The notes below the pieces were generated by a model, which saw only the letters and a program-made list of their open reading frames with translations, was not told the origin of the DNA and ran no database searches. DNA of 64,000 nucleotides from Nitrosospira multiformis (GTDB lineage: Bacteria > Pseudomonadota > Gammaproteobacteria > Burkholderiales > Nitrosomonadaceae). Each line of letters starts with the position of its first letter. The first letter of the stretch is position 1. The position numbers and the translations under genes were made by a program. Shown piece after piece: positions 1-64,000 of the stretch. The stretch lies in NCBI RefSeq assembly GCF_900103165.1, contig NZ_FNKY01000001.1, positions 620,001 to 684,000 on the forward strand. The letters are read 5' to 3'.

Positions 1-349
1 TGCGATTCGTGCCGATTACGCCGAGCGGGGTTTGAATCAGCGGATATGCCGGATGTGACACGTTACAAACCCAAATCCGGCGGTTGACTGGCTATATTTT
101 ATTTTAGTATCATGATTCACAAAGATTTTTTCTTTATTTGATCTTTATTCCTTGATAAGTTTGCTACGATAGGAAACACGCCCCCGAAGGGAATAGGAGG
201 TGCTGCAAAAATCTTTGCAGCTCATGGCGTTGAGCTGAAAATGAGGGGCCATGATTTGTTGCCCACCGTATCACCTGGCATTTAATTTGATTGATGACCG
301 GAAATCTGAGAATTTCAGCGATAACTCGTACTGATCATTCCCCCCCTGC
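1..349. other. Left-end region upstream of aat
   Basis: No complete gene is visible here. Short open frames run in from the left edge and stop within the first 90 bases, so the tail of an upstream gene may be present, but its frame cannot be decided. Positions 112-175 match the dispersed repeat described at 28904-29016 without gaps over about 62 bases; this copy lacks the GGATTTAGG tail and sits about 170 bases before aat. No clear promoter or terminator was found. Confidence 0.4.
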
Positions 350-1048
350 ATGATTCCCTGGCTCACTCCTGAATCTCATTTTCCCCCGTTGGACACTGCG
401 CTTCTCAAGCCCAGCGGCCTGCTTGCCGCAGGTGGAGATCTCTCGCCGCAGCGTCTGATCGAAGCCTACCGCCGCGGAATTTTTCCCTGGTTTAACGAGG
501 GTGAACCTATTCTATGGTGGAGCCCCGATCCGCGCATGGTGCTGTTTCCAGGTGAGCTTAAAATCTCTCGATCGCTAAGAAAAACGCTGAAGAAGGATAA
601 CTATGAAATTCGTGTCGATAACGCTTTTAGCGAGGTTATGCAAGCGTGCGCCGCGCCGCGCGGGGAGCAACCCGGGACGTGGATCCACGCGGAAATGATC
701 TCAGCCTACACTGCGTTGCATGAAATGGGGGTGGCCCATTCCGTCGAAGTTTGGATGCGCGGCGAATTAATGGGTGGGCTATACGGCGTTGCTCAGGGAA
801 AGGTATTTTTTGGAGAATCAATGTTCTCCCGCATCCCGGATACTTCCAAAATTGCATTCGTGCATTTGGTAAAACAACTGGAACGCTGGGGTTTTCACAT
901 GATCGACTGTCAAATGAAAACCACGCATCTCGCTTCCCTCGGCGGGCGTGAAATTTCCCGGGAGGAATTTGGTCAGAAATTAAAAGAATTGGTAAACTAT
1001 ACCGAGCGAGTTGAAAAATGGTGCTTCGATCATGAGCCAATTGAATGA
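350..1048 (+). CDS. aat: Leucyl/phenylalanyl-tRNA--protein transferase
   Basis: Cytoplasmic aminoacyltransferase that adds Leu or Phe from charged tRNA to proteins with N-terminal Arg or Lys, marking them for ClpS/ClpAP degradation. The 232-residue protein has the usual family length and opening, with the [20 protein letters not shown] block at residues 28-47 and the FGESMFSR and [20 protein letters not shown] blocks in the C-terminal half. The ATG at 350 gives a family-typical N-terminus. It overlaps the next gene, bpt, by 17 bases. The two make the two bacterial N-degron tagging enzymes and are very likely one operon. Confidence 0.96.
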
Positions 1049-1778
1049 TCTGCCTTCATCGGTACTACAGTTTTACACTACCGCGTCTTATCCGTGTAGC
1101 TATCTACCGGAAAAATTAGCACGGTCACAGGTGGCGACACCCAGTCATCTGATCGATACCGGTGTCTATGGCGAACTGGTAAAGGCCGGCTTCCGCCGCA
1201 GCGGCGCATTTACCTATCGTCCTTACTGCGATAACTGCCGCGCTTGTGTACCCGTACGGATTGCCGTTGATGAATTGGTTCTCAGGCGTGCTCATCGCCG
1301 CTCCTGGAAACGGCACCAGCACCTGGTTGCAACGCAGCACGATCTGTATTATCACCCGGACCACTACGCACTCTATCTGCGCTATCAGACGCAACGTCAT
1401 TATGGTGGCGGCATGGATCGCGACAGTCGCGAACAATATCGCCATTTTCTGCTGCCAAGCAACGTCAATTCCAGGCTGGTTGAGTTCCACGAAAACGGGC
1501 AGCTGCGCATGATCAGCATCATCGACAAACTGCCCGACGGGATATCGTCTGTCTATACCTTTTTCGATCCGGATGTGCCGGGGGCGAGCTTTGGCACTTA
1601 CAATATCCTGTGGCAAGCGCAACAGTGCCTTGCGCTAAGACTCCCCTATCTCTATCTGGGATACTGGATCAAGGAAAGCCGGAAAATGGCCTACAAAGCT
1701 GGTTTCAGGCCGTTACAAGGCTTGACCGACGGGCAATGGGAGCCGTTGAGTCACATACAAAGCAGAAGTTTCGCGTAG
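1032..1778 (+). CDS. bpt: Aspartate/glutamate leucyltransferase (Bpt, arginyltransferase family)
   Basis: Transfers Leu from tRNA to proteins with N-terminal Asp or Glu, the second arm of the bacterial N-degron pathway. The protein contains the [12 protein letters not shown] cysteine motif near residue 60, the YRRFL-like block, and the C-terminal [20 protein letters not shown] block of this family. The frame stays open upstream to 1011, but the ATG at 1032 (MSQLNDLP) fits the family start and gives 248 residues. It starts inside the end of aat, so translational coupling is likely. Confidence 0.93.
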
Positions 1779-1826
1779 AAACTGCGCTATGCCATGTGCG
1801 ATGATAATCGAATGTCTCATGGTGTT

Positions 1827-2762
1827 CTATCGTTGCATTTTCCGTATGGCTGCCGCACGTTTCTCCAAAGGCGTCGCTTTGCTTGCATAGCCAATATCAC
1901 GATATAGCTGCGCCAAGTTTTCAAGGCTCGTCGCAACATTGGGATGATCCGGGCCAAGCGTTTTTTCAGAAATCGCCAGCGCGCGCTTGAAAAGCGGCTC
2001 CGCATGCGCGAATTTCCCTTGGTCTCTATACAATCCTCCCAGGTTATTCAGACTGAGTGCCACGTTCGGATGATCCGGGCCGAACGCTTTTTTTGAAATG
2101 GTAAATGTGCGCTTATAAAGCGGTTCGGCTTGCGCATATTGTTCCTGGGCCTGGTATAGTTGAGCCAGATTGTTCAGGCTTATGGCAACATTGGGATGAT
2201 CTGGGCCGAGCGCCTTTTCTAAAATCGCCAGCGCGCGTTTGAGAAGCGGCTCAGCCTGCGCATACTGTCCCTGAGCTTCGTATAGCTGGCCGAGGTTGTT
2301 CAGGCTGATGGCGACATTGGGATGATCCGGGCCGAGGGTTTTCTCATCAATCGCCAACGCACGCTTGTAGAGCGGCTCGGCCTGCGCATATTGCTCTTGA
2401 TTTCTGTACAGTGTCGCAAGATTATTCAGGCTCGCCGCGACTTCGGGGCTCTCCGGGCCAACCGATTTCTCAAAAATGGCCAGTGCACGCTTGAAAAGCG
2501 GCTCGGCCTGGGTATATTGACCTTGTGCACTATGCAATAAGGCAAGGCTATTCAAACTCGTGGCCACGTCGGGATGAAGGGGATCCCGGGTTTGTTCGGC
2601 TGTTTGCAGCGCCTTCTTCGCCACTGAGGTGGCCTGGATATAGTCTCCCTGCTGATAAAGGGATTCCACCTCCGAATTGAGCATTTCCCATTCCGCAGCG
2701 GCCTGAGCGTGTCCGCCAACCACCACGAGAATGAGAACAAAAGAAAAAATAGCCCGCTTCAT
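1827..2762 (-). CDS. Secreted tetratricopeptide-repeat protein (kinesin-light-chain-like repeats)
   Basis: A 311-residue protein with an N-terminal signal peptide (cleavage likely after the HAQA region near residue 21), so periplasmic or exported. The rest is a TPR array: a divergent first unit, five nearly identical 42-residue units with the pattern QYAQAEPLYKRALAI...LGPDHPNVA.SLNNL, and a degenerate last unit. Such arrays are scaffolds for protein contacts; no catalytic domain is present and the partner is unknown. The repeat units are also very similar as DNA, which suggests recent duplication or gene conversion. It converges on bpt and is transcribed away from pyrD. Confidence 0.85.
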   Translation of the reverse strand: MKRAIFSFVLILVVVGGHAQAAAEWEMLNSEVESLYQQGDYIQATSVAKKALQTAEQTRDPLHPDVATSLNSLALLHSAQGQYTQAEPLFKRALAIFEKSVGPESPEVAASLNNLATLYRNQEQYAQAEPLYKRALAIDEKTLGPDHPNVAISLNNLGQLYEAQGQYAQAEPLLKRALAILEKALGPDHPNVAISLNNLAQLYQAQEQYAQAEPLYKRTFTISKKAFGPDHPNVALSLNNLGGLYRDQGKFAHAEPLFKRALAISEKTLGPDHPNVATSLENLAQLYRDIGYASKATPLEKRAAAIRKMQR

Positions 2763-3029
2763 AAGCGCATCCCCCTATACCATGCAGATAATAACGAATG
2801 ATCCCTGACGACATCCGTGAATTCAATTCATCAGAAGAAATAGCTGGACCGGGTGCAACCGGATACTCTGGATGGTTTGCGATAACGTGTACCACGCAAG
2901 ATCTTTGCGGATATCACCCGAGGTGCAATCTCCTGTTCCTTTCGGATAGACACTGTTTTACGGTTGTTGTTACCAATCCCGGAATATCGTTTAACAGACT
3001 CACTACAGTTCCGGGTTAAAATGGGTTCC

Positions 3030-4076
3030 ATGCTCTATTCACTACTCCGTCCGTTGCTATTCAGTCTTGATCCCGAAACGGCTCATCGCTTCACGTTCAG
3101 CGCGGTCGAGAAAGTTCGCCGGCTTGGGTTGCTTACCGGTGGCCCGATACCCTGCCAGCCGCGCAGTGTCATGGGTCTCGATTTTCCCAATCCTGTCGGG
3201 GTGGCCGCCGGCATGGACAAGAACGGCGAGTACCTTGAGACGCTTGCCTCGCTCGGCTTCGGTTTTATCGAAATCGGCACCGTTACCCCCCGCCCCCAGC
3301 CGGGTAATCCCCAGCCACGTTTGTTTCGCGTCCCTGAGGCAAACGCCATTATCAACCGCATGGGTTTCAATAACCAGGGAGTGGACAACCTGGTGGCGAA
3401 TCTCAGGCGATCGAATTACCACGGCGTACTCGGTATTAACATCGGTAAAAATTTTGATACGCCGGTAGAAAGAGCCGCGGATGATTATCTGATTTGTCTG
3501 AGCAAAGTCTATCGCCACGCCGGCTACGTTGTCGTCAACATTTCTTCCCCCAACACGCCCCATCTTCGTCAACTGCAAAACGCTGAGGAGCTCGATCATT
3601 TATTGGGCCTGGTGAAATCGAAGCAAATGGAACTCGCGGATGAGCATGCCAAATACACGCCCCTGGCGGTAAAGATTGCTCCTGATCTGGAGCCGTCGCA
3701 AATTGTATCCATCGCGGCCCTGCTGATGAAACATCAGATTGACGGAGTTATCGCCACGAATACCACGCTTTCCCGGGCTGGTGCGGAAGCATTGCCTCAT
3801 GCCGGCGAGAAGGGCGGGTTAAGCGGTGCCCCGCTTAAAGAACGCGCCACAGCGGTTGTCCGTCATCTGCACGTTGTGTTGCAAGGGGCGATACCCATCA
3901 TCGCCGCGGGCGGCATCATGTGCGCGGCGGACGCAAAGGAAAAAATCGATGCGGGGGCAAGCCTGGTGCAAATTTACAGCGGCCTGATTTATCGTGGTCC
4001 TCGTCTGGTAAGCGAAGTGGCACGTGCGCTTTGCGCATCGCCTGTGCCAGATCTTTTACGCTCGGGTTCAGGATGA
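3030..4076 (+). CDS. pyrD: Dihydroorotate dehydrogenase, class 2 (quinone-dependent)
   Basis: Oxidises dihydroorotate to orotate in pyrimidine synthesis, passing electrons to membrane quinone through FMN. The N-terminus [20 protein letters not shown] is the typical amphipathic membrane-binding helix of class 2 enzymes. [14 protein letters not shown] near residue 170 carries the class 2 catalytic Ser, and NTTLSR and GGI near the C-terminus fit the FMN-binding blocks. The ATG at 3030 matches the family start; an in-frame ATG at 3021 is also possible. The bases just before it (CTACAGTTCCGGGTTAAAATG) resemble the tail of the dispersed repeat. It overlaps the next gene by four bases (ATGA). Confidence 0.95.
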
Positions 4077-4753
4077 ACAGAGATTCGCTTATAGCGAAAA
4101 TCGATGCCACCCTGCCGCAAACGCAGTGCCGCCAATGCGGCTTCTCTGGTTGTGAACCTTATGCGACGGCCATCGCGGAAGGCCGTGCCGCCATTAACCA
4201 GTGCCCTCCCGGCGGTGAGCAGGGGATACTCAAATTGGCGGAGCTGCTGGGAGTGAGCCCTATCCCGCTGAATACCAAGCACGGCATGACAAAGCCGAAG
4301 GCGGTAGCGGTTATCGACGAGCAGGCCTGTATTGGCTGCACGCTTTGTATCCTGGCTTGTCCGGTCGATGCCATTGTAGGTGCGGCCAAGCAAATGCATA
4401 CTGTATTTGCCGCGGAATGTACTGGCTGCGAGCTGTGTATCGCGCCATGTCCGGTGGATTGCATCAGCATGATTCCCCTTAAGCAACCCGTCAGCAGCGC
4501 CAGGGCTGAATCTTGTGCGCCGATCGAGGACCTGCCGGCGCACGAAGATCAGAAAAGAAAGACCGCCGATCGCGCGCGCGCGCGTTACCGGTTCAGGCTA
4601 CAAAGGCTTGAGCGCGAGAAACAGGAGCAGGAAGAGAGGCTTGCACAAAAAACCGGAGTAGTGAGATCCGTAAGCGGTTCCTCAAACAGTGATTTCAAGA
4701 AAGCCGCTATCCAGGCTGCGCTGGAACGTGCCAACGTTGGCCGGGCTGGGTAA
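4073..4753 (+). CDS. RnfB-like Fe-S protein (electron transport complex subunit B family), soluble form
   Basis: Iron-sulfur electron carrier. Residues 19-44 hold the [13 protein letters not shown] four-cysteine motif of RnfB/RsxB. Two ferredoxin-type 4Fe-4S motifs follow, [12 protein letters not shown] and [12 protein letters not shown]. Canonical RnfB starts with a hydrophobic anchor; this protein does not, so it should be cytosolic. The C-terminus (from about residue 150) is charged and probably helical. The start at 4073 overlaps the pyrD stop, and nth follows. No rnfA, C, D, G or E gene is in the window, so a complete Rnf complex cannot be claimed. A ferredoxin role for nth maturation or another oxidoreductase is only a guess. 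Confidence 0.82.
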
Positions 4754-4803
4754 CTGAATCATATAATAGCACTGGTCGATAATAGCTTCTCCCCCAAAAA
4801 CTC

Positions 4804-5436
4804 ATGAATTCAACCATTCGCCGTGAAATTTTTACCCGTTTCAAGACAATTAATCCTCATCCCACTACCGAGTTGGAGTACAGCTCACCATTCGAGTTGC
4901 TGGTAGCGGTAGTGCTCTCTGCCCAAGCCACTGACAAGAGCGTGAATCTCGCAACCCGCAAACTGTTTCTCAAGGCCAATACGCCGGAGAAAATTCTCGC
5001 CCTGGGTGAAGCAGGTTTGCGAGATGCCATCAAGAGCATCGGATTATATAAAACTAAAGCAAAAAATATTCTGGCGACTTGCGCCCTGCTTATTGAGCAT
5101 CACGGCAGCATGGTGCCGCAAACTCGGGAACAGCTGGAAAAATTACCCGGTGTGGGACGCAAGACGGCCAATGTAATATTGAACACTGCCTTCGGCGAAC
5201 CCACTATCGCAGTGGATACCCACATTTTTCGTGTCGCCAACCGTATCGGAATCGCACCCGGGAAAACCGTGCTGGAAGTGGAGTTGAAACTGCTGAAACA
5301 TATTCCAAAAGAATTCTGTCACGATGCTCATCACTGGCTTATTTTACATGGGCGCTACGTATGTGTGGCGAGGAAACCAAAATGCGCCATATGCGTCATT
5401 AATGATTTGTGCGAGTACAAGGACAAAAATCTTTAA
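4804..5436 (+). CDS. nth: Endonuclease III
   Basis: Base-excision-repair DNA glycosylase/AP lyase that removes oxidised pyrimidines. The helix-hairpin-helix LPGVGRKTANVILN near residue 115 contains the catalytic Lys, followed by VDTHIFRVANR with the catalytic Asp. The C-terminal 4Fe-4S cluster ligands are present with the classic spacing CX6CX2CX5C. Its 210 residues are normal for the family. It lies 50 bases after the RnfB-like gene, the same order (rnfB then nth) as in other proteobacteria. Confidence 0.96.
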   Translation: MNSTIRREIFTRFKTINPHPTTELEYSSPFELLVAVVLSAQATDKSVNLATRKLFLKANTPEKILALGEAGLRDAIKSIGLYKTKAKNILATCALLIEHHGSMVPQTREQLEKLPGVGRKTANVILNTAFGEPTIAVDTHIFRVANRIGIAPGKTVLEVELKLLKHIPKEFCHDAHHWLILHGRYVCVARKPKCAICVINDLCEYKDKNL

Positions 5437-5510
5437 TGAAGAATATCCCTTATCGATCGGATGCTGCTTTGCCCCGTATTCCAAAGATTGAACACTCCAC
5501 CCCTCGTCCA

Positions 5511-5529
5511 ACTACCGGATTCAGGTTAA
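5511..5529 (+). repeat. Tail-only copy of the dispersed 5'-leader repeat
   Basis: ACTACCGGATTCAGGTTAA matches the 3' tail of the repeat copies at 25218-25295 and 28904-29016 and runs straight into the ATG of the DUF1841 gene at 5530. The AGG within it is placed as a ribosome-binding site. The core of the repeat is not recognisable upstream. Confidence 0.5.
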
Positions 5530-5958
5530 ATGTTTAATCCTTCCAGAGAACAAGCGCGCCTATTTTTCTTCGATGCATGGCGCAAATACCGGCAGAGAGA
5601 AATGCTTTCCGCGATGGAAAATATAGCGCTTGAGGCCATTCTGCTGCATCCGGAATACCATGCCATGCTTGATGACACAGCGCGCTATCAAGACAAGGAT
5701 TATTTGCCTGAAATGGGCGATACCAATCCATTTCTGCACATGAGCATGCATATCGCCATCAGGGAACAGCTTTCGATAGACCAGCCTGTGGGAATTCGCC
5801 AGCGGTTTGAGCGGCTGCTGACGAAAACCGGCGATGAACATGCCGTTATGCATCAAATCATGGAGTGCCTGGCGGAGATGATCTGGCAAGCGCAACGCAG
5901 CCAATCAGCGTTCGACTCTACCGTTTACTTTGAATGCCTGGATCGATGGGAGAATTAA
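5530..5958 (+). CDS. DUF1841 family protein
   Basis: A small (142 aa) cytoplasmic protein of a widespread proteobacterial family without a known function. The start MFNPSREQARLFFFDAWRKYR and the block NPFLHMSMHIAIREQLSIDQP are the recognisable family features. There is no signal peptide, membrane segment or metal-binding cysteine cluster. It follows nth in the same direction. Its ATG is joined directly to a tail copy of the dispersed repeat, which supplies the likely ribosome-binding site. Confidence 0.85.
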   Translation: MFNPSREQARLFFFDAWRKYRQREMLSAMENIALEAILLHPEYHAMLDDTARYQDKDYLPEMGDTNPFLHMSMHIAIREQLSIDQPVGIRQRFERLLTKTGDEHAVMHQIMECLAEMIWQAQRSQSAFDSTVYFECLDRWEN

Positions 5959-6041
5959 TCTATACTTGATAAGACGCTTTGTCTTGCTTATTACACGCTG
6001 GACAAGCGGACAGAAAAAAACTTTCCTGGCCGCTTACCTCA

Positions 6042-6368
6042 TCAGTATTTGGTTTTCAGACCAGATTGACTGGCAAAATAGGCCGCCAGATTTTCAATGT
6101 CTTCTTTACTCAACGCCGCAGCCATACCGGCCATGATGGGATCTTTACGGGCACCTGACTTATACTCATTCAGGGATTTTTCGATATAGCTCGCATGTTG
6201 CCCGGCAATCTTGGGAAAAGCTGGAGCGGGACTGTTGCCGTCAGGGCCGTGACATGCGGCGCAAACTTCAGCCGCCTTTTTTTTCCCAGCCTCAATATTG
6301 GCTGCTATCCCCTGACCGGAAATCAGAAGCAATGCGCCGCTTACTGCGGCAATAATAAAATTTTTCAT
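6042..6368 (-). CDS. Small monohaem cytochrome c (class I, c-553-like)
   Basis: A 108-residue periplasmic cytochrome. The signal peptide ends near AANIEAG, the single haem site is CAACH, and a distal Met ligand is likely in the MAGMAAALS stretch, the class I pattern. AGG-rich bases sit 7-10 bases before the ATG at 6368. Just upstream on the same strand is a second small cytochrome with the same layout; the pair may come from duplication and could be co-transcribed. Likely role: electron shuttle between periplasmic oxidoreductases and the terminal oxidase, inferred from fold only. Confidence 0.9.
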   Translation of the reverse strand: MKNFIIAAVSGALLLISGQGIAANIEAGKKKAAEVCAACHGPDGNSPAPAFPKIAGQHASYIEKSLNEYKSGARKDPIMAGMAAALSKEDIENLAAYFASQSGLKTKY

Positions 6369-6394
6369 AAGACCTTCCTTGCGTAATGAATAAA

Positions 6395-6724
6395 TTATTT
6401 TCCGGAACTGGCGTAATAAGCGGCCAGGTCTTCCATGTCCTGGTCGGAAAGGGAGGCAGCGATACCTTTCATGCTGGGATGACTGCGGGCATCGGTTTTA
6501 TATGCCTGAAGAGCCTTGATCAGGTATTCAGCATGTTGGCCGCCCAGTCTCGGGACCTGATAAACTGTGGGATAGGATGTCCGGTATCCTTCTATACCAT
6601 GACAACCGACGCACATGGCATTTTTCTGCTTGCCCGCCACCGGGTCACCGGCTGCTTGAGCGGCGCCAGTGAATGCCAGGAGCAGACCCCATGCCAATAT
6701 ATTCATTATTGCTGGTCTTTTCAT
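6395..6724 (-). CDS. Small monohaem cytochrome c (class I)
   Basis: Periplasmic monohaem cytochrome of about 109 residues with a signal peptide, one CVGCH haem site and a likely Met ligand in the SMKGIAASLS stretch. The frame is open to 6781, but the ATG at 6724 follows an AGAGGG ribosome-binding site and gives a normal signal peptide (MKRPAIMNILAWGLLL), so I use it. It lies 26 bases before the cytochrome gene at 6042-6368 and resembles it. Role likely periplasmic electron transfer. Confidence 0.88.
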   Translation of the reverse strand: MKRPAIMNILAWGLLLAFTGAAQAAGDPVAGKQKNAMCVGCHGIEGYRTSYPTVYQVPRLGGQHAEYLIKALQAYKTDARSHPSMKGIAASLSDQDMEDLAAYYASSGK

Positions 6725-6815
6725 TATGAGTGCCCTCTTTTCAAAAAGAGCGACTCTAAACGATGTACCATTCCTGGTCAACGAATAAAGTAGCAGAATA
6801 TATGGGAACTTATCA

Positions 6816-8741
6816 TTATTTCTTCTGTCTTGGGGTCGCTTGTTTCGCTTCCAGTTCCTCCCATCGGGCGAGATAGGTCAGGAGTTCCGCTTCAATGGCA
6901 GCAAGGCGTCCTTGCAGGGTTCTGGCTTCATCCGGGCAATCGCGGTAAATGGCCGGAGAACATAACTGGCGGGTAATTTCGGCTTGCTCACGCTCCAGCG
7001 TCTCGATTTTTGATGGCAACTCATCAAGTTCGCGCGTTTCATTGTAACCCAATTTGACGCGAGCGGCCGGTTCTTGCATTCTCTCCCTTGGGATCGCGGG
7101 TTGCTGTTTGTCTAATTGCGGCTTTATTACTGTTTTTAAGACATTTTTTGCCCGGATCCAATCTTCGTAGCCCCCCACGTACTCCCGCAATACGCCATCC
7201 CCTTCGAATGCGATCACCTGGGTTACCACATTATCAAGAAATTCCCGATCATGGCTTACCAGGAACAGTGTGCCGGAATAGTTTTGCAGCAATACCTCAA
7301 GCAGTTCCAGCGTTTCAATATCCAGGTCGTTCGTTGGCTCATCCAGAACCAGTACGTTAGCAGGGCGGGTGAACAAGCGCGCCAGCAACAGCCGGTTACG
7401 CTCTCCGCCAGAGAGCGATTTTACCGGCGAGCGCGTCCGTGCGGGCGCAAACAAAAAATCCTCCAGGTAACTGATCACATGCTTCCTAACCCCGCCGATG
7501 TCGATAAAATCGGAGCCCTGGCTGATAGTCTCGATCAGGGTCGCTTCCTCATTCAATTGTTCGCGCATTTGATCAAAATAGGCGACTGCGAGCTTGGTCC
7601 CCTGCCGCACATTGCCGGTATCAGGCTGCAGCTCACCCAGTATCAGTTTGAGCAAGGTGGACTTTCCCGCACCGTTGGGGCCCAGCAATCCGACGCGGTC
7701 GCCGCGCAGGATGCGGCAGGAAAAATCTTCGATGACAGTTTTATCGCCGTAGTTTTTGCTGACGTGCTCCAATTCGGCAACCATTCGCCCGGATCTCGCG
7801 CCCTCGTCCACGTTGAGACGAACGGCCCCTACTCGTTCGCGGCGAGCGGCGCGTTCCAGCCGCAATGTTTCCAGCCGCCGTACCCTACCCTCATTCCGGG
7901 TACGGCGCGCCTGGATTCCTTTGCGTATCCACACTTCTTCCTGTGCCAGCACCTTGTCGAATTTCTGATTATGGGTTGCCTCGATTTCCAGCAATTCCAT
8001 TTTCTTCTGCTGATATTCAGCGAAATTACCGGGGAAAGCGGTTAAATTTCCTCGATCAAGCTCGATAATTCGTGTTGCCACGTTATTTAAAAAGCGACGA
8101 TCATGGGTAACAAATAGTACGCTTCCGGTAAAATCTCGAAGGAGTCCTTCCAGCCATTCGATAGAGAGAAAATCCAGATGGTTTGTCGGTTCGTCCAGCA
8201 GTAGCACGTCGGGAGACACCACGAGTGCGCGGGCCAGCGCAACACGCTTTTTTAGTCCGCCGGAAAGCTGTCCGATCAACGCATCGGTGGGAAGATTAAG
8301 TTTATCAATGGCGGTTTCTACCCTTCCCTGGATGCGCCACCCATCCTGGGTCTCCAGCTCGGCTTGCAAATCCTGCAAACGGGAAAGAAGTTCGCTGGTA
8401 TCTCCCGTGTCGTCGCTCAAGGCATGAGAAACCTCGTGATACTCGAATAACGTTTGACTGATTGCACCCAATCCTTTGGATACTTCCTGAAATACCGTGA
8501 GAGCCGTATCCAGTTCCGGCTCCTGCGGCACGTAAGCCAGCCTCAAGGCGGGTGCGCGCCAGATCTTGCCATCGTCCGGTCTGTTTTCGGCTGCCAGAAT
8601 ACGCAGCAGGCTTGATTTACCACCACCATTCCTGCCGATCAGGCCAATGCGCTCGCCGGAATCCAGCTGCAAATCCACGTGATCAAGCAATGTATGATGT
8701 CCGAAAGCAAGGCTGACTTTTTCGAGAGTGAGGAGAGGCAT
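6816..8741 (-). CDS. uup: ABC-F family ATPase (Uup-like)
   Basis: A 641-residue cytosolic protein with two ABC ATPase domains and no membrane domain. Domain 1 has Walker A GRNGGGKSS near residue 38 and signature LSGGLKKR; domain 2 has GPNGAGKST near residue 355 and LSGGERNR. A linker of charged helices joins them, and the C-terminal ~100 residues form a coiled-coil region as in Uup. ABC-F proteins act on ribosomes or, for Uup, on branched DNA intermediates. No good ribosome-binding site precedes the ATG at 8741. The symbol rests on the C-terminal coiled coil; another ABC-F member (YheS-like) is less likely. Confidence 0.88.
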   Translation of the reverse strand: MPLLTLEKVSLAFGHHTLLDHVDLQLDSGERIGLIGRNGGGKSSLLRILAAENRPDDGKIWRAPALRLAYVPQEPELDTALTVFQEVSKGLGAISQTLFEYHEVSHALSDDTGDTSELLSRLQDLQAELETQDGWRIQGRVETAIDKLNLPTDALIGQLSGGLKKRVALARALVVSPDVLLLDEPTNHLDFLSIEWLEGLLRDFTGSVLFVTHDRRFLNNVATRIIELDRGNLTAFPGNFAEYQQKKMELLEIEATHNQKFDKVLAQEEVWIRKGIQARRTRNEGRVRRLETLRLERAARRERVGAVRLNVDEGARSGRMVAELEHVSKNYGDKTVIEDFSCRILRGDRVGLLGPNGAGKSTLLKLILGELQPDTGNVRQGTKLAVAYFDQMREQLNEEATLIETISQGSDFIDIGGVRKHVISYLEDFLFAPARTRSPVKSLSGGERNRLLLARLFTRPANVLVLDEPTNDLDIETLELLEVLLQNYSGTLFLVSHDREFLDNVVTQVIAFEGDGVLREYVGGYEDWIRAKNVLKTVIKPQLDKQQPAIPRERMQEPAARVKLGYNETRELDELPSKIETLEREQAEITRQLCSPAIYRDCPDEARTLQGRLAAIEAELLTYLARWEELEAKQATPRQKK

Positions 8742-8854
8742 GATGGGGGAAATGCTACTTCAGCATAATTAACAGGGCGCGCAATTCTGCCATGCTTGGC
8801 AAGCCTTGGCAAAAATCTTCCGGTTGTGATTCGTTCGTTGCGGAGCAGGCTTCA

Positions 8855-9370
8855 TCAGAAATCAAGCGGCGGCCCCTGCCACGTACCGTCTCGCGGCCGC
8901 GCGCGAGCGAGCGCCTGAACTGCGTCGCACCATCCCTCGCACGCGTTGCGTCCCGGCCGGCTTCGCCAGATATTCAACAACCCTTTGCACTTCGCGTAGA
9001 AATGGAAAAATTGTATGATCCGCTGGCGTTGCAGCAGGTCCGGAGATTGGTCACTACAGATGAGTTTATCGTCCGTCATGCCGCGGTCTGTCAAAATGAT
9101 GGCCCCCCAGGCTTTGACTCGTATTCGCGTGCCATACGGCATGCGTGGTCCGAGCACCACTGCATCGAGCAGGTCACCCTCAAGGCCCACGTAATTCGGT
9201 ACGGAGCCATAATTGAAGGGACATGGCAGGGGAGAGATAAAATCAATGCCGCCCGTGGAGCCACGTTTAAGGAAACTGCCTTGCGGAACCTCGATTACCA
9301 CCTCCACTACCGGGGGTTCGGACGGCATCCCATGGTCTGCGTGCGGGGGGCAGTCGTCCGCTTCATTCAC
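8855..9370 (-). CDS. Divergent family I inorganic pyrophosphatase-like protein
   Basis: A 171-residue protein whose central part follows soluble inorganic pyrophosphatase: the PFNYGSVPNY block, then EGDLLDAVVLG in place of the usual DGDPxDxLV metal-binding motif, then TDRGMTDDKLIC in place of the second Asp pair. Two of the three Asp residues of the first motif remain; the first is Glu and the Pro is lost. The C-terminal ~40 residues are Arg-rich and unlike the family. If active it would hydrolyse pyrophosphate; altered activity is possible. It lies 30 bases after corC on the same strand. Confidence 0.7.
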   Translation of the reverse strand: MNEADDCPPHADHGMPSEPPVVEVVIEVPQGSFLKRGSTGGIDFISPLPCPFNYGSVPNYVGLEGDLLDAVVLGPRMPYGTRIRVKAWGAIILTDRGMTDDKLICSDQSPDLLQRQRIIQFFHFYAKCKGLLNIWRSRPGRNACEGWCDAVQALARARPRDGTWQGPPLDF

Positions 9371-9400
9371 CGTCCGAATCCCCTGGACGCTGGCCGTATC

Positions 9401-10243
9401 TCAACCAGGCTCCCGGACCGCACCCTCATTTTTTTCCACCAGCAATGTATGCAACCTGCGACTGTCGGCGCGCAGCACGATGAATTTGAAAGTGCCGATG
9501 GTAACCGATTCACCCCGTTTGGGGAGCCGGCCGAATTTGTTCAGTATCAGGCCGCCTATGGTGTCGTAATCCACATCACTTAATTCTGCTCCAAGCCTTT
9601 CGTTAAAATCCGCAATTTCCGTCACCGCTTTGACACGGTAATGACCGCCGGGGTCCGGCACGATATTGTCTTCAACCTCGTCAAAATCGTGCTCATCCTC
9701 AATGTCGCCGACGATTTGCTCCAGTACATCTTCGATGGTTATCAGCCCCGCCACGCCACCGTATTCATCCACTACGATGGCGACATGATTGCGACTACTG
9801 CGAAAATCCTTGAGTAACACATTGAGTCGCTTGGATTCGGGAATAAATACCACCGGCCGCAGCATCTCGCGCACGTTAAATGTTTCCTCTCCGGCGTAAT
9901 AGCGCAGTAAATCTTTCGCCAGAAGGATTCCGATCACATTGTTTTTATCGTTTTCGATGACAGGAAAGCGTGAATGCGCGGTCTCGATAATCGAGGGTAT
10001 GAATTTTTCCGGAGGTTCGCTAATGTCGATCACATTCATTTGCGAACGCGGGATCATGATATCGCGCGCCTGTATTTCGGATACTTGTATTACCCCTTCG
10101 ATCATGCTCAGTGCATCAGAATCGAACAGATTTCGCTCATAGGCGGAATGCAGTAATGCCGTCAGCTGTTCCCGATCCCCTGGTTCACGCAGAACCAGGG
10201 CACTGAAGCGTTCGAGCCAGCCTGGCTTGGGAGGGTCATCCAT
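9401..10243 (-). CDS. corC: CorC/HlyC family protein with paired CBS domains
   Basis: A 280-residue cytosolic protein (E. coli YbeX/CorC type) with no membrane segment. After a short helical N-terminus there are two CBS domains (about residues 55-175, including IQARDIMIPRSQM and the VVDEYGGVAGLITIEDVLEQIVG block) and a C-terminal CorC/HlyC domain of about 80 residues. The family is linked to Mg/Co efflux and, through gene order, to ribosome homeostasis. Gene order miaB-phoH-ybeY-corC matches the E. coli miaB-ybeZYX locus. Confidence 0.92.
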   Translation of the reverse strand: MDDPPKPGWLERFSALVLREPGDREQLTALLHSAYERNLFDSDALSMIEGVIQVSEIQARDIMIPRSQMNVIDISEPPEKFIPSIIETAHSRFPVIENDKNNVIGILLAKDLLRYYAGEETFNVREMLRPVVFIPESKRLNVLLKDFRSSRNHVAIVVDEYGGVAGLITIEDVLEQIVGDIEDEHDFDEVEDNIVPDPGGHYRVKAVTEIADFNERLGAELSDVDYDTIGGLILNKFGRLPKRGESVTIGTFKFIVLRADSRRLHTLLVEKNEGAVREPG

Positions 10244-10329
10244 ATTAGTGTGCCGGTAGGTAAGTAAGAAGTAAACTTGGGGGCCGCATGAATCAAGCAG
10301 TTATTTCGCCCAAAATCAGAGTCTTCAGT

Positions 10330-10824
10330 TTATCCGCTGATATCCTTGTATGGGTCGTCATATCCCAGCCTGATGACAACTTCAGTTTCCAGTTGTTCCA
10401 TTACCATTGCGCTGGCATCATTGTCGTGGTCGTAGCCCTGTAGGTGCAAGACGCCATGCACGGTGAGATGAGCGTAATGTGCCGCCAGGCTTTTATTCTG
10501 CTGACCGGCTTCTTTTGCTATCACCGGAGCACACAGCACGATATCGCCAGACAGGGGCTGAGTATGGTTGTATACGAAAGTCAGCACGTTGGTAGCGTAG
10601 TCTCCGCCGCGAAAATCCTGGTTGAGGCTGTGGCCCTCGGGTTCATCCACAATGCGCAGCACAATCTCGGCATCTTGCATCAGCGCGGCTTTGACCCACT
10701 TGCGGAATTGCGGCCGGGCGGGAACGCTCCTGTCATGGGTTGCGTATTGTGTTGTCAATTTCAGCTTTGCTTCCTTGTGAGTCATTTCTTCGGAAAGCTC
10801 GGAAACGTTACTCCTGTCTTTCAT
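10330..10824 (-). CDS. ybeY: Endoribonuclease YbeY (rRNA maturation factor)
   Basis: Zinc-dependent endoribonuclease for 16S rRNA 3'-end processing and ribosome quality control. The metal site HGVLHLQGYDHD (HxxxHxxxxxH) is intact near residue 130. The frame is open to 10908. The ATG at 10824 overlaps the phoH stop by 17 bases and is my choice; the ATG at 10785 (MTHKEAKLKLTTQYA) is nearer to the usual family start and is a real alternative. Coupled translation with phoH is likely. Confidence 0.92.
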   Translation of the reverse strand: MKDRSNVSELSEEMTHKEAKLKLTTQYATHDRSVPARPQFRKWVKAALMQDAEIVLRIVDEPEGHSLNQDFRGGDYATNVLTFVYNHTQPLSGDIVLCAPVIAKEAGQQNKSLAAHYAHLTVHGVLHLQGYDHDNDASAMVMEQLETEVVIRLGYDDPYKDISG

Positions 10825-11839
10825 ATTTCTCGTAGGCGTTGACAATTCTTTGTACGAGCGGATGACGCACCACATCCTCGGCACCAAAATGGGTAAACGA
10901 GATGCCACGCACTTTTCCGAGAACCTGTTTGGCCTCTACCAGGCCGCTTTTCTGATGCTTGGCCAGATCAATCTGCGTGACATCACCCGTTATTACTGCC
11001 TTGGAGCCGAAACCGATACGAGTCAGAAACATTTTCATCTGTTCCGGCGTCGTGTTCTGCGCTTCATCAAGAATGATGAAAGATTTATTCAACGTGCGCC
11101 CGCGCATGAAAGCCAGTGGCGCGATTTCAATCGCGCTGCGTTCAAACAGTTTGCTGGTTTTATCGAACCCCATCAGATCGTACAGCGCATCGTAGAGCGG
11201 GCGCAAATAAGGATCCACTTTCTGCACCAGGTCGCCCGGCAGAAAACCCAAGCGTTCGCCAGCCTCCACCGCGGGGCGCACCAGGACAATGCGCGCCACC
11301 ATGTCTCGTTCAAGCGCATCAACCGCGCTTGCCACAGCGAGATAAGTTTTTCCGGTACCTGCCGGACCAATGGCAAACGTAATGTCATACTTTTGGATTT
11401 GTTGCAGATATTGCACCTGACGCGGTGTTCGGCCGCGCAAATCACTGCGCCGGGTTATCAGCACCGGCACGGCGGGTTCTTCCGCCAGCGCGCCGGCAGC
11501 GGCATGTTTTGCAGAATGATGAGGATTCATCACCTCGATCAAGCCCAATTGAATTTGCTCAATACCCAGATGATGCTGTGCCTGACTGTAAAAATTTCGC
11601 AGCGCTTCCGCAGCAAGCAAGGTCTGGGCCGATTTGCCGCGCAAACTGAAACGTTCTCCTCGTCGTGCAATGATGACATCAAGCACGGTTTCGATCTGCT
11701 TGAGATTCTCGTCAAGCGCCCCGCACAGGTTGGCGAGGCGCTGATTATCGATCGGAGAAAATGAAATTTCGACAGGCTGGGGTTTCAAAGGCTCGGTGCG
11801 GCAATTGTAAGGGCTTAATTCTCGCAGTGAGCGGCACAC
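10808..11839 (-). CDS. phoH: PhoH-like ATPase (YbeZ)
   Basis: A cytoplasmic P-loop NTPase of the PhoH/YbeZ family that partners YbeY in RNA metabolism. Walker A is GPAGTGKTYLAV near residue 150, Walker B is SFIILDEAQN, and the MFLTRIGFGSKAVITGD block follows, all typical. The N-terminal ~100 residues match the YbeZ KH-like region. The start is uncertain: GTG at 11839 is the longest frame but has a poor ribosome-binding site; TTG at 11788 (KPQPVEISFSP) is another option. It lies between miaB and ybeY. Confidence 0.92.
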   Translation of the reverse strand: MCRSLRELSPYNCRTEPLKPQPVEISFSPIDNQRLANLCGALDENLKQIETVLDVIIARRGERFSLRGKSAQTLLAAEALRNFYSQAQHHLGIEQIQLGLIEVMNPHHSAKHAAAGALAEEPAVPVLITRRSDLRGRTPRQVQYLQQIQKYDITFAIGPAGTGKTYLAVASAVDALERDMVARIVLVRPAVEAGERLGFLPGDLVQKVDPYLRPLYDALYDLMGFDKTSKLFERSAIEIAPLAFMRGRTLNKSFIILDEAQNTTPEQMKMFLTRIGFGSKAVITGDVTQIDLAKHQKSGLVEAKQVLGKVRGISFTHFGAEDVVRHPLVQRIVNAYEKYERQE

Positions 11840-11859
11840 TTTGCAAGGAATGAAAGTCT

Positions 11860-12041
11860 AGCCCGGATATTTCACCGGAAGCCGGCGATCCAAACTGGAT
11901 TTCAACACCATTCACCCAATGCGATTACCTCATGCCGCTTACGATAATTTTTGGGCCGGGTGGTGAAATATCGGGGCTTGCAACCTGTCTGACTTAAAGG
12001 AAATCGGCTGCAAAAACGTCCGACCGGTCCATATTTCACCA
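11860..12041. repeat. Imperfect inverted repeat between miaB and phoH
   Basis: AGCCCGGATATTTCACC at 11860-11876 is matched in reverse complement at 11962-11978 with one mismatch. A third, partial copy (ATATTTCACCAC) is at 12031-12042, in the same orientation as the first. The ~100-base spacing and inverted ends suggest a small mobile-element remnant or an RNA hairpin in the 302-base gap between miaB and phoH. No coding frame is supported in this gap; it should also hold any phoH promoter. Confidence 0.45.
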
Positions 12042-12141
12042 CTTTTTCGGTCAGTGAAGACAACTATTAGTCTTCAAAATCCTTAAAACCTATCCTTGCC
12101 CAGTCACTTTTCCGCTTTGATCCTTCAAGTCCCACAGGCTG

Positions 12142-13485
12142 CTAGCATTGACTATTCACGATTTCACCCCGCAACGAATGGGATAGCGTGGCAGTAATTT
12201 GAATGTTTATGAAATGACCGATTGTTACCGGATCTCCGGGGAAATTCACCATGCGATTGTTGTCGGTGCGCCCACAAAGCTCGTCGGCATTCTTTTTGGA
12301 TACGCCCTCCACCAGAACGCGCTGTGTTGAACCAATCATGCGTTGGCTGATAGCTTGCGCCTGCTGTTCGATCTTCTCCTGCAAGCGTTGCAAGCGCTCC
12401 AGTTTGATTTCGTAGGGAGTATCGTCAAGCAGTCCCGCGGCCGGCGTGCCGGGGCGCGGGCTATAAACGAAGCTGAAGGAGTCATCAAAGTTTACGCTTT
12501 CAACCAGCTTCATGGTTGCTTCAAAATCGGCTTCAGTTTCACCGGGAAAGCCGATAATAAAATCGGATGTAAGAGAAATGTCAGGACGGGCGGCCCGGAG
12601 CCTGCGGATGATGGATTTGTATTCCAGCGTCGTATAGCCACGTTTCATTGCCACCAGTATCCGATCCGAGCCCGACTGAACCGGCAGATGCAAATGACTC
12701 ACCAGTTTCGGCAACTTGATATAGGCGTCAATCAGCCGTGAAGTGACTTCTCTGGGATGAGACGTCGTGTAACGAATGCGTTCGATACCGGGAATTTCGC
12801 TGATATATTCCAGCAACAGTGCCAAGTCCGCAATTTCATCTTCTTCCGCGTGCTCTATTGCGCCTCGATATGCGTTCACGTTCTGCCCCAGCAGCGTCAC
12901 CTCTTTGATTCCCTGATTTGCCAGTCTTGCAACTTCCACCAGCACATCGCCCAGAGGGCGTGAGATTTCCTCACCCCGCGTATAAGGCACCACGCAAAAG
13001 CTGCAATACTTGCTGCATCCTTCCATAATGGAAACGAAGGCGGTCGCACCTTCGGATCGTGCAGGCGGCAGATGGTCGAATTTTTCGATCTCGGGAAAGG
13101 AGATATCCACCTGTGGACGGCCGGTAACCTGGCGTGCTGAAATCAATTGTGGCAACCGGTGCAGGGTTTGCGGGCCAAATACCAGATCTACGTATGGCGC
13201 GCGCTTCACAATTTCGGTGCCTTCCTGGCTGGCGACGCATCCCCCCACGCCGATGAGTAAATTGGGGTTGGATTTTTTCAAATGCCGGACGCGTCCCAGA
13301 TCATGAAATACTTTTTCCTGGGCTTTCTCTCTTACTGAACAGGTATTGAACAGGATTATGTCGGCATCGGCGGGATTATCGGTTTTCTCCATGCCTTGCG
13401 CAGCATGCAGCACATCCGCCATTTTATCCGAGTCATATTCGTTCATCTGGCAACCAAAGGTTTTAATGTAAAGTTTTTTTACCAT
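12142..13485 (-). CDS. miaB: tRNA-2-methylthio-N6-dimethylallyladenosine synthase
   Basis: Radical SAM methylthiotransferase that modifies A37 of tRNAs reading UNN codons. The N-terminal MTTase domain begins [16 protein letters not shown] with three conserved Cys (near residues 12, 49 and 83), the radical SAM motif [15 protein letters not shown] is near residue 156, and the C-terminal TRAM domain follows from about residue 375. Its 447 residues are standard. It heads the miaB-phoH-ybeY-corC block. Confidence 0.97.
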
Positions 13486-13585
13486 GACTGTACTGAAAGT
13501 CTCGTCAATTTATTAAATGCCGCTGCTGGTGGGCGTGGCATCGTGGCTTCAACCGCGATAAAAACGTGGAGTATCATAGAATGGG

Positions 13586-16399
13586 TTAACCGCTGTTTCT
13601 CAACCCGGCAGCCACCCCGTTAATGGTGAGTTGTATGGCGCGCTTCACTGTATCAGCGGCATCCCCCGAGCGATAACGGCGTAATAGCTCTACCTGCAGA
13701 TGATTCAGTGGATCAATATAGGGGGTGCGGTTACGAATACTGCGAGCCAGAGTAGGATTGTCCTGTAGCAATTCTGTGCGGCCCGTTACCGCGAATAACC
13801 ATTTTACGCTGCGGTCCCACTCCGCCTGGATGCGGCCGAAAATTTCTTCACGTAGTTCAATATCGCTAACCAGTTCAGCGTAGCGTGAGGCAATACCCAT
13901 ATCTGTTTTTGCCAGCACCATGTCCATGTTGGAAAGCAGCGTTTGCATGAAAGGCCAGGTGCGGTGCATTTCCTGTAGAAATTCCAGTCCTTTTCCGCCC
14001 TGGTCTTCGCGCTGGAGAAACGCTTCCACGGCTGTGCCAAAGCCGTACCAGCCGGGAATCATTGCCCGATTGACGCTCCAGCTGAAAACCCAGGGAATGG
14101 CGCGTAGATCTTCTATCAGATCGGATTGCTTGCGTGATGGCGGGCGGCTGCCAATATTAAGCCCAGCGATTTCCCTTATCGGCGTGGACTCCTGAAAATA
14201 GCGTTTAAAGCCCGGTGTTTCATAGACCAGATTGCGATAAGCGGCGAACGCATCGCGCGCAAGCACCTCCATGATCAGGTAATATTCAGCGGCACGTTCG
14301 CCCAGGGGATCGTGGCTTAACAACGTGGCCTCGACCGTGGCGGCGACCAGCGTTTCGAGATTGCGCCGCCCGATTTCCGGGTCGGCGTATTTACTGCCGA
14401 TAACTTCACCCTGCTCGGTGATGCGTATCTGACCATTGACGCTCCCCGGAGGCTGGGCCAGTATCGCTTGATAGCTCGGACCCCCGCCACGTCCGACCGT
14501 GCCGCCACGTCCATGAAAAAGGCGCAATTCAATCTTATGCCTGGCGAATACCTTGGTCAGCTCGGTTTCGGCTTTGTAGAGTTCCCAGTTGGCAGTAAGG
14601 AAGCCGCCATCCTTGTTGCTATCGGAATAGCCCAGCATAACCTCCTGAACATTGCCACGCGAATCCAGGAGCTTGCGATAGTAGGGCAGTGAGAACAAGT
14701 CGTCCATAACACGACTGCAATCGCGCAGGTCCGCGATGGTCTCGAACAAGGGAATGATATTGACATGAAGATGGGGTGTTTCCCCGGCTTGCAGCAGTCC
14801 TACCTCCTTCAACAGCAATGCGACCTCGAGTATGTCGGAGATACCGTCGGTTTTGGAAATAATGTAATTGGGCAGCGCGGCGCGGCCGAAGCGGCGTTGA
14901 ATTTCCGCGGCTGCTTGCAGTATGCATAGTTCGCTCTGGATAAGCTCCGAATAATCCAGATAAGGCGAACGCAAGGGGCGAGGGCTACTGATTTCGCTCA
15001 GCAGCCACTGTATACGTTCCGCCTCGGTCAGCCCGGAATAGCCTTTTTGATGTGCGCCGTACTCGAACAATTCCGCCACCACTTGTTCATGCACATTGCT
15101 GTGCTGGCGCATGTCAAGCGGGGCGAGATGAAAACCGAAGACCTCCGCGGCGCGGCGCAGATGACGTAAATCCCCGCGTGCCAATAAGTCCGACTTGTGC
15201 CGCTTGAGCGAGTGAATAACGATATCAAGATCATGAACAAACTCCATGCTTTCCGCATAAGGTGCGGCGGGCCCCACGGGGCGCCTTTGCCTGATGACGT
15301 GGCCAAGCTCCTGACTGGTAGCGGCAAGACGCGCATAAATACCAATTAGTGCCCGCCGATAGGGCTCGTCGACGCGGCTGGGAGCACGGTCCGGAGATGT
15401 CTCGGATAATGCCGCCAGCTCGTCATCCACGCCTACCAGGCGCTCTGTGAGGCTTAGTCGGCGGCCGATCTGGTGCACTTCACCCATGTAATAATCCAAT
15501 GCCAGCGCCGATTGACGTTCAGCCGCGTGCAGCATTACCTCATGGGTAACGAAGGGATTGCCGTCGCGGTCGCTACCTATCCAGCTGCCGATGCGTAAAA
15601 ACGGCGGGATATGCGGTACACCCGCGCCCATCCGGCGTTCAAGCAAATCCTCAATCTCCGCGTAAAGACGCGGTACCTCGGTAAGAAAGGTGTATCGGTA
15701 ATAGGCCAGACCGTTCTTGATTTCGTCATATACTGAAAGGCGTTCCGGACGCAGCATGCGAGTTTGCCATAATATCTGAATGGCACAGCGCAACCCTTCT
15801 TCGTTGCTGCGAAATTCGTCGGGCGTAAGTTGTATGCGATCACGTTCATTCAACAGGTGCGCAATGGTCAACTGACAATCAAGTATGCTTCTGCGTTGTA
15901 CTTCGGTGGGATGGGCGGTCAAAACCGGCGAAACCACCGCTTTGGCAAAGAATCTGGTTAATGCGGCACCATCGGTTCCGCTGGAGAAGACTCGATCAAG
16001 CGCCAGTGCCACACTGCCCGCCTGAGGCGGCGATCCTGCTCGCAGATGGGTACGGCGGCGGCGATTGTGATGCATGTCCTCGGCAATGTTGGAAAGTTGA
16101 GAGAAATGGCTGAATGCGCGCACGACCGCCACAGTAGCCTTGTTGCTCAACTGATTGAGTATCGTGTCCAGTTCCTGTCGCGCCTTGGGATCCTGTTCGC
16201 GGCGGAAGCGAATCGCGGTTTGGCGGATATTTTCGACCAGATCGAAAGTAGGCTCCCCTTCCTGCTCACGCAATGTGTCGCCCAGCATACGTCCCAGCAG
16301 GCGGATGTCCTCGCGCAAGGGATCATCCTTTACCGGTCTGTCTTTTTCATCGGTAGGATTTTTATCGACACCCCTATTCTGGGTAGCAGGAGATCTCAT
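13586..16399 (-). CDS. ppc: Phosphoenolpyruvate carboxylase
   Basis: Carboxylates PEP with bicarbonate to oxaloacetate, an anaplerotic step of special value in an autotroph that fixes CO2 through the Calvin cycle. The 937-residue length is normal. Motifs: VLTAHPTEVQRRS near residue 173 with the catalytic His, VMLGYSDSNKDGG near residue 590, and FHGRGGTVGRGGGPS near residue 632. The C-terminus ends LTINGVAAGLRNSG, the expected terminal Gly tail. It diverges from hemC across a 122-base gap that should contain both promoters. Confidence 0.97.
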   Translation of the reverse strand: MRSPATQNRGVDKNPTDEKDRPVKDDPLREDIRLLGRMLGDTLREQEGEPTFDLVENIRQTAIRFRREQDPKARQELDTILNQLSNKATVAVVRAFSHFSQLSNIAEDMHHNRRRRTHLRAGSPPQAGSVALALDRVFSSGTDGAALTRFFAKAVVSPVLTAHPTEVQRRSILDCQLTIAHLLNERDRIQLTPDEFRSNEEGLRCAIQILWQTRMLRPERLSVYDEIKNGLAYYRYTFLTEVPRLYAEIEDLLERRMGAGVPHIPPFLRIGSWIGSDRDGNPFVTHEVMLHAAERQSALALDYYMGEVHQIGRRLSLTERLVGVDDELAALSETSPDRAPSRVDEPYRRALIGIYARLAATSQELGHVIRQRRPVGPAAPYAESMEFVHDLDIVIHSLKRHKSDLLARGDLRHLRRAAEVFGFHLAPLDMRQHSNVHEQVVAELFEYGAHQKGYSGLTEAERIQWLLSEISSPRPLRSPYLDYSELIQSELCILQAAAEIQRRFGRAALPNYIISKTDGISDILEVALLLKEVGLLQAGETPHLHVNIIPLFETIADLRDCSRVMDDLFSLPYYRKLLDSRGNVQEVMLGYSDSNKDGGFLTANWELYKAETELTKVFARHKIELRLFHGRGGTVGRGGGPSYQAILAQPPGSVNGQIRITEQGEVIGSKYADPEIGRRNLETLVAATVEATLLSHDPLGERAAEYYLIMEVLARDAFAAYRNLVYETPGFKRYFQESTPIREIAGLNIGSRPPSRKQSDLIEDLRAIPWVFSWSVNRAMIPGWYGFGTAVEAFLQREDQGGKGLEFLQEMHRTWPFMQTLLSNMDMVLAKTDMGIASRYAELVSDIELREEIFGRIQAEWDRSVKWLFAVTGRTELLQDNPTLARSIRNRTPYIDPLNHLQVELLRRYRSGDAADTVKRAIQLTINGVAAGLRNSG

Positions 16400-16521
16400 A
16401 ACTCAATTTCTCCCTGCGACACACGGGCGAACGGATGCCCTAAGCACTTCAATCCAGGCCGCGGCCGGCATGCTAAAATAAACATTGGAAATGATCCCGT
16501 AATTTACTTACTGTAATAATA

Positions 16522-17487
16522 ATGTCCAATTCATCCAACCCCGCAAAAATCGTTATCGCTACACGGGAAAGTGTTCTTGCCTTGTGGCAGGCAAATTTCA
16601 TCCGGGAGCGGTTGTCGAAATTATACCCACAAACCGAGTTCAACATATTCGGGATGACTACTCGTGGCGACCAGATACTTGATATATCCCTCTCCAAGAT
16701 CGGCGGCAAAGGATTGTTCATTAAGGAACTGGAACAGGCGCTGGAGAATAACAGTGCAGATATTGCCGTACATTCGATGAAAGACGTACCGATGAATATG
16801 CCGGAAGGATTTGTGCTGGCCGCCATCGCCGAACGCGAAGATCCGCGTGATGCCTTTATTTCCAGTCAGTACGCCAGTCTCTCCGAGCTTCCTCCTGGCG
16901 GCGTGGTGGGGACTTCCAGCCTGCGGCGCGAAAGCCAGTTGCGCGCACACTTTCCGCATTTGCAGGTGCAGCCCCTGCGTGGCAACGTGCAGACCCGCTT
17001 GCGCAAGTTGGATGAAGGACAGTTTGCGGCGATTATTCTGGCCGCGGCAGGACTAAAACGACTGGGACTGGCCGATCGCATTACCGCACTATTGAGCCCT
17101 GAACTAAGTTTGCCGGCCGTGGGCCAGGGAGCGTTAGGAATTGAATGCCGGGCTGATCGAGCGGACTTGATCAAGCTTGTGCAGCCATTACATCATCCTG
17201 AAACCGCTCAGTGTGTGGAGGCTGAACGCGCCATGAGCCGGGCGCTGGGTGGGAGTTGTCAGGTACCGCTGGGTGGTTTTGCGGAAATCACTGCTGGAGT
17301 ATTGCGGCTGCGCGGGTTTGTCGCGAGCCCCGATGGAACCCGCATGATAAGTAATGAATTAAGCGGTGAGCCTGACGCGGGCACGGGCATGGGCGCACAA
17401 CTGGCGCGAAATCTGAAGGAGCAAGGAGCGGCAGAAATTCTCGCGGCGCTGGAATCGACCATGGTTGCACCCGTGAGCCACCCGTGA
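16522..17487 (+). CDS. hemC: Porphobilinogen deaminase (hydroxymethylbilane synthase)
   Basis: Polymerises four porphobilinogens to hydroxymethylbilane in haem synthesis. [13 protein letters not shown] at the N-terminus, HSMKDVP near residue 80, [11 protein letters not shown] near residue 130 and the dipyrromethane cofactor Cys in [12 protein letters not shown] near residue 240 are all present in 321 residues. The stop overlaps the GTG start of hemD (GTGA). High demand for haem c, suggested by the many cytochromes in this window, fits the intact hem operon. Confidence 0.97.
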
Positions 17488-18287
17488 GCAAGCCGCTGAC
17501 CGGGATCAGTATCCTGGTCACGCGTCCGGCGCACCAGGCGGATGGTCTTGCCGCCAGGATTCGTTCTGCAGGGGGTAACCCGGTCTTATTTCCGTTACTT
17601 GAAATCCTCGACATAGGGGACCAGCGTCCGTTACTGAATCTGATTGCGCGCCTCGACGAATTTGATCTGGCGATTTTTATCAGTCCCAACGCGGTCAACA
17701 AAGCGATGAGCCTGATCCGGGCAAAACGGTCATTGCCGCCAGCCCTGAAAGTCGCGGCGGTTGGCCAGGGAACCACCAGGGCGCTAGGAAATTTTGGCGT
17801 CACTGAGGTGATCGCGCCAGCCTTACGTTTTGATAGCGAAGCGTTACTCGAAATGACCGAATTGCAACATGCTCAAGGCAAACGCGTCGTCATCTTTCGC
17901 GGAGACAGCGGCCGTGAGCTGCTGGGGAATAGCCTGCTGAAACGGGGTGCCATGCTGGAATATGCGGAATGTTATCGTCGTGTCAAGCCTGGTACCGATA
18001 CTGCCCCGCTACTGCGAGCCGGGGCAAGAGGCGAGATAAATGCAATTACTATAACCAGTAGTGAAGGGCTGCGTAATTTATTCGATATGGTTGGCGAGCA
18101 GGGTCTAATATGGCTCAGGAAAACACCGTTGTTCGTGTCCCATGAGCGCATAGCACAAACTGCAAGAAAACTCGGACTGGATCAAGTAATTCTTACCGCT
18201 GCCGGAGATGAAGGGCTGCTGCAAGGTTTGTTAAATTACTTCCAGCCAGAAGCCAGCGTCGGCGATTGTCCTTCAAGAAAACCATGA
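17484..18287 (+). CDS. hemD: Uroporphyrinogen-III synthase
   Basis: Cyclises hydroxymethylbilane to uroporphyrinogen III. The sequence is weakly conserved as usual for HemD, but [17 protein letters not shown] at the start, [23 protein letters not shown] and [12 protein letters not shown] are recognisable family blocks. Length 267 residues. GTG start at 17484 overlaps the hemC stop; its own stop overlaps the hemX ATG, so hemC-hemD-hemX are translationally coupled. Confidence 0.92.
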
Positions 18288-19345
18288 GTGCGGAAACTCA
18301 ACAGGCCGAGACCGATAAACCGCGGGGATTGCGCGAGGGAATGCCTAAGATATTGCCAAAGCGCATCAATCCTGTTTTGATTTTTATCCTGATTTTTACC
18401 CTCATTGTAGCGTGGCAGTGGTACGACACCCGTGATCAGATTGCGGGTTTGCAACTTGAGTTGGCAAAACGTCTGGCTGAGGCGAATACTTCGGGTAAAG
18501 AGTCGCGCAATCTTGCAACCGAAGCGACCGAGGCAGGGCGCCGTGCGGAAACAAAACTCAGTCTGCTCGAAGCCAAGTTGGCCGAATCGCAGAGTCAGCA
18601 ACTCGCCCTGGAGGCGCTTTACCAGGAGCTGACACGTAATCGTGACGAGGTGACGTTGGAGGAAGTGGAGCAATTGCTGCTTATCGCCAGTCAACAGCTG
18701 CAGCTGGCAAGTAATGTCAAGGCCGCCCTGATCGCGATGCAAGAGGCCGATGCCCGCCTGCAACGTCTTGACCGCCCGCAGTTATCCTCCTTGCGTAAAA
18801 TCCTGGCAAAAGACATGGATCTCCTGAAAGCAGCGCCATATGTCGATACCGTAGGAATCAGCCTGCGTCTGGATAATCTCGCTGCCGCATCCGAAACATT
18901 GCCATTGGCGATGGAGCTTCGTCCGCCGGAAACCGGCTCCTCCCTGGCTCAGGTTCCGGCAGTGGAAAATGCATGGCTCAAGTTTCTGCATGAAGCATGG
19001 GAGGACATAAAGCGGTTAGTGCGTATCCAGCGCATGGATAAGCCGGACGTTGCGCTGTTATCTCCCTCCCAGGCTTATTTTTTGCGTGAGAATTTAAAGT
19101 TGCGCTTATTGTCTGCCCGGCATGCGCTACTTGCCCGCGATGGGACCAGCTTCAAGGTTGATATCAACACCTCCCTTGACTGGATCAACCGGTATTACGA
19201 CAGCAAATCGGAAGCGGTCGTCAATATGCTGGAAGTATTGCATCAATTGCAAGACAGTCAAATCGGCATTGAATTGCCTCGTATTTCTGCGAGTCTCGAT
19301 GCGGTGCGTAATTATCGTCTTGCGCACGAACGGGGAAATAGATGA
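18284..19345 (+). CDS. hemX: HemX family membrane protein
   Basis: A 353-residue inner-membrane protein of the HemX family, found after hemD in many proteobacteria. Despite its old annotation as uroporphyrinogen-III methyltransferase it has no methyltransferase domain. After a short cytoplasmic N-terminus there is one membrane helix (about residues 29-46), a coiled-coil stretch rich in Glu and Ala, and a periplasmic domain. The ATG at 18284 overlaps the hemD stop. Function in tetrapyrrole supply is inferred from gene order. The gap to hemY (19346-19456) holds a dispersed repeat copy. Confidence 0.9.
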   Translation: MSAETQQAETDKPRGLREGMPKILPKRINPVLIFILIFTLIVAWQWYDTRDQIAGLQLELAKRLAEANTSGKESRNLATEATEAGRRAETKLSLLEAKLAESQSQQLALEALYQELTRNRDEVTLEEVEQLLLIASQQLQLASNVKAALIAMQEADARLQRLDRPQLSSLRKILAKDMDLLKAAPYVDTVGISLRLDNLAAASETLPLAMELRPPETGSSLAQVPAVENAWLKFLHEAWEDIKRLVRIQRMDKPDVALLSPSQAYFLRENLKLRLLSARHALLARDGTSFKVDINTSLDWINRYYDSKSEAVVNMLEVLHQLQDSQIGIELPRISASLDAVRNYRLAHERGNR

Positions 19346-19387
19346 TCCTGAACCCGGCGCTCGATCGCTTTTTTATCAGATTAACAT

Positions 19388-19456
19388 TATGACCCACAAA
19401 GATTTTACACGTTACTTGACCTTCACTGACGTGATGAGTTCGCTGCCGGATTTAGG
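19388..19456 (+). repeat. Dispersed 5'-leader repeat, copy before hemY
   Basis: The core starts TATGACCCACAAAGATTTTA and ends GAGTTCGCTGCCGGATTTAGG, directly against the hemY ATG. It aligns with the copies at 25218 and 28942 along nearly its whole length. Bases at 19351-19371 (CTGAACCCGGCG and following) look like the degenerate inverted partner of the end, as in the copy at 28904. Confidence 0.65.
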
Positions 19457-20662
19457 ATGAAGTGGGTGCTCTGGCTACTGGCGTTGTTTGCCGTGGCGGT
19501 AGCGATAACGCTTGCAACCCGATACAACACTGGTTATGTGCTGGTGGTGGCGCAGCCTTATCGTGTCGAGCTATCGCTCAATCTGCTGGCGGTTTTGCTG
19601 GTAGTGCTGGTTTTCATTGCCTATTTTGTAGTACGGCTGGCGATCATCGCCCTGCGACTGCCCACCGAGGTAAGCGAGTTCCGCTTGCGCCGGCGCCGCG
19701 AAAAAGCACGAGAGATGTTGCTGGATGGTCTTAAGGCCTTCCTCGAAGGCCGTTACGCCAAGGCGGAAAAAGCGTCCGCTATCGCGTTGGAGCTGCGAGA
19801 GTCGCCCATGGCGGGTGCGATCAATGCCATGGTCGCCGCGCGTTCTGCGCATGAACTAAGAAAGTATTCCCAGCGTGATGAGTTTATTGCCATCGCGGAA
19901 AATATTGCGCCGGAAGAAGTAGTGCTGCGCCTTATGACGCAAGCTGAACTACTGCTGGATGAACGCCGGCCGGGAGAAGCGCTGAAAATACTGCAATCCC
20001 TGCGTGCCACGGGTGCGCGTCAACACACTGCCGCACTGCGGCTGGAATTGAAAGCGCAGCAGGGGTCGAAAAACTGGGATGCGGTATTGGATCTGCTCCG
20101 GCAACTGGAGCAGCGTAATGCTTTCGATAAGGCGCTGATACAACAATTACGATGCAGCGCCCATGTCGAAAATCTCAAAAGCAGGATATTGAATCCGCAC
20201 GCATTGAAAGAGTATTGGCAAACGATATCTTCGGTGGATAAGAAGGACAGCAAAGTGGCCGCCACCGCGGCCCGTGCGTGTACGGCGATAGGCGACTGTG
20301 TAACCGCTCATCAGATTATCGAGCAAAGTCTGGATAGACAATGGGATTCCGAATTGGTAGGGTTATATGCGGAATGCCTGGAAACCGATACAATCAGGCA
20401 GATTGAGCGCGCCGAGACATGGCTTGAGTCTCACCCTAATGACGCGTGTCTGCTGCTTGCTCTCGGCAAACTTTGTGTCTATTGCGAATTGTGGGGTAAA
20501 GCCCAGAATTATCTGGAAGCGAGCTTGTCGGTGGAACCCAGCCATCCAACCCATCTCATGCTGGCGCAATTAAATGAGAAGATCGGCAGGCCCGAGCTGG
20601 CAAAGAATCACTATAGTAAAGGATTGGAACTTGCGTTGAAGCGGCTGGAGCATATGGGATAA
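19457..20662 (+). CDS. hemY: HemY family TPR membrane protein
   Basis: A 401-residue inner-membrane protein of the proteobacterial HemY family (not protoporphyrinogen oxidase). Two membrane helices (about residues 3-20 and 40-62) are followed by the RRRREKAREMLLDGLKAFLEG block and a C-terminal region of TPR-like helices. HemY is thought to help haem pathway protein assembly. The ATG at 19457 directly abuts the end of a dispersed repeat, so the ribosome-binding site is unusually close; an alternative GTG at 19463 (codon 3) has better spacing. Confidence 0.9.
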   Translation: MKWVLWLLALFAVAVAITLATRYNTGYVLVVAQPYRVELSLNLLAVLLVVLVFIAYFVVRLAIIALRLPTEVSEFRLRRRREKAREMLLDGLKAFLEGRYAKAEKASAIALELRESPMAGAINAMVAARSAHELRKYSQRDEFIAIAENIAPEEVVLRLMTQAELLLDERRPGEALKILQSLRATGARQHTAALRLELKAQQGSKNWDAVLDLLRQLEQRNAFDKALIQQLRCSAHVENLKSRILNPHALKEYWQTISSVDKKDSKVAATAARACTAIGDCVTAHQIIEQSLDRQWDSELVGLYAECLETDTIRQIERAETWLESHPNDACLLLALGKLCVYCELWGKAQNYLEASLSVEPSHPTHLMLAQLNEKIGRPELAKNHYSKGLELALKRLEHMG

Positions 20663-20691
20663 GTCCAGCGGAATACGAGCGAGCTAAAAAC

Positions 20692-21741
20692 TTAGGATCC
20701 TGGTGTGCCTGTCGAAGCAGTGGAAGCGGTAAACGCATCGGAAAAAAATTCATCTTCCGGCAGGCCGCGCAGTCTGGTGAAATCCTCATGGGCGGCTTCG
20801 ACCATTGCCGGCGCGCCGCAGGCGTATACCTGGTATCCGGCGAGATCCTCGAAGTCTTGCAATACGGCTTGATGCACCAGGCCGGTTCTTCCGGGCCAGT
20901 TGTCCACCGGCAGTGCTTCCGATAGCACCGGGATAAAAGTAAAATTGTCGTGCTCCTGCTGCCAGCTTCCTGCCAGATTCGCCATATACAGATCGGCTTT
21001 TGTGCGATTGCCCCAGTAAAGTACCATTTGCCGTTCGCTGCCACGCAGATTCCGCACGTAGAAGGCGTGTTCAAGTATGCTTTTGACCGGTGCGAAGCCG
21101 GTACCGCTGGCCACGAATATAATCGGTTTGTCTGAATCTTCGCGCAGAAAGAATGTACCGAGTGGTCCTTCAAAACGAAGGATATCCCGTTCCTTCATGT
21201 GTGTGAACACATGTTCGGCGAACGTGCCACCGAAATAGTTGCGGACATGCAGCTGCAGCAGTTCATCATCGTGAGGCGCATTAGCCAGCGAAAAACTCCG
21301 GCGTTTTCCGTTTTTCATGAAAATATCGATATATTGCCCGGCGAGAAACTGCAATCGTTCGTTGGTGGGAAGCTTTAGGGAAATAACCATTACGTTAGGC
21401 GCGACGCGCTCCAGCTTGTGTACGCGGCATGGCAGGGTTTTAACCTTGATATCCTTGATTGCCCCGATTTCGCGGCACTCGATTACCAGTTCCGACAACG
21501 GTACGGCGCAGCAAAACAATGCCATGCCCGCCCGCTTCTCTATTTCCGTCAGTGTGTCGTCATTATGGCTGCCGAAATCGACTGTTCCCTGTATGATTTT
21601 GCCCTTGCAAGTGCCGCAGGCTCCGTTGCGGCAACCGTAGGGGAGCGGGAATCCTTCGCGTAGCGCGGCTTGTAGCACTGTTTCGCCAGGTTGGGCAGAT
21701 AAAACGTGCCCGCTGGGGTTAATGGTTATCCGATGCGACAT
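20692..21741 (-). CDS. 2Fe-2S flavodoxin-type reductase (CDP-6-deoxy-delta-3,4-glucoseen reductase-like)
   Basis: A 349-residue NAD(P)H-dependent oxidoreductase. The N-terminal plant-type ferredoxin domain has PYGCRNGACGTCKGKI with the CX4CX2C ligands, and the fourth Cys is in ALFCCAVP. The FAD domain has RSFSLANAP (RxYS-like) and the NAD domain has IFVASGTGFAPVKSIL. Homologues are named after CDP-ascarylose synthesis, but in betaproteobacteria without those genes they act as general electron-transfer reductases. It converges with hemY; the two stops are 29 bases apart. Confidence 0.88.
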   Translation of the reverse strand: MSHRITINPSGHVLSAQPGETVLQAALREGFPLPYGCRNGACGTCKGKIIQGTVDFGSHNDDTLTEIEKRAGMALFCCAVPLSELVIECREIGAIKDIKVKTLPCRVHKLERVAPNVMVISLKLPTNERLQFLAGQYIDIFMKNGKRRSFSLANAPHDDELLQLHVRNYFGGTFAEHVFTHMKERDILRFEGPLGTFFLREDSDKPIIFVASGTGFAPVKSILEHAFYVRNLRGSERQMVLYWGNRTKADLYMANLAGSWQQEHDNFTFIPVLSEALPVDNWPGRTGLVHQAVLQDFEDLAGYQVYACGAPAMVEAAHEDFTRLRGLPEDEFFSDAFTASTASTGTPGS

Positions 21742-21800
21742 TCGGTTACGAGTGAGTCAAAAAAGATAAAAAATTACGGGCAATAAATAAAATAAATACG

Positions 21801-22706
21801 ATGAAACGAACACTTTTAATTGTGGGTTGCGGCGATATTGCCTTGCGCGCGGCGTCCTTGTTGCAGGCGCAGTACCGGTTGCTGGGCCTTTGCCGGAAAC
21901 CGGAAAATCGTGCCGCGTTGCGTTTGCAAGGCATTACACCCGTGTCCGGAGATCTCGACAACTCCGGCAGCCTCGGAAAGCTTGCGGGAATGGCGCATGC
22001 GGTACTGCATCTGGCGCCCCCGCCTGATTATGGTGAACGAGATACCCGCACCGCGAATCTCCTGGCAGCATTGACAAAGCGGCCAAAGAGAAAGGGGGCA
22101 ATGTTACCACAACGGCTTATTTACATCAGCACCAGCGGGGTGTATGGCGATTGCAATGGAGCCTGGGTGGATGAGACTCGCTTGATCAATCCTCAAACCG
22201 GACGTGCATTGCGTCGTGTTGACGCGGAGAGGCAGGTGCGAAGCTGGGGTCTGCGCAATCATGCGAATGTCTCGATCTTGCGGGTACCCGGCATTTACGC
22301 ATCGAACCGTCTTCCGCTTGGCCGTTTGCGCGACGCTTCCCCGGCGCTATTGCCGGAAGAGGATAGTTATACCAACCACATCCATGCTGACGATCTTGCC
22401 CGCATTATTTTTGCCGCCCTACGCCACGCGAAACCCGGCAGAATTTATCATGCCTGCGATGATTCGAACTTGAAAATGGGCGAATATTTTGATTTGATAG
22501 CGGATCGATTCGATCTGCCGAGACCACCACGTATTGCCCGCGCCCAGGCCGAAGGCTCAATATCCCCCGGCATGTTATCGTTCATGCGGGAATCGCGGCG
22601 GCTCGCGAATACCCGCATAAAGCATGAGTTGCATGTAAACCTGCGTTATCCCACCGTGGCCGGATGTATTGCGAGCGGCGCAGCAATGGTTGCGGAAAGT
22701 AGGTAA
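21801..22706 (+). CDS. NAD-dependent epimerase/dehydratase (SDR) family protein, YeeZ-like
   Basis: A 301-residue Rossmann-fold protein with an N-terminal dinucleotide-binding motif (LLIVGCGDIALRAASLL), YISTSGVYGD in place of the YxxxK active-site region, and HADDLARII near residue 195. These match atypical extended SDRs such as YeeZ, whose substrate is unknown. No signal peptide. It diverges from the reductase at 20692-21741 and is followed by cutA. Confidence 0.82.
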   Translation: MKRTLLIVGCGDIALRAASLLQAQYRLLGLCRKPENRAALRLQGITPVSGDLDNSGSLGKLAGMAHAVLHLAPPPDYGERDTRTANLLAALTKRPKRKGAMLPQRLIYISTSGVYGDCNGAWVDETRLINPQTGRALRRVDAERQVRSWGLRNHANVSILRVPGIYASNRLPLGRLRDASPALLPEEDSYTNHIHADDLARIIFAALRHAKPGRIYHACDDSNLKMGEYFDLIADRFDLPRPPRIARAQAEGSISPGMLSFMRESRRLANTRIKHELHVNLRYPTVAGCIASGAAMVAESR

Positions 22707-22774
22707 AATTCCGCCTGCCGATTGATTCCAACGAAATCGTTTAATGACCGCTGCCGGTAAAATTTTGCCCTGCC

Positions 22775-23104
22775 ATGGAATTCATACTTATCATTACCCA
22801 TTTGCCCGATAAAGAACGGGCCATGGCACTGGCTCACAGGCTGATAGAGGAGCGACTGGCAGCTTGCGTCAATGTGATGGCAGATTGTACTTCCGTGTAC
22901 CGCTGGCAGGGAAAAAACGAAACCGCCAGCGAGGTGCCGGTTCTCATCAAAACCCTGGCGCAGCATTACGCCCGGTTAGAGCAGTTGATAATGTCGATGC
23001 ATCCTTACGAACTACCCGAAATCATTGCTGTCCCAGTAACGAATGGTTTGCCCGCTTATTTGAAGTGGATTGCCGACGAAACGTTGGTCTCAGATAAAAA
23101 ATGA
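22775..23104 (+). CDS. cutA: CutA1 family protein
   Basis: A 109-residue trimeric PII-like protein long linked to divalent-cation tolerance. ERLAACVNV near residue 27, VYRWQGK near residue 46, and HPYELPEIIAVPV near residue 75 are the family blocks. The stop overlaps the dsbD ATG (ATGA). The cutA-dsbD pair is conserved, for example in E. coli, where DsbD was once called CutA2. Confidence 0.95.
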   Translation: MEFILIITHLPDKERAMALAHRLIEERLAACVNVMADCTSVYRWQGKNETASEVPVLIKTLAQHYARLEQLIMSMHPYELPEIIAVPVTNGLPAYLKWIADETLVSDKK

Positions 23105-25068
23105 ACGCTGCCAGGTTACCCGTGCGCTTGATCCGGTATATCTTATTATTGCTCTGTTTTTTCGGTATGAATGCCTTCGCCGAAGAGAGGGCATCGTCCG
23201 GCTTCCTTTCGGGGTTGAAGCAACTCGGCGCAAGCTTCGATCAGGACGAACAGGAATTATTGCCGCCGGATCAGGCTTTCAAGCTGACGGTCAGGGTGCG
23301 CGACGAGAATACGCTGGTGGCACAATTCGAGCCGGCAAAAAACTATTATCTTTATCGGGATAAGGTTGCGTTCAAACCGCAAGATGCTGAAACTTCAATC
23401 GAGAAAATCTCGCTGCCTCAGGGAGCCGTAAAAAGCGATTTGACTTTCGGCCAGGTGGAGGTTTTTCATAAGCCGTTCGAAGCGGTAATTTCGTTGAAGC
23501 GGGGTGCGGCCTCAACCAATAAATTGACCCTTGTCGCCACTTATCAGGGCTGTAATGAACCTATAGGTGTCTGTTATGCGCCTATCAATAAAGTAATCGA
23601 ACTGACGCTCCCTGTTGCAAAGGCGGCGGTAGGAGCCGTCGCCAGCGCGGTAAGCAATGACGCGGTGGCGGCAGCCCCTTTTTCGGCTGCAAAACCCGAC
23701 GCCGCTGCGGACCTGTTTGCGTCCCCGGATCGATCCCCCGCGATTGAGACCGAATCTCTCAAAATAGAGCGAATGTTCGAAAGCGGCAACTTCTGGCTGA
23801 TTCTGACCGGTTTTTTCGGCATCGGCCTGCTTCTGTCATTCACGCCTTGCGTCTTTCCGATGTTCCCCATTCTGTCGGGTATTATCGCCAAGCAGGGTGA
23901 GCACATTACCAAGACCCGCGGGTTCATTTTATCGCTAGCCTATGTCATGGGGATGGCGATCACTTATGCTGCCGCAGGTGTCGCAGCCGGACTTTCCGGT
24001 GCGATGCTGTCAGCGGCTTTGCAAAATGCCTGGGTACTGGGCACCTTTGCGCTGGTCTTTATAACACTGGCTTTTTCCATGTTCGGTTTCTACGAACTGC
24101 AATTACCTACTTCGCTTCAAAGCAAACTCTCCGTGGAGGCGGGGCATCTAAAGGGGGGGCAACTGACGGGTGTATTTGGTATGGGAGCGCTGTCCGCATT
24201 AATTGTCGGACCGTGTGTAGCCGCTCCGTTGGCCGGAGCGCTGCTTTACATCAGCCAGACCCGGGATGTGGTGCTGGGTGGTTCGGCGTTATTCGTCATG
24301 GCCTTGGGTATGGGCGTGCCGCTGTTGCTGCTGGGGGCATCCGCCGGGGCCCTGTTGCCCAAAGCGGGGCCCTGGATGGAGTCAGTCAAACAATTTTTTG
24401 GCGTATTATTGCTGGGGGTGGCCATATGGCTGATATCGCCAGTCATTCCGGCGGTTGCGCATATGCTATTGTGGTCGGCGCTATTGATTGTCTCGGCCAT
24501 TTATTTGCATGCCGTTGATCCGCTACGGCCCGATGCTTCGGGTTTTCGGAAGTTTCTGAAAGGCCTGGGCATGATCGCGCTGCTGACCGGTGTTGCCCTG
24601 CTGGTCGGTGTTTTATCTGGCAGCCGCGACATTTTGCAACCTCTCTCAAAATTGAATGTTTCGAATGTTGATGGGGGTGGAATGAAGAAGAGCATGGTGC
24701 AAACCGGGCATTTGCCATTCCAGCGAGTGAAATCGGTAGCGGAGCTTGAACAGCATATCCTCCAGGCGCGGGATAAGTATGTGATGCTGGATTTTTACGC
24801 CGACTGGTGCATTTCATGCAAGGAAATGGAGCGCTTCACATTTACCGATGAGAGAGTGCAGTCCCGGCTAAAAGATGTGGTATTGCTGCAGGTTGATGTC
24901 ACCGCCGGTACATCTGATGATACGGCGCTGCTTAAACGTTTTAAGCTATTCGGCCCTCCCGGTATCCTCTTTATCGATCGTCAGGGACGTGAAATTTCAC
25001 GCATCAGGCTTATTGGATATCAGGACACAGAAAGTTTTCTCTCGGTGCTCAATGCAGTATTGATTTAG
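23101..25068 (+). CDS. dsbD: Thiol:disulfide interchange protein DsbD
   Basis: Inner-membrane reductant conduit that passes electrons from cytoplasmic thioredoxin to periplasmic partners, needed for cytochrome c maturation. It has a signal peptide, an N-terminal domain with CNEPIGVC, a membrane domain of about eight helices with the Cys pair in FTPCVFPMFPI and GPCVAAPLAGA, and a C-terminal thioredoxin domain with WCISCK near residue 577. Length 655. The supply of reductant fits an organism with many c-type haems. A TlpA-like thioredoxin follows 227 bases on. Confidence 0.96.
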   Translation: MNAARLPVRLIRYILLLLCFFGMNAFAEERASSGFLSGLKQLGASFDQDEQELLPPDQAFKLTVRVRDENTLVAQFEPAKNYYLYRDKVAFKPQDAETSIEKISLPQGAVKSDLTFGQVEVFHKPFEAVISLKRGAASTNKLTLVATYQGCNEPIGVCYAPINKVIELTLPVAKAAVGAVASAVSNDAVAAAPFSAAKPDAAADLFASPDRSPAIETESLKIERMFESGNFWLILTGFFGIGLLLSFTPCVFPMFPILSGIIAKQGEHITKTRGFILSLAYVMGMAITYAAAGVAAGLSGAMLSAALQNAWVLGTFALVFITLAFSMFGFYELQLPTSLQSKLSVEAGHLKGGQLTGVFGMGALSALIVGPCVAAPLAGALLYISQTRDVVLGGSALFVMALGMGVPLLLLGASAGALLPKAGPWMESVKQFFGVLLLGVAIWLISPVIPAVAHMLLWSALLIVSAIYLHAVDPLRPDASGFRKFLKGLGMIALLTGVALLVGVLSGSRDILQPLSKLNVSNVDGGGMKKSMVQTGHLPFQRVKSVAELEQHILQARDKYVMLDFYADWCISCKEMERFTFTDERVQSRLKDVVLLQVDVTAGTSDDTALLKRFKLFGPPGILFIDRQGREISRIRLIGYQDTESFLSVLNAVLI

Positions 25069-25217
25069 GGTCGACGGATCCAGCTTGTTCCTGTCAGCTC
25101 ATGAAGGGCGTGTTTGCGCGCTTTCCCGAGATAGCCTGATATCTCATAGCCCGGGTCGATGGTTAGAGACGCCATGGCATGCCCGTCAGCCGACCGTTCG
25201 TTTCTTATGTTTAGTGC

Positions 25218-25295
25218 TATGATCAACCAGACTTTTTGCATTACTTGGTCTTCACCTCTATGGTGAATTCGCTACCACTACCGGATTTAGGTTAA
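25218..25295 (+). repeat. Dispersed 5'-leader repeat, copy before the TlpA-like gene
   Basis: The core starts TATGATCAACCAGACTTTTT and ends CTACCACTACCGGATTTAGGTTAA, directly before the ATG at 25296, with the AGG of the tail placed as the ribosome-binding site. It aligns with the copies at 19388 and 28942. The rest of the 25069-25217 gap shows no gene. Confidence 0.65.
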
Positions 25296-25829
25296 ATGAC
25301 GAAATCGCAGCAGGTGATCATGTACATGGGTGTTGCAATAATGGCAGTGACGGCCGGTTTATTGTTGCGTGCGCAGCTAACCAGTAACCCTCAATCTGCT
25401 GAAAATGGCGGAGCCGAGACATTATTCGCGGCGAGCTTGCCCGACCTGCAAGGCAAGAATCAATCTATCTCACAATGGCGTGGCAACGTTATGGTGATCA
25501 ATTTCTGGGCGACCTGGTGCGAACCGTGCCGCGACGAAATTCCTGAGTTCATTGAACTCCAGGAAAAATTCCGCGCTAAGGGATTGGTATTTATCGGTAT
25601 TGCTGTAGATCAGCAAGAAAGAACAGCCGCTTTCAGTAAGGAGATTGGCATCAATTATCCGGTGCTGGTGGGTGATATGAGAGCCCTCGATCTGGCTGGC
25701 GCGGCAGGAAATCGCCAGGGAGCGCTGCCTTTTACCGTCGTTATCGACCGTGGCGGAAATATCATCGGCACTAAATTGGGCCGCCTCAGTCGCAGCAAGC
25801 TTGAGTCCATGATCAAGCCGCTGTTGTAA
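25296..25829 (+). CDS. TlpA/ResA-like periplasmic thioredoxin
   Basis: A 177-residue protein anchored by an N-terminal helix (about residues 8-26) with a periplasmic thioredoxin domain. The active site is WATWCEPCRDE near residue 72, the cis-Pro is in GALPFTVVIDR, and the insertion typical of TlpA/ResA is present. These proteins reduce disulfides, often on apocytochromes c, and take electrons from DsbD, encoded just upstream. Its start directly follows a dispersed repeat. Confidence 0.92.
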   Translation: MTKSQQVIMYMGVAIMAVTAGLLLRAQLTSNPQSAENGGAETLFAASLPDLQGKNQSISQWRGNVMVINFWATWCEPCRDEIPEFIELQEKFRAKGLVFIGIAVDQQERTAAFSKEIGINYPVLVGDMRALDLAGAAGNRQGALPFTVVIDRGGNIIGTKLGRLSRSKLESMIKPLL

Positions 25830-25849
25830 AGATAAAGCTGGTCGCGAAA

Positions 25850-26389
25850 TTATCGGGTTTTATAGCCGCGCGCTTTCACTACCTTCCATGAGTACTCCAG
25901 CGTATTGTCCGATGGAATCAGCATCGAAAGCGCACCCTTGCCAAGCGGTTGCACGGTTAATTTAATATTATATTCCTTGCCGTTTACAGATGCCTCAGCC
26001 CCTTTCGTTGGGGCTGCGGGTGCGATAAGAACAGTAACTTGGGTGACCGTATAATCACCGTTGCCATTGTAAATGCTGCCGCTGAAGGCGCCATAACCAA
26101 AGCCGGCATGGGTGACGAGCTTACTGAAAGCATCGGCCGGGAGGTCGGCTTCGGTGAGCTCGCCTTCCGGCGACTCCTTGCGGCAAGCGCGCATGGCGAT
26201 GGCGGCAGCGCGATCGCTGGTTATTCCCTTCATGGATTCCCGAACACACAGATCGTAACCGCCTGGATCAGGTAAGTTCCCGGCAGGTAGATTCGTTGAT
26301 ACCAGAAGCATCAACAGAGTCCCTCCCCGAAGAGTCAGCGTGATGCGGGGATTTTTATTTTTCGATGAGAGCAGGAGCTGTGGATACAT
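25850..26389 (-). CDS. Hypothetical secreted protein
   Basis: I do not recognise this 179-residue protein. An N-terminal hydrophobic stretch (about residues 22-36) suggests a signal peptide or anchor. A short motif with two Cys, YDLCVRESM...AMRACRKES, follows and could form a disulfide. The C-terminal half is rich in beta-type segments. A strong ribosome-binding site (GGAGGG) precedes an internal TTG/ATG at 26311/26308, so the true start may be there, which would leave only a short hydrophobic N-terminus. It converges with the TlpA-like gene and is downstream of a DUF2490 gene on the same strand. Confidence 0.6.
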   Translation of the reverse strand: MYPQLLLSSKNKNPRITLTLRGGTLLMLLVSTNLPAGNLPDPGGYDLCVRESMKGITSDRAAAIAMRACRKESPEGELTEADLPADAFSKLVTHAGFGYGAFSGSIYNGNGDYTVTQVTVLIAPAAPTKGAEASVNGKEYNIKLTVQPLGKGALSMLIPSDNTLEYSWKVVKARGYKTR

Positions 26390-26531
26390 ATGAACTCATA
26401 AAGTGTACCCTTTTTAAATTCTCAGATACCAGTCCTATTGGGATACTTTTCCGCGACAGTCGAGCTGTGCGAACCACGCCTCACACTGGCGGAAATGGAT
26501 GAAGCCAGGGTTATAAGTTTACTCAATAGGT

Positions 26532-26567
26532 AAAAAGAGAGAGGAAGAATAAACTTCCTCTCTCTTT
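26532..26567 (-). terminator. Rho-independent terminator after the DUF2490 gene
   Basis: A perfect 14-bp stem (AAAGAGAGAGGAAG with its complement) with a six-base loop at 26534-26567. Read on the minus strand it is followed by TTTTTA, and it lies 24 bases after the stop of the minus-strand DUF2490 gene. It separates that gene from the hypothetical gene at 25850. Confidence 0.85.
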
Positions 26568-26590
26568 GAAAACTCCGGTGAAAGCAATGT

Positions 26591-27358
26591 TCAAAAATTC
26601 ATAAGCAGGTTAACCGACAAAATATGTCCCATATAATTGGCCCCTCGCCGGATAATGTATTGATTCATATAGCCCACCTCGCCTGTAATTTGCTTAGTGA
26701 AGGCATAGCCAAGCCCCGTAAAGAACCGGTTTTGATCAAAACCTCTCCGCGGAACCCAATCGGTATCGTTAAGGCTCACGAAAGCTTCATCCTGGATTAT
26801 GTAGCTGAAGCCTGGCGCAAATGAGAGGGGGATCGATGCTTTTATCAATTGCCGATAACGTGCAGCCATCTTGGAATTTGAGGGAGATGGATCCCCTGGG
26901 TTGGACGCTGTCCCTATATGGTCGGGAACAAAACGTTCTTCCAGGCGGCTGCGGGCGGTAAGTCTTCCCCATGAAAATTTATCGCTCCATAGCACTTGTT
27001 GCCAGACTCGGTGCTCATCGTACGTATTCTTGACATACGGAGTTGTGGTCGGTGTCCATGCGTACCCTACCCATATACTGGTAGTTTCGGTAAGCTGGTA
27101 CCCTACGCCAGGACGTACGATTGCCTGGGAAAATTTCGATGCATCGTCGGCAAAGCGTCCCTGTCCTTCCGCCCACCATTTGACTTTTGCCAAGGTCGGG
27201 TTGTTTGGATTGAAAGCACCAAAATTTCCCGTAGCCGTGATGTTTCCCCATACCGCAAAATCCGACACATCATCCGCAAACTGTTGAGCCGTAGCTGGAC
27301 CTGAAAGTACTAAGCCTGATAGCACTAATGCCGTTGAGATACGTATTTTATTCAGCAC
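26591..27358 (-). CDS. DUF2490 family outer-membrane protein
   Basis: A predicted outer-membrane beta-barrel of about 255 residues with a signal peptide (cleavage near GPATA/QQF). The DFAVWGNITATGNFG start, WWAEGQGRFADD, SIWVGYAWTPT and RSRLEERF blocks are typical of DUF2490, a family related to DUF481-like barrels with unknown cargo. The frame is open to 27388, but the GTG at 27358 has a GGGGAG ribosome-binding site six bases away and gives a clean signal peptide. A strong terminator follows at 26532-26567. Confidence 0.82.
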   Translation of the reverse strand: MLNKIRISTALVLSGLVLSGPATAQQFADDVSDFAVWGNITATGNFGAFNPNNPTLAKVKWWAEGQGRFADDASKFSQAIVRPGVGYQLTETTSIWVGYAWTPTTTPYVKNTYDEHRVWQQVLWSDKFSWGRLTARSRLEERFVPDHIGTASNPGDPSPSNSKMAARYRQLIKASIPLSFAPGFSYIIQDEAFVSLNDTDWVPRRGFDQNRFFTGLGYAFTKQITGEVGYMNQYIIRRGANYMGHILSVNLLMNF

Positions 27359-27735
27359 CTGATTCTCCCCTTCTCTATTTGATATCAAAAAAATTTCATT
27401 AAAAGGATGGGAGTTTTAAGCTCCCGTTATTCCGCCAACGCCTCATGCTGTTTCCGGCGCCTGTATGTTTACTTAAAAATGACACGAATGAATTCATGCA
27501 GGAAAACTAACATAATACATGTCAAGAAAACATTGTGTAGATGTGGGAATTTTGTGAAGACGACCCTATCGCTTCTCGCGTACTTAAAGTACTTGTTTTA
27601 ATGAATAAGAAGCGTCCTACTTGATTTGGCCGTAATTTGAAGCTCAACCCGGAATATACTTGAGCAACGGTATTTATTCTACTTTAATCAAGGACCGGTT
27701 ATGAAGATCGTCTGTTTACGGTTAGCTGCCTTTGC
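27359..27735. other. Intergenic region between DUF2490 gene and tauE/safE
   Basis: A 377-base AT-rich gap. It must hold the promoter of the minus-strand DUF2490 gene. A near-palindrome GTACTTAAAGTAC is at about 27580. A very short plus-strand frame at 27701 encodes 18 residues that look like a start of a signal peptide, behind an AAGGA sequence; I do not call it a gene. Nothing else is recognised. Confidence 0.3.
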
Positions 27736-28716
27736 CTACACAGCAATCGCCCGGTAAAGATTGTAAAGACTGGTGATGATGATCAATGTTCCCACCAGTA
27801 TTAATAACGTTCGTGCGTGAAGTTTCTTGCATAGCACCGCCGCGAACGGTGCGGCAAAGAGTCCTCCAAATACCAGGCCCACGATGATGGGCCATGTGTT
27901 GGTCTCCATCAACAATGTAAAGACCGCTGCGCTCGTTAATGTCAGGAAGAATTCCGCGAAATTGACCGAGCCGATGGTGGTCCGCGGATCGTTACCCGAA
28001 CTCACCAGAGTTGACGTTACTACAGGTCCCCAGCCGCCTCCGCCAGCGGCGTCGACGAATCCCCCAAATAACGCGAGCTTTCCCACATGCCTTGGGGCGT
28101 GTGTGCGCAGACGCAGCGGCCGAAATGCTTTGCTGAGGATATATATTCCCAATAGTAATAGATAAACGGAGATATAGGGCTTGAACATGGCGCCGTCGAT
28201 CTGGGTCACCAGAATGGCCCCTAATATCCCGCCCAGAATACCCGGTACCAGCAAGCGTATAAACAGCTGTTTATTCACATTGCCGAATCTGGCGTGGGCG
28301 AGGCCCGAAACTCCGGTTGTGAATATCTCCGCAATGTGAACGCTGGCACTTGCTGCCCCCGGGCTGGCGCCCGTTGCCAGTAGAAATGTGGTCGCCGTAA
28401 CGCCATACGCCATGCCCAAGGCACCATCTACAACTTGCGCAAGAAATCCAACCGTTACCGCGCTCCAGAAGATGCTTCCACCAAGCGTCTCGCCGATAAT
28501 TTGCCAGCCACCCAACCAATTATTGGAAAGAAAAAAGCGGCCTGTCAAAAACAGTATCAGCGCCATTAATACCAGAACGATGAACCACATTGCGGTACGG
28601 AGAAGCGGGTGTGTTCCCGCAGGATGAGAGATGGGTTCTTCAACCGGGGGAAGCCCCAGTTGCTCATGTTCCAGATTGATAGGATTTTGTGTCAGATCCA
28701 GGTTGCGAATTTTCAT
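27736..28716 (-). CDS. Sulfite exporter TauE/SafE family protein
   Basis: A 326-residue inner-membrane protein with about eight hydrophobic helices in two related halves, each beginning with a Gly-rich segment (QVVDGALGMAYGVT near residue 92 and GGFVDAAGGGGWGPVVTS near residue 215), as in TauE/SafE carriers. The family exports sulfite, sulfoacetate or similar anions. The substrate here is unknown. The N-terminal ~40 residues are hydrophilic and cytoplasmic. It diverges from the DUF2784 gene. Confidence 0.88.
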   Translation of the reverse strand: MKIRNLDLTQNPINLEHEQLGLPPVEEPISHPAGTHPLLRTAMWFIVLVLMALILFLTGRFFLSNNWLGGWQIIGETLGGSIFWSAVTVGFLAQVVDGALGMAYGVTATTFLLATGASPGAASASVHIAEIFTTGVSGLAHARFGNVNKQLFIRLLVPGILGGILGAILVTQIDGAMFKPYISVYLLLLGIYILSKAFRPLRLRTHAPRHVGKLALFGGFVDAAGGGGWGPVVTSTLVSSGNDPRTTIGSVNFAEFFLTLTSAAVFTLLMETNTWPIIVGLVFGGLFAAPFAAVLCKKLHARTLLILVGTLIIITSLYNLYRAIAV

Positions 28717-28903
28717 AGACCGTGTTTCGTCCCCATTTATTTGCGGGGAACTATACCGGCAGGCGAAAACAAATCGAAATAACCTAATAGAATATGCTTA
28801 TTCTTTATTCTTTTTGATTAAGGGAGATTCCGGGAAGAGCAAACACGCATGTGGTATTTCACGCGAATGAGTTTCCGGCAAGTTTTGTATAAAACTAATA
28901 ATT

Positions 28904-29016
28904 CTGAATCCGGCGTTCACCGTTCATTTTTCAGTTTGGTGTATGATCCAGAAAGATTTTTACGTCACTTGGGTTTCATTTCTTTGGTGAGTTCGCTACC
29001 GTCGGATTTAGGCTAA
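28904..29016 (+). repeat. Dispersed 5'-leader repeat, longest copy, before the DUF2784 gene
   Basis: The copy starts CTGAATCCGGCGTTCACC and ends GGTGAGTTCGCTACCGTCGG followed by ATTTAGG; the two ends are degenerate inverted repeats of each other (CCTGAATCCGG-like). The core at 28942 (ATGATCCAGAAAGATTTTTA) matches copies at 112, 19388, 25218 and 43353. The rest of the 324-base gap between tauE/safE and DUF2784 is AT-rich without a gene. Confidence 0.65.
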
Positions 29017-29040
29017 TCCGGACAAATCAGGGGGACTGTC

Positions 29041-29430
29041 ATGCCGCTCGCCGACATCATACTAATCATTCATTTTGGGTTTGTAGTGTTCGTTGTTGGC
29101 AGCTTGCCATTAATCTGGATCGGCGCGTGGATGGGGTGGGGTTTTGTGCAAAATCTTCGATTTCGGCTTGCGCATCTGGCAGCTATCCTGTTTGTCGTTG
29201 GCGAATCCCTCATGGGTATGGCGTGTCCGCTTACCTTATGGGAAGATTCGTTGCGTCGCGCGGAAACCGGTGATAATTTCATTCAGCGGTGGCTGCATCG
29301 CATCCTTTTCTACGATGTTCCGGAGTGGGTGCTGACGACCGTCTATGTGCTATTTGCGCTTCTGGTCGCAGTGACTTTCAGGCTATTTCCACCGCGCCAT
29401 CGCAAGTCCTGGTCCTCCTCTTCGATCTGA
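29041..29430 (+). CDS. DUF2784 family membrane protein
   Basis: A 129-residue inner-membrane protein with three or four hydrophobic helices. The start MPLADIILIIHFGFVVFVVG, the block LAHLAAILFVVGESLMGMACPLTLWED and the C-terminal FYDVPEWVLTTVYVLFALLV are typical of DUF2784, whose function is unknown. A good GGGGG-rich ribosome-binding site precedes the ATG. The gene follows a dispersed repeat copy by 24 bases and is followed by a MITE. Confidence 0.85.
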   Translation: MPLADIILIIHFGFVVFVVGSLPLIWIGAWMGWGFVQNLRFRLAHLAAILFVVGESLMGMACPLTLWEDSLRRAETGDNFIQRWLHRILFYDVPEWVLTTVYVLFALLVAVTFRLFPPRHRKSWSSSSI

Positions 29431-29519
29431 TTCCTTTCGTGGTCATTGACCCATTCTCCCGCTGCGCGTAAAGTTGAAAAAATAGAAGAGGTGAAGTTCC
29501 TATCCCTGCACGCTGCCTA

Positions 29520-29783
29520 GGGCCTGTTAACACTTATTTTGCACCCGCGACGGCGACGGGTTTCATCCGGCACGAGGCATGAGCCGCGCGGCGGAGCAGG
29601 CCTCCGTAAGCGGCGAGTAACGAAGAGCTGGATGAAATCCGTCCCGTCCCTTCGGGTTGCTACACAAAAAACGCGGATGCCGCGTTACGAAGCTTGGCCA
29701 TAGGTTACTATGGCCAAGCTTCGCGCCTTGCCTCCGCGTTTTTTGTGTAGCAACGCGGGTGCGAAATAAGTGTTAACAGGCCC
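29520..29783. mobile_element. 264-bp MITE with long terminal inverted repeats
   Basis: The ends GGGCCTGTTAACACTTATTT and the 10 bases that follow are repeated in reverse complement at the other end with one mismatch over about 32 bp. A TA dinucleotide flanks each end (29518-29519 and 29784-29785), as expected for a TA target duplication. The right half is a large hairpin: a 21-bp outer stem (from GTTGCTACACAAAAAACGCG at 29656 to 29754) and a 15-bp inner stem (GAAGCTTGGCCATAG). No transposase is encoded, so it would be moved in trans; the ends resemble IS5-family (IS427-type) ends, an impression only. Confidence 0.85.
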
Positions 29784-29817
29784 TAATCACTCATTCCAAC
29801 AAGAAAATTGCACGACC

Positions 29818-32800
29818 ATGACTTCATTTCTCCGTCGCTTCGCTTCCAACAAACGTTTGAGAACGGGTCTCGGTGTCCTGGCCGCGATCATCATTCTCTT
29901 CGGGCTGCTTGGTTATTTGTGGCTGCCGGGTTACGCCAAGACCAAACTTGAAACGCTGCTGTCAGAGACTGTGCAGCGGCCCGTGACGGTACAGTCAATT
30001 GATATTCAGCCCTATACACTGGAACTGACGGTACGTGGTTTCCGTGTGGGTGAAAAAGAGGCGAGTGTTGACGCCGGCAAAGCCTTGTTGTCCATCGACG
30101 AACTGTATACCAACCTTAGCATCGCCTCTATCGCCCGGCGGGCTCCGGTGATCAGTGCTTTGTCGGTGAAGGGACCCGCGGTGCGTATCGTCCGTGAAGG
30201 CGAGCAACGTTTCAATATCACAGACTTGATAGAAGATCTCAAGAAACGTCCAGACGATGGCGGTAAGTCGATGTTTTCAGTGAGTAACATCACCATTGAA
30301 GGCGGCCGTTTCGAATTCGTCGACCGGGTCAAGAACAGCCATCAGGAAATTTCCGAAATCCGTGTGGGGATACCGTTCGTTGCTAATTTTGAAAGCGATG
30401 AGAAAGCCTGGGTCGAGCCGCATTTCAGCGCCCGGATCAATGGCGCGCCGCTTGCTCTCAACGGGAAGGTGCGTCCGTTTACCAAGAATCGCGAAGCGAC
30501 ACTTGAACTCAAGCTCAATGATATCGATCTGACCCGGATCGACGAGTATTCGCCGATCCCGGTGGGTATCAGCCTGCTTTCGGGACGTTTTGACAGTGAT
30601 CTGTTACTGACATTTTCCCAGGTGGATGGTGAACCGCCAAGTATGGTTCTGACCGGCAGTGCTGCGCTGCGCAAGTTCGAGATCGAAAATCAGACGGTAG
30701 AAGTACCCTATGCCGCAAAATTTGATCGGCTCGATGTCAAACTGACCGAGATCAATTTGAACGGCCGGAAGCCCTCGCTGGCCGGACTGGTTCTGGCGGA
30801 TGCGGCATTGATCCGTAAGAGCGATTCAGAGGCGGCACTAAGCCTGCCGAAACTAAGCGTGGAAGACGCTGTGATCGATCCCGCGCAGCAAAGCGCCGTG
30901 GTCGGCACGGTAACGTTCGACCGGTTTAAAGCGTCAGTGCGCCGCGAAGCCGATGGCCGCCTTGATCTGGTTAAATTTTTTGCGCCGGCTCCTGAGAAGA
31001 TCGTACCGGTATCGGCAGCGACACCTGTCGAGGCGAAGGCTGCCAGCAAGCCATGGGTAGCCCGGCTTGGAACACTGAAGCTGGTGGCCGCCGCATTGCG
31101 TTTTGAAGACAGTACGCTGACAAAAGTTGCACCAATGGTGGTCGATCCGCTGGATTTAACCGTGGACGATATTGATCTCACCGGCGCCAAGCCACTGAAG
31201 CTGGTGCTAAAAGCCTTGGTAAATCAGAAGGGCAGTCTTGAAACAAATGGCTCCCTGGCCTGGGCACCGCTGGCGATTGATCTTGCTGTAGATGCCAAGG
31301 ACATAGAGCTTGTCGCGTTGCAGGGTTGGGCCGGTGACCGGTTCAATGCCCTGCTCACGCGTGGCGCCGCATCCTTCCAGGGCAAGGTCAAGATGGACGG
31401 GTCGCCCTTGAAGGTGGCGTTGAACGGCGACACCCGATTTACCAATTTTAGCGTTCTCGACAAGGTAACCGCGACGAATCTTATGCGCTGGCGAAGTCTT
31501 GACATTAGCGGTATCGAGTTTGTCAACGAACCCATGCGCGTCAACATCAATTCGGTCGCGATTGCTGATTTCTTTGCCTATGTCATACTTACCCCGGAAG
31601 GCAAACTCAATCTCCAGGATATCGTTCCGCAAGACAATGAGGGAGGACCACCCGCGAAAACCGCATCAGTCGCTCCATCCACAGTTGATCAAGAAACTGC
31701 TTCCACCGTGCAGCCTGCGCCCACCCCCACAACTTCTCGTCCGGTGCCGGCAGGCAAACCCATGCCTGCTCGTATCGGCCAAATAATGATGCAGGGTGGG
31801 AATATTATTTTCAACGATCAATTCATTAAGCCCAATTATCGAGCAAATTTGACGGGTCTTGCCGGGCGCGTGGGGCCACTGGATCCGAAAAAGCCGGGAG
31901 AAATTGATATTCGCGGGGCGGTGGACAAAACCGCTCCGCTGAAAATTGCCGGCAAGATCGATACGTTAAGCAGCGAGCTTTACCTTGACATCACCGCGAG
32001 TGCAAAGGGCATCGATATGCCGACCTTCAGTCCATATTCGGGCAAATATGTCGGTTACGCCATCGAGAAGGGCAAGTTATCGGTCGATATTCATTATCAC
32101 GTTGAAAAAGGTGAGCTGAGAGCCGAGAACAATATTTTTCTTGACCAGCTGACCTTGGGCGAAAAAATTGAAAGTCCGGACGCACTGTCGATCCCGATAA
32201 ACCTTGCTTTGGCATTGCTAAAGAACAGGCATGGTGAAATCGATGTCCATCTGCCGATCAGCGGTTCCATCAACGACCCGCAATTCAGTATTGGCGGACT
32301 TATTATCAAGGTGATCCTTAACCTGCTGACGAAGGCGGCTACCGCGCCTTTTGCATTACTGGGTTCCCTTCTCGGCGATGGTGAAGAGTTGTCGACGATA
32401 GACTATTTATCCGGCAGGGCACAAATTACACCCGAAGCCGAAAAACGCCTCCAGGCATTATCCAAGGCACTGACAGACCGGCCGGCGCTCAAGCTTGAGA
32501 TTACGGGCAGGGCTGACCCGGAACACGATCCTGAAGGGCTGAAGCGCACGATACTTGAGCGCAAGGTAAAAGCCCAAAAGCTGTCGGAAAATGTAAAAAA
32601 AGGTGAGGCGAGCGGCTCGCTGGAAGATATCGAACTGAAACCTGAGGAATATGCAAAATATCTGACACTTGTCTACAAAGATGAAAAATTCGCTAAACCA
32701 AAAAATGTGGTGGGTCTAACGAAAAGCCTGCCGGTGCCGGAAATGGAGCAATTGATACTGACCAACATCAATGCCGGTGACAGCGAACTGCGAGATCTTG

Positions 32801-32946
32801 CCAGGCGTCGTGCCGTGGCCGCACAGGTTTGGCTGGTCGAGCAGGGTGGTGTGCCCGCTGAGCGCATGTTTATACTGGAGCCCAAAGTAGAGGCTGAAGC
32901 CGGCGGCAAGAAATCCGGTAGCCGCGTGGAATTTTCGCTCAGGTAG
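29818..32946 (+). CDS. DUF748 domain (AsmA-like) envelope protein
   Basis: A 1042-residue protein with one N-terminal membrane helix (about residues 18-37) and a very long periplasmic part. The VQSIDIQPYTLELTVRGF block after the anchor and the repeated long beta segments fit DUF748, part of the AsmA/TamB-like bridge-protein group thought to carry lipids across the periplasm. A Pro/Ala-rich linker lies near residues 615-660. The C-terminal ~180 residues resemble an OmpA-like domain (LSGRAQITPEAEKRLQAL, LEITGRADPEHDPEG). The frame is open to a GTG at 29770 inside the MITE, but the ATG at 29818 (MTSFLRRFASNKRL) is the better start. The promoter must lie in or before the MITE. Confidence 0.85.
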   Translation: MTSFLRRFASNKRLRTGLGVLAAIIILFGLLGYLWLPGYAKTKLETLLSETVQRPVTVQSIDIQPYTLELTVRGFRVGEKEASVDAGKALLSIDELYTNLSIASIARRAPVISALSVKGPAVRIVREGEQRFNITDLIEDLKKRPDDGGKSMFSVSNITIEGGRFEFVDRVKNSHQEISEIRVGIPFVANFESDEKAWVEPHFSARINGAPLALNGKVRPFTKNREATLELKLNDIDLTRIDEYSPIPVGISLLSGRFDSDLLLTFSQVDGEPPSMVLTGSAALRKFEIENQTVEVPYAAKFDRLDVKLTEINLNGRKPSLAGLVLADAALIRKSDSEAALSLPKLSVEDAVIDPAQQSAVVGTVTFDRFKASVRREADGRLDLVKFFAPAPEKIVPVSAATPVEAKAASKPWVARLGTLKLVAAALRFEDSTLTKVAPMVVDPLDLTVDDIDLTGAKPLKLVLKALVNQKGSLETNGSLAWAPLAIDLAVDAKDIELVALQGWAGDRFNALLTRGAASFQGKVKMDGSPLKVALNGDTRFTNFSVLDKVTATNLMRWRSLDISGIEFVNEPMRVNINSVAIADFFAYVILTPEGKLNLQDIVPQDNEGGPPAKTASVAPSTVDQETASTVQPAPTPTTSRPVPAGKPMPARIGQIMMQGGNIIFNDQFIKPNYRANLTGLAGRVGPLDPKKPGEIDIRGAVDKTAPLKIAGKIDTLSSELYLDITASAKGIDMPTFSPYSGKYVGYAIEKGKLSVDIHYHVEKGELRAENNIFLDQLTLGEKIESPDALSIPINLALALLKNRHGEIDVHLPISGSINDPQFSIGGLIIKVILNLLTKAATAPFALLGSLLGDGEELSTIDYLSGRAQITPEAEKRLQALSKALTDRPALKLEITGRADPEHDPEGLKRTILERKVKAQKLSENVKKGEASGSLEDIELKPEEYAKYLTLVYKDEKFAKPKNVVGLTKSLPVPEMEQLILTNINAGDSELRDLARRRAVAAQVWLVEQGGVPAERMFILEPKVEAEAGGKKSGSRVEFSLR

Positions 32947-32961
32947 AAATTCCTTTGACTT

Positions 32962-32998
32962 TGAGGAGATATCCAGGCATCGGCCGGAAATCTCCTCA
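32962..32998. other. Hairpin between convergent DUF748 and porin genes
   Basis: TGAGGAGAT at 32962-32970 is complementary to ATCTCCTCA at 32990-32998. The stem could end transcription or stabilise the 3' end of either gene, but there is no run of T after it on either strand. Confidence 0.35.
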
Positions 32999-33040
32999 GG
33001 CTCAGGTTAGGCTAGTCTCGGAAGTGCCAGTCCTACTGTC

Positions 33041-34723
33041 TTAAAAGTCGACTTGAACCTGTGTCAGGAAGGAGCTTAAGTCAGCGTTATTAAAGCCGGC
33101 CGTACGAGGAATGGGGGATCCGCTTGTATCCACGTTCAAGACGTAGGTAATGTTGTTCTGGATTTTGACATGCGTATGGGGGTACCAGTTCAAGCCAAAC
33201 CGGACCATATCCATCTTTCCTCCTCTAACCACCCCGCTATTCAGATTAATATAATCATAGCCTCCGGCGATTTCCCAAGCCCCCCAGCCCGAGCCATTCC
33301 ATTGAAAATTCTGCTTGGGTTTTATTCGGTTCGCGGCGCCATTTCTAACGTGGTAGGCTTTGGATTCGCCGGTTAAAAAGTAACTGAGAAAACCATAATA
33401 GCCGGTAAAATGTTCGCCGTCATAGCCCTGCCCATTTATGTTGGTTCGCAAATATTCCGCCTGAGCCGAGAAGGGGCCGTGAACCAGCCAGCTCTCCGCA
33501 CCGAAGCGGTCATAACTGTCTATCCGGCGCGAGCCCGGTGCGCCCTTATTTCCGATGCTCAGGTTGCCGGTATTCAGCACGTTGGTACGGTCTACATTCG
33601 TTCCGGGAAAGGCAAAGAATGCCATTCCACCGCCCCCACCAGTTTGATTGGGCCCTACATTGATCGTGCCATTAGCTAGGTATTGGGTATTGACGTGGGT
33701 ATGTCCCGCTGAAATACCTACGTGCAAAAATTTGGTTTCATCTTCCATCCACGGTCTTCCCGTTATCCGGCCGATGCCTTCCCAACCTTGATCACCCGAG
33801 CCGTTGTTACGGCTATTATTACCGGCGGCATTGACCGTGGTGGAAGCGGCGGACCAGGCGCCAACCGGCTCGGTCTGAAAAGCGACTCCAAACTGGAAAC
33901 GCGGCACCGCATAGTTGGCGCCTATGCCGGTTTTATAGGTATTGGGATTGTCAACGAACGAATTAACCGACATGTGACGTTCAATGAATGTAAGAAAGCG
34001 ATTGCTGGCGGCTTCTTCCAGGCTGAACGGTTCCTTGAATGAGCCGACTTTTACCGAAAATGGCTTGGTGACATTCATCCGCAGGAAAGCATCGGTTATT
34101 CCGGACTCCACCGAACCATTACCCCGGCTGAAGTCATACTCGAATTTGTAATCCCAGATCTTGTAAAAAGTCCCTTCAACACCAAGACGGGCCCGGCGAA
34201 GTGTTACGCCGCTATTCAATTCGTTAGGCAGGTTGGCGCCAGTGGCGGGTAAAACGTCATTGATGAAATTATATTGCGAACCCACCTGCATTCGACCATT
34301 GATTGCAAACGTAAAATTGCCATCTTTACTTGCAAAATGCGGAGCCCCCTCATGGAATTCAATATGGACTTTTTCGGTTTCCTTGACTCGTTCTTCGAGT
34401 GATGCCAGATCACTGGTAAGCCGCGCGCCCATCATCTTGGCTTTCAATTCTATATCTCGGCGCACCGCGGTTAATTCTGCCGCATCGGTTTTGTCCACGG
34501 GGATAACCGCCGCTGCACTGTTCGCCGTGTTGTCTGGCACCTTCGCTTGCGCGTCCTGTCTCACAAAAGAACCCATATGGACGCGGCCAGGCCCGGGTTT
34601 TGCATAAATTTGTTCAGTTTTGGTATCAACATACAGGTCGATGGCATAGGCCCCGAATGACACACCCGCGCCTAAAATGGCTGCTATCGCTACCGCAAGC
34701 TTGGATAACTTCATCTGATTCAC
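33041..34723 (-). CDS. Phosphate-selective porin (OprO/OprP family)
   Basis: A 560-residue outer-membrane porin. After the signal peptide (cleavage near GAYA/IDL) there is a short coiled-coil segment (about residues 75-115) and then a 16-strand-type barrel beginning FAINGRMQVGSQYNF; GVTLRRARLGVEGTFYKIWDYKFEYDF is the family's hallmark block and the protein ends in a C-terminal Phe. A four-unit Pho box array lies 44-87 bases upstream, so expression under phosphate limitation through PhoB is very likely. Substrate is probably phosphate or polyphosphate; arsenate could enter too. Confidence 0.9.
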   Translation of the reverse strand: MNQMKLSKLAVAIAAILGAGVSFGAYAIDLYVDTKTEQIYAKPGPGRVHMGSFVRQDAQAKVPDNTANSAAAVIPVDKTDAAELTAVRRDIELKAKMMGARLTSDLASLEERVKETEKVHIEFHEGAPHFASKDGNFTFAINGRMQVGSQYNFINDVLPATGANLPNELNSGVTLRRARLGVEGTFYKIWDYKFEYDFSRGNGSVESGITDAFLRMNVTKPFSVKVGSFKEPFSLEEAASNRFLTFIERHMSVNSFVDNPNTYKTGIGANYAVPRFQFGVAFQTEPVGAWSAASTTVNAAGNNSRNNGSGDQGWEGIGRITGRPWMEDETKFLHVGISAGHTHVNTQYLANGTINVGPNQTGGGGGMAFFAFPGTNVDRTNVLNTGNLSIGNKGAPGSRRIDSYDRFGAESWLVHGPFSAQAEYLRTNINGQGYDGEHFTGYYGFLSYFLTGESKAYHVRNGAANRIKPKQNFQWNGSGWGAWEIAGGYDYINLNSGVVRGGKMDMVRFGLNWYPHTHVKIQNNITYVLNVDTSGSPIPRTAGFNNADLSSFLTQVQVDF

Positions 34724-34766
34724 TCTCTTCTCGGTTGTTTATGGAACCAAACCAAGACTAATGGAA

Positions 34767-34810
34767 CCAGATGTAACTTTTATTGCAATTTTGTAACAGT
34801 TTTATGACAG
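34767..34810 (-). promoter_or_regulatory. Tandem Pho box array upstream of the porin gene
   Basis: Read on the minus strand the region is CTGTCATAAAA, CTGTTACAAAA, TTGCAATAAAA, GTTACATCTGG: four 11-base units. The first two make a near-consensus Pho box (CTGTCATAAAACTGTTAC), and the array extends it by another 22 bases. It ends 44 bases before the porin ATG, where PhoB sites that replace the -35 element are normally found. Confidence 0.85.
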
Positions 34811-35025
34811 GGATGATGCGATGGAACTAGCAGACGCCCAGCCATTATCGGGATTTCGCTCGTGCAGCAAGTCGAATGGATTACCCCATGCCGCTATCCC
34901 TATTAGCAGCGTCTGCATTCCACTTTTTCCGCCGCCGTGATAGTCTATGTATGGGTTTATTTGAATTATTGAGAAGCTCCCTTAATTTCTTCCAAGACCT
35001 CTCACCGTTAAAAAAAGGAATCGTT

Positions 35026-35283
35026 ATGGAAATTCATGTATACGACACTTACGTCAAGGCAAAAGATGGCCACACGATGCATTTTGATGTGTTTACAGCG
35101 GTAAAGGATGATAAGAAGGCGGTCGAGTATGCGAAGCAATGGCTGACTTCAATTGGTGAAGATGATGCGACCGTTACCAGTAAAGAATGTAGTTTTTGCC
35201 ACAGTCAGAGTGCACCCAATAACGTTGCCGATGCAATAAACAAGGACGGTTATTTCATCTACAAGATGGAAGGCTGCAAATAA
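35026..35283 (+). CDS. DUF2024 family protein
   Basis: An 85-residue cytosolic protein of unknown function. The start MEIHVYDTYVKAKDGHTMHFDVF and the motif CSFCHSQSA are typical of the family. The CSFCH motif mimics a haem c site, but without a signal peptide it should not receive haem; a zinc or redox role is possible. The frame is open far upstream, but the ATG at 35026 has an AAGGAA ribosome-binding site at good spacing and matches the family. Confidence 0.85.
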   Translation: MEIHVYDTYVKAKDGHTMHFDVFTAVKDDKKAVEYAKQWLTSIGEDDATVTSKECSFCHSQSAPNNVADAINKDGYFIYKMEGCK

Positions 35284-35346
35284 TCCTGATCTCGTATCCA
35301 GGAAAAAAATTATGCCGGTGAAAGTGGAAACGGATATTAAAAGACC

Positions 35347-36138
35347 ATGAATGCCTGGCGCACGTTCTCGCCTTTCTCCCCTGCTCGTATCAAAAGTTTT
35401 TCAATTTTGGGGTTAATGTTCGTTACTCCACTTTGGGCCAGCGACCTTGTCAAGACTATCGAATACACCAAACCATCGATTGTGGGGGTAGGAACCGTTC
35501 AAAGAACGCGTTCACCGCCGGTTAATATCCTGGGCACCGGTTTTGTGCTGGACGATGGTCTTCATGTCATCACCAGTGCTCATGTTATCCCCGAGGTGCT
35601 GGACGTCGCGAACAAGGAGTCGTATACGGTGATTACCGGCAAGGGAAAAGAGCCGGAACTCAGAAATGCGATTATTGTTGATGTCGACAAGGAGCATGAT
35701 CTGGCTTTGCTGAGAATCAGTGGTCCGGCATTACCCGCCATGAAGATCGGGGACGCCAGCGCAGTCCGGGAGGGGCAGACTCTGATTTTCACGGGATTTC
35801 CGATTGGGATGATTCTGGGATTTTATCCCGTTACGCATCGCGCCATGGTTTCCTCAATTACGCCCATTGTATTGCCCGCGCACAATTCAAGGCAACTCAA
35901 TGCAAAATTGATCGGACAGCTACAAAAATCCGCTTATGCGGTCTTTCAGCTCGATGGCACCGCCTATCCGGGTAGCAGCGGGAGCCCTCTCTACGACCCC
36001 GCAACCGGGCTTGTATACGGTGTTGTCAACATGGTATTTGTAAAGGGGAAGAAAGAAGCGGCGCTCAGCAATCCAAGCGGCATAACCTATGCTATTCCCG
36101 GAAACTACATTCTTGAATTGTTGCGGCGCAAACAGTAA
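35347..36138 (+). CDS. Secreted trypsin-like serine protease (S1C/DegP-like, no PDZ)
   Basis: A 263-residue exported protease; signal peptide ends near PLWA/SDL at about residue 29. The catalytic triad is in ITSAHV (His), EHDLALL (Asp) and YPGSSGSPL (Ser), with the usual order and spacing for chymotrypsin-fold trypsin-like proteases. Unlike DegP/DegQ it has no PDZ domain, so it is not expected to form the same cage. It may trim envelope or secreted proteins. It follows the DUF2024 gene on the same strand by 63 bases. Confidence 0.88.
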   Translation: MNAWRTFSPFSPARIKSFSILGLMFVTPLWASDLVKTIEYTKPSIVGVGTVQRTRSPPVNILGTGFVLDDGLHVITSAHVIPEVLDVANKESYTVITGKGKEPELRNAIIVDVDKEHDLALLRISGPALPAMKIGDASAVREGQTLIFTGFPIGMILGFYPVTHRAMVSSITPIVLPAHNSRQLNAKLIGQLQKSAYAVFQLDGTAYPGSSGSPLYDPATGLVYGVVNMVFVKGKKEAALSNPSGITYAIPGNYILELLRRKQ

Positions 36139-36375
36139 TAAATGGAAAATCCGAGCTTAATCCGCAAGGCGCTTTTATAATTAATCTGACCGGCGCAACC
36201 TCGATCCGCCGGTTATCAAAATCTCCGGCATAAGGTACGATATCATTGTGTCGAAAGCGTTAAAGACCATCTTGTCGATTGGACAAGAATAACTGGAAGC
36301 TGACTGCGAAAAAATGGAACTGGCTTAACTGCCTTTATAGCGATGATAACGATGAATGAGCGGGGAGGAGAATCC

Positions 36376-36861
36376 ATGCAAACGGTTACTGTGGCAATCG
36401 CCGATACGGATCCGGGAAGACGCGCAAAACTGGAACATTCCCTGCAAGGCGGGCAAGGCATAAAGGTGCTTAAAAATACTATACTGGATGAAAGCGATGC
36501 ATCCGCAAACCCTCAACTTGAGTCTCATGCAGGTATGACATCCGTTGAAGAAGTGGTTGCAAAAATCCGTCAGCTCAACCCCCGTATTCTTTTTATCAAT
36601 TTTGACCAGTTGACCGAGGACAACTTCGCCCTGTTAGGGACCTTGCAGCGCGAATGTCCTGAAACGCTGGTAGTATTATTAACCGATAAATCGGCCCAGG
36701 ACGAGCAGATTCTACAGGCGCTGGCTAATGGCGCACGCGGTTGTCTGAACCATGAAGCGGATCCGCTTTACTTCTTAAAGGCGGTGCGTGTAATTGATCA
36801 AGGCGAAATCTGGGTGACCCGCAAAATGCTTGGTAAAATCATGGATAAGGTACTGCACTAA
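36376..36861 (+). CDS. Stand-alone receiver-domain protein
   Basis: A 161-residue protein resembling a response-regulator receiver domain (VTVAIADTDPGRRAKLEHSL at the start, a likely phospho-Asp in ILFINFDQL, TDKSAQDEQ with the conserved Lys, then the ALANGARGCLNHEADPLYFLKAV block). No output domain follows. The frame is open to 36343, but the ATG at 36376 has a strong GGAGGAG ribosome-binding site at good spacing. The gene 25 bases downstream encodes a LuxR-type regulator with a related N-terminus; they probably form an operon. Confidence 0.78.
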   Translation: MQTVTVAIADTDPGRRAKLEHSLQGGQGIKVLKNTILDESDASANPQLESHAGMTSVEEVVAKIRQLNPRILFINFDQLTEDNFALLGTLQRECPETLVVLLTDKSAQDEQILQALANGARGCLNHEADPLYFLKAVRVIDQGEIWVTRKMLGKIMDKVLH

Positions 36862-36886
36862 TCATGAACATTGATGGGAGACATAC

Positions 36887-37552
36887 TTGATCTTGCTAGC
36901 GAGCCCATCTCAGGATGACCTGTTTCGCTGGGAGCAGGGCGTACGTGGTCTTGCTCCTGTTTTCTGTTCAACCAATCTGGATTCGGTCAGGAGTGAATTG
37001 GTGCGGATAAAGCCGCAAGTTCTCCTGCTTGATCATGATTTACCTAAGCTGGATGGGCCGAACGGGATTTCGGGTCTGATGAAACTGAATCCGGAAACCA
37101 AAGTGATTGTTTTAAGTCATGTCATTTCTGATGAGATCGAATGGGGGTTATTCAGGACGGGTATAAGAGGCTGTTGCAGAGGTGACATTGAGCCGGGGCA
37201 ACTTAAAAGCGTGGTTGAAGCTGTCCAGCAAGGTGAATTATGGATTCGGCGTACACTCAGCTGGCATCTCCTGAACGAACTGGTGGTGATTACGCAGGAG
37301 AAGAACAAAATCAAGCAAGCTGTCAGCGATTTGCTTGCAAATCTTACGCGGCGTGAATATGAAATCGCCACGCTTGTCGGGGACGGCGAATCCAACAAAC
37401 AAATTGCACGACGGCTGGATATTACCGAGCGTACGGTGAAGGCGCATTTGACCGAAGTTTTTCGTAAGCTGGACGTTGCTGATCGGCTCAAGCTCGCATT
37501 AATTGTGAAGGGCTCCATGCCACCTCGGGATTCGACAAGTATAGGACACTGA
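36887..37552 (+). CDS. LuxR/NarL-type response regulator
   Basis: A 221-residue regulator with a receiver domain (phospho-Asp likely in VLLLDHDLPKLDG; VIVLSHVISDE near the conserved Thr/Ser) and a C-terminal LuxR helix-turn-helix (LTRREYEIATLVGDGESNKQIARRLDITERTVKAHL). The start is a TTG at 36887 behind a GGGAG ribosome-binding site. It shares the tail pattern (RGC...LKSVVEAVQQGELWI) with the receiver protein just upstream, suggesting duplication. No sensor kinase is adjacent; targets are likely the cell-surface genes that follow, by location only. Confidence 0.85.
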   Translation: MILLASPSQDDLFRWEQGVRGLAPVFCSTNLDSVRSELVRIKPQVLLLDHDLPKLDGPNGISGLMKLNPETKVIVLSHVISDEIEWGLFRTGIRGCCRGDIEPGQLKSVVEAVQQGELWIRRTLSWHLLNELVVITQEKNKIKQAVSDLLANLTRREYEIATLVGDGESNKQIARRLDITERTVKAHLTEVFRKLDVADRLKLALIVKGSMPPRDSTSIGH

Positions 37553-38220
37553 TCCCGGTTTTTCATTTCCGGCCATATCCAAGTATTCAGCTGTTCAAAT
37601 GTCCGAAACTTTTTTAGTTTAAACTGCTTTTTTCCTGCCGTCCGGCGAATTGTATTGAGCGTCACCCATTCCCGATCATTGCTCGATAACACTTATCCAG
37701 TCCTTGATCGGCGTACTAAAGTCCAATTGTTCTTGCCGACGAAATTGATATGATGCGGATACGGTCGGTCGCAACGAGGGCTGCTCCTTAAAGGATCATT
37801 CAGTATGGAGTATCTAATATGGATGACTTATCCCGAAATCGAAGTGTGCTTATTTGTAGCTGACGTAATTCTTGAAAATGCGCAATAGGGGAAGCAGATG
37901 ATCATTGCAGCAGCTTATCCGCCCGATTGCATAAATGATGTGTTGGGGTGCGTTAAACAATTTTTTCCGAGGAAAAAATCCGCATGGGTTTACATGAGCA
38001 GGGTATGCATTAATCACTCTTTGCGTGATTGGCGGGCGCACGTCAGCAACAAATGCAAGAATTTTAGGATCGACTATTCCACAGATTGAAGAGTTGAATC
38101 TCACGCATTGCCTGCTAGCGGGCCATGTGTCGAGTACTTCATTTTGCGGCTCGCCGATAAGAATACCAGAATGTGGCAGTGGTGCCTTATTGTCTGCAAG
38201 GTACCAGGAGGGGCCCAAAA
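37553..38220. other. 668-base gap before the sugar transferase gene
   Basis: No convincing coding frame: the longest frames are below 130 residues, without family features, and overlap on opposite strands. The stretch probably contains the leader and promoter of the sugar transferase gene. I did not find a convincing sigma-54 site (TGGCAC-N5-TTGC), although the nearby PrsR regulator would use one. Confidence 0.3.
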
Positions 38221-39618
38221 TTGTTTCGTATTTATAATCATTACGTTTCCAGAACCACAGTCTTGCTTATCAGTACAGAAGTTTTTGTGCTGATGGTGGT
38301 GTTTTACCTGGGTACTGGCCTTCGGTTCTTTAGTCAAATCGACTTGCTGCCTTTTTCCCTCTCCTCCTTGTTTCCAGTGGCCGGTACTTTCACTTCCGTC
38401 ATGATTCTGAGCATGGCGGCAATGGGAATGTATCAACTGGATTCCCGGCCGGATATCAAAGACACTTTATTCCGTCTCATGCCGTCGATGCTGCTGGGAT
38501 TTGGAATCATGACCTTGATTTTTTATCTGCTGCCCGATCTTTATTCCGGTCGCGGCATACTCGGGCTGGTGATGCTACTTGCTTTGTCCGGGATTCTTCT
38601 GACACGAGCAGCATTTCTTAAATGGTCCAGTCTGGGAATTCTGGAGTCGCGGGCCATCGTGCTCGGTATCGGTAATAAGGCAAAGGAGTTCATCAGTCAG
38701 ATCAAAAAAGATCCTCACCGCGGGGGATTCAAAATCATTGGTTTTGTTCCGCTGCCGGATGAAGATCTCCAAGTGCCATCCTCCGCAGTCTTGCCGAAGG
38801 TGGAGCCTTTGATATCCTTGGCTAACCGATACGGCGCGAGTGAAATCATCATTGCGATTCAGGAGCGGCGTGGCGGCTGCTTTCCTATCCAGGATTTGCT
38901 GGAATGCAAGTTGAACGGGATCAAAGTGACAGATTCAGCGGCTTTTTTTGAGCGGGAACATGGCCAGATTCGAGTAAATTCCCTTTACCCAAGCTGGCTG
39001 GTTTTTGGCGGAGGGTTCGATCAGAGCCCTCTTAGATCGGGCATCAAGCGAGCTTTCGATTTGATCGCAAGCGGGATCCTTCTGGTCATTACGTTACCTG
39101 TCATGCTGGTTACCGCCCTATGCATTCTTATTGAGGATGGTGCTCCTATTTTTTACCGGCAGGAGAGGGTCGGCAAAGGAGGGAGAACATTCATGGTTCT
39201 AAAGTTTCGCAGTATGAGAAATGACGCGGAGAAGAGTGGAAAACCCCAATGGGCGGCCGCAGACGATCCTCGAACAACCCGGGTGGGCAGGATTATCCGG
39301 AAGCTGAGAATTGATGAGCTTCCCCAGATATTCAACGTTTTGAATGGCGAAATGAGTTTTGTCGGTCCGCGTCCGGAAAGACCCTATTTTGTGAATCAGC
39401 TCTGCACGGAAGTTCCTTATTACAATGTAAGGCACAGCATTAAGCCGGGGATAACCGGATGGGCTCAAGTTCGCTATGGGTATGGCGCCTCGCTGGAAGA
39501 TGCCCTAGAAAAGCTTCAGTATGATCTGTACTATGTAAAGAACCACAGTTTGTTCCTTGATATCATTATCTTGATAGATACCATTGAAGTTGTGGTTCTC
39601 GGCAAGGGCGGGAGATGA
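38221..39618 (+). CDS. Exosortase A-associated sugar transferase (EpsB_2-type undecaprenyl-phosphate glycosyltransferase)
   Basis: A 465-residue polyprenyl-phosphate hexose-1-phosphate transferase that starts exopolysaccharide repeat synthesis on the inner membrane. About four N-terminal helices, a Rossmann-like CoA-binding domain (AIVLGIGNKAKEFISQI near residue 145), a fifth helix (LIASGILLVITLPVML), then the catalytic C-terminal domain with FYRQERVGKGGRTFMVLKFRSMR and FVGPRPERPYFV. The start is a TTG at 38221 with GGAGGGG ahead; it gives LFRIYNHYVSR, the normal family N-terminus. This subfamily (TIGR03013) goes with PEP-CTERM/exosortase systems. prsK and prsR follow. Confidence 0.92.
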   Translation: MFRIYNHYVSRTTVLLISTEVFVLMVVFYLGTGLRFFSQIDLLPFSLSSLFPVAGTFTSVMILSMAAMGMYQLDSRPDIKDTLFRLMPSMLLGFGIMTLIFYLLPDLYSGRGILGLVMLLALSGILLTRAAFLKWSSLGILESRAIVLGIGNKAKEFISQIKKDPHRGGFKIIGFVPLPDEDLQVPSSAVLPKVEPLISLANRYGASEIIIAIQERRGGCFPIQDLLECKLNGIKVTDSAAFFEREHGQIRVNSLYPSWLVFGGGFDQSPLRSGIKRAFDLIASGILLVITLPVMLVTALCILIEDGAPIFYRQERVGKGGRTFMVLKFRSMRNDAEKSGKPQWAAADDPRTTRVGRIIRKLRIDELPQIFNVLNGEMSFVGPRPERPYFVNQLCTEVPYYNVRHSIKPGITGWAQVRYGYGASLEDALEKLQYDLYYVKNHSLFLDIIILIDTIEVVVLGKGGR

Positions 39619-39640
39619 TTCCTGGAAGCGGCAACAAGCC

Positions 39641-41725
39641 ATGCTGACCACTATCGCGACAGCCAGTTACACAATGTCCGCTGCGGCATATTTTTTTCTG
39701 GCCGTGCTTTTGTTAACTCGCTGGCGGGGCCGGTTACACGGAATCATACTACCCGTCGCGTGCCTCTTTTCCGCTCTTTGGGCGGCAACGCTTGCTTATC
39801 AGGCCAATCAGCCGCCTTCCCTTTCACTTCTGACAGATATTGTGGAGATCCTCAGAAACGCGGGCTGGACTGCTTTTCTGATAGTACTGCTGGGACCTTA
39901 TCGGCAGGTAGAATCCTCCTCCATTATTTCAAGGATCAGGCCGGCCATAGCGGTTATCGTAGTGCTTTACCTGGCGTGCCTCGCCGTGGCTCTCTACGCT
40001 CACGGAGACTTCAATCTTTCGTCGCATCAAACCATCGATTTTAATAATAGCATTGCTGGAAGCGTGGCAATGGCAATTGTTGGCATGATCCTGGTGGAAC
40101 AGCTTTATAGAAATACCCCGATAAAACAGCGATGGGGAATAAAGTTCGCCTGCCTCGGAATCGGCGGAATTTTTGTCTATGATTTTTATCTGTACAGCGA
40201 TGCATTGCTGCTCAAACATGTGAACCCCGAGATCTGGACGGCGCGTGGCATCGTCAACGCATTGGTTGTTCCGCTGATTGCCGTGTCGGCCGCGCGAAAT
40301 CCACAATGGTCATTGGGTATCACGGTATCGCGCCGTATTCTGTTCTATTCAGTGGCACTGTTTGGCGCTGCGGCCTATTTACTGGCGATGGCTGCAGCCG
40401 GTTACTACCTTCGTTTTTTTGGTGGAAGCTGGGGCACGGTCATGCAGGTCACTTTCTTGTTTGGTGCTGTGGTCCTGCTGTTGCTCGTGATGTTCTCCGG
40501 TACCTTACGCTCCTGGCTCAGGGTCTTCATCAGTAAGCATTTTTTCAGCTATAACTACGACTATCGGGAGGAATGGCTACATTTTACGCGTACGCTTTCG
40601 AGGGGCGAGCATGCGCTGGGTGAGCGTGTCATCCAGGCTCTGGCCCAATTGGTGGAAAGTCCTGGCGGTGGCTTGTGGATCAGCCGGGAATCCGGCGATT
40701 GCGAACCTGTGGCTCATTGGAATATGCCCATGGCAGGAGGGCTTGAACCTATTAATAGTTCATTCTGCAAGTTTCTGGAACAGAAGGAATGGGTCATCGA
40801 ATTACAGGAATATGCGACTAATCCGGAAAAATACTTGGCAATCACCTTGCCTCAATGGTTACAGGCCATTCCCAAAGCACGGCTGGTAGTACCGCTGATT
40901 CAGCACCGGAAATTACTTGGCTTTGTCGTGCTGGCTGAGCCCAGAAGTAGCGTTAAGCTGAACTGGGAAGTGAGCGATCTGCTTAAGGTTGCCGGTAATC
41001 AGGCGGCAAGTTATCTTGCACAACACGAGGCGGCCAACGCGTTGCTGGTGGCGCGTCAATTTGAATCCTTTAATCGCATGTCAACCTTTGTGGTGCATGA
41101 CTTGAAGAATCTGGTTTCCCAGTTATCGCTCTTGCTTTCCAATGCTGAAAAACATAAAAAAAATCCGGAATTTCAAAAGGATATGCTCGAAACGGTATAT
41201 TTATCCGTGCAGAAAATGAAGCGCCTTCTAGAAAAATTAAGTAGTGGTGATTCCTCGGAAAAAGCCGCCCCGCTGTTTATTGCCGGTTTACTGCAAGAGG
41301 CGGCAAAGAGTAAATCCACTACCGAACCCAAGCCAATTCTTGAAATATTGGATTCCAGCGTGGCGGTATATGCCAACTCGTCGCGTCTTGAGCGAGTCAT
41401 CGGCCATCTCATACAGAACGCAATTGAGGCTACCCCGCGAGACGGCGAGGTTCGGGTTCGGCTCAGAAGAGAAAAAGGTTTTGCGATAGTTGAAATAAAG
41501 GACACAGGGCACGGCATGAGCGAAGAGTTCATTCGCGAGAAGCTTTTCAAGCCTTTTGAGACAACCAAGTCAGCAGGCATGGGGATAGGAGTGTTTGAAA
41601 GTAAGGAGTATGTGTCTGAACTGGGAGGAGAACTTGAGGTTGTCAGTAGTGAATCAGGGGGCACTATTTTCCGTGTAATCCTGCCTCTTCATCAAAACGA
41701 CCGTGCGGCTGAAGTCATTACGTAA
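39641..41725 (+). CDS. prsK: PEP-CTERM system sensor histidine kinase
   Basis: A membrane histidine kinase of about 694 residues. Eight or more N-terminal helices form the sensor, followed by a GAF-like region (around residues 320-460), and a kinase core with a conserved VHDLKNLVSQLSLLL H-box, LIQNAIEATP N-box and DTGHGMSEEF / GMGIGVF G-boxes. This is the PrsK layout (TIGR02916). The frame opens at 39584, inside the sugar transferase gene; the ATG at 39641 starts the first helix. Partner is the PrsR regulator encoded next. Confidence 0.92.
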   Translation: MLTTIATASYTMSAAAYFFLAVLLLTRWRGRLHGIILPVACLFSALWAATLAYQANQPPSLSLLTDIVEILRNAGWTAFLIVLLGPYRQVESSSIISRIRPAIAVIVVLYLACLAVALYAHGDFNLSSHQTIDFNNSIAGSVAMAIVGMILVEQLYRNTPIKQRWGIKFACLGIGGIFVYDFYLYSDALLLKHVNPEIWTARGIVNALVVPLIAVSAARNPQWSLGITVSRRILFYSVALFGAAAYLLAMAAAGYYLRFFGGSWGTVMQVTFLFGAVVLLLLVMFSGTLRSWLRVFISKHFFSYNYDYREEWLHFTRTLSRGEHALGERVIQALAQLVESPGGGLWISRESGDCEPVAHWNMPMAGGLEPINSSFCKFLEQKEWVIELQEYATNPEKYLAITLPQWLQAIPKARLVVPLIQHRKLLGFVVLAEPRSSVKLNWEVSDLLKVAGNQAASYLAQHEAANALLVARQFESFNRMSTFVVHDLKNLVSQLSLLLSNAEKHKKNPEFQKDMLETVYLSVQKMKRLLEKLSSGDSSEKAAPLFIAGLLQEAAKSKSTTEPKPILEILDSSVAVYANSSRLERVIGHLIQNAIEATPRDGEVRVRLRREKGFAIVEIKDTGHGMSEEFIREKLFKPFETTKSAGMGIGVFESKEYVSELGGELEVVSSESGGTIFRVILPLHQNDRAAEVIT

Positions 41726-41902
41726 GATCAACTTTTATTCAATTTCCAGTGTTTAAGTTGAAACTGGATAACTTCCGGTGGCAGCAAAGGTGAGTTTTCC
41801 CATGACTGTCAATTCTGGAAAAGCGATGGTATTGCGTGGCTTCTCTGCGGATAGGCGCTCCGAAATTATGGCAAGATTGAATTCATGCAATGAAGTCCGA
41901 AA

Positions 41903-43276
41903 ATGAACGAACGAGAGGCGCAAGTGAATCAGGATAAGAGAAGTTTGCTGGTGATCGAGGATGATCCCGGTTTGCAGAAACAGCTCCGCTGGAGCTTTGA
42001 TGGCTATGAAGTATTGGTGGCGGGAGATCGTGAAAGTGCGCTTGCGCTGGTTCGACGGCATGAGCCAGCGGTTGTCACCATGGATTTGGGACTTCCCCCC
42101 GACCCGGATGGGGCCTCCGAAGGATTGGCTACGCTAAAACAGATACTTGAGCTTGCGCCGGATACCAAGTTGATTGTTCTTACGGGTAATCAGGATCATG
42201 GGAATGCGTTAAAAGCGATTGGTCTGGGCGCTTACGATTTTCATCAAAAACCTTTCGACCCCGAGATGCTGGGCCTGGTAGTCGAAAGAGCTTTCTATCT
42301 GTATGCATTGCAGCAGGAGAATCGAAGGTTATTGCAGATTCAGACAAATTTACCCATAAATGGCATTATCACCCGTGATCCGGGAATGATTAAAGTATGC
42401 CGCAATGTGGAGAAAGTGGCTTCATCGGACGCTACGGCAATCCTGCTGGGCGAGAGCGGAACGGGAAAGGAAATTCTGGCAAGAGCTCTTCACCATTCGA
42501 GTGCCAGGCAGGGGAAACGTTTCATGGCCATCAATTGCGCGGCGATCCCCGAAGCACTTTTAGAAAGTGAATTATTCGGCTATGAAAAAGGCGCTTATAC
42601 GGGCGCAGCCAAGCTGACGCTGGGTAAGATCGAGCTTGCCAACGAGGGCACTTTCTTTCTTGATGAGGTGGGTGATCTGCCCATGTCGCTTCAGGCAAAA
42701 CTTCTCCGTTTCTTGCAGGAGAGAGTGATTGAAAGAGTTGGCGGACGAAAAGAGATCCCGGTGGACGTACGTATCGTATGTGCAACGCACCAGAACCTGA
42801 AGAAATTGATAGAGGAAGGGCGCTTTCGTGAAGATCTTTATTATCGCCTGAGTGAAATCGTCATTACCATTCCTCCTCTGCGGGAGCGAGTGGGTGACGC
42901 CGCGTTGCTGGCGCATCACTTCAAGAATAAATTCTCTGTTCAGGAAAAACGCCCCTCATTGAATTTCAGTCAGGAGGCGCTCGCCGCGATTGAAGGCCAT
43001 CCGTGGCCAGGCAATGTCCGAGAAATGGAGAACTGCATCAAGCGTGCCGTTATCATGGCCGATGGTCCCGTGATCAACGCGGAAGATCTCGGGTTGCAGG
43101 CTTCAATTACTCCGATGGAACCCATTAACCTTCGCCAGATCCGTGAAAAGGCGGAATGTGATGCCTTGATGAAAGCGCTGGCAAGAGTGGATGGCAACGT
43201 TGTCAAGGCGGCGGAATTATTAGGTGTCAGCCGTCCCACCATTTATGATCTAATGAACCGTTACGGGTTAAAGTAA
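41903..43276 (+). CDS. prsR: PEP-CTERM system sigma-54-dependent response regulator
   Basis: A 457-residue NtrC-type activator (TIGR02915-like). Receiver domain with LLVIEDDPGLQ and phospho-Asp in TMDLGLPP; AAA+ domain with GESGTGKE, GAYTGAAKL (the sigma-54 contact loop, Phe replaced by Tyr), and FFLDEVGDLP; Fis-type helix-turn-helix NVVKAAELLGVSRPTIYDLM at the C-terminus. A GTG at 41924 with a closer ribosome-binding site is an alternative start. It is the expected PrsK partner and would activate exopolysaccharide and PEP-CTERM genes through sigma-54 promoters. Confidence 0.94.
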   Translation: MNEREAQVNQDKRSLLVIEDDPGLQKQLRWSFDGYEVLVAGDRESALALVRRHEPAVVTMDLGLPPDPDGASEGLATLKQILELAPDTKLIVLTGNQDHGNALKAIGLGAYDFHQKPFDPEMLGLVVERAFYLYALQQENRRLLQIQTNLPINGIITRDPGMIKVCRNVEKVASSDATAILLGESGTGKEILARALHHSSARQGKRFMAINCAAIPEALLESELFGYEKGAYTGAAKLTLGKIELANEGTFFLDEVGDLPMSLQAKLLRFLQERVIERVGGRKEIPVDVRIVCATHQNLKKLIEEGRFREDLYYRLSEIVITIPPLRERVGDAALLAHHFKNKFSVQEKRPSLNFSQEALAAIEGHPWPGNVREMENCIKRAVIMADGPVINAEDLGLQASITPMEPINLRQIREKAECDALMKALARVDGNVVKAAELLGVSRPTIYDLMNRYGLK

Positions 43277-43352
43277 GCAAGCTTCCCCTGATCAGTAATC
43301 CTGGATTCGGCAGTTGGTCGCTTAATTTTCACTCATTTTGTCAAGCTCGGCG

Positions 43353-43550
43353 CTATGATACACAAATACTATTTGCATCACGTGCCCTTCACCTTTATGG
43401 CGGGTTCGCTCCAGGCCGGGTTTCAAGATTTTTTCGGCATATGGCGCATTGTTCGCAATGCCCTGGAATGGAATAACCCTATTCCACGTCGTTGCGCCTT
43501 GCCCGGCAACCTCAAAAATCGTACCCTCCACCTGCCCGGCTACCGGATTT
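43353..43550 (+). repeat. Dispersed 5'-leader repeat, interrupted copy before the acyl-CoA ligase gene
   Basis: The core starts TATGATACACAAATACTATT at 43353 and runs to GCGGGTTCGCT at 43410. The expected tail GCTACCGGATTT resumes only at 43539, so about 128 bases interrupt this copy. The intruding DNA contains a short hairpin (TGGAAT...ATTCCA) and no gene. A degenerate 5' end (CCTGGATTCGGCAG) is at about 43300. The rest of the 320-base gap between prsR and the ligase gene shows nothing else. Confidence 0.55.
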
Positions 43551-43596
43551 AATATAATTTGTTCCCCATCACTATTTGATAGACAGGCTTTTTTCA

Positions 43597-45183
43597 ATGG
43601 CAGATCTTGTTCATAAGCTCATTTTTAAGTCCGCAGATCACTTCTCTGACAGCGAAGCGCTGGTTTATCACGGTACGCGGATAGACTATGCGGCTCTGGC
43701 CAGGACGATCGACTCGGCTGGTAAGGCTATGCTTGCTTTGGGACTTGATCGAGGGGAACGCGTCGCGGTTTATCTTGAGAAACGTCCGGAAACAGTTGCC
43801 GCACTGTTCGGTGCCGCGGCCGCTGGAGGTGTTTTCGTACCCGTCAACCCTCTTCTTAAGCCGGAACAGGTGGCCTATATCCTGCGCGATTGCAATGTAA
43901 GAATCCTGATCACGTCGGCTGACCGGCTGAGATTGCTTGCCGCGGCTCTATCGCAGTGCCATGATCTGCATACCGTGATGGTGGTCAACGCAGGGGCGAT
44001 TGCGCCGGCTATCGCCGGCTTGAATGTCATATCCTGGGATGATGCCCTCACTGCCGGCGGGCATGGCAAGGCGCATCACAGTATTGATAGCGATATGGCT
44101 GCGATTCTTTATACTTCCGGCAGTACCGGTAAGCCGAAGGGTGTGGTCCTCTCCCATCGCAACCTGGTAGCCGGGGCGGCGAGTGTGGCTCAGTACCTGA
44201 GAAATGATCCCGATGACCGGATTCTATCAGTACTGCCGCTGAGTTTTGACTACGGGCTGAGTCAGCTTACCACCGCTTTTCATGTAGGCGCGACGAGCGT
44301 TCTGATGAATTATCTGTTGCCGCGGGATATCATCGAGATTGTCGAGAGGGAGCGTATCACGGGCCTCGCCGCGGTGCCCCCCTTGTGGATTCAACTGGCC
44401 CAGTTGAATTGGCCAGCGAACATTTTGTTACGCTATATTACGAATTCGGGCGGAGCAATGCCGCGAGCGACTCTTGATTTGCTGCGCAGCAAAGTTTCCA
44501 ATACCCAAGTATTTCTGATGTATGGCCTCACCGAGGCGTTCCGTTCAACCTTTCTACCTCCGGAGGAAGTGGATAAGCGCCCCGATTCCATCGGTAAGGC
44601 CATACCCAATGCCGAAGTGCTGGTACTACGCGAGGATGGCTCGCTGTGCGCGGCTGGAGAGCCAGGGGAGTTGGTGCATCGTGGAGCCCTGGTTTCCATG
44701 GGATACTGGAATGACCGGGAAAAGACCGCCGAGCGTTTTAAACCCGTCCCTTCCCGTCAGTCGGGGCTACCCATTCCGGAATTGGCGGTATGGTCGGGAG
44801 ATACGGTGCGCATGGATGAAGAAGGCTTTCTTTATTTCATTGGCCGCCGTGATGAAATGATCAAGACATCGGGTTATCGTGTCAGTCCCACCGAAGTGGA
44901 AGAGGTGATTTACGCCACGGAACTCGTAGGAGAAGCTGCCGCCATTGGAATTCCTCATCCCGTGCTGGGTCAGGCCATCGTTCTGGTCGTAACGTCGCGC
45001 AACAATGCAACGCTGGACCATGATGCATTGCTGGCTGCCTGCAAACTTCAGCTTCCTGCTTTCATGCTGCCCAGCCGGATCGAGTCCAGGGAAGGTAATT
45101 TGCCGCGCAATCCCAACGGCAAGATAGACCGTAAACTGCTTGCTCAGACGCTACAAAATGTTTTTATGGAAAATGGCACATGA
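43597..45183 (+). CDS. Acyl-CoA ligase (AMP-forming), exosortase A-associated
   Basis: A 528-residue adenylate-forming enzyme of the ANL superfamily, matching the TIGR03098 group seen near exosortase A. The AMP-binding motif ILYTSGSTGKPKGVVLSHRN is near residue 170; YGLTEAF near residue 308, the SGDTVRMDEEGF block and the catalytic Lys in NGKIDRKLL follow. The substrate is unknown; the next gene overlaps it (ATGA) and encodes a PLP decarboxylase, so the two likely modify a shared small molecule linked to the polysaccharide. The frame opens at 43576, but the ATG at 43597 is the likely start. Confidence 0.9.
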   Translation: MADLVHKLIFKSADHFSDSEALVYHGTRIDYAALARTIDSAGKAMLALGLDRGERVAVYLEKRPETVAALFGAAAAGGVFVPVNPLLKPEQVAYILRDCNVRILITSADRLRLLAAALSQCHDLHTVMVVNAGAIAPAIAGLNVISWDDALTAGGHGKAHHSIDSDMAAILYTSGSTGKPKGVVLSHRNLVAGAASVAQYLRNDPDDRILSVLPLSFDYGLSQLTTAFHVGATSVLMNYLLPRDIIEIVERERITGLAAVPPLWIQLAQLNWPANILLRYITNSGGAMPRATLDLLRSKVSNTQVFLMYGLTEAFRSTFLPPEEVDKRPDSIGKAIPNAEVLVLREDGSLCAAGEPGELVHRGALVSMGYWNDREKTAERFKPVPSRQSGLPIPELAVWSGDTVRMDEEGFLYFIGRRDEMIKTSGYRVSPTEVEEVIYATELVGEAAAIGIPHPVLGQAIVLVVTSRNNATLDHDALLAACKLQLPAFMLPSRIESREGNLPRNPNGKIDRKLLAQTLQNVFMENGT

Positions 45184-46415
45184 GTAATACCCGTCCAAAG
45201 CATGCTCCCGTGACGCAGTTTCCGATTCATGACAACTGTCTCCAGATTGGCGGCATGTCCCTTACGCGTCTGGCGCAACGGGTTGGCAGAACACCTTTCT
45301 ATGCGTATGACCGGCAGCGGATTACCGAACGGGTTGCTTTCCTGCGTCAGCATCTGCCTGCCGAGATTCACCTTCACTACGCCATGAAGGCAAATCCCAT
45401 GCCTGCAATCGTACAGCACATGGCGAGCCTGGTGGATGGGATTGACGTGGCATCGGCAGGCGAAATGAGGGTTGCGCTTGATACGCCCCTGCCGCCGCAT
45501 CTGATCAGTTTTGCCGGGCCGGGAAAGGGCGAAGGTGAGCTCTCTTGTGCGATTGCCGCGGGCATCGTCCTGAATATGGAGTCCGAGCAGGAAATGGAAC
45601 GTATTGCGAGTCTGGGCGCTCATCTCGGCATCCGTCCGAAAGTGGCGGTTCGCGTCAACCCTGATTTCGAGCTCAAGTCCTCCAGCATGAAGATGGGTGG
45701 AGGACCTAAGCAGTTCGGTGTGGATGCGGAGCGCGTCCCCGCCATGCTCACCCGGCTCGGTAAACTCGAACTTGATTTCGAAGGATTTCATATCTTCAGC
45801 GGTTCGCAAAACCTGAAAGTGGCGGCCATCCAGGAGTCTCATGAAAAAACCTTCCAGCTGGGTATTTCTCTGGCTCGGTATGCGCCCGCCCCGGTTCGTC
45901 TGCTGAACATCGGCGGCGGCTTTGGTATTCCTTATTTTCCCGGCGACGAGGCTTTGGATGTCGCAGCGGTGGGCGAGAACTTGCGGCGTCTGCTACCCGA
46001 AGTAAAACGGCAACTTCCCGAGGCACGCATTGTAATCGAACTGGGGCGATATCTGGTTGCAGAGGCCGGTATCTATGTGTGCCGTGTGCTGGAGCGAAAA
46101 GAGTCGAGAGGACAAGTATTCCTGGTGACGGATGGAGGGTTGCATCATCACCTCGCCGCCTCGGGTAATTTTGGCCAGGTAATCCGCAAAAATTACCCGG
46201 TTGTTGTCGGCAACAAGGTGCACGGTAATGAACGTGAAATTGTCTCGGTGGTGGGCCCGCTCTGCACCCCGCTGGATCTCTTGGCGGATCAGATGGAAAT
46301 GTCCAGGGCCGAGATGGGGGACCTGATGGTTGTCTTTCAATCAGGCGCCTACGGCCTGACCGCAAGCCCTACCGCATTCCTCAGCCATCCCGTACCCATT
46401 GAAGTGTTGGTCTAG
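45180..46415 (+). CDS. PLP-dependent decarboxylase, exosortase A-associated
   Basis: A 411-residue fold-type III decarboxylase related to diaminopimelate and ornithine decarboxylases (TIGR03099-like). The PLP Lys is in HYAMKANPMPAI near residue 70, the phosphate-binding Gly-rich loop is LLNIGGGFGIPYF near residue 243, and IELGRYLVAEAG and the active-site Cys in VVGPLCTPLD follow. The start overlaps the ligase stop. It probably acts in the same pathway as that ligase; lysA-type function cannot be excluded by sequence, but the context favours the exosortase A set. Confidence 0.9.
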   Translation: MSNTRPKHAPVTQFPIHDNCLQIGGMSLTRLAQRVGRTPFYAYDRQRITERVAFLRQHLPAEIHLHYAMKANPMPAIVQHMASLVDGIDVASAGEMRVALDTPLPPHLISFAGPGKGEGELSCAIAAGIVLNMESEQEMERIASLGAHLGIRPKVAVRVNPDFELKSSSMKMGGGPKQFGVDAERVPAMLTRLGKLELDFEGFHIFSGSQNLKVAAIQESHEKTFQLGISLARYAPAPVRLLNIGGGFGIPYFPGDEALDVAAVGENLRRLLPEVKRQLPEARIVIELGRYLVAEAGIYVCRVLERKESRGQVFLVTDGGLHHHLAASGNFGQVIRKNYPVVVGNKVHGNEREIVSVVGPLCTPLDLLADQMEMSRAEMGDLMVVFQSGAYGLTASPTAFLSHPVPIEVLV

Positions 46416-46556
46416 GCTGCTAAGCTGTCCGTAATAAAATGTTTGCCTATCTGGAAGATAATGCATGTTGTATGCCGTGGCCGCAAAGTGTGGCATCAAA
46501 TAATCATTAACCAAAAATAATGGAACGGTAATGCTGAGGAAAATGAGGGGATTATT

Positions 46557-48413
46557 TTGAGCGGGTTGTGTGGCTGGATAGGCTACGGCACCCACATCAA
46601 TGAGAACTTGCAGCTTGTCCAGCGAATGGCTGGACCGCTGACCCGTTTTGATGGCGGCGAGGCTCGAACATTGGCCGGGGGGAATAGCGCCCTGGCGGTT
46701 GCTGCAACCGGCGATGGCGCGCAGGTTTATCAGAAGGAAGGGCTTCTCGTGGCAATATGGGGACGAGCCGGCTTTAACGACCCCCGTCTGAACCAGCTTG
46801 CGCGTACTGATGGCATGGCAAAAATCCTGGCTGACAACTGGCGGGAAAAAGGAGAGAAAGTCTTAGAGAGTCTGACAGGGGCATTTTCCCTTTGTATCCT
46901 GCATGAAAGGGAAAATGAAGCCATTGTAGCCATAGACCGCATGGGTATTCACCCGCTTTCCTTCCAGATCTCAGGTGGATGCCTGGTGTTCGGTTCATCG
47001 GCGGATACCATCATTTTGCATCCGCAAATAAAGGCCGAAATTTCCCCGCAGGGCATCTATAACTATGTTTATTTTCACATGGTGCCCGGTCCCGGGACGA
47101 TTTATCAGGAACAAAAGCGTCTTTTGCCTGGTGAATACCTGGTCTACCGAAACGGGCGCATAGAGACTCATAAATACTGGGAAATGCGATTTCTTGAGGA
47201 TGAGAAGCGTCCCTTTCAGGAACTTAAGCAGGATTTTCTGACTGTATTGCGCTCAAGCGTGCGGGAGGCAATTGGGGACGAGGAAGCTGGAGCTTTTCTG
47301 AGCGGTGGGACCGACAGTTCGACGATCGCCGGAATATTAGGAGAAGTCAGCGGCCAGCCAGCCCGGACTTACTCCATTGGTTTCGATGCCTCGGGTTATG
47401 ACGAAATGGAGTATGCGCGTATTGCGGCGCGGCATTTCTCCACCCGGCATAAAGAATACTATGTCACTCCCGATGACATCGTGACAGCTATTCCGCAGGT
47501 TGCAGCGATTTTTGATCAGCCTTTCGGTAATTCCTCCGCCATACCCGCTTTCTATTGCGCCCGCATGGCTAAAGAAGACGGTCTGAGCCGAATACTGGGT
47601 GGCGACGGGGGAGATGAGTTATTCGGCGGCAATGTGCGCTACGCTAAACAACATCTTTTTTCCCTTTATGAACAAGTGCCTTCAGTGATGCGCAAGGGAG
47701 TGGTCGAGCCGCTGGTTTTTGGCATGCCCGGCGGAGCTGCCCTGCCTCTGGTGCGCAAGGCCCGCAGCTACATCGAGCAGGCATCAATTGCAATGCCGGC
47801 GCGCACAGAAACTTATAACCTGCTGGAGCGTTATGGTCATGGGGAAGTCTTTACCCGGGAGTTCCTGGCTACTGTCAATGCGGGCTATCCCGCTAGCCTC
47901 CTGGATGAAATCTATCATCAGAGCGATGCTAACAGCCTGATAAACCGTATGCTTGCTTTTGATCGCAAGTTCACGCTTGCCGACAATGATTTGCCTAAAG
48001 TGGCAAAAGCTTGCGAATTGGCGGGAATAGACGTGGGGTTCCCTCTTATCAGCGATGAGATTACCGCGTTCTCTGTACGACTTGAGCCCCAGCTTAAGCT
48101 TAAAGGCACGAAGTTACGTTATTTCTTCAAAGAGGCGTTGCGAGGATTTCTGCCGGAAGAAATTATCGCCAAGCAAAAACATGGTTTCGGCTTGCCCTTT
48201 GGTGTGTGGCTCCAGCATCACAAACCATTGCAGGCCCTGGCTTCCGATAGTTTGAGCGACCTCAAGTCACGAAATGTCATACGCGCCGATTTTATCGACA
48301 GGCTGCTTGGACATCATCTGGATGAGCACGCAGGTTATCACGGCACCATGGTTTGGGTCTTGATGATGCTGGAGCAGTGGTACCGGCAGCGGCAAATTCA
48401 CAAACAGTCATAG
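46557..48413 (+). CDS. Asparagine synthase-type glutamine amidotransferase
   Basis: A 618-residue protein with an N-terminal class II glutaminase domain (to about residue 200) and a C-terminal asparagine-synthase domain with the PP-loop FLSGGTDSSTIAG near residue 238. Such enzymes in exosortase A clusters amidate a polysaccharide precursor or protein-linked sugar. Class II glutaminases need Cys as residue 1 after Met removal. The longest frame starts TTG at 46557 (M-S-G-L-C-G-W), but the TTG at 46566 places Cys next to the start (M-C-G-W) and may be right; otherwise a short propeptide must be cut. Confidence 0.88.
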   Translation: MSGLCGWIGYGTHINENLQLVQRMAGPLTRFDGGEARTLAGGNSALAVAATGDGAQVYQKEGLLVAIWGRAGFNDPRLNQLARTDGMAKILADNWREKGEKVLESLTGAFSLCILHERENEAIVAIDRMGIHPLSFQISGGCLVFGSSADTIILHPQIKAEISPQGIYNYVYFHMVPGPGTIYQEQKRLLPGEYLVYRNGRIETHKYWEMRFLEDEKRPFQELKQDFLTVLRSSVREAIGDEEAGAFLSGGTDSSTIAGILGEVSGQPARTYSIGFDASGYDEMEYARIAARHFSTRHKEYYVTPDDIVTAIPQVAAIFDQPFGNSSAIPAFYCARMAKEDGLSRILGGDGGDELFGGNVRYAKQHLFSLYEQVPSVMRKGVVEPLVFGMPGGAALPLVRKARSYIEQASIAMPARTETYNLLERYGHGEVFTREFLATVNAGYPASLLDEIYHQSDANSLINRMLAFDRKFTLADNDLPKVAKACELAGIDVGFPLISDEITAFSVRLEPQLKLKGTKLRYFFKEALRGFLPEEIIAKQKHGFGLPFGVWLQHHKPLQALASDSLSDLKSRNVIRADFIDRLLGHHLDEHAGYHGTMVWVLMMLEQWYRQRQIHKQS

Positions 48414-48865
48414 CTATTGACTTTTCATCCAAATCCTTAGTTTGACACCCGTTGGTTGAGCTTCCGGCGTCCTGCCATTACGTGGACTGTAGCCTGCGCC
48501 GGCGGCATCCCATGTATTCGGGAGCCAGCACCGGTCGCCGCCATACTCCTTGGTGAACTTGGGAACTCATTCAGCGTCTCCCGAATAATTGCCAGCGTTA
48601 GCCTCAATTCAGCCGTGCGAGGGGCGCCTCTGTTTTGTGCTTACTGATATGTCTTGGGAATACCGGCATGGATCCAAGGCCAAAGGAAAAAATTCCGTGC
48701 TTCAGGGGAAAATGCTGTCTATCATGTAGGAAACCTGCGATTCACCATAAGGCATTCATATGATTCTGACGACACCCATGTAGTGGGGAAGGAGACTCAT
48801 GAGAGATCCATGCTGTCGATCAACGGCTTTATTTACTACGTCAAGCTCATCAACAGGCAACTGAC
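48414..48865. other. 452-base gap before the arsenosugar-type cluster
   Basis: No recognised gene. A plus-strand frame from 48654 to 48869 (71 residues) ends in a GTGA overlap with the next gene and might be a small leader protein, but it has no recognisable feature. No Pho box or ArsR-type palindrome was seen. It should contain the promoter of the following cluster. Confidence 0.3.
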
Positions 48866-49570
48866 GTGACTGAGGTTGCTCTGATACTCGTTTGCAAGCG
48901 ACCGGCATCAGGCATCGCGAAGCAACGGCTCGCCGCAAGCTTGGGGAGGGAGGCAGCGACGCGAATCGCCGAAGCACTCCTCGCCTGTGCGCTGGAGGAT
49001 GCGGGCGATTGGGCCGGTCCGGTGGTTATTGCCCCGGCGCATCCTTCGGATCATGCCTGGGCGGATACGCTTTTGCCGCGGTCGCGACAGAGCGTGCGCA
49101 TACAGCCGCAAGCGGCGGGTAACCTGGGACAACGGCTGAACATTCTGGATCGCGAATTGCGCGGTATGGGACTCGAACAACTGGTTTATATCGGCAGTGA
49201 TGCGCCCGCGCTTATGGCGTCCGATTATGCCGCAGTCAACGAAGCCTTGCCTTTCCATGACAGCGTGCTGATACCAGCGGACGACGGTGGCGTGGTGCTG
49301 ATGGCAAGCCGCCATGAGTGGCCGATGCTGGGTGGTTTGCCGTGGAGCACTGCCCGCCTGGGTACAGCACTGGCAGACTGTTGCCGTGCGGCGGGGCAGT
49401 CCGTTGCTATCCTTGGGTGTAGTTTCGATGTAGACGAACACGACGATCTTGTTCGATTGGCGGTGGCGCTGAGGACGGATCAACGTCCGGCACGGCGTAT
49501 ATTGCACGCGTTGGCTTGTGATTTCGTCCAACAAGGCCAACAGAGGGAAGCGGACCATGTCGAGTTTTAG
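48866..49570 (+). CDS. TIGR04282/DUF2064-type glycosyltransferase
   Basis: A 234-residue nucleotidyl/glycosyltransferase-A fold protein. The start LILVCKRPASGIAKQRLAASLG, YIGSDAPAL near residue 110 and ADDGGVVLMA near residue 138 are typical of DUF2064 (TIGR04282), a family named for its place in arsenosugar clusters. GTG start at 48866. It overlaps the next gene by 14 bases, whose product belongs to the partner family TIGR04283. The pair probably adds and loads a sugar in the pathway, by family context. Confidence 0.87.
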   Translation: MTEVALILVCKRPASGIAKQRLAASLGREAATRIAEALLACALEDAGDWAGPVVIAPAHPSDHAWADTLLPRSRQSVRIQPQAAGNLGQRLNILDRELRGMGLEQLVYIGSDAPALMASDYAAVNEALPFHDSVLIPADDGGVVLMASRHEWPMLGGLPWSTARLGTALADCCRAAGQSVAILGCSFDVDEHDDLVRLAVALRTDQRPARRILHALACDFVQQGQQREADHVEF

Positions 49571-50243
49571 TGCGATCATCCCCTGCTACCACGACGAGGC
49601 GAAACTGGGCGATCTGCTCAACCAGCTGCGGAGCCTGCCACATCGGCCGCTGGAAACCGTGGTGGTGGATGGCGCCGGCAACAAGGCATGCCGCAAAGTG
49701 TGCGATCAATATGGCGCACGCTGGCTGGCTGGCGAACCCTGCCGGGGGCGGCAACTACTGGCGGGAGCGGCGCTGGCCCAAGGTGACGCACTATGGTTTT
49801 TGCACGCTGACAACCGCTTGCCACCCGATCCGGTGATGGCAATGGACCTCGCTATCAAGCGTGGCGCAGTGGGAGGTTATTTTCGATTTCGATTCGATTC
49901 TCCTCGCGCCTGGCCAGCATTCCTGCTGGAACCGGCTATCGCATTCCGTTGCCGGTTTGGTGTTCCTTATGGGGACCAAGGGCTATTCATGACACGTCAG
50001 GCCTATGCCGATGCTGGCGGCCATTCGCCCTGGCCCTTGTTCGAAGAGGTATCCCTGGTGCGCGGGTTGCGTCGCCTGGGGGGCTTTTTACCCTTGCGTG
50101 AGCCGCTCTTTGTCGATCCGCGCCGCTGGCATCGCGATGGCTGGTGGCGTCGTACCTGGGTAAATCGCAATCTGGCGCTGGCCTTTGCGTGCGGCGCCGC
50201 ACCTGATCAACTTGCAGCTCGCTACCGCTCTACAACGACCTGA
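49557..50243 (+). CDS. TIGR04283-type glycosyltransferase (GT2 family)
   Basis: A 228-residue GT-A glycosyltransferase. It begins FSAIIPCYHDE, with ETVVVDGAGN near residue 40 in the DxD-type region, LWFLHADNRLPP near residue 80 and GVPYGDQGLFMTRQ near residue 138, as in TIGR04283 enzymes next to arsenosugar genes. The upstream-open frame begins at 49518, but the ATG at 49557 has a GAGGGAAG ribosome-binding site. The next gene is arsM-like, 22 bases away. Confidence 0.88.
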   Translation: MSSFSAIIPCYHDEAKLGDLLNQLRSLPHRPLETVVVDGAGNKACRKVCDQYGARWLAGEPCRGRQLLAGAALAQGDALWFLHADNRLPPDPVMAMDLAIKRGAVGGYFRFRFDSPRAWPAFLLEPAIAFRCRFGVPYGDQGLFMTRQAYADAGGHSPWPLFEEVSLVRGLRRLGGFLPLREPLFVDPRRWHRDGWWRRTWVNRNLALAFACGAAPDQLAARYRSTTT

Positions 50244-50265
50244 TTTCCATCACGAGGCGATTACC

Positions 50266-51321
50266 ATGCATGACATTGTCCAACGATATTACGGCGAAAC
50301 CCTGACCAGTTCGCATGATCTCCAGACCGGCACCTGCAAGCCCGACGCGGGCTTGCCCGATTATGTGAAGCCGATACTGGCGCAGGTGCACAATGAGGTG
50401 CTGACGCGCTACTACGGCTGCGGTTTGGTGCTCCCCGAATTGCTGGAAGGTCTGACCGTACTCGATCTGGGTTGCGGCGCGGGCCGTGATGTCTACATGA
50501 TATCCAAACTGGTGGGGGAGCGTGGCAAGGTAATTGGCGTGGATATGACTGAAGAGCAGCTGACAGTCGCACGCCGGCATGAGGAATATCATCGCAAGGC
50601 GTTTGGTCATGCCGCCGGTAATGTGCTTTTTCTGCATGGCTATATCGAGCGCCTGTGCGAGCTCGAGCTGGCGGATAGCAGTGTGGACGTCATCGTGTCC
50701 AATTGCGTGATCAACCTTGCGCCCGACAAGGCGGCGGTGTTACGCGAAGCCTGGCGTGTCCTCAAGCCAGGTGGTGAACTGTATTTTTCCGATATTTATA
50801 CCGACCGTCGCGTACCCGAGGGGCTTACCCGCGACCCGGTACTCTACGGCGAATGCTTGAGTGGAGCGCTCTACTGGAATGACTTTAACCAGCTTTCCCG
50901 TGAGCAGGGCTTTGCCGATCCGCGCCTGGTGGATGATCGTAAAATTACCATTGGCAAAGCGGAACTGGCGGCGCGCACCGGGAACATCCGCTTCTATTCC
51001 GCCACCTACCGGTTATTCAAGCTGGACAACCTTGAGCCGGCCTGCGAAGACTATGGCCAGTCGGTGGTTTATCGCGGCACGATACCGCATCATCCCCACT
51101 TGTTTATATTGGACAAGCACCACCGTATAGAAACCGGAAAGCATTTCCCGGTCTGTGGCAACACCTGGCACATGCTGCACGATACCCGGTTTGCTGAACA
51201 TTTTGAGTTCTACGGTAACTTTGAGCGGCACTATGGCATTTTCGCCGGCTGCGGTATGGGACTGCCCTATAACGATACCGTAAACGATGCCGAAAATAAT
51301 CGTACGGGCGGATGTTGCTAG
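50266..51321 (+). CDS. arsM: ArsM-type arsenite S-adenosylmethionine methyltransferase
   Basis: A 351-residue class I methyltransferase. The SAM motif LDLGCGAGRD is at residues 66-75. Four Cys match known ArsM ligands: C24, C52 (in YYGCG), C147 (SNCVIN) and C197 (GECLSG). Their spacing (28, 95, 50) follows the C44/C72/C174/C224 set of algal ArsM, with the last 50-residue step identical. A GGCC end adds two more Cys. It should methylate As(III), probably giving di- or trimethyl arsenic. The frame opens at 50185, but the ATG at 50266 has a GAGGCGA site and suits the family. Confidence 0.9.
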   Translation: MHDIVQRYYGETLTSSHDLQTGTCKPDAGLPDYVKPILAQVHNEVLTRYYGCGLVLPELLEGLTVLDLGCGAGRDVYMISKLVGERGKVIGVDMTEEQLTVARRHEEYHRKAFGHAAGNVLFLHGYIERLCELELADSSVDVIVSNCVINLAPDKAAVLREAWRVLKPGGELYFSDIYTDRRVPEGLTRDPVLYGECLSGALYWNDFNQLSREQGFADPRLVDDRKITIGKAELAARTGNIRFYSATYRLFKLDNLEPACEDYGQSVVYRGTIPHHPHLFILDKHHRIETGKHFPVCGNTWHMLHDTRFAEHFEFYGNFERHYGIFAGCGMGLPYNDTVNDAENNRTGGCC

Positions 51322-51330
51322 CCGTAAACC

Positions 51331-52278
51331 ATGAAAGTCATTCCCACCAGCGCCGCACAGCCCGGCCGGTCTGAATACTGGCAGCGTACACCAGGCGATG
51401 AACCGCGCGGTTTCATCCAGCCGTATGCGCTGGAGGAATTGTGGTTTCACACGGGTACCGCCTGTAACCTCGCCTGCCCTTTCTGTCTTGAAGGCTCAAG
51501 ACCGGGAGATGATCGCTTGCAGCTGTTGCGGCTTGACGACGCCATCCCGTTTGTGGACGAGGCGTTCGATCTTGGTGTCAAGCAATTTTCCTTCACCGGG
51601 GGCGAACCTTTCATCAATAAGGACATAATAGGTATTCTCGATTACGCATTGATGCATCGGCCTTGCCTGGTGCTGACCAACGCAACCGAACCGTTACTCA
51701 AGCGTCTGCAACAATTGGAATCATTACGTGAGCGGCCGCATGCGCTGAGCTTCCGCATTAGCCTGGATTATCCTGACGCCGCAAGGCATGACGCGGGGCG
51801 CGGCAAGGGAATGTTTGCAAGCGCGCTGGAGGGCTTACGAAAACTTCATGACATGGGGTTCCGGGTATCGGTGGCGAACCAGCTCTTGTCTGGCATTACG
51901 CCAGATGTGGCTACGGCGCGTTTTGCCGGCATTTTTCGCGCTGCCGGTTTACCCGAGGATCTGCCGCGTATCGAATTCCCCGAATTTCACCCGCCTGGCG
52001 CGCGCGTGACCCCTCCAGAAATTACTGAACACTGTATGACGGCCTTCCAGACCGAGGAGACACGGCGCTCATTCATGTGTGCATTCAGCAAGATGGTGGC
52101 AAAGAGTGGCGGCCGGATGCGGGTTTATGCATGCACCCTGGTTGATGACGATCCGGATTACATCCTCGGTGAAACGTTGACGGAAGCTCTGCAAATACCT
52201 GTGAGCATGAAGCACCATCGCTGCCATAGCTGTTTCAAATATGGCGCCACCTGTAGCGAAATGAAAACGGGAAAATGA
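51331..52278 (+). CDS. Radical SAM protein of the arsenic cluster
   Basis: A 315-residue enzyme with a radical SAM 4Fe-4S site CNLACPFC at residues 45-52 (CX3CX2C), FSFTGGEPFIN near residue 86 and a C-terminal Cys-rich region (FMCAF, YACTL, HRCHSCFKYGATC) that could hold a second Fe-S cluster. It does not show the start or C-terminal domain I associate with ArsS, nor the RCCLKC-type motif of ArsL. As the next gene after arsM it may use methylated arsenic as substrate, for instance to add a 5'-deoxyadenosyl group; that is inference. Confidence 0.8.
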   Translation: MKVIPTSAAQPGRSEYWQRTPGDEPRGFIQPYALEELWFHTGTACNLACPFCLEGSRPGDDRLQLLRLDDAIPFVDEAFDLGVKQFSFTGGEPFINKDIIGILDYALMHRPCLVLTNATEPLLKRLQQLESLRERPHALSFRISLDYPDAARHDAGRGKGMFASALEGLRKLHDMGFRVSVANQLLSGITPDVATARFAGIFRAAGLPEDLPRIEFPEFHPPGARVTPPEITEHCMTAFQTEETRRSFMCAFSKMVAKSGGRMRVYACTLVDDDPDYILGETLTEALQIPVSMKHHRCHSCFKYGATCSEMKTGK

Positions 52279-52317
52279 ATTGCTGTCCGCGAATTTTGAT
52301 TTTTAGAGACGCCCAAG

Positions 52318-54456
52318 ATGAAACATTGGTGGCTACTCATCGTGCTGGTGCTATTGGCTGGATTGTTCTTTGCCTTTGATCTCCAACGGTTTCTCAGTCT
52401 CGAAATGCTCAAGAGCAGCCGGGACGAACTGCAACAAGCCTTTCAGGTGCGGCCATTTCAGGTTATTGGCCTCTATGCCGCAGTTTATATTGTCATAACC
52501 TCGCTTTCCCTGCCCGGTGCAACGTTGATGACGTTGGCCGGCGGTGCTGTCTTCGGGCCGTGGGTGGGGATTCCAGCGGCAGTCATCTCCGCCAGTATCG
52601 GTGCAACCGTGGCTTTCTGGACGGCGCGTTATCTTTTTCGCGACGCTGTACATCAGCGCTTCGGCGGCCATATGGCTGCAATCAATGCCGGCATTGAGCG
52701 TGACGGCGCATTTTATCTTTTCACCTTGCGTCTGGTACCGGTATTTCCTTTTTTCGTGATCAATCTCCTGATGGGGCTGACCGTCATCCGGAGCGGTACG
52801 TTCTTCTGGGTCAGCCTATTAGGGATGCTTGCCGGCACCGCGGTTTATGCTAACGCCGGGACCCAGTTGGGCACACTCACAAGTTTGTCCGGCATTTTGT
52901 CGCCATCGCTAATCGGATCGTTTATTCTGCTGGCTGCCTTCCCGTGGCTGGCACGGCTGGGGCTGGAGCGTGTCAAGGAGAGCAGAGTGCGCGGACATTG
53001 GTCCAGGTCGTCCAGGCCAAGCCGATTCGACCGCAATCTGGTGGTTATCGGGGCCGGTGCGGCGGGCTTGGTAACCTCATACATAGCAGCCAGCACGCGC
53101 GCCAAGGTGACATTGATCGAAGGCTACAAGATGGGGGGCGACTGTCTCAATTTCGGGTGTGTACCTTCCAAGTCACTGATTCGTTCGGCCAGCTTTCTGC
53201 GACAGGCTCGGCACGCCAAAGACCTTGGCATCGCCAGTGTAACCGTCGACTACAATTTCGGCGACGTGATGGCGCGCGTGCATCGAATCATCAGCACGGT
53301 TGAGCCGCATGATTCAGTGGAGCGCTATACGGAACTGGGAGTGGAAGTCATTCATGGCAATGCGCGCATTACTTCGCCCTGGACGGTGGAGGTCAATGGA
53401 CAGACCATAACCACTTGCGCTATCGTTATCGCCACCGGCGCCTCTCCCGCTATCCCTTCGATTCCGGGGTTGGAGCAGGTGCGCTATTATACGTCCGACA
53501 CCATCTGGTCACTTACTGAACGCCCGGAGCGGCTCGTCGTGCTAGGAGGAGGACCGGTTGGCTGCGAGTTGGCGCAGGCGTTTGCACGCCTTGACTGTCA
53601 GGTCACGCAAGTGGTGAGAACGGGTTTGATGGAGCGTGAAGATGCGGATGCCGTTGCGCTGATTGAAGCGGCGTTGTGCGCCGATGGCGTGCGTGTACTG
53701 ACTCAAACCGAGGCTATTCGTTGTGAACGCGACTCCGGTCAGCAATGCTTGATGGTGCGTTACCAGGATGGAACCGAAGAAATGCTTCCGTTTGATGCCA
53801 TGCTGTGCGCAGTGGGAAGAACTGCCCGGACCGAGGGTTTTGGACTGGAGGAATTGGGAATTCCAATTTCACCCAAGCGTACCATTGAAACGGATGCGTG
53901 GCTGCAGACGCTTTATCCCAACATCTACGCTTGCGGCGATGTGGTGGGGCCATACCAGTTCACCCATGTTGCGGCGCACCAGGGCTGGCATGCATCGGTG
54001 AATGCGCTGTTTGGCGCCGTGAAACGCTTTAAGGTGGATTACTCAGTGATTCCCCGGACCACATTTACCAGCCCGGAAGTTGCCCGGGTCGGGTTATCGG
54101 AGGATGAAGCGAAGAAGCAGGGTATTTCCTATGAGGTGACACGCTATGGGCTGGAGGACCTCGACCGCGCTATTGCCGATGAAGCGGCACATGGCTTTGT
54201 CAAGGTGCTCAGCGTGCCGGGTAAAGATCACATTTTAGGTGTGACCATTGTTGGCGAGCACGCCAGTGACCTGCTGGTGGAATTCGTGCTGGCGATGAAA
54301 CATGGTCTCGGCCTCAACAAAATACTCGGCACGATCCATACTTATCCAACTTGGTCGGAGGCCAACAAATACGCCGCAGGCGAATGGAGGCGTGCACATA
54401 TGCCACATCGCCTGCTTGATTGGGCGGAAAAATATCACACTTGGCGGCGAGGTTAG
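52318..54456 (+). CDS. Fusion of TVP38/TMEM64 membrane domain with a disulfide oxidoreductase
   Basis: A 712-residue two-domain protein. Residues 1-225 are a TVP38/DedA-related membrane domain (about five helices; VYIVITSLSLPGATLMTLAGG and LRLVPVFPFFVINLLMGLT). After a basic linker, residues 240-712 are an FAD/NAD(P) disulfide oxidoreductase: VVIGAGAAGLV near 242, redox pair CLNFGC (C276/C281), NAD-binding LVVLGGGPVGCELAQAF near 404, and a C-terminal dimerisation domain with HTYPTWSE, the Lpd/MerA His-Glu pair. No N-terminal HMA domain or C-terminal Cys pair of MerA. The partner thiol is unknown; reduction of an arsenic-thiol compound is possible. Confidence 0.88.
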   Translation: MKHWWLLIVLVLLAGLFFAFDLQRFLSLEMLKSSRDELQQAFQVRPFQVIGLYAAVYIVITSLSLPGATLMTLAGGAVFGPWVGIPAAVISASIGATVAFWTARYLFRDAVHQRFGGHMAAINAGIERDGAFYLFTLRLVPVFPFFVINLLMGLTVIRSGTFFWVSLLGMLAGTAVYANAGTQLGTLTSLSGILSPSLIGSFILLAAFPWLARLGLERVKESRVRGHWSRSSRPSRFDRNLVVIGAGAAGLVTSYIAASTRAKVTLIEGYKMGGDCLNFGCVPSKSLIRSASFLRQARHAKDLGIASVTVDYNFGDVMARVHRIISTVEPHDSVERYTELGVEVIHGNARITSPWTVEVNGQTITTCAIVIATGASPAIPSIPGLEQVRYYTSDTIWSLTERPERLVVLGGGPVGCELAQAFARLDCQVTQVVRTGLMEREDADAVALIEAALCADGVRVLTQTEAIRCERDSGQQCLMVRYQDGTEEMLPFDAMLCAVGRTARTEGFGLEELGIPISPKRTIETDAWLQTLYPNIYACGDVVGPYQFTHVAAHQGWHASVNALFGAVKRFKVDYSVIPRTTFTSPEVARVGLSEDEAKKQGISYEVTRYGLEDLDRAIADEAAHGFVKVLSVPGKDHILGVTIVGEHASDLLVEFVLAMKHGLGLNKILGTIHTYPTWSEANKYAAGEWRRAHMPHRLLDWAEKYHTWRRG

Positions 54457-54468
54457 CAGGAGGGGGGC

Positions 54469-55302
54469 ATGAAAATATTGTCAACAACGCAGTATGTGAT
54501 GTTAGCGGCGGCGTTACTGCTGGGATCTGGCTGGAGCCTGTCCAGTAATGCCGCTTCACAAAAACTGGTTTTAACCGGTGCCAGCACGATTGCCCCGTTA
54601 GCGGGAGAGATCGCCCGGCGCTTCGAGTCACTGCATCCCGGCCTGCGAGTGGATGTGCAGACCGGTGGTTCCGCGCGTGGCATTAGCGATGCCCGCAACG
54701 GAATTGCCAGCATTGGCATGGTATCCCGGACTTTGAAACCGGAAGAGAATGATCTTCATGCGCATACGATTGCGTGGGATGGCGTCGGAATCATCCTGCA
54801 CGCGAACAACCCGGTCACCGCGCTAAGCCGGCAGCAGCTTATCGATATTTATACCGGAAAGATCACCACATGGAAGACTGTAGGTGGGCGAGATGCGCCC
54901 ATCACCGTGGTCAACAAAGCCGAAGGACGCTCAACACTTGAATTGTTTTTGAGTTATTTGAAATTAAGGAACAGTGATATCAAGCCGCAAGTGATCATCG
55001 GCGACAACGCACAGGGGATAAAGACCGTGGCAGGCAATCCGAATGCCATCAGCTACGTTTCAATAGGTGCGGCCGAATATGAAATAACACGCGGCACGGC
55101 AATCAAGCTATTGCCGCTTGACGGCATTGCGGCTACGGTGGCTAATGTGCGTAAGGGTACTTTCCCCCTGTCGCGGCCGCTTAATCTGGTAACGCGGGAA
55201 GTGCCGAGAGGATTGATTCTGGATTTTATAGAATTCGCCCGCTCGGAGTCGGTATATGGTCTGGTCGAAGCACAATATTTCGTCCCCGTCAGCATCCGCT
55301 GA
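54469..55302 (+). CDS. pstS: PstS-like phosphate (or arsenate) binding protein
   Basis: A 277-residue periplasmic binding protein with signal peptide (cleavage near NAASQ). VLTGASTIAPLAGEIARRF and VDVQTGGSARGISDARNG are the anion-binding loops of PstS-type proteins, with Thr/Ser and Arg/Gly ligands. It lies 12 bases after the fusion gene behind a GGAGGGGGG ribosome-binding site. The following genes complete an importer. There is no Pho box in front of it. Confidence 0.88.
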   Translation: MKILSTTQYVMLAAALLLGSGWSLSSNAASQKLVLTGASTIAPLAGEIARRFESLHPGLRVDVQTGGSARGISDARNGIASIGMVSRTLKPEENDLHAHTIAWDGVGIILHANNPVTALSRQQLIDIYTGKITTWKTVGGRDAPITVVNKAEGRSTLELFLSYLKLRNSDIKPQVIIGDNAQGIKTVAGNPNAISYVSIGAAEYEITRGTAIKLLPLDGIAATVANVRKGTFPLSRPLNLVTREVPRGLILDFIEFARSESVYGLVEAQYFVPVSIR

Positions 55303-56149
55303 CACAGTGCGGGTGGATAAGTTGATACTCTGGCTTCTGCGCGGTGGAGCAGGCATTGCGGCGGCTCTGGTACTGCTGATTTTCTTATTCCTGGCGGTCG
55401 AGTCCTGGCCTGCGCTACGGCATATATCGGCTGGGCGCTTTCTCACCGATCCCTCATGGAACCCCGGGGAAAGCATGTACAACCTGGCGCCAATGCTGTC
55501 GGGTACGCTCTACACCGCAGGCGGGGCGCTGCTGGTGGCAACGCCGTTGGGTATCGCTTCGGCGCTGTTTATCGCCTATTACGCACCGCCCCGCACTGCC
55601 GGCATTTACCGGCGATTGATCGAGCTGTTGGCAGGCATTCCTTCTGTAGTCTATGGGTTTTGGGGTCTGATCACGCTCGTGCCGCTGATTAATCAATTAC
55701 ATCCGCCGGGGGCCAGTCTGCTGGCCGGAATCCTGGTACTTACACTGATGATCCTGCCCACCATCGCGTTAACCGCGCATGCGGCGCTATTGGGTGTTCC
55801 CGGAGAATATCTGCGCGGTGCGGCGGCACTGGGCTTATCACGCTGGGGCATGCTTCGCGGTGTCGTCCTGCCGGCGGCAAAACCGGGGATCGTGGCCGGC
55901 ATCATGCTTGCTACCGGCCGCGCCATCGGTGAAACCATGGCCGTGCTGATGGTTACCGGCAATGTAGTGCGGCATGCAGATAGCCTGTTTGATCCGGTGC
56001 GCACGCTTGCCGCCAATATTGCGCTGGAAATGGCCTATGCGATGAATGACCATCGCGCTGCCCTGTTTGTATCAGGTCTGACGCTGATGCTGATGGTTAT
56101 GATGCTCTCAGGCGTAGCGGGTTGGCCGGCGAGAAATCGTCATGTCTGA
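55256..56149 (+). CDS. pstC: Phosphate ABC transporter permease
   Basis: A 297-residue inner-membrane permease with about six helices and the EAA-loop region AAALGLSRWGMLRGVVLPAAKPG. Homologous to PstC. The ATG at 55256 has a GGAG site 8 bases ahead and overlaps pstS by 47 bases; a GTG at 55307 just after the pstS stop is an alternative start and would give a normal short N-terminus. It overlaps pstA by 8 bases. Confidence 0.9.
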   Translation: MVWSKHNISSPSASADTVRVDKLILWLLRGGAGIAAALVLLIFLFLAVESWPALRHISAGRFLTDPSWNPGESMYNLAPMLSGTLYTAGGALLVATPLGIASALFIAYYAPPRTAGIYRRLIELLAGIPSVVYGFWGLITLVPLINQLHPPGASLLAGILVLTLMILPTIALTAHAALLGVPGEYLRGAAALGLSRWGMLRGVVLPAAKPGIVAGIMLATGRAIGETMAVLMVTGNVVRHADSLFDPVRTLAANIALEMAYAMNDHRAALFVSGLTLMLMVMMLSGVAGWPARNRHV

Positions 56150-57011
56150 AGCAATTTCTGTGAAATTGGCGCATATTCATCGGGATCGCTTCGCGCAGCT
56201 GGCCATCTGCCTCGCTGCATTCCTGGTCTGTGCGGCGTTTGTATGGATAGCCGGTGATCTTGTGCGCGGCGGCCTGGGGCATCTTTCCTGGGATTTCATC
56301 GTTGATTCGCCGCGGGATGCCGGCCGTGCCGGCGGCATCGGCCCGATCCTGGTTTCCACCATTCTTATCTTGCTGGTTGCCCTCATGGTGGCGCTACCGC
56401 TGGGATGGGCGACGGCCGCGCTGCTCGCCGAATATGTATCCGCCAGTGGTGGTTTCGGCTCCGCGGTACGCTACAGTCTGCAGGTGCTTGCCGGTGTGCC
56501 TTCCATCGTTTTTGGCCTGTTCGGCAATGCCTTCTTCAGCATTTATCTGGGCATGGGATTTTCCATCCTGTCCGGCGGCCTGACCTTGGCGTGCATGCTG
56601 TTGCCCATTCTCGTCAGTACCGCCGAGGCGGGTTTACGCGCCGTCCCCGACGCGTACCGTCTGTCCGCCGCTGCATTGGGCATGTCGCGCGCAACAACGC
56701 TGTTCCGGTTGTTATTGCCGGCCGCCGTACCGGCACTGGCCGCAGGCCTGCTGTTGGGGATCGGACGCGCCGTTGCCGAAACCGCGGCGCTATTGTTCAC
56801 CAGCGGCTATGTCGGCCGTATGCCGGGTTCGTTGTTGGATTCCGGGCGTTCCCTGGCGATACATATCTTCGATTTATCCATGAACGTATCGGGAGGCGAT
56901 ACGGCCGCGCACGCGTCGGTATTGGTGCTGATCACGCTGCTACTATTCATCAATATGGCTGCCATGCGGCTCACCGCCAGTTGGCAGCGTAGAAAGATAG
57001 TGCCAGAATGA
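56142..57011 (+). CDS. pstA: Phosphate ABC transporter permease
   Basis: A 289-residue permease with about six helices. GGIGPILVSTILILLVALMV, VLAGVPSIVFGLFGNAFF and the loop AAALGMSRATTLFRLLLPAAV are typical of PstA. The start overlaps pstC (ATGTCTGA) and the stop overlaps the pstB ATG, so the four genes are one translationally linked unit. Confidence 0.92.
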   Translation: MSEAISVKLAHIHRDRFAQLAICLAAFLVCAAFVWIAGDLVRGGLGHLSWDFIVDSPRDAGRAGGIGPILVSTILILLVALMVALPLGWATAALLAEYVSASGGFGSAVRYSLQVLAGVPSIVFGLFGNAFFSIYLGMGFSILSGGLTLACMLLPILVSTAEAGLRAVPDAYRLSAAALGMSRATTLFRLLLPAAVPALAAGLLLGIGRAVAETAALLFTSGYVGRMPGSLLDSGRSLAIHIFDLSMNVSGGDTAAHASVLVLITLLLFINMAAMRLTASWQRRKIVPE

Positions 57012-57889
57012 ACTCAACAGGCACTCCAATTCCCATGCACGCAGACGCTGAGCAATCCATAGGCAGGGGCAACAATACCTATACGCTCGGACCAATGCAG
57101 GCGGGTCCGGCTTGTTGCGACCCGCAACCCTTGATCCAGGTCGACAATTTTTCCCTTCATTATGGTACCAAGCCCGCGCTGGCCAACGTTACACTGAATA
57201 TTTACCGTGGCTGCATTACTGCCTTGATCGGCCCTTCCGGCTGCGGGAAAACCAGTTTCCTCTCGTCGATCAACCGGCTTACGGATTTGATTCCAGGCTG
57301 CCGGATTGCCGGTCGTATTCGCATTGACGGTACTGATATTCATGATCCCGCCCGCAATGTGCAGGCGTTGCGGCGGCAGATCGGCATGGTGTTTCAGAAG
57401 CCAACACCGTTTCCTCTCTCGATTCATCGTAACATCGAGCTGCCCCTGCATGAGCATGGCATTACGCGGCGTGCCGAAACAGAGGCCATTATTGAACAGG
57501 CATTACAGGATGTCGGGCTGTGGGACGAAGTGCATGACCGGTTGGGCGCTTCCGCGCTGAGCCTGTCCGGCGGTCAGCAGCAGCGCCTTTGCATTGCTCG
57601 CGCACTGGCATTGAATCCACAGATTCTTCTAATGGATGAGCCATGCAGCGCGCTCGATCCCATCGCTTCGGGAGTGGTCGAAGATCTGATCAGCCGATTG
57701 CGCGGCCGCTACACCATCGTCATTGTCACTCATAATCTGGCGCAAGCGCGCCGCATCGCTAACTATGCGGCATTTTTTTGGGTCAAGGAGCATGCCGGGC
57801 GCCTGGTCGAATTTGGTCATTGCCGGCAGATTTTTGAATCGCCTGCCCACGAGCTTACCGCCGCTTACGTAAATGGAGCGAGAGGGTGA
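57008..57889 (+). CDS. pstB: Phosphate ABC transporter ATPase
   Basis: A 293-residue ABC ATPase of the PstB family. Walker A GPSGCGKTSFLSSINRL near residue 76, Q-loop VFQKPTPFPLSI, signature LSGGQQQRLCIARAL, Walker B ILLMDEP and the His-switch VIVTHNL are intact; the RLTDLIPGCRIAG and PTPFPLSI blocks point to PstB rather than another importer. An unusual N-terminal extension of about 40 residues contains a CC pair. No phoU follows; the next region is noncoding. Confidence 0.93.
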   Translation: MNSTGTPIPMHADAEQSIGRGNNTYTLGPMQAGPACCDPQPLIQVDNFSLHYGTKPALANVTLNIYRGCITALIGPSGCGKTSFLSSINRLTDLIPGCRIAGRIRIDGTDIHDPARNVQALRRQIGMVFQKPTPFPLSIHRNIELPLHEHGITRRAETEAIIEQALQDVGLWDEVHDRLGASALSLSGGQQQRLCIARALALNPQILLMDEPCSALDPIASGVVEDLISRLRGRYTIVIVTHNLAQARRIANYAAFFWVKEHAGRLVEFGHCRQIFESPAHELTAAYVNGARG

Positions 57890-57988
57890 TGGAATGAAAA
57901 ACCCTTTTGCCGTCATGCCCATACGAGGATAATTTAGCATGGACAGGTATATGTTAAAGCTGTATAGTTGCCGAGCCTTCGCTCTTTA

Positions 57989-58162
57989 GGGCATCTCTAA
58001 GAATTCGAAACTTGCCGCAATGGGTTGTTGCTCCTCGGTTGTCAAATGAGAATATTTCCTGCCTGCCGGACAGGTGCGGCAAGATGTTGTGTGCGCCGCA
58101 TACGGGCACTTGTGGCCAGCGGTGGAGAGTCTGCCGGGACATTGAGTTTTTAGAGATGCTCT
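57989..58162. mobile_element. MITE-like element between pstB and nirK
   Basis: GGGCATCTCTAAGAATTC at 57989-58006 is repeated inverted as GAGCATCTCTAAAAACTC (complement of 58145-58162), 15 of 18 bases matching. Between the ends are about 140 bases with a GCGGC...GCCGC hairpin and no gene. The element fills half of the 365-base gap before nirK and ends about 90 bases before its ATG, so it may affect nirK transcription. Target duplication is not clear. Confidence 0.6.
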
Positions 58163-58211
58163 TCAGAAAAGGATGGGATGTTAGCCATTGAATGCCGGGC
58201 GGAAAGAAATG

Positions 58212-58227
58212 GCGCATGCATATGCGC
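58212..58227. promoter_or_regulatory. Palindrome upstream of nirK
   Basis: GCGCATGCATATGCGC has six-base inverted arms around a four-base centre, 27 bases before the nirK ATG. Such a place suits a repressor site; NsrR controls nirK in related ammonia oxidisers, but this sequence is not a clear NsrR site. Weak call. Confidence 0.25.
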
Positions 58228-58254
58228 GGTAAATAAACATTTATGGAGGGAAAC

Positions 58255-59355
58255 ATGAACAAAGTTGTTCAAGGGGCAGTCGGGTTCGGATTGCTGTGTA
58301 TGAGTGCGGGTGCCGCCATGGCGGCGACGGACATTTCCAAGTTGCCGGTGGTCACCCAGGAATTGGTGGCGCCGCCTTTTTTGCCCAAGCATGACCAGGT
58401 GGCCAAAGGGGGTCCCAAGGTCGTCAAGGTGCGCATGGAGACCATAGAGAAACTGGTGCAGGTTGCACCGGATGGCACCAAGATGTGGGCACTGACTTTC
58501 AACGGCACCGTTCCGGGTCCGCTGATCGTCGTGCATGAGGGCGACTATGTCGAGCTGACACTGGTCAACCCCAAGACCAGCACCATGGCGCACAATGTTG
58601 ACTTTCATGCGTCCACCGGTGCGCTGGGTAGCGCCGGCCTGACGCTGGTGGCACCGGGCGAAGATGTGGTCGTGCGCTGGAAGGCGACCAAGGCAGGCGT
58701 ATTTGTCTACCATTGCGCCCCGGGCGGAACCATGATCCCGTTCCACGTCATTTCGGGCATGAACGGCGCCATCATGGTATTGCCGCGCGATGGCCTGAAG
58801 GACAACAAAGGCAAATCGGTGCGCTATGACCGTGCCTACTACATAGGCGAACAGGATCTGTACCTGCCTAAGGACAAGGACGGAAAGTACAAAGTGTATT
58901 CCCAGCCTGCCGAAGGCATGGCTGAGATGCTCGAAGTTGGCAAAGGGCTGATTCCGACCCATGTCGTCTTCAATGGCGCGGTCGGTGCGCTGACGGGCGA
59001 CAATGCGCTCAAGGCCAAAGTCGGAGAGAAGGTACTGTTCATTCACTCGCAAGCCAATCGTGATTCCCGCCCGCACTTGATCGGCGGCCATGGCGATCTG
59101 GTATGGCAGGGTGGCAAGTTCAGCGATCCTCCCATGACCAATCAGGAAACCTGGTTCGTCCCAGGGGGCGGTACCGGAGTGGCCTTGTATGAATTCAAGC
59201 AACCCGGCCTCTATGTCTACCTCAGCCATAACCTGCTGGAAGCCGTATTGCTGGGTGCCGCAGCACACATGAATGTCGAGGGCAAATGGGACGACGATCT
59301 CATGATCCAGCTCAAGAAACCGAATGAGAATTCAACCCCGGCGATGGATCACTAA
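58255..59355 (+). CDS. nirK: Copper-containing nitrite reductase
   Basis: A 366-residue periplasmic enzyme reducing nitrite to nitric oxide, with signal peptide ending near AMA/ATD. Two cupredoxin domains. Type 1 copper ligands H113, C154, H164 and M169; type 2 ligands H118, H153 and the His of LSHNLLEA; catalytic Asp D116 (HNVDFH) and His in RPHLIGGHG. The frame opens at 58243, but the ATG at 58255 follows a GGAGGG site. In ammonia oxidisers NirK supports nitrite tolerance and NO handling. It stands alone with a strong terminator after it and lies just upstream of haoA. Confidence 0.95.
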
Positions 59356-59381
59356 CAAGAATCCATTAACAGCCTTTCCGG

Positions 59382-59416
59382 CGCGGCTTCAACGTTACGT
59401 TGAAGCCGCGTTTTTT
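59382..59416 (+). terminator. Rho-independent terminator after nirK
   Basis: A 14-bp stem CGCGGCTTCAACGT with its complement, one-base centre, followed by TTTTTT. It lies 27 bases after the nirK stop and separates nirK from the hao cluster. Confidence 0.9.
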
Positions 59417-59506
59417 ATGGGTGAATGCTTCTCGGAATATTTCATAGGATCGTTTGATGGTTTCTGAACGATTCCGCAAAAATGATGCCCAAGGCGCGCA
59501 ATTTTC

Positions 59507-59535
59507 TTGACACAGTGCTGCTGCCGCGTTAGGCT
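59507..59535 (+). promoter_or_regulatory. Possible haoA promoter
   Basis: TTGACA at 59507-59512 and TAGGCT at 59530-59535 with a 17-base spacer fit a sigma-70 promoter, 141 bases before the haoA ATG. The ~140-base leader has two further TAGGC/CTAGGCGG copies (59531 and 59624). The 320-base gap from nirK holds nothing else beyond the terminator. Confidence 0.4.
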
Positions 59536-59675
59536 AGGCGGTGTTCGTCAAGGTAATTCTGTGCTGCTTTCGGGTTATACAGAATTAAATATTAGGGTAG
59601 GCTATTTAGCGTGACGCAATAGTCTAGGCGGACCAGGCATCAAAAAAACAATTAATACGGATAAGGAGAAGAGAG

Positions 59676-61385
59676 ATGGTTGTCAAGCTTGGGCTGAGGC
59701 TCATAACGCTGACATGCGGGGCGCTGCTGGCGGCGTCTTCATGGGCGAACTTTCCCAGCGTCCCGAAGGAGATGTACAAAGCGCTGAACCTGGAACAAAC
59801 GGCCACGCCCAAGGAACTGCATGAAGCGGTGACCAAGCGCTACAAGGACCCGGCACAAGGGGCGGGACGTGGGACGTTGGCGCAGTACTGGGAACCGGTA
59901 CCGTACAGCATGTACATGGACCCGGCCTCATTCTACAAGCCACCGACCTCGATGAAGGAAGTGGCGGAGCGCCAGGAATGCGTCAAGTGTCACACGGACG
60001 AATCGCCGGTGTGGGTGAATGCGTGGAAGAAGAGCACGCATGCCAACCTGGACAAAGTGCGCAACCTCAAGCCGGACAGCCCGATCTACTACAAGAAAGC
60101 CAAGCTGGAAGACGTGGAGAAGAACCTGCGCTCCATGGGACGGCTGGGCGCGACCGAGAAGCTGAAGGAAGTGGGCTGTATTGACTGTCACGTCGACATC
60201 AACACCAAGAAAAAAGCCGACCACATGACTGAGCTGCGCATGCCCACGGCTGACGTCTGCGGCACCTGCCACCTGCAGGAATTTGCCGAACGCGAATCCG
60301 AGCGCGACACCATGATCTGGCCGAACAAGCAATGGCCGTCGGGACGGCCCTCGCACGCGCTGGACTGGAAAGCCAACGTAGAAGTTGCGGTATTTGCCGC
60401 CATGCCGCAGCGCGAGATCGCTGAAGGCTGCAGCATGTGCCACACCAACCAGAACAAATGCGACTCCTGCCACACCCGTCACGAATTCTCCGCGGCCGAA
60501 TCGCGCAAGCCCGAAGCGTGCGCCACCTGCCACAGCGGGGTTGACCACAACAACTGGGAAGCTTACTCCATGAGTAAGCACGGCAAGATCGTCACCATGA
60601 TGGGCGACAAATGGAACTGGGAAGTCTCACTCAAGGACGCCTACTCCAAGGGCGGCCAGACCGCCCCGACCTGCGCGGGCTGCCACTTCGAATATGAAGG
60701 CAAATACAGCCACAACGTCACCCGCAAGATACGCTGGGCCAACTACCCTGCCGTACCTGGCATCGCCGAGAACATCAACAGCGAATGGTCGGAAGCGCGC
60801 CTGGACTCCTGGGTCAAGACCTGCACCTCCTGCCACTCCGAGCGTTTTGCCCGCTCCTACCTGGAATTCATGGACAAAGGCACCCTGCACGGCCTGGCCA
60901 AATTCAAGGAAGCGCACAACGTCGCCGAGCAACTCTACAAGGATGGCCTGCTCACCGGGCAGAAGACCAACCGTCCGGCGCCGATGGCACCGGATAAGGA
61001 AATGTTCGCCGGCTTCACCCAGCTCTACTGGTCCAAGGACAACAACCCCGCGGCGATCGAACTGAAAGCGCTGGAAATGGGAGAAAACGACCTGCCCAAA
61101 CTGCACGTCGGCCTGGCCCACGTCAACCCGGGCGGCTGGACCTACACCGAAGGCTGGGGACCGATGAACCGCGCCTACGTCGAAATCATGGACGAAAACA
61201 CCAAGATACGCGAAATGGCGGCACTGCAGGCACGGGTAGCCAAAATGGAATCGAAACGCACCAGCCTGCTGGATCTTGACAGCAAGGACGACAAGCTCTC
61301 GCTGGGCGGTCTGGGCGGCGGCATGCTGCTGGCCGGCACCCTCGCGCTGGCTGGCTGGCGCCGGCGCGAGAAAAGCGGGCATTGA
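59676..61385 (+). CDS. haoA: Hydroxylamine oxidoreductase
   Basis: The key enzyme oxidising hydroxylamine in ammonia oxidation, a periplasmic octahaem protein that forms a trimer. The 569-residue precursor has a signal peptide (first 24 residues), eight CxxCH sites (C102, C168, C195, C252, C262, C282, C333, C383) and the Tyr that crosslinks the P460 haem in [10 protein letters not shown] (Y490). The C-terminal [18 protein letters not shown] segment (about 544-561) could be a membrane anchor. The ATG has an AAGGAGAAG site. haoB overlaps its stop by four bases. Confidence 0.97.
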
Positions 61386-62578
61386 CCGCCTCCTCCGCCA
61401 CAACCCCCTCCCCCGCAGCACGGGGAGGGCTGGGAACTAAACTCCTCCCGTCACTGGGCATCCTCCTGGTGACGGGAGGTTTACTTTTACTCATCTGGTT
61501 TGCCTGGCTCTGGTTCAACCCGGCGCCCGCACCCTACCGCTACACCCTGGTCAAGGAAGGAGCTAGCACCCAATTTGGCCCGCTGGGCCTCGATGCCTGG
61601 CCGGACCTCACCGTCGCCCAATATGAAATCCACGCCGACGGCGTGAACGATCCCATCGCCCTGGCCACCACCGCCCGGCGCGGTGCGACCCCGCCCATCC
61701 TCATCAGCTGGGAGAACCGCAGCAGCGAACTGCTCATCTCCCTCGACAGCAAACTCAATGAACTGACCGCGCTGGCTGCCGCCATCGACAAGTATGCGGC
61801 CAAGGACGCGCGCATCCTGGCGTGGTGGGACACCTCGCGCCAGATCAAACTGCTGGCCGGGCGCGACACCCTGTTTACCCGGCACCTGGGCGAACCCCTC
61901 ATCCTCCCCTTGCCCTGGCAGGCCTACAGCGACGCCGTCCGTCACTACGAAGACCAATTCTGGGGCGCCCCGGCCTCGGCTGACGAACAGCGTAACTTCC
62001 AGCACTTCGTCGACGCCCTCATCGCCGAGCCCGTCAAGGGCGCCGCCCTCCTGCGCCAACTGGCCGGCCTGCAGGACAGCGCGGGCAAGACCCCGGACCA
62101 GGCCCCCTCGGAAGCCTACATCGTCATCCACGTCACCGACCTCTATAAACTGGGACTGATGCGCCCCGAGCAATTCGACATCACCTACAAGCACTTCCCC
62201 ATGGAAGGCAACATGCACGGCATGATCGGCTACCTCAAGAAATGGATGCAGGAAAACAACTTCGCCACCTACACCCTGCAATCCCTCTCCGACAGCATGG
62301 TGCGCGGCTACTTCCTGCGCGACGAAAAAAGCAGCCACAGCCTCCTGGCGCAGATGCTGCCCTTCACCAACTCCATGCCGCTGGACCTGACCGTCCTGCA
62401 ACTCATCTACCAGCAGGGCGGCTACTGGGTCTACAAAATCCCCTCCGCCGCGGACGCCGCGGCGGCACCCTCCACTCCCGCCCCCGCTGACGCCGCCGGC
62501 GCCCACACCGCTCCCCACTCTGACACCGCCCCCGCCCCGGCCGCTCCCGCCCCGGCCGCTCCCGCCCCCGCCTCCTGA
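61382..62578 (+). CDS. haoB: HaoB, conserved membrane protein of the hao cluster
   Basis: A 398-residue protein with one N-terminal membrane helix (about residues 21-46) and a periplasmic domain. It follows haoA in all known AOB clusters; function unknown. No CxxCH motif. The last ~45 residues are a low-complexity Ala/Pro tail (repeats of [11 protein letters not shown]). TTG start at 61382 overlaps the haoA stop. Probably assists assembly or anchoring of the oxidoreductase at the membrane; that is inference. Confidence 0.9.
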
Positions 62579-62614
62579 GGCGGGCCAGGCTGGTTGACCG
62601 AGGGCGCACGCGCG

Positions 62615-62658
62615 GCGGTACCAGTGGTACCACAAAGAGTGATGGTACTGGTGCTACC
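62615..62658. other. GGTACC-rich hairpin between haoB and cycA
   Basis: GCGGTACCAGTGGTACCAC is imperfectly complementary to GTGATGGTACTGGTGCTACC further on, and the left arm is itself a small palindrome. It lies 37 bases after haoB in the 172-base gap before cycA and could slow transcription or protect an mRNA end, giving cycA its own level. No T-run follows. Confidence 0.35.
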
Positions 62659-62750
62659 CGTTTAGCGCAACCAGCGATACAGTACCGGCATAATTGGGTT
62701 TTATACATATAACAACGATCAACGGATATATTTGCCCGAAGGAGAAGACC

Positions 62751-63458
62751 ATGCGCCATTCCCTGACACTTGCCCTCGCCGCTGCCGCCATGTTTGCGCT
62801 GCTATCCGGCAGCGCCTCCGCACAATCATTTGAAGGCCGCAAGAAGTGCAGTTCCTGTCACAAGAGCCAGGCCGAATCATGGAGCCAGACGGCGCACGCC
62901 AAGGCCATGGACTCGCTCAAGCCCAACACCAAGGCTGAGGCCAAGAAAAAGGCCAAGCTCGACCCCAAGAAGGACTACACCAAGGACAAGGACTGCGTAG
63001 GCTGTCACGTCGACGGCTGGGGCAAGGAAGGCGGCTACACGGTTGAGGACCCCAGCAAATTCACCAGCGGCGTCGGCTGCGAATCCTGCCACGGCCCGGG
63101 CGCCAAGTATCGCGGCATCCACCGCAAGGCGGGAGCGGCCTACGAGAAATCGAAGAAGACCGCGCCGCGTTCGACCCTGGCGGAAGCGGGACAGGACTTC
63201 GCCTTTGAAGAATCCTGCAACGCCTGCCACCTGAACTATGAAGGCTCGGGCTGGAAGGGTACCAAGAAGCCCTACACCCCGTTCACCCCGCAAGTGGACA
63301 AGAAATACACCTTCAACTTCGACAAATACGTCAAGGACGTCAAAGCCATGCACGAGCACTACAAACTGGACGGCACCTTCGAAGGCGATCCGAAGTTCAA
63401 GTTCCATGACGACTTCCAGTCCACGGCCAAGGTCGGCGAGAAAGGCTCGGAGGACTGA
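62751..63458 (+). CDS. cycA: Cytochrome c554
   Basis: Tetrahaem periplasmic cytochrome that takes electron pairs from hydroxylamine oxidoreductase. A 235-residue precursor with signal peptide ending near ASAQ, and four CxxCH sites (CSSCH, CVGCH, CESCH, CNACH). Lys-rich, which fits docking to acidic HAO. The frame opens at 62694, but the ATG at 62751 has a GGAG site. It overlaps cycB by one base (TGATG). Confidence 0.96.
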   Translation: MRHSLTLALAAAAMFALLSGSASAQSFEGRKKCSSCHKSQAESWSQTAHAKAMDSLKPNTKAEAKKKAKLDPKKDYTKDKDCVGCHVDGWGKEGGYTVEDPSKFTSGVGCESCHGPGAKYRGIHRKAGAAYEKSKKTAPRSTLAEAGQDFAFEESCNACHLNYEGSGWKGTKKPYTPFTPQVDKKYTFNFDKYVKDVKAMHEHYKLDGTFEGDPKFKFHDDFQSTAKVGEKGSED

Positions 63459-64000
63459 TGGGAATACGCGCGGGCGGCACCCTGCTCACGGGTGCCTTGC
63501 TGGGGGTAGTCATGGTAGCGGTGGTATTCGGCGGCGAGGCCGCCGTCTCCACCACCGAATTCTGCACCAGCTGTCACTCCATGTCCTATCCGGCGGAGGA
63601 GCTCAAGACCTCCTCGCACTATGGCGCCCTGGGCGCCAACCCGGGCTGCAAGGATTGCCACATCCCGCAGGGCTTCAAGAACTTCCACCTGGCGGTGGCG
63701 ACGCACGTGGTGGATGGGGCGCGCGAACTGTACCTGGAATTTGCCAACGACTACTCCACGCTGGAGAAATTCAACGAGCGCAGGCTGATCATGGCGCACG
63801 ATGCGCGCATGAACCTGAAGAAGTGGGACAGCAACACCTGCCGCGAATGCCACAAGAACCCGCAGCCGCCGGGGGCTGATGCCAAGGCCGCGCACAAGAA
63901 GATGGAGACCGAAGGGGCCACCTGTATCGACTGCCATCAGAACCTGGTGCACAAGGAAGTCGCCGAGACCGACCTCAATGCCAGCCGCAAGGAAGGCAAA
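63458..64000 (+). CDS. cycB: Cytochrome cM552 (tetrahaem membrane quinone reductase), partial
   Basis: NapC/NrfH-type membrane-anchored cytochrome that passes electrons from cytochrome c554 to ubiquinone. One N-terminal helix (about residues 8-26), and four haem motifs are visible: CTSCH, CKDCH, CRECH and CIDCH. The frame has no stop before the window's end at residue 181, so the gene continues. It overlaps the cycA stop by one base. It completes the haoA-haoB-cycA-cycB electron chain. Confidence 0.95.
   Translation, partial: MGIRAGGTLLTGALLGVVMVAVVFGGEAAVSTTEFCTSCHSMSYPAEELKTSSHYGALGANPGCKDCHIPQGFKNFHLAVATHVVDGARELYLEFANDYSTLEKFNERRLIMAHDARMNLKKWDSNTCRECHKNPQPPGADAKAAHKKMETEGATCIDCHQNLVHKEVAETDLNASRKEGK

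Follow-up and report, generated by a model that had tools for sequence, protein, structure and literature searches.

A probable arsenosugar-type biosynthesis cluster with an unnamed radical SAM family in place of ArsS in Nitrosospira multiformis

Nine tightly packed genes on one strand

The window, by which we mean the whole 64,000-nucleotide stretch of Nitrosospira multiformis DNA that was analysed, carries at 48866..57889 nine tightly packed genes that all lie on the + strand (Table 1), at the coordinates and with the very short gaps or overlaps that an earlier note had given for them. We refer to the TIGR04282-like gene as GT1, to the TIGR04283-type gene as GT2, and to the radical SAM gene and its protein as rSAM. 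Using the likely starts, the gaps are -14 bases for GT1/GT2, 22 for GT2/arsM, 9 for arsM/rSAM, 39 for rSAM/TVP38-reductase, 12 for reductase/pstS, -47 for pstS/pstC (taking the first possible start of pstC), -8 for pstC/pstA and -4 for pstA/pstB. The next gene after pstB is nirK, 353 bases on. The window cluster itself holds no arsC and no phosphorylase gene. No RNA element was found at Rfam gathering scores, and sites resembling promoters or terminators occurred no more often than in shuffled sequence. A Pho box was rejected as the regulator, as the pattern, allowing up to 3 mismatches, has no match in 48414-48865; over the window it has 9 matches against 4.1 expected, a number reached in 4 of 100 shuffles.

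Table 1. Genes of the cluster, with positions in the window
Gene and product	Position	Strand	Basis
GT1, TIGR04282-like (DUF2064, CofC-like) putative glycosyl/nucleotidyl transferase, GTG start	48866..49570	+	NCBIfam, Pfam
GT2, TIGR04283 family glycosyltransferase, likely ATG at 49557	49557..50243	+	NCBIfam
ArsM, arsenite methyltransferase-like, likely ATG at 50266	50266..51321	+	NF008823, cysteines
rSAM, unnamed radical SAM family, ArsS position	51331..52278	+	Pfam, cysteines, gene order
TVP38/VTT membrane domain and FAD disulfide reductase fusion, redox CxxxxC	52318..54456	+	PF09335, PF07992/PF02852
pstS, phosphate/arsenate-type binding protein	54469..55302	+	TIGR02136
pstC, permease	55256..56149	+	TIGR02138
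pstA, permease	56142..57011	+	TIGR00974
pstB, ATPase	57008..57889	+	TIGR00972

Both glycosyltransferase families had been named in the earlier note. The assignment of GT2 to TIGR04283 held (187 bits, cutoff 182), whereas for GT1 TIGR04282 is the best NCBIfam match but falls below its cutoff (109.7 bits against 134); Pfam places GT1 in PF09837 (55.7 bits). The best match of ArsM is NF008823, at 183 bits under a cutoff of 263. Its cysteines 51, 79, 174 and 224 (numbered on the 378-aa ORF at 50185) and a C-terminal CC are kept in all 84 of the aligned homologues that are 320 aa or longer, which bears out the claim that all four ArsM cysteines are present. In a 2017 tree, Nitrosospira briensis and Nitrosomonas eutropha are already represented by arsenite methyltransferases (PMC5398495). 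The proposed TVP38-disulfide reductase fusion was likewise recovered, with a VTT domain (PF09335) and Pyr_redox_2 (PF07992) plus PF02852 in one protein, and its redox motif CxxxxC occurs in 81/82 homologous ORFs of more than 600 aa. Among the transporter proteins, PstC (TIGR02138, 254 bits, cutoff 196) and PstA (TIGR00974, 221 bits, cutoff 193) score above their cutoffs, and PstS (TIGR02136, 165.6 bits, cutoff 206.6) and PstB (TIGR00972, 331.8 bits, cutoff 343.2) below them. Two further PstC genes above cutoff lie elsewhere in the same genome.

The radical SAM protein belongs to an unnamed family

The rSAM protein matches Pfam Radical_SAM at 67 bits, and no NCBIfam model exceeded its cutoff among the 25 of 34 matches listed. 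The Rv1681 radical SAM family (NF049973) reached 106.2 bits against a cutoff of 380, over residues 36-188 only, and the ArsS model TIGR04167 gave the window protein 38.8 bits against a cutoff of 300. In a 41-member rSAM alignment, the Rv1681 model matches 41/41 sequences (best 2.3e-33), and TIGR04167 matches 35/41 at E ≤ 1e-10 (best 8e-16). A profile search of the genome with TIGR04167 found no ArsS above cutoff. These results uphold the claim that ArsS is absent and that a different radical SAM gene stands in its place, and they rule out rSAM as an ordinary ArsS; the search against known families that the earlier note had advised, ArsS included, thus ended with no named cutoff passed among the matches listed. 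In the open-licence literature that we searched, no title or abstract deals with the family, and the text consulted does not name it.

Beyond the CxxxCxxC motif (C45, C49, C52), which is present in 41/41 members, rSAM has conserved cysteines C235, C250, C268, C298, C301 and C308; C250, C268, C298 and C301 are found in 41/41 members and C308 in 40/40. The C-terminal spacing resembles that of C250, C265, C302, C305 and C313 in ArsS (52/52 ArsS). The same layout is also found in two 33-39% homologues (L006 and L181) that have no arsenic genes in the stretch seen, and the layout is therefore no marker of arsenic chemistry. rSAM and ArsS are significantly similar in the radical SAM core only. We do not take the C-terminal cysteines to prove common descent with ArsS, given that a global profile alignment pairs them only roughly, that the C-terminal parts alone align with an hhalign probability of 7%, and that L006 and L181 have the cysteine layout too. 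An AlphaFold2 model of rSAM (pLDDT 86.7) had SkfB, BlsE and MoaA as its nearest solved folds, which are general radical SAM relatives only, and a sequence search of solved structures again returned only such relatives.

The gene neighbourhood is conserved, and the importer is an add-on

A scan of genome contigs for rSAM (tblastn, E ≤ 1e-3) passed 321 stretches, of which the best 80, at 57-89% identity, were examined. Within 8 kb of rSAM in these 80 loci we found arsM in 70, GT2 in 74, GT1 in 69 and the TVP38-reductase in 53, and arsM was immediately upstream of rSAM in 66. With labelled genes on the same strand as rSAM counted, and several loci cut by contig ends, the order GT1-GT2-arsM-rSAM occurs in 57/80 loci and all nine genes stand in order in 10/80. 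The gene order, whose recurrence the earlier note had left to be checked, is thus found in other genomes, and an orphan cluster of one genome is ruled out by the recurrence of the gene set and by the presence of rSAM in 68/125 Nitrosomonadaceae genomes. That a whole pstSCAB importer is joined on is true of the window, but in the best 80 loci the four pst genes are each found close to rSAM only 16-18 times, and in 30 hand-picked loci, mostly from other lineages, never. The importer is therefore an add-on to the cluster and not part of its core.

Of 12 genomes checked, five marine ones (those behind L161, L163, L164, L169 and L171) keep GT1-rSAM-GT2 but show no ArsM: a search with the window ArsM found none in them at E 1e-20, and NF008823 reaches only 61-81 bits (cutoff 263). 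These genomes would suit a pathway without arsenic, in which ArsM lies nearby only at times and the metabolite built by rSAM and the two transferases is phosphate- or other sugar-linked; the pst genes would also suit phosphate, and the arsenosugar names of TIGR04282 and TIGR04283 come from NCBI annotation. We regard such a pathway as highly improbable, as it is opposed by the 70 of the best 80 loci with arsM near rSAM, by the four intact ArsM cysteines, by an ArsC-type gene within one operon (L173, from Motiliproteus, in the order GT1-arsM-rSAM-ArsC-MTAP-GT2), and by the replacement of rSAM by ArsS in related gene sets.

rSAM and ArsS exchange within related gene sets

Among 125 Nitrosomonadaceae genomes, ArsS is present in 8; one of these (G212) has both ArsS and rSAM, and 50 genomes have neither. 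Near ArsS in the eight genomes we found the TVP38-reductase in 8/8, GT1, GT2 and arsM in 7/8 each, and pstS in 3/8. Five of the seven ArsS-linked ArsM proteins are 58-62% identical to the window ArsM and two are 33% identical. Some ArsS clusters have a related pstS (63-66% identity), and an ArsS locus outside the family, L229, has the full set, pstSCAB included. The Nitrosomonadaceae ArsS loci have GT1 and GT2 proteins that share only 27-32% identity with those of the window, and only 4/14 ArsS loci of other groups have arsM nearby. For ArsM, GT2 and the reductase, quick trees with long-branch warnings were built from hand-picked loci (39 rSAM and 18 ArsS offered; rows lacking the gene were dropped, leaving 43, 49 and 36 rows, window included). 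In these trees some ArsS-linked copies sit among rSAM-linked ones, seven ArsS-linked ArsM fall among rSAM-linked ArsM, and only 2-3 partner changes are needed; in the GT2 tree, copies from the two kinds of cluster are mostly in separate clades. What these observations show is the gene set, that it is conserved, and that the two radical SAM enzymes replace each other in related sets.

Because G212 has both enzymes, rSAM and ArsS may not be equivalent. Together with the separate GT2 clades, the unnamed family and its weak similarity to ArsS, this raises the alternative that rSAM forms C-As bonds of a third kind, or alters an arsenical that is already there, so that the product is neither a known arsenosugar nor arsinothricin. 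The swapping of the two enzymes between gene sets that are otherwise related speaks for a shared step, however, and we consider this alternative unlikely.

Some loci share further genes. DUF547- and DUF3047-type genes are near both rSAM and ArsS in some loci, and a gene of MTA-phosphorylase type adjoins rSAM in L161 and L239, lies one gene away in L173, and adjoins ArsS in L229 and L230. Such a phosphorylase would also suit an ArsL-like enzyme, which would cleave SAM the other way, release MTA as a by-product and add a 3-amino-3-carboxypropyl group to As(III), with ArsM methylating the product into an arsinothricin-like amino acid, perhaps glycosylated. The arsQML cluster also has neighbouring ArsM and radical SAM genes (PMC8552651). 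Such a role appears quite improbable for rSAM: none of the 25 of 34 matches listed is to an ArsL model, the genes in common are those found in ArsS clusters, and the phosphorylase adjoins ArsS as well. ArsL is moreover reported to have only three conserved cysteines (PMC8552651), and the rSAM family has several more.

A proposed pathway

With a probability of roughly two in three, we read the operon as an arsenosugar-type biosynthesis cluster with an unnamed radical SAM family in place of ArsS. Judged from sequence, the nine genes probably take in arsenate and build a sugar-like arsenic compound. PstSCAB would import arsenate along with phosphate, a reductase encoded elsewhere would convert it to arsenite, and ArsM, by its family and cysteines, would methylate the arsenite. 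ArsS has been described as an enzyme that adenosylates arsenic (PMC12159101). Because rSAM exchanges with ArsS, it is probably a second radical SAM enzyme that forms C-As bonds, not orthologous to ArsS but with an ArsS-like adenosylation of methylated arsenite, joining to it a SAM-derived group that would most likely be 5'-deoxyadenosyl. Adenine would then be removed by a phosphorylase, whose gene lies close to that of the radical SAM enzyme in some relatives, with the two TIGR04282/TIGR04283-type transferases completing the sugar product. The membrane disulfide reductase might, speculatively, keep arsenicals and thiols reduced. Of the earlier proposal of an organo-arsenic product, a pathway with a non-ArsS radical SAM enzyme in the ArsS slot is favoured by the similar gene set with ArsS in sister genomes, the arsM conserved beside rSAM and the ArsC-type gene in one operon; nothing pointed to an arsenolipid. 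A bolder version is less probable: a family whose kinship with ArsS ends at the radical SAM core would form C-As bonds, would have been swapped with ArsS more than once, would yield an unknown arsenical in ammonia oxidisers and marine Gammaproteobacteria and, where ArsM is lacking, would act on scavenged methylated arsenic.

A 2025 review names two C-As-bond-forming radical SAM reactions in bacteria, in arsenosugar and in arsinothricin synthesis (PMC12159101). If our reading is true, rSAM would be a third C-As family, present in over half of the Nitrosomonadaceae genomes (68/125), and would bring organoarsenical synthesis into nitrifying bacteria. It would also permit direct comparison of two enzymes of different descent at the same step. 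Surveys that count ArsS alone would overlook genomes with rSAM clusters.

Comparison with known systems

The cluster shares with the ArsM-ArsS arsenosugar pathway (Synechocystis type, ArsS being TIGR04167) ArsM, TIGR04282/TIGR04283-type transferases, the TVP38-reductase and additional C-terminal cysteines in the radical SAM enzyme, and sometimes pst, DUF547, DUF3047 and MTA-phosphorylase-type genes. It differs in its radical SAM family, whose likeness to ArsS is limited to the core and far below cutoff, and in GT2 proteins mostly of other subclades. In HpnH, the adenosyl-hopene transferase, radical SAM adenosylation is followed by a phosphorylase step, and adenosylation with subsequent adenine removal is the chemistry proposed for rSAM; HpnH differs in substrate and gene context, and rSAM scores far below the cutoff of its model (43.1 against 225 bits). 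Like the arsQML arsinothricin cluster with ArsL, the window has ArsM beside a radical SAM enzyme; unlike it, the nine genes have other family assignments, include no ArsQ-like (GntP-type) transporter, add transferases and a membrane reductase, and encode a radical SAM protein whose conserved cysteines outnumber those reported for ArsL. In arsenite-oxidation islands that carry pst1 operons, an extra pstSCAB is likewise joined to arsenic genes, with other pst copies elsewhere in the genome (PMC3834237); the window's nine genes include no aio, and the importer's neighbours here are instead biosynthesis genes.

Organization of the gene cluster

The nine co-oriented, tightly spaced genes that the earlier note had described as a candidate arsenic (or oxyanion) import and biosynthesis system were confirmed, with spacing of -47 to +39 bases on one strand. 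An exosortase/PEP-CTERM gene group lies 5' of the cluster, and 3' of it are genes for a copper nitrite reductase, an HAO-like multihaem cytochrome, HaoB and cytochrome c-550 CycA; given these flanks, the host is most likely an ammonia oxidiser. The PLP decarboxylase and amidotransferase-like genes of the 5' group precede the arsenic operon in 10 of 13 same-genus loci compared, and the nirK-hao order is likewise found in loci L054 and L070.

Cluster genes and flanking groups in the window
Feature	Position	Strand	Description
XrtA group	38173-48413		exosortase A (XrtA)/PEP-CTERM group: EpsB-type transferase, PrsK kinase, PEP-CTERM response regulator, acyl-CoA ligase, PLP decarboxylase, amidotransferase-like gene
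Nine-gene cluster	48866-57889
GT1			TIGR04282-like; under NCBI cutoff
GT2			TIGR04283 transferase; over cutoff
arsM			ArsM-type methyltransferase; third of nine genes
rSAM	51331..52278	+	radical SAM protein; fourth of nine genes
Reductase			TVP38/VTT membrane domain fused to FAD disulfide reductase
pstS, pstC, pstA, pstB			last four of nine genes
nirK-hao group	58243-63458		nirK immediately 5' of hao-haoB-cycA

The radical SAM protein and its distribution

rSAM carries CxxxCxxC and additional conserved cysteines. Of the 25 NCBIfam matches listed (34 in all), none passed the cutoff of its model. It scored 106 of 380 bits against the Rv1681 family model, over residues 36-188 only, and 38.8 bits against the ArsS model (TIGR04167; cutoff 300). 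At E ≤1e-10, all 41 members of an rSAM alignment matched the Rv1681 model, and 35 of the 41 matched the ArsS model (best 8e-16). With hhalign, the probability of a match to ArsS was 98 for the N-terminal part and 7 for the C-terminal part; outside the radical SAM core, the likeness to ArsS is lost. Structure prediction (pLDDT 86.7) placed the protein closest in fold to SkfB, BlsE and MoaA (18-22% identity). Homologues at loci L181/L243 and L006 (33-39% identity, identical cysteine layout) form a sister radical SAM group, with arsenic genes absent from the stretch covered (3.1 kb for L006).

At E ≤1e-20, rSAM was present in 68 of 125 Nitrosomonadaceae genomes, and outside this family its occurrence is patchy. 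The order sample yielded four of 200 genomes, three of them Nitrosomonadaceae and one the 33-36% homologue L006; the class sample yielded eight of 369, including two Nitrosomonadaceae and the 39% homologue L181, which has no labelled arsenic genes nearby. ArsS is far commoner overall (114/299 genomes in the phylum sample, E 1e-60).

A recurrent gene neighbourhood

We scanned contigs for rSAM relatives at E 1e-3 and examined the best 80 of 321 accepted stretches (57-89% identity), whose sources include Nitrosomonas, Nitrosospira, Methylotenera bins, Motiliproteus, Marinobacterium and Alcanivorax. Within 8 kb of rSAM in these 80 loci, several of them cut off by contig ends, were arsM (70), GT1 (69), GT2 (74), the reductase (53) and each pst gene (16 to 18). 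Gene order also recurs in other genomes: counting labelled genes, arsM is immediately 5' of rSAM in 66 of these best 80 loci, GT1-GT2-arsM-rSAM is found in 57, and all nine genes are in order in 10. A set of 30 loci chosen by hand, chiefly to represent other lineages (25 of the 80 plus five from the class sample, omitting L115 and L136, both titled only as beta proteobacteria and the latter with pst genes), had arsM in 21, GT1 in 23, GT2 in 25, the reductase in 12 and pst genes in none. These counts define a core of GT1-GT2-arsM-rSAM, with the reductase frequent and the importer added mainly in nitrifiers. At L156, rSAM has no partner nearby and ArsM is encoded elsewhere in the genome. In three Nitrosomonadaceae loci (L082, L083, L085), a second TIGR04283-type match falls within an open frame of ~665 codons, distant from the arsenic genes.

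ArsM was detected at E 1e-20 in seven of 12 rSAM genomes checked and not in the other five, marine genomes with GT1-rSAM-GT2 (L161, L163, L164, L169 and L171, from Motiliproteus, Marinobacterium and an Oceanospirillaceae bin). These genomes may draw methylated arsenic from sea water, the rSAM enzyme may not require ArsM, or the pathway there may not be concerned with arsenic. 3' of GT2 in L164, L169 and L171 is a 95-99 aa ORF with CxxC, presumably Rdx/SelT-like.

Exchange with ArsS

ArsS exceeded its cutoff in eight of the 125 Nitrosomonadaceae genomes and was not found above it in the window's own genome. rSAM alone occurred in 67, ArsS alone in seven, both in one (G212) and neither in 50; if the two were independent, ~4.4 genomes would be expected to carry the pair (P = 0.017 for at most one, a guide only since the genomes are related). 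Around ArsS in the eight genomes were the reductase (8), GT1 (7), GT2 (7), arsM (7) and pstS (3). Relative to the window copies, the reductases were 38-60% identical, five ArsM 58-62% and two 33%, and GT1 and GT2 27-32% where directly compared. One such locus, L074, reads ArsS, reductase, DUF547, GT2, GT1, two further genes, ArsM, pstSCAB. Beyond Nitrosomonadaceae, this gene set recurs with ArsS in L229, together with DUF3047- and MTA-phosphorylase-type genes, and L234 joins ArsS and the reductase to window-type GT1 (55%) and GT2 (51%), with no arsM in the stretch. Fourteen ArsS loci belonging to other groups showed a looser link (GT1 7, GT2 6, arsM 4, reductase 7).

We then labelled each copy in trees of ArsM (43 rows), GT2 (49) and the reductase (36) by its radical SAM partner. 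The minimum numbers of label changes were 2, 2 and 3, respectively, where shuffled labels averaged 10 to 12. Seven ArsS-linked ArsM formed one clade (99) nested in a group that also contains rSAM-linked ArsM (86), ArsS-linked reductases fell among rSAM-linked ones, and the ArsS-linked GT2 of L234 lay inside the rSAM-linked clade, the remaining twelve forming their own. Among related gene sets, then, one radical SAM partner has given way to the other. Starred branches force at least two such changes in the GT2 and reductase trees, which does not hold for the ArsM tree, and the long branches warrant caution.

Links to arsenic and nucleoside chemistry

The 84 homologues of 320 aa or longer all retain the four ArsM cysteines, and by motif we take three of them to be CmArsM Cys72, Cys174 and Cys224. 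A review ties these three residues to arsenite binding (PMC12608789). The Motiliproteus bin locus L173 reads GT1-arsM-rSAM-ArsC-MTAP-GT2; its ArsC fell short of the arsenate reductase model TIGR02691 (140.8 bits, cutoff 174.3), and the phosphorylase passed TIGR01694 (276 of 274.85). By BLAST to the L173 protein, phosphorylase-type genes (45-71% identity) adjoin rSAM in L161 and L239 and ArsS in L229 and L230. Because ArsS is described as adenosylating arsenic (PMC12159101), removal of adenine by a phosphorylase after adenosylation would be a natural next step. The window's own genome encodes two further PstC above cutoff, so the cluster pst genes are an extra copy; arsenic islands with extra pst copies are already known (PMC3834237). 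Elsewhere in this genome we found a weak ArsC homologue (48.6 bits), and no Acr3 exporter at E 1e-5.

Taken as a whole, the comparisons lend good support to the earlier proposal that a radical SAM protein other than ArsS takes the place of ArsS in an arsenosugar-type cluster. Weighing against it are the five marine genomes without a detected ArsM, the partnerless rSAM of L156, the restriction of ArsS likeness to the core domain, and the differing transferases of ArsS and rSAM clusters. The chemistry is inferred, and there is a real chance that the cluster makes a new product.
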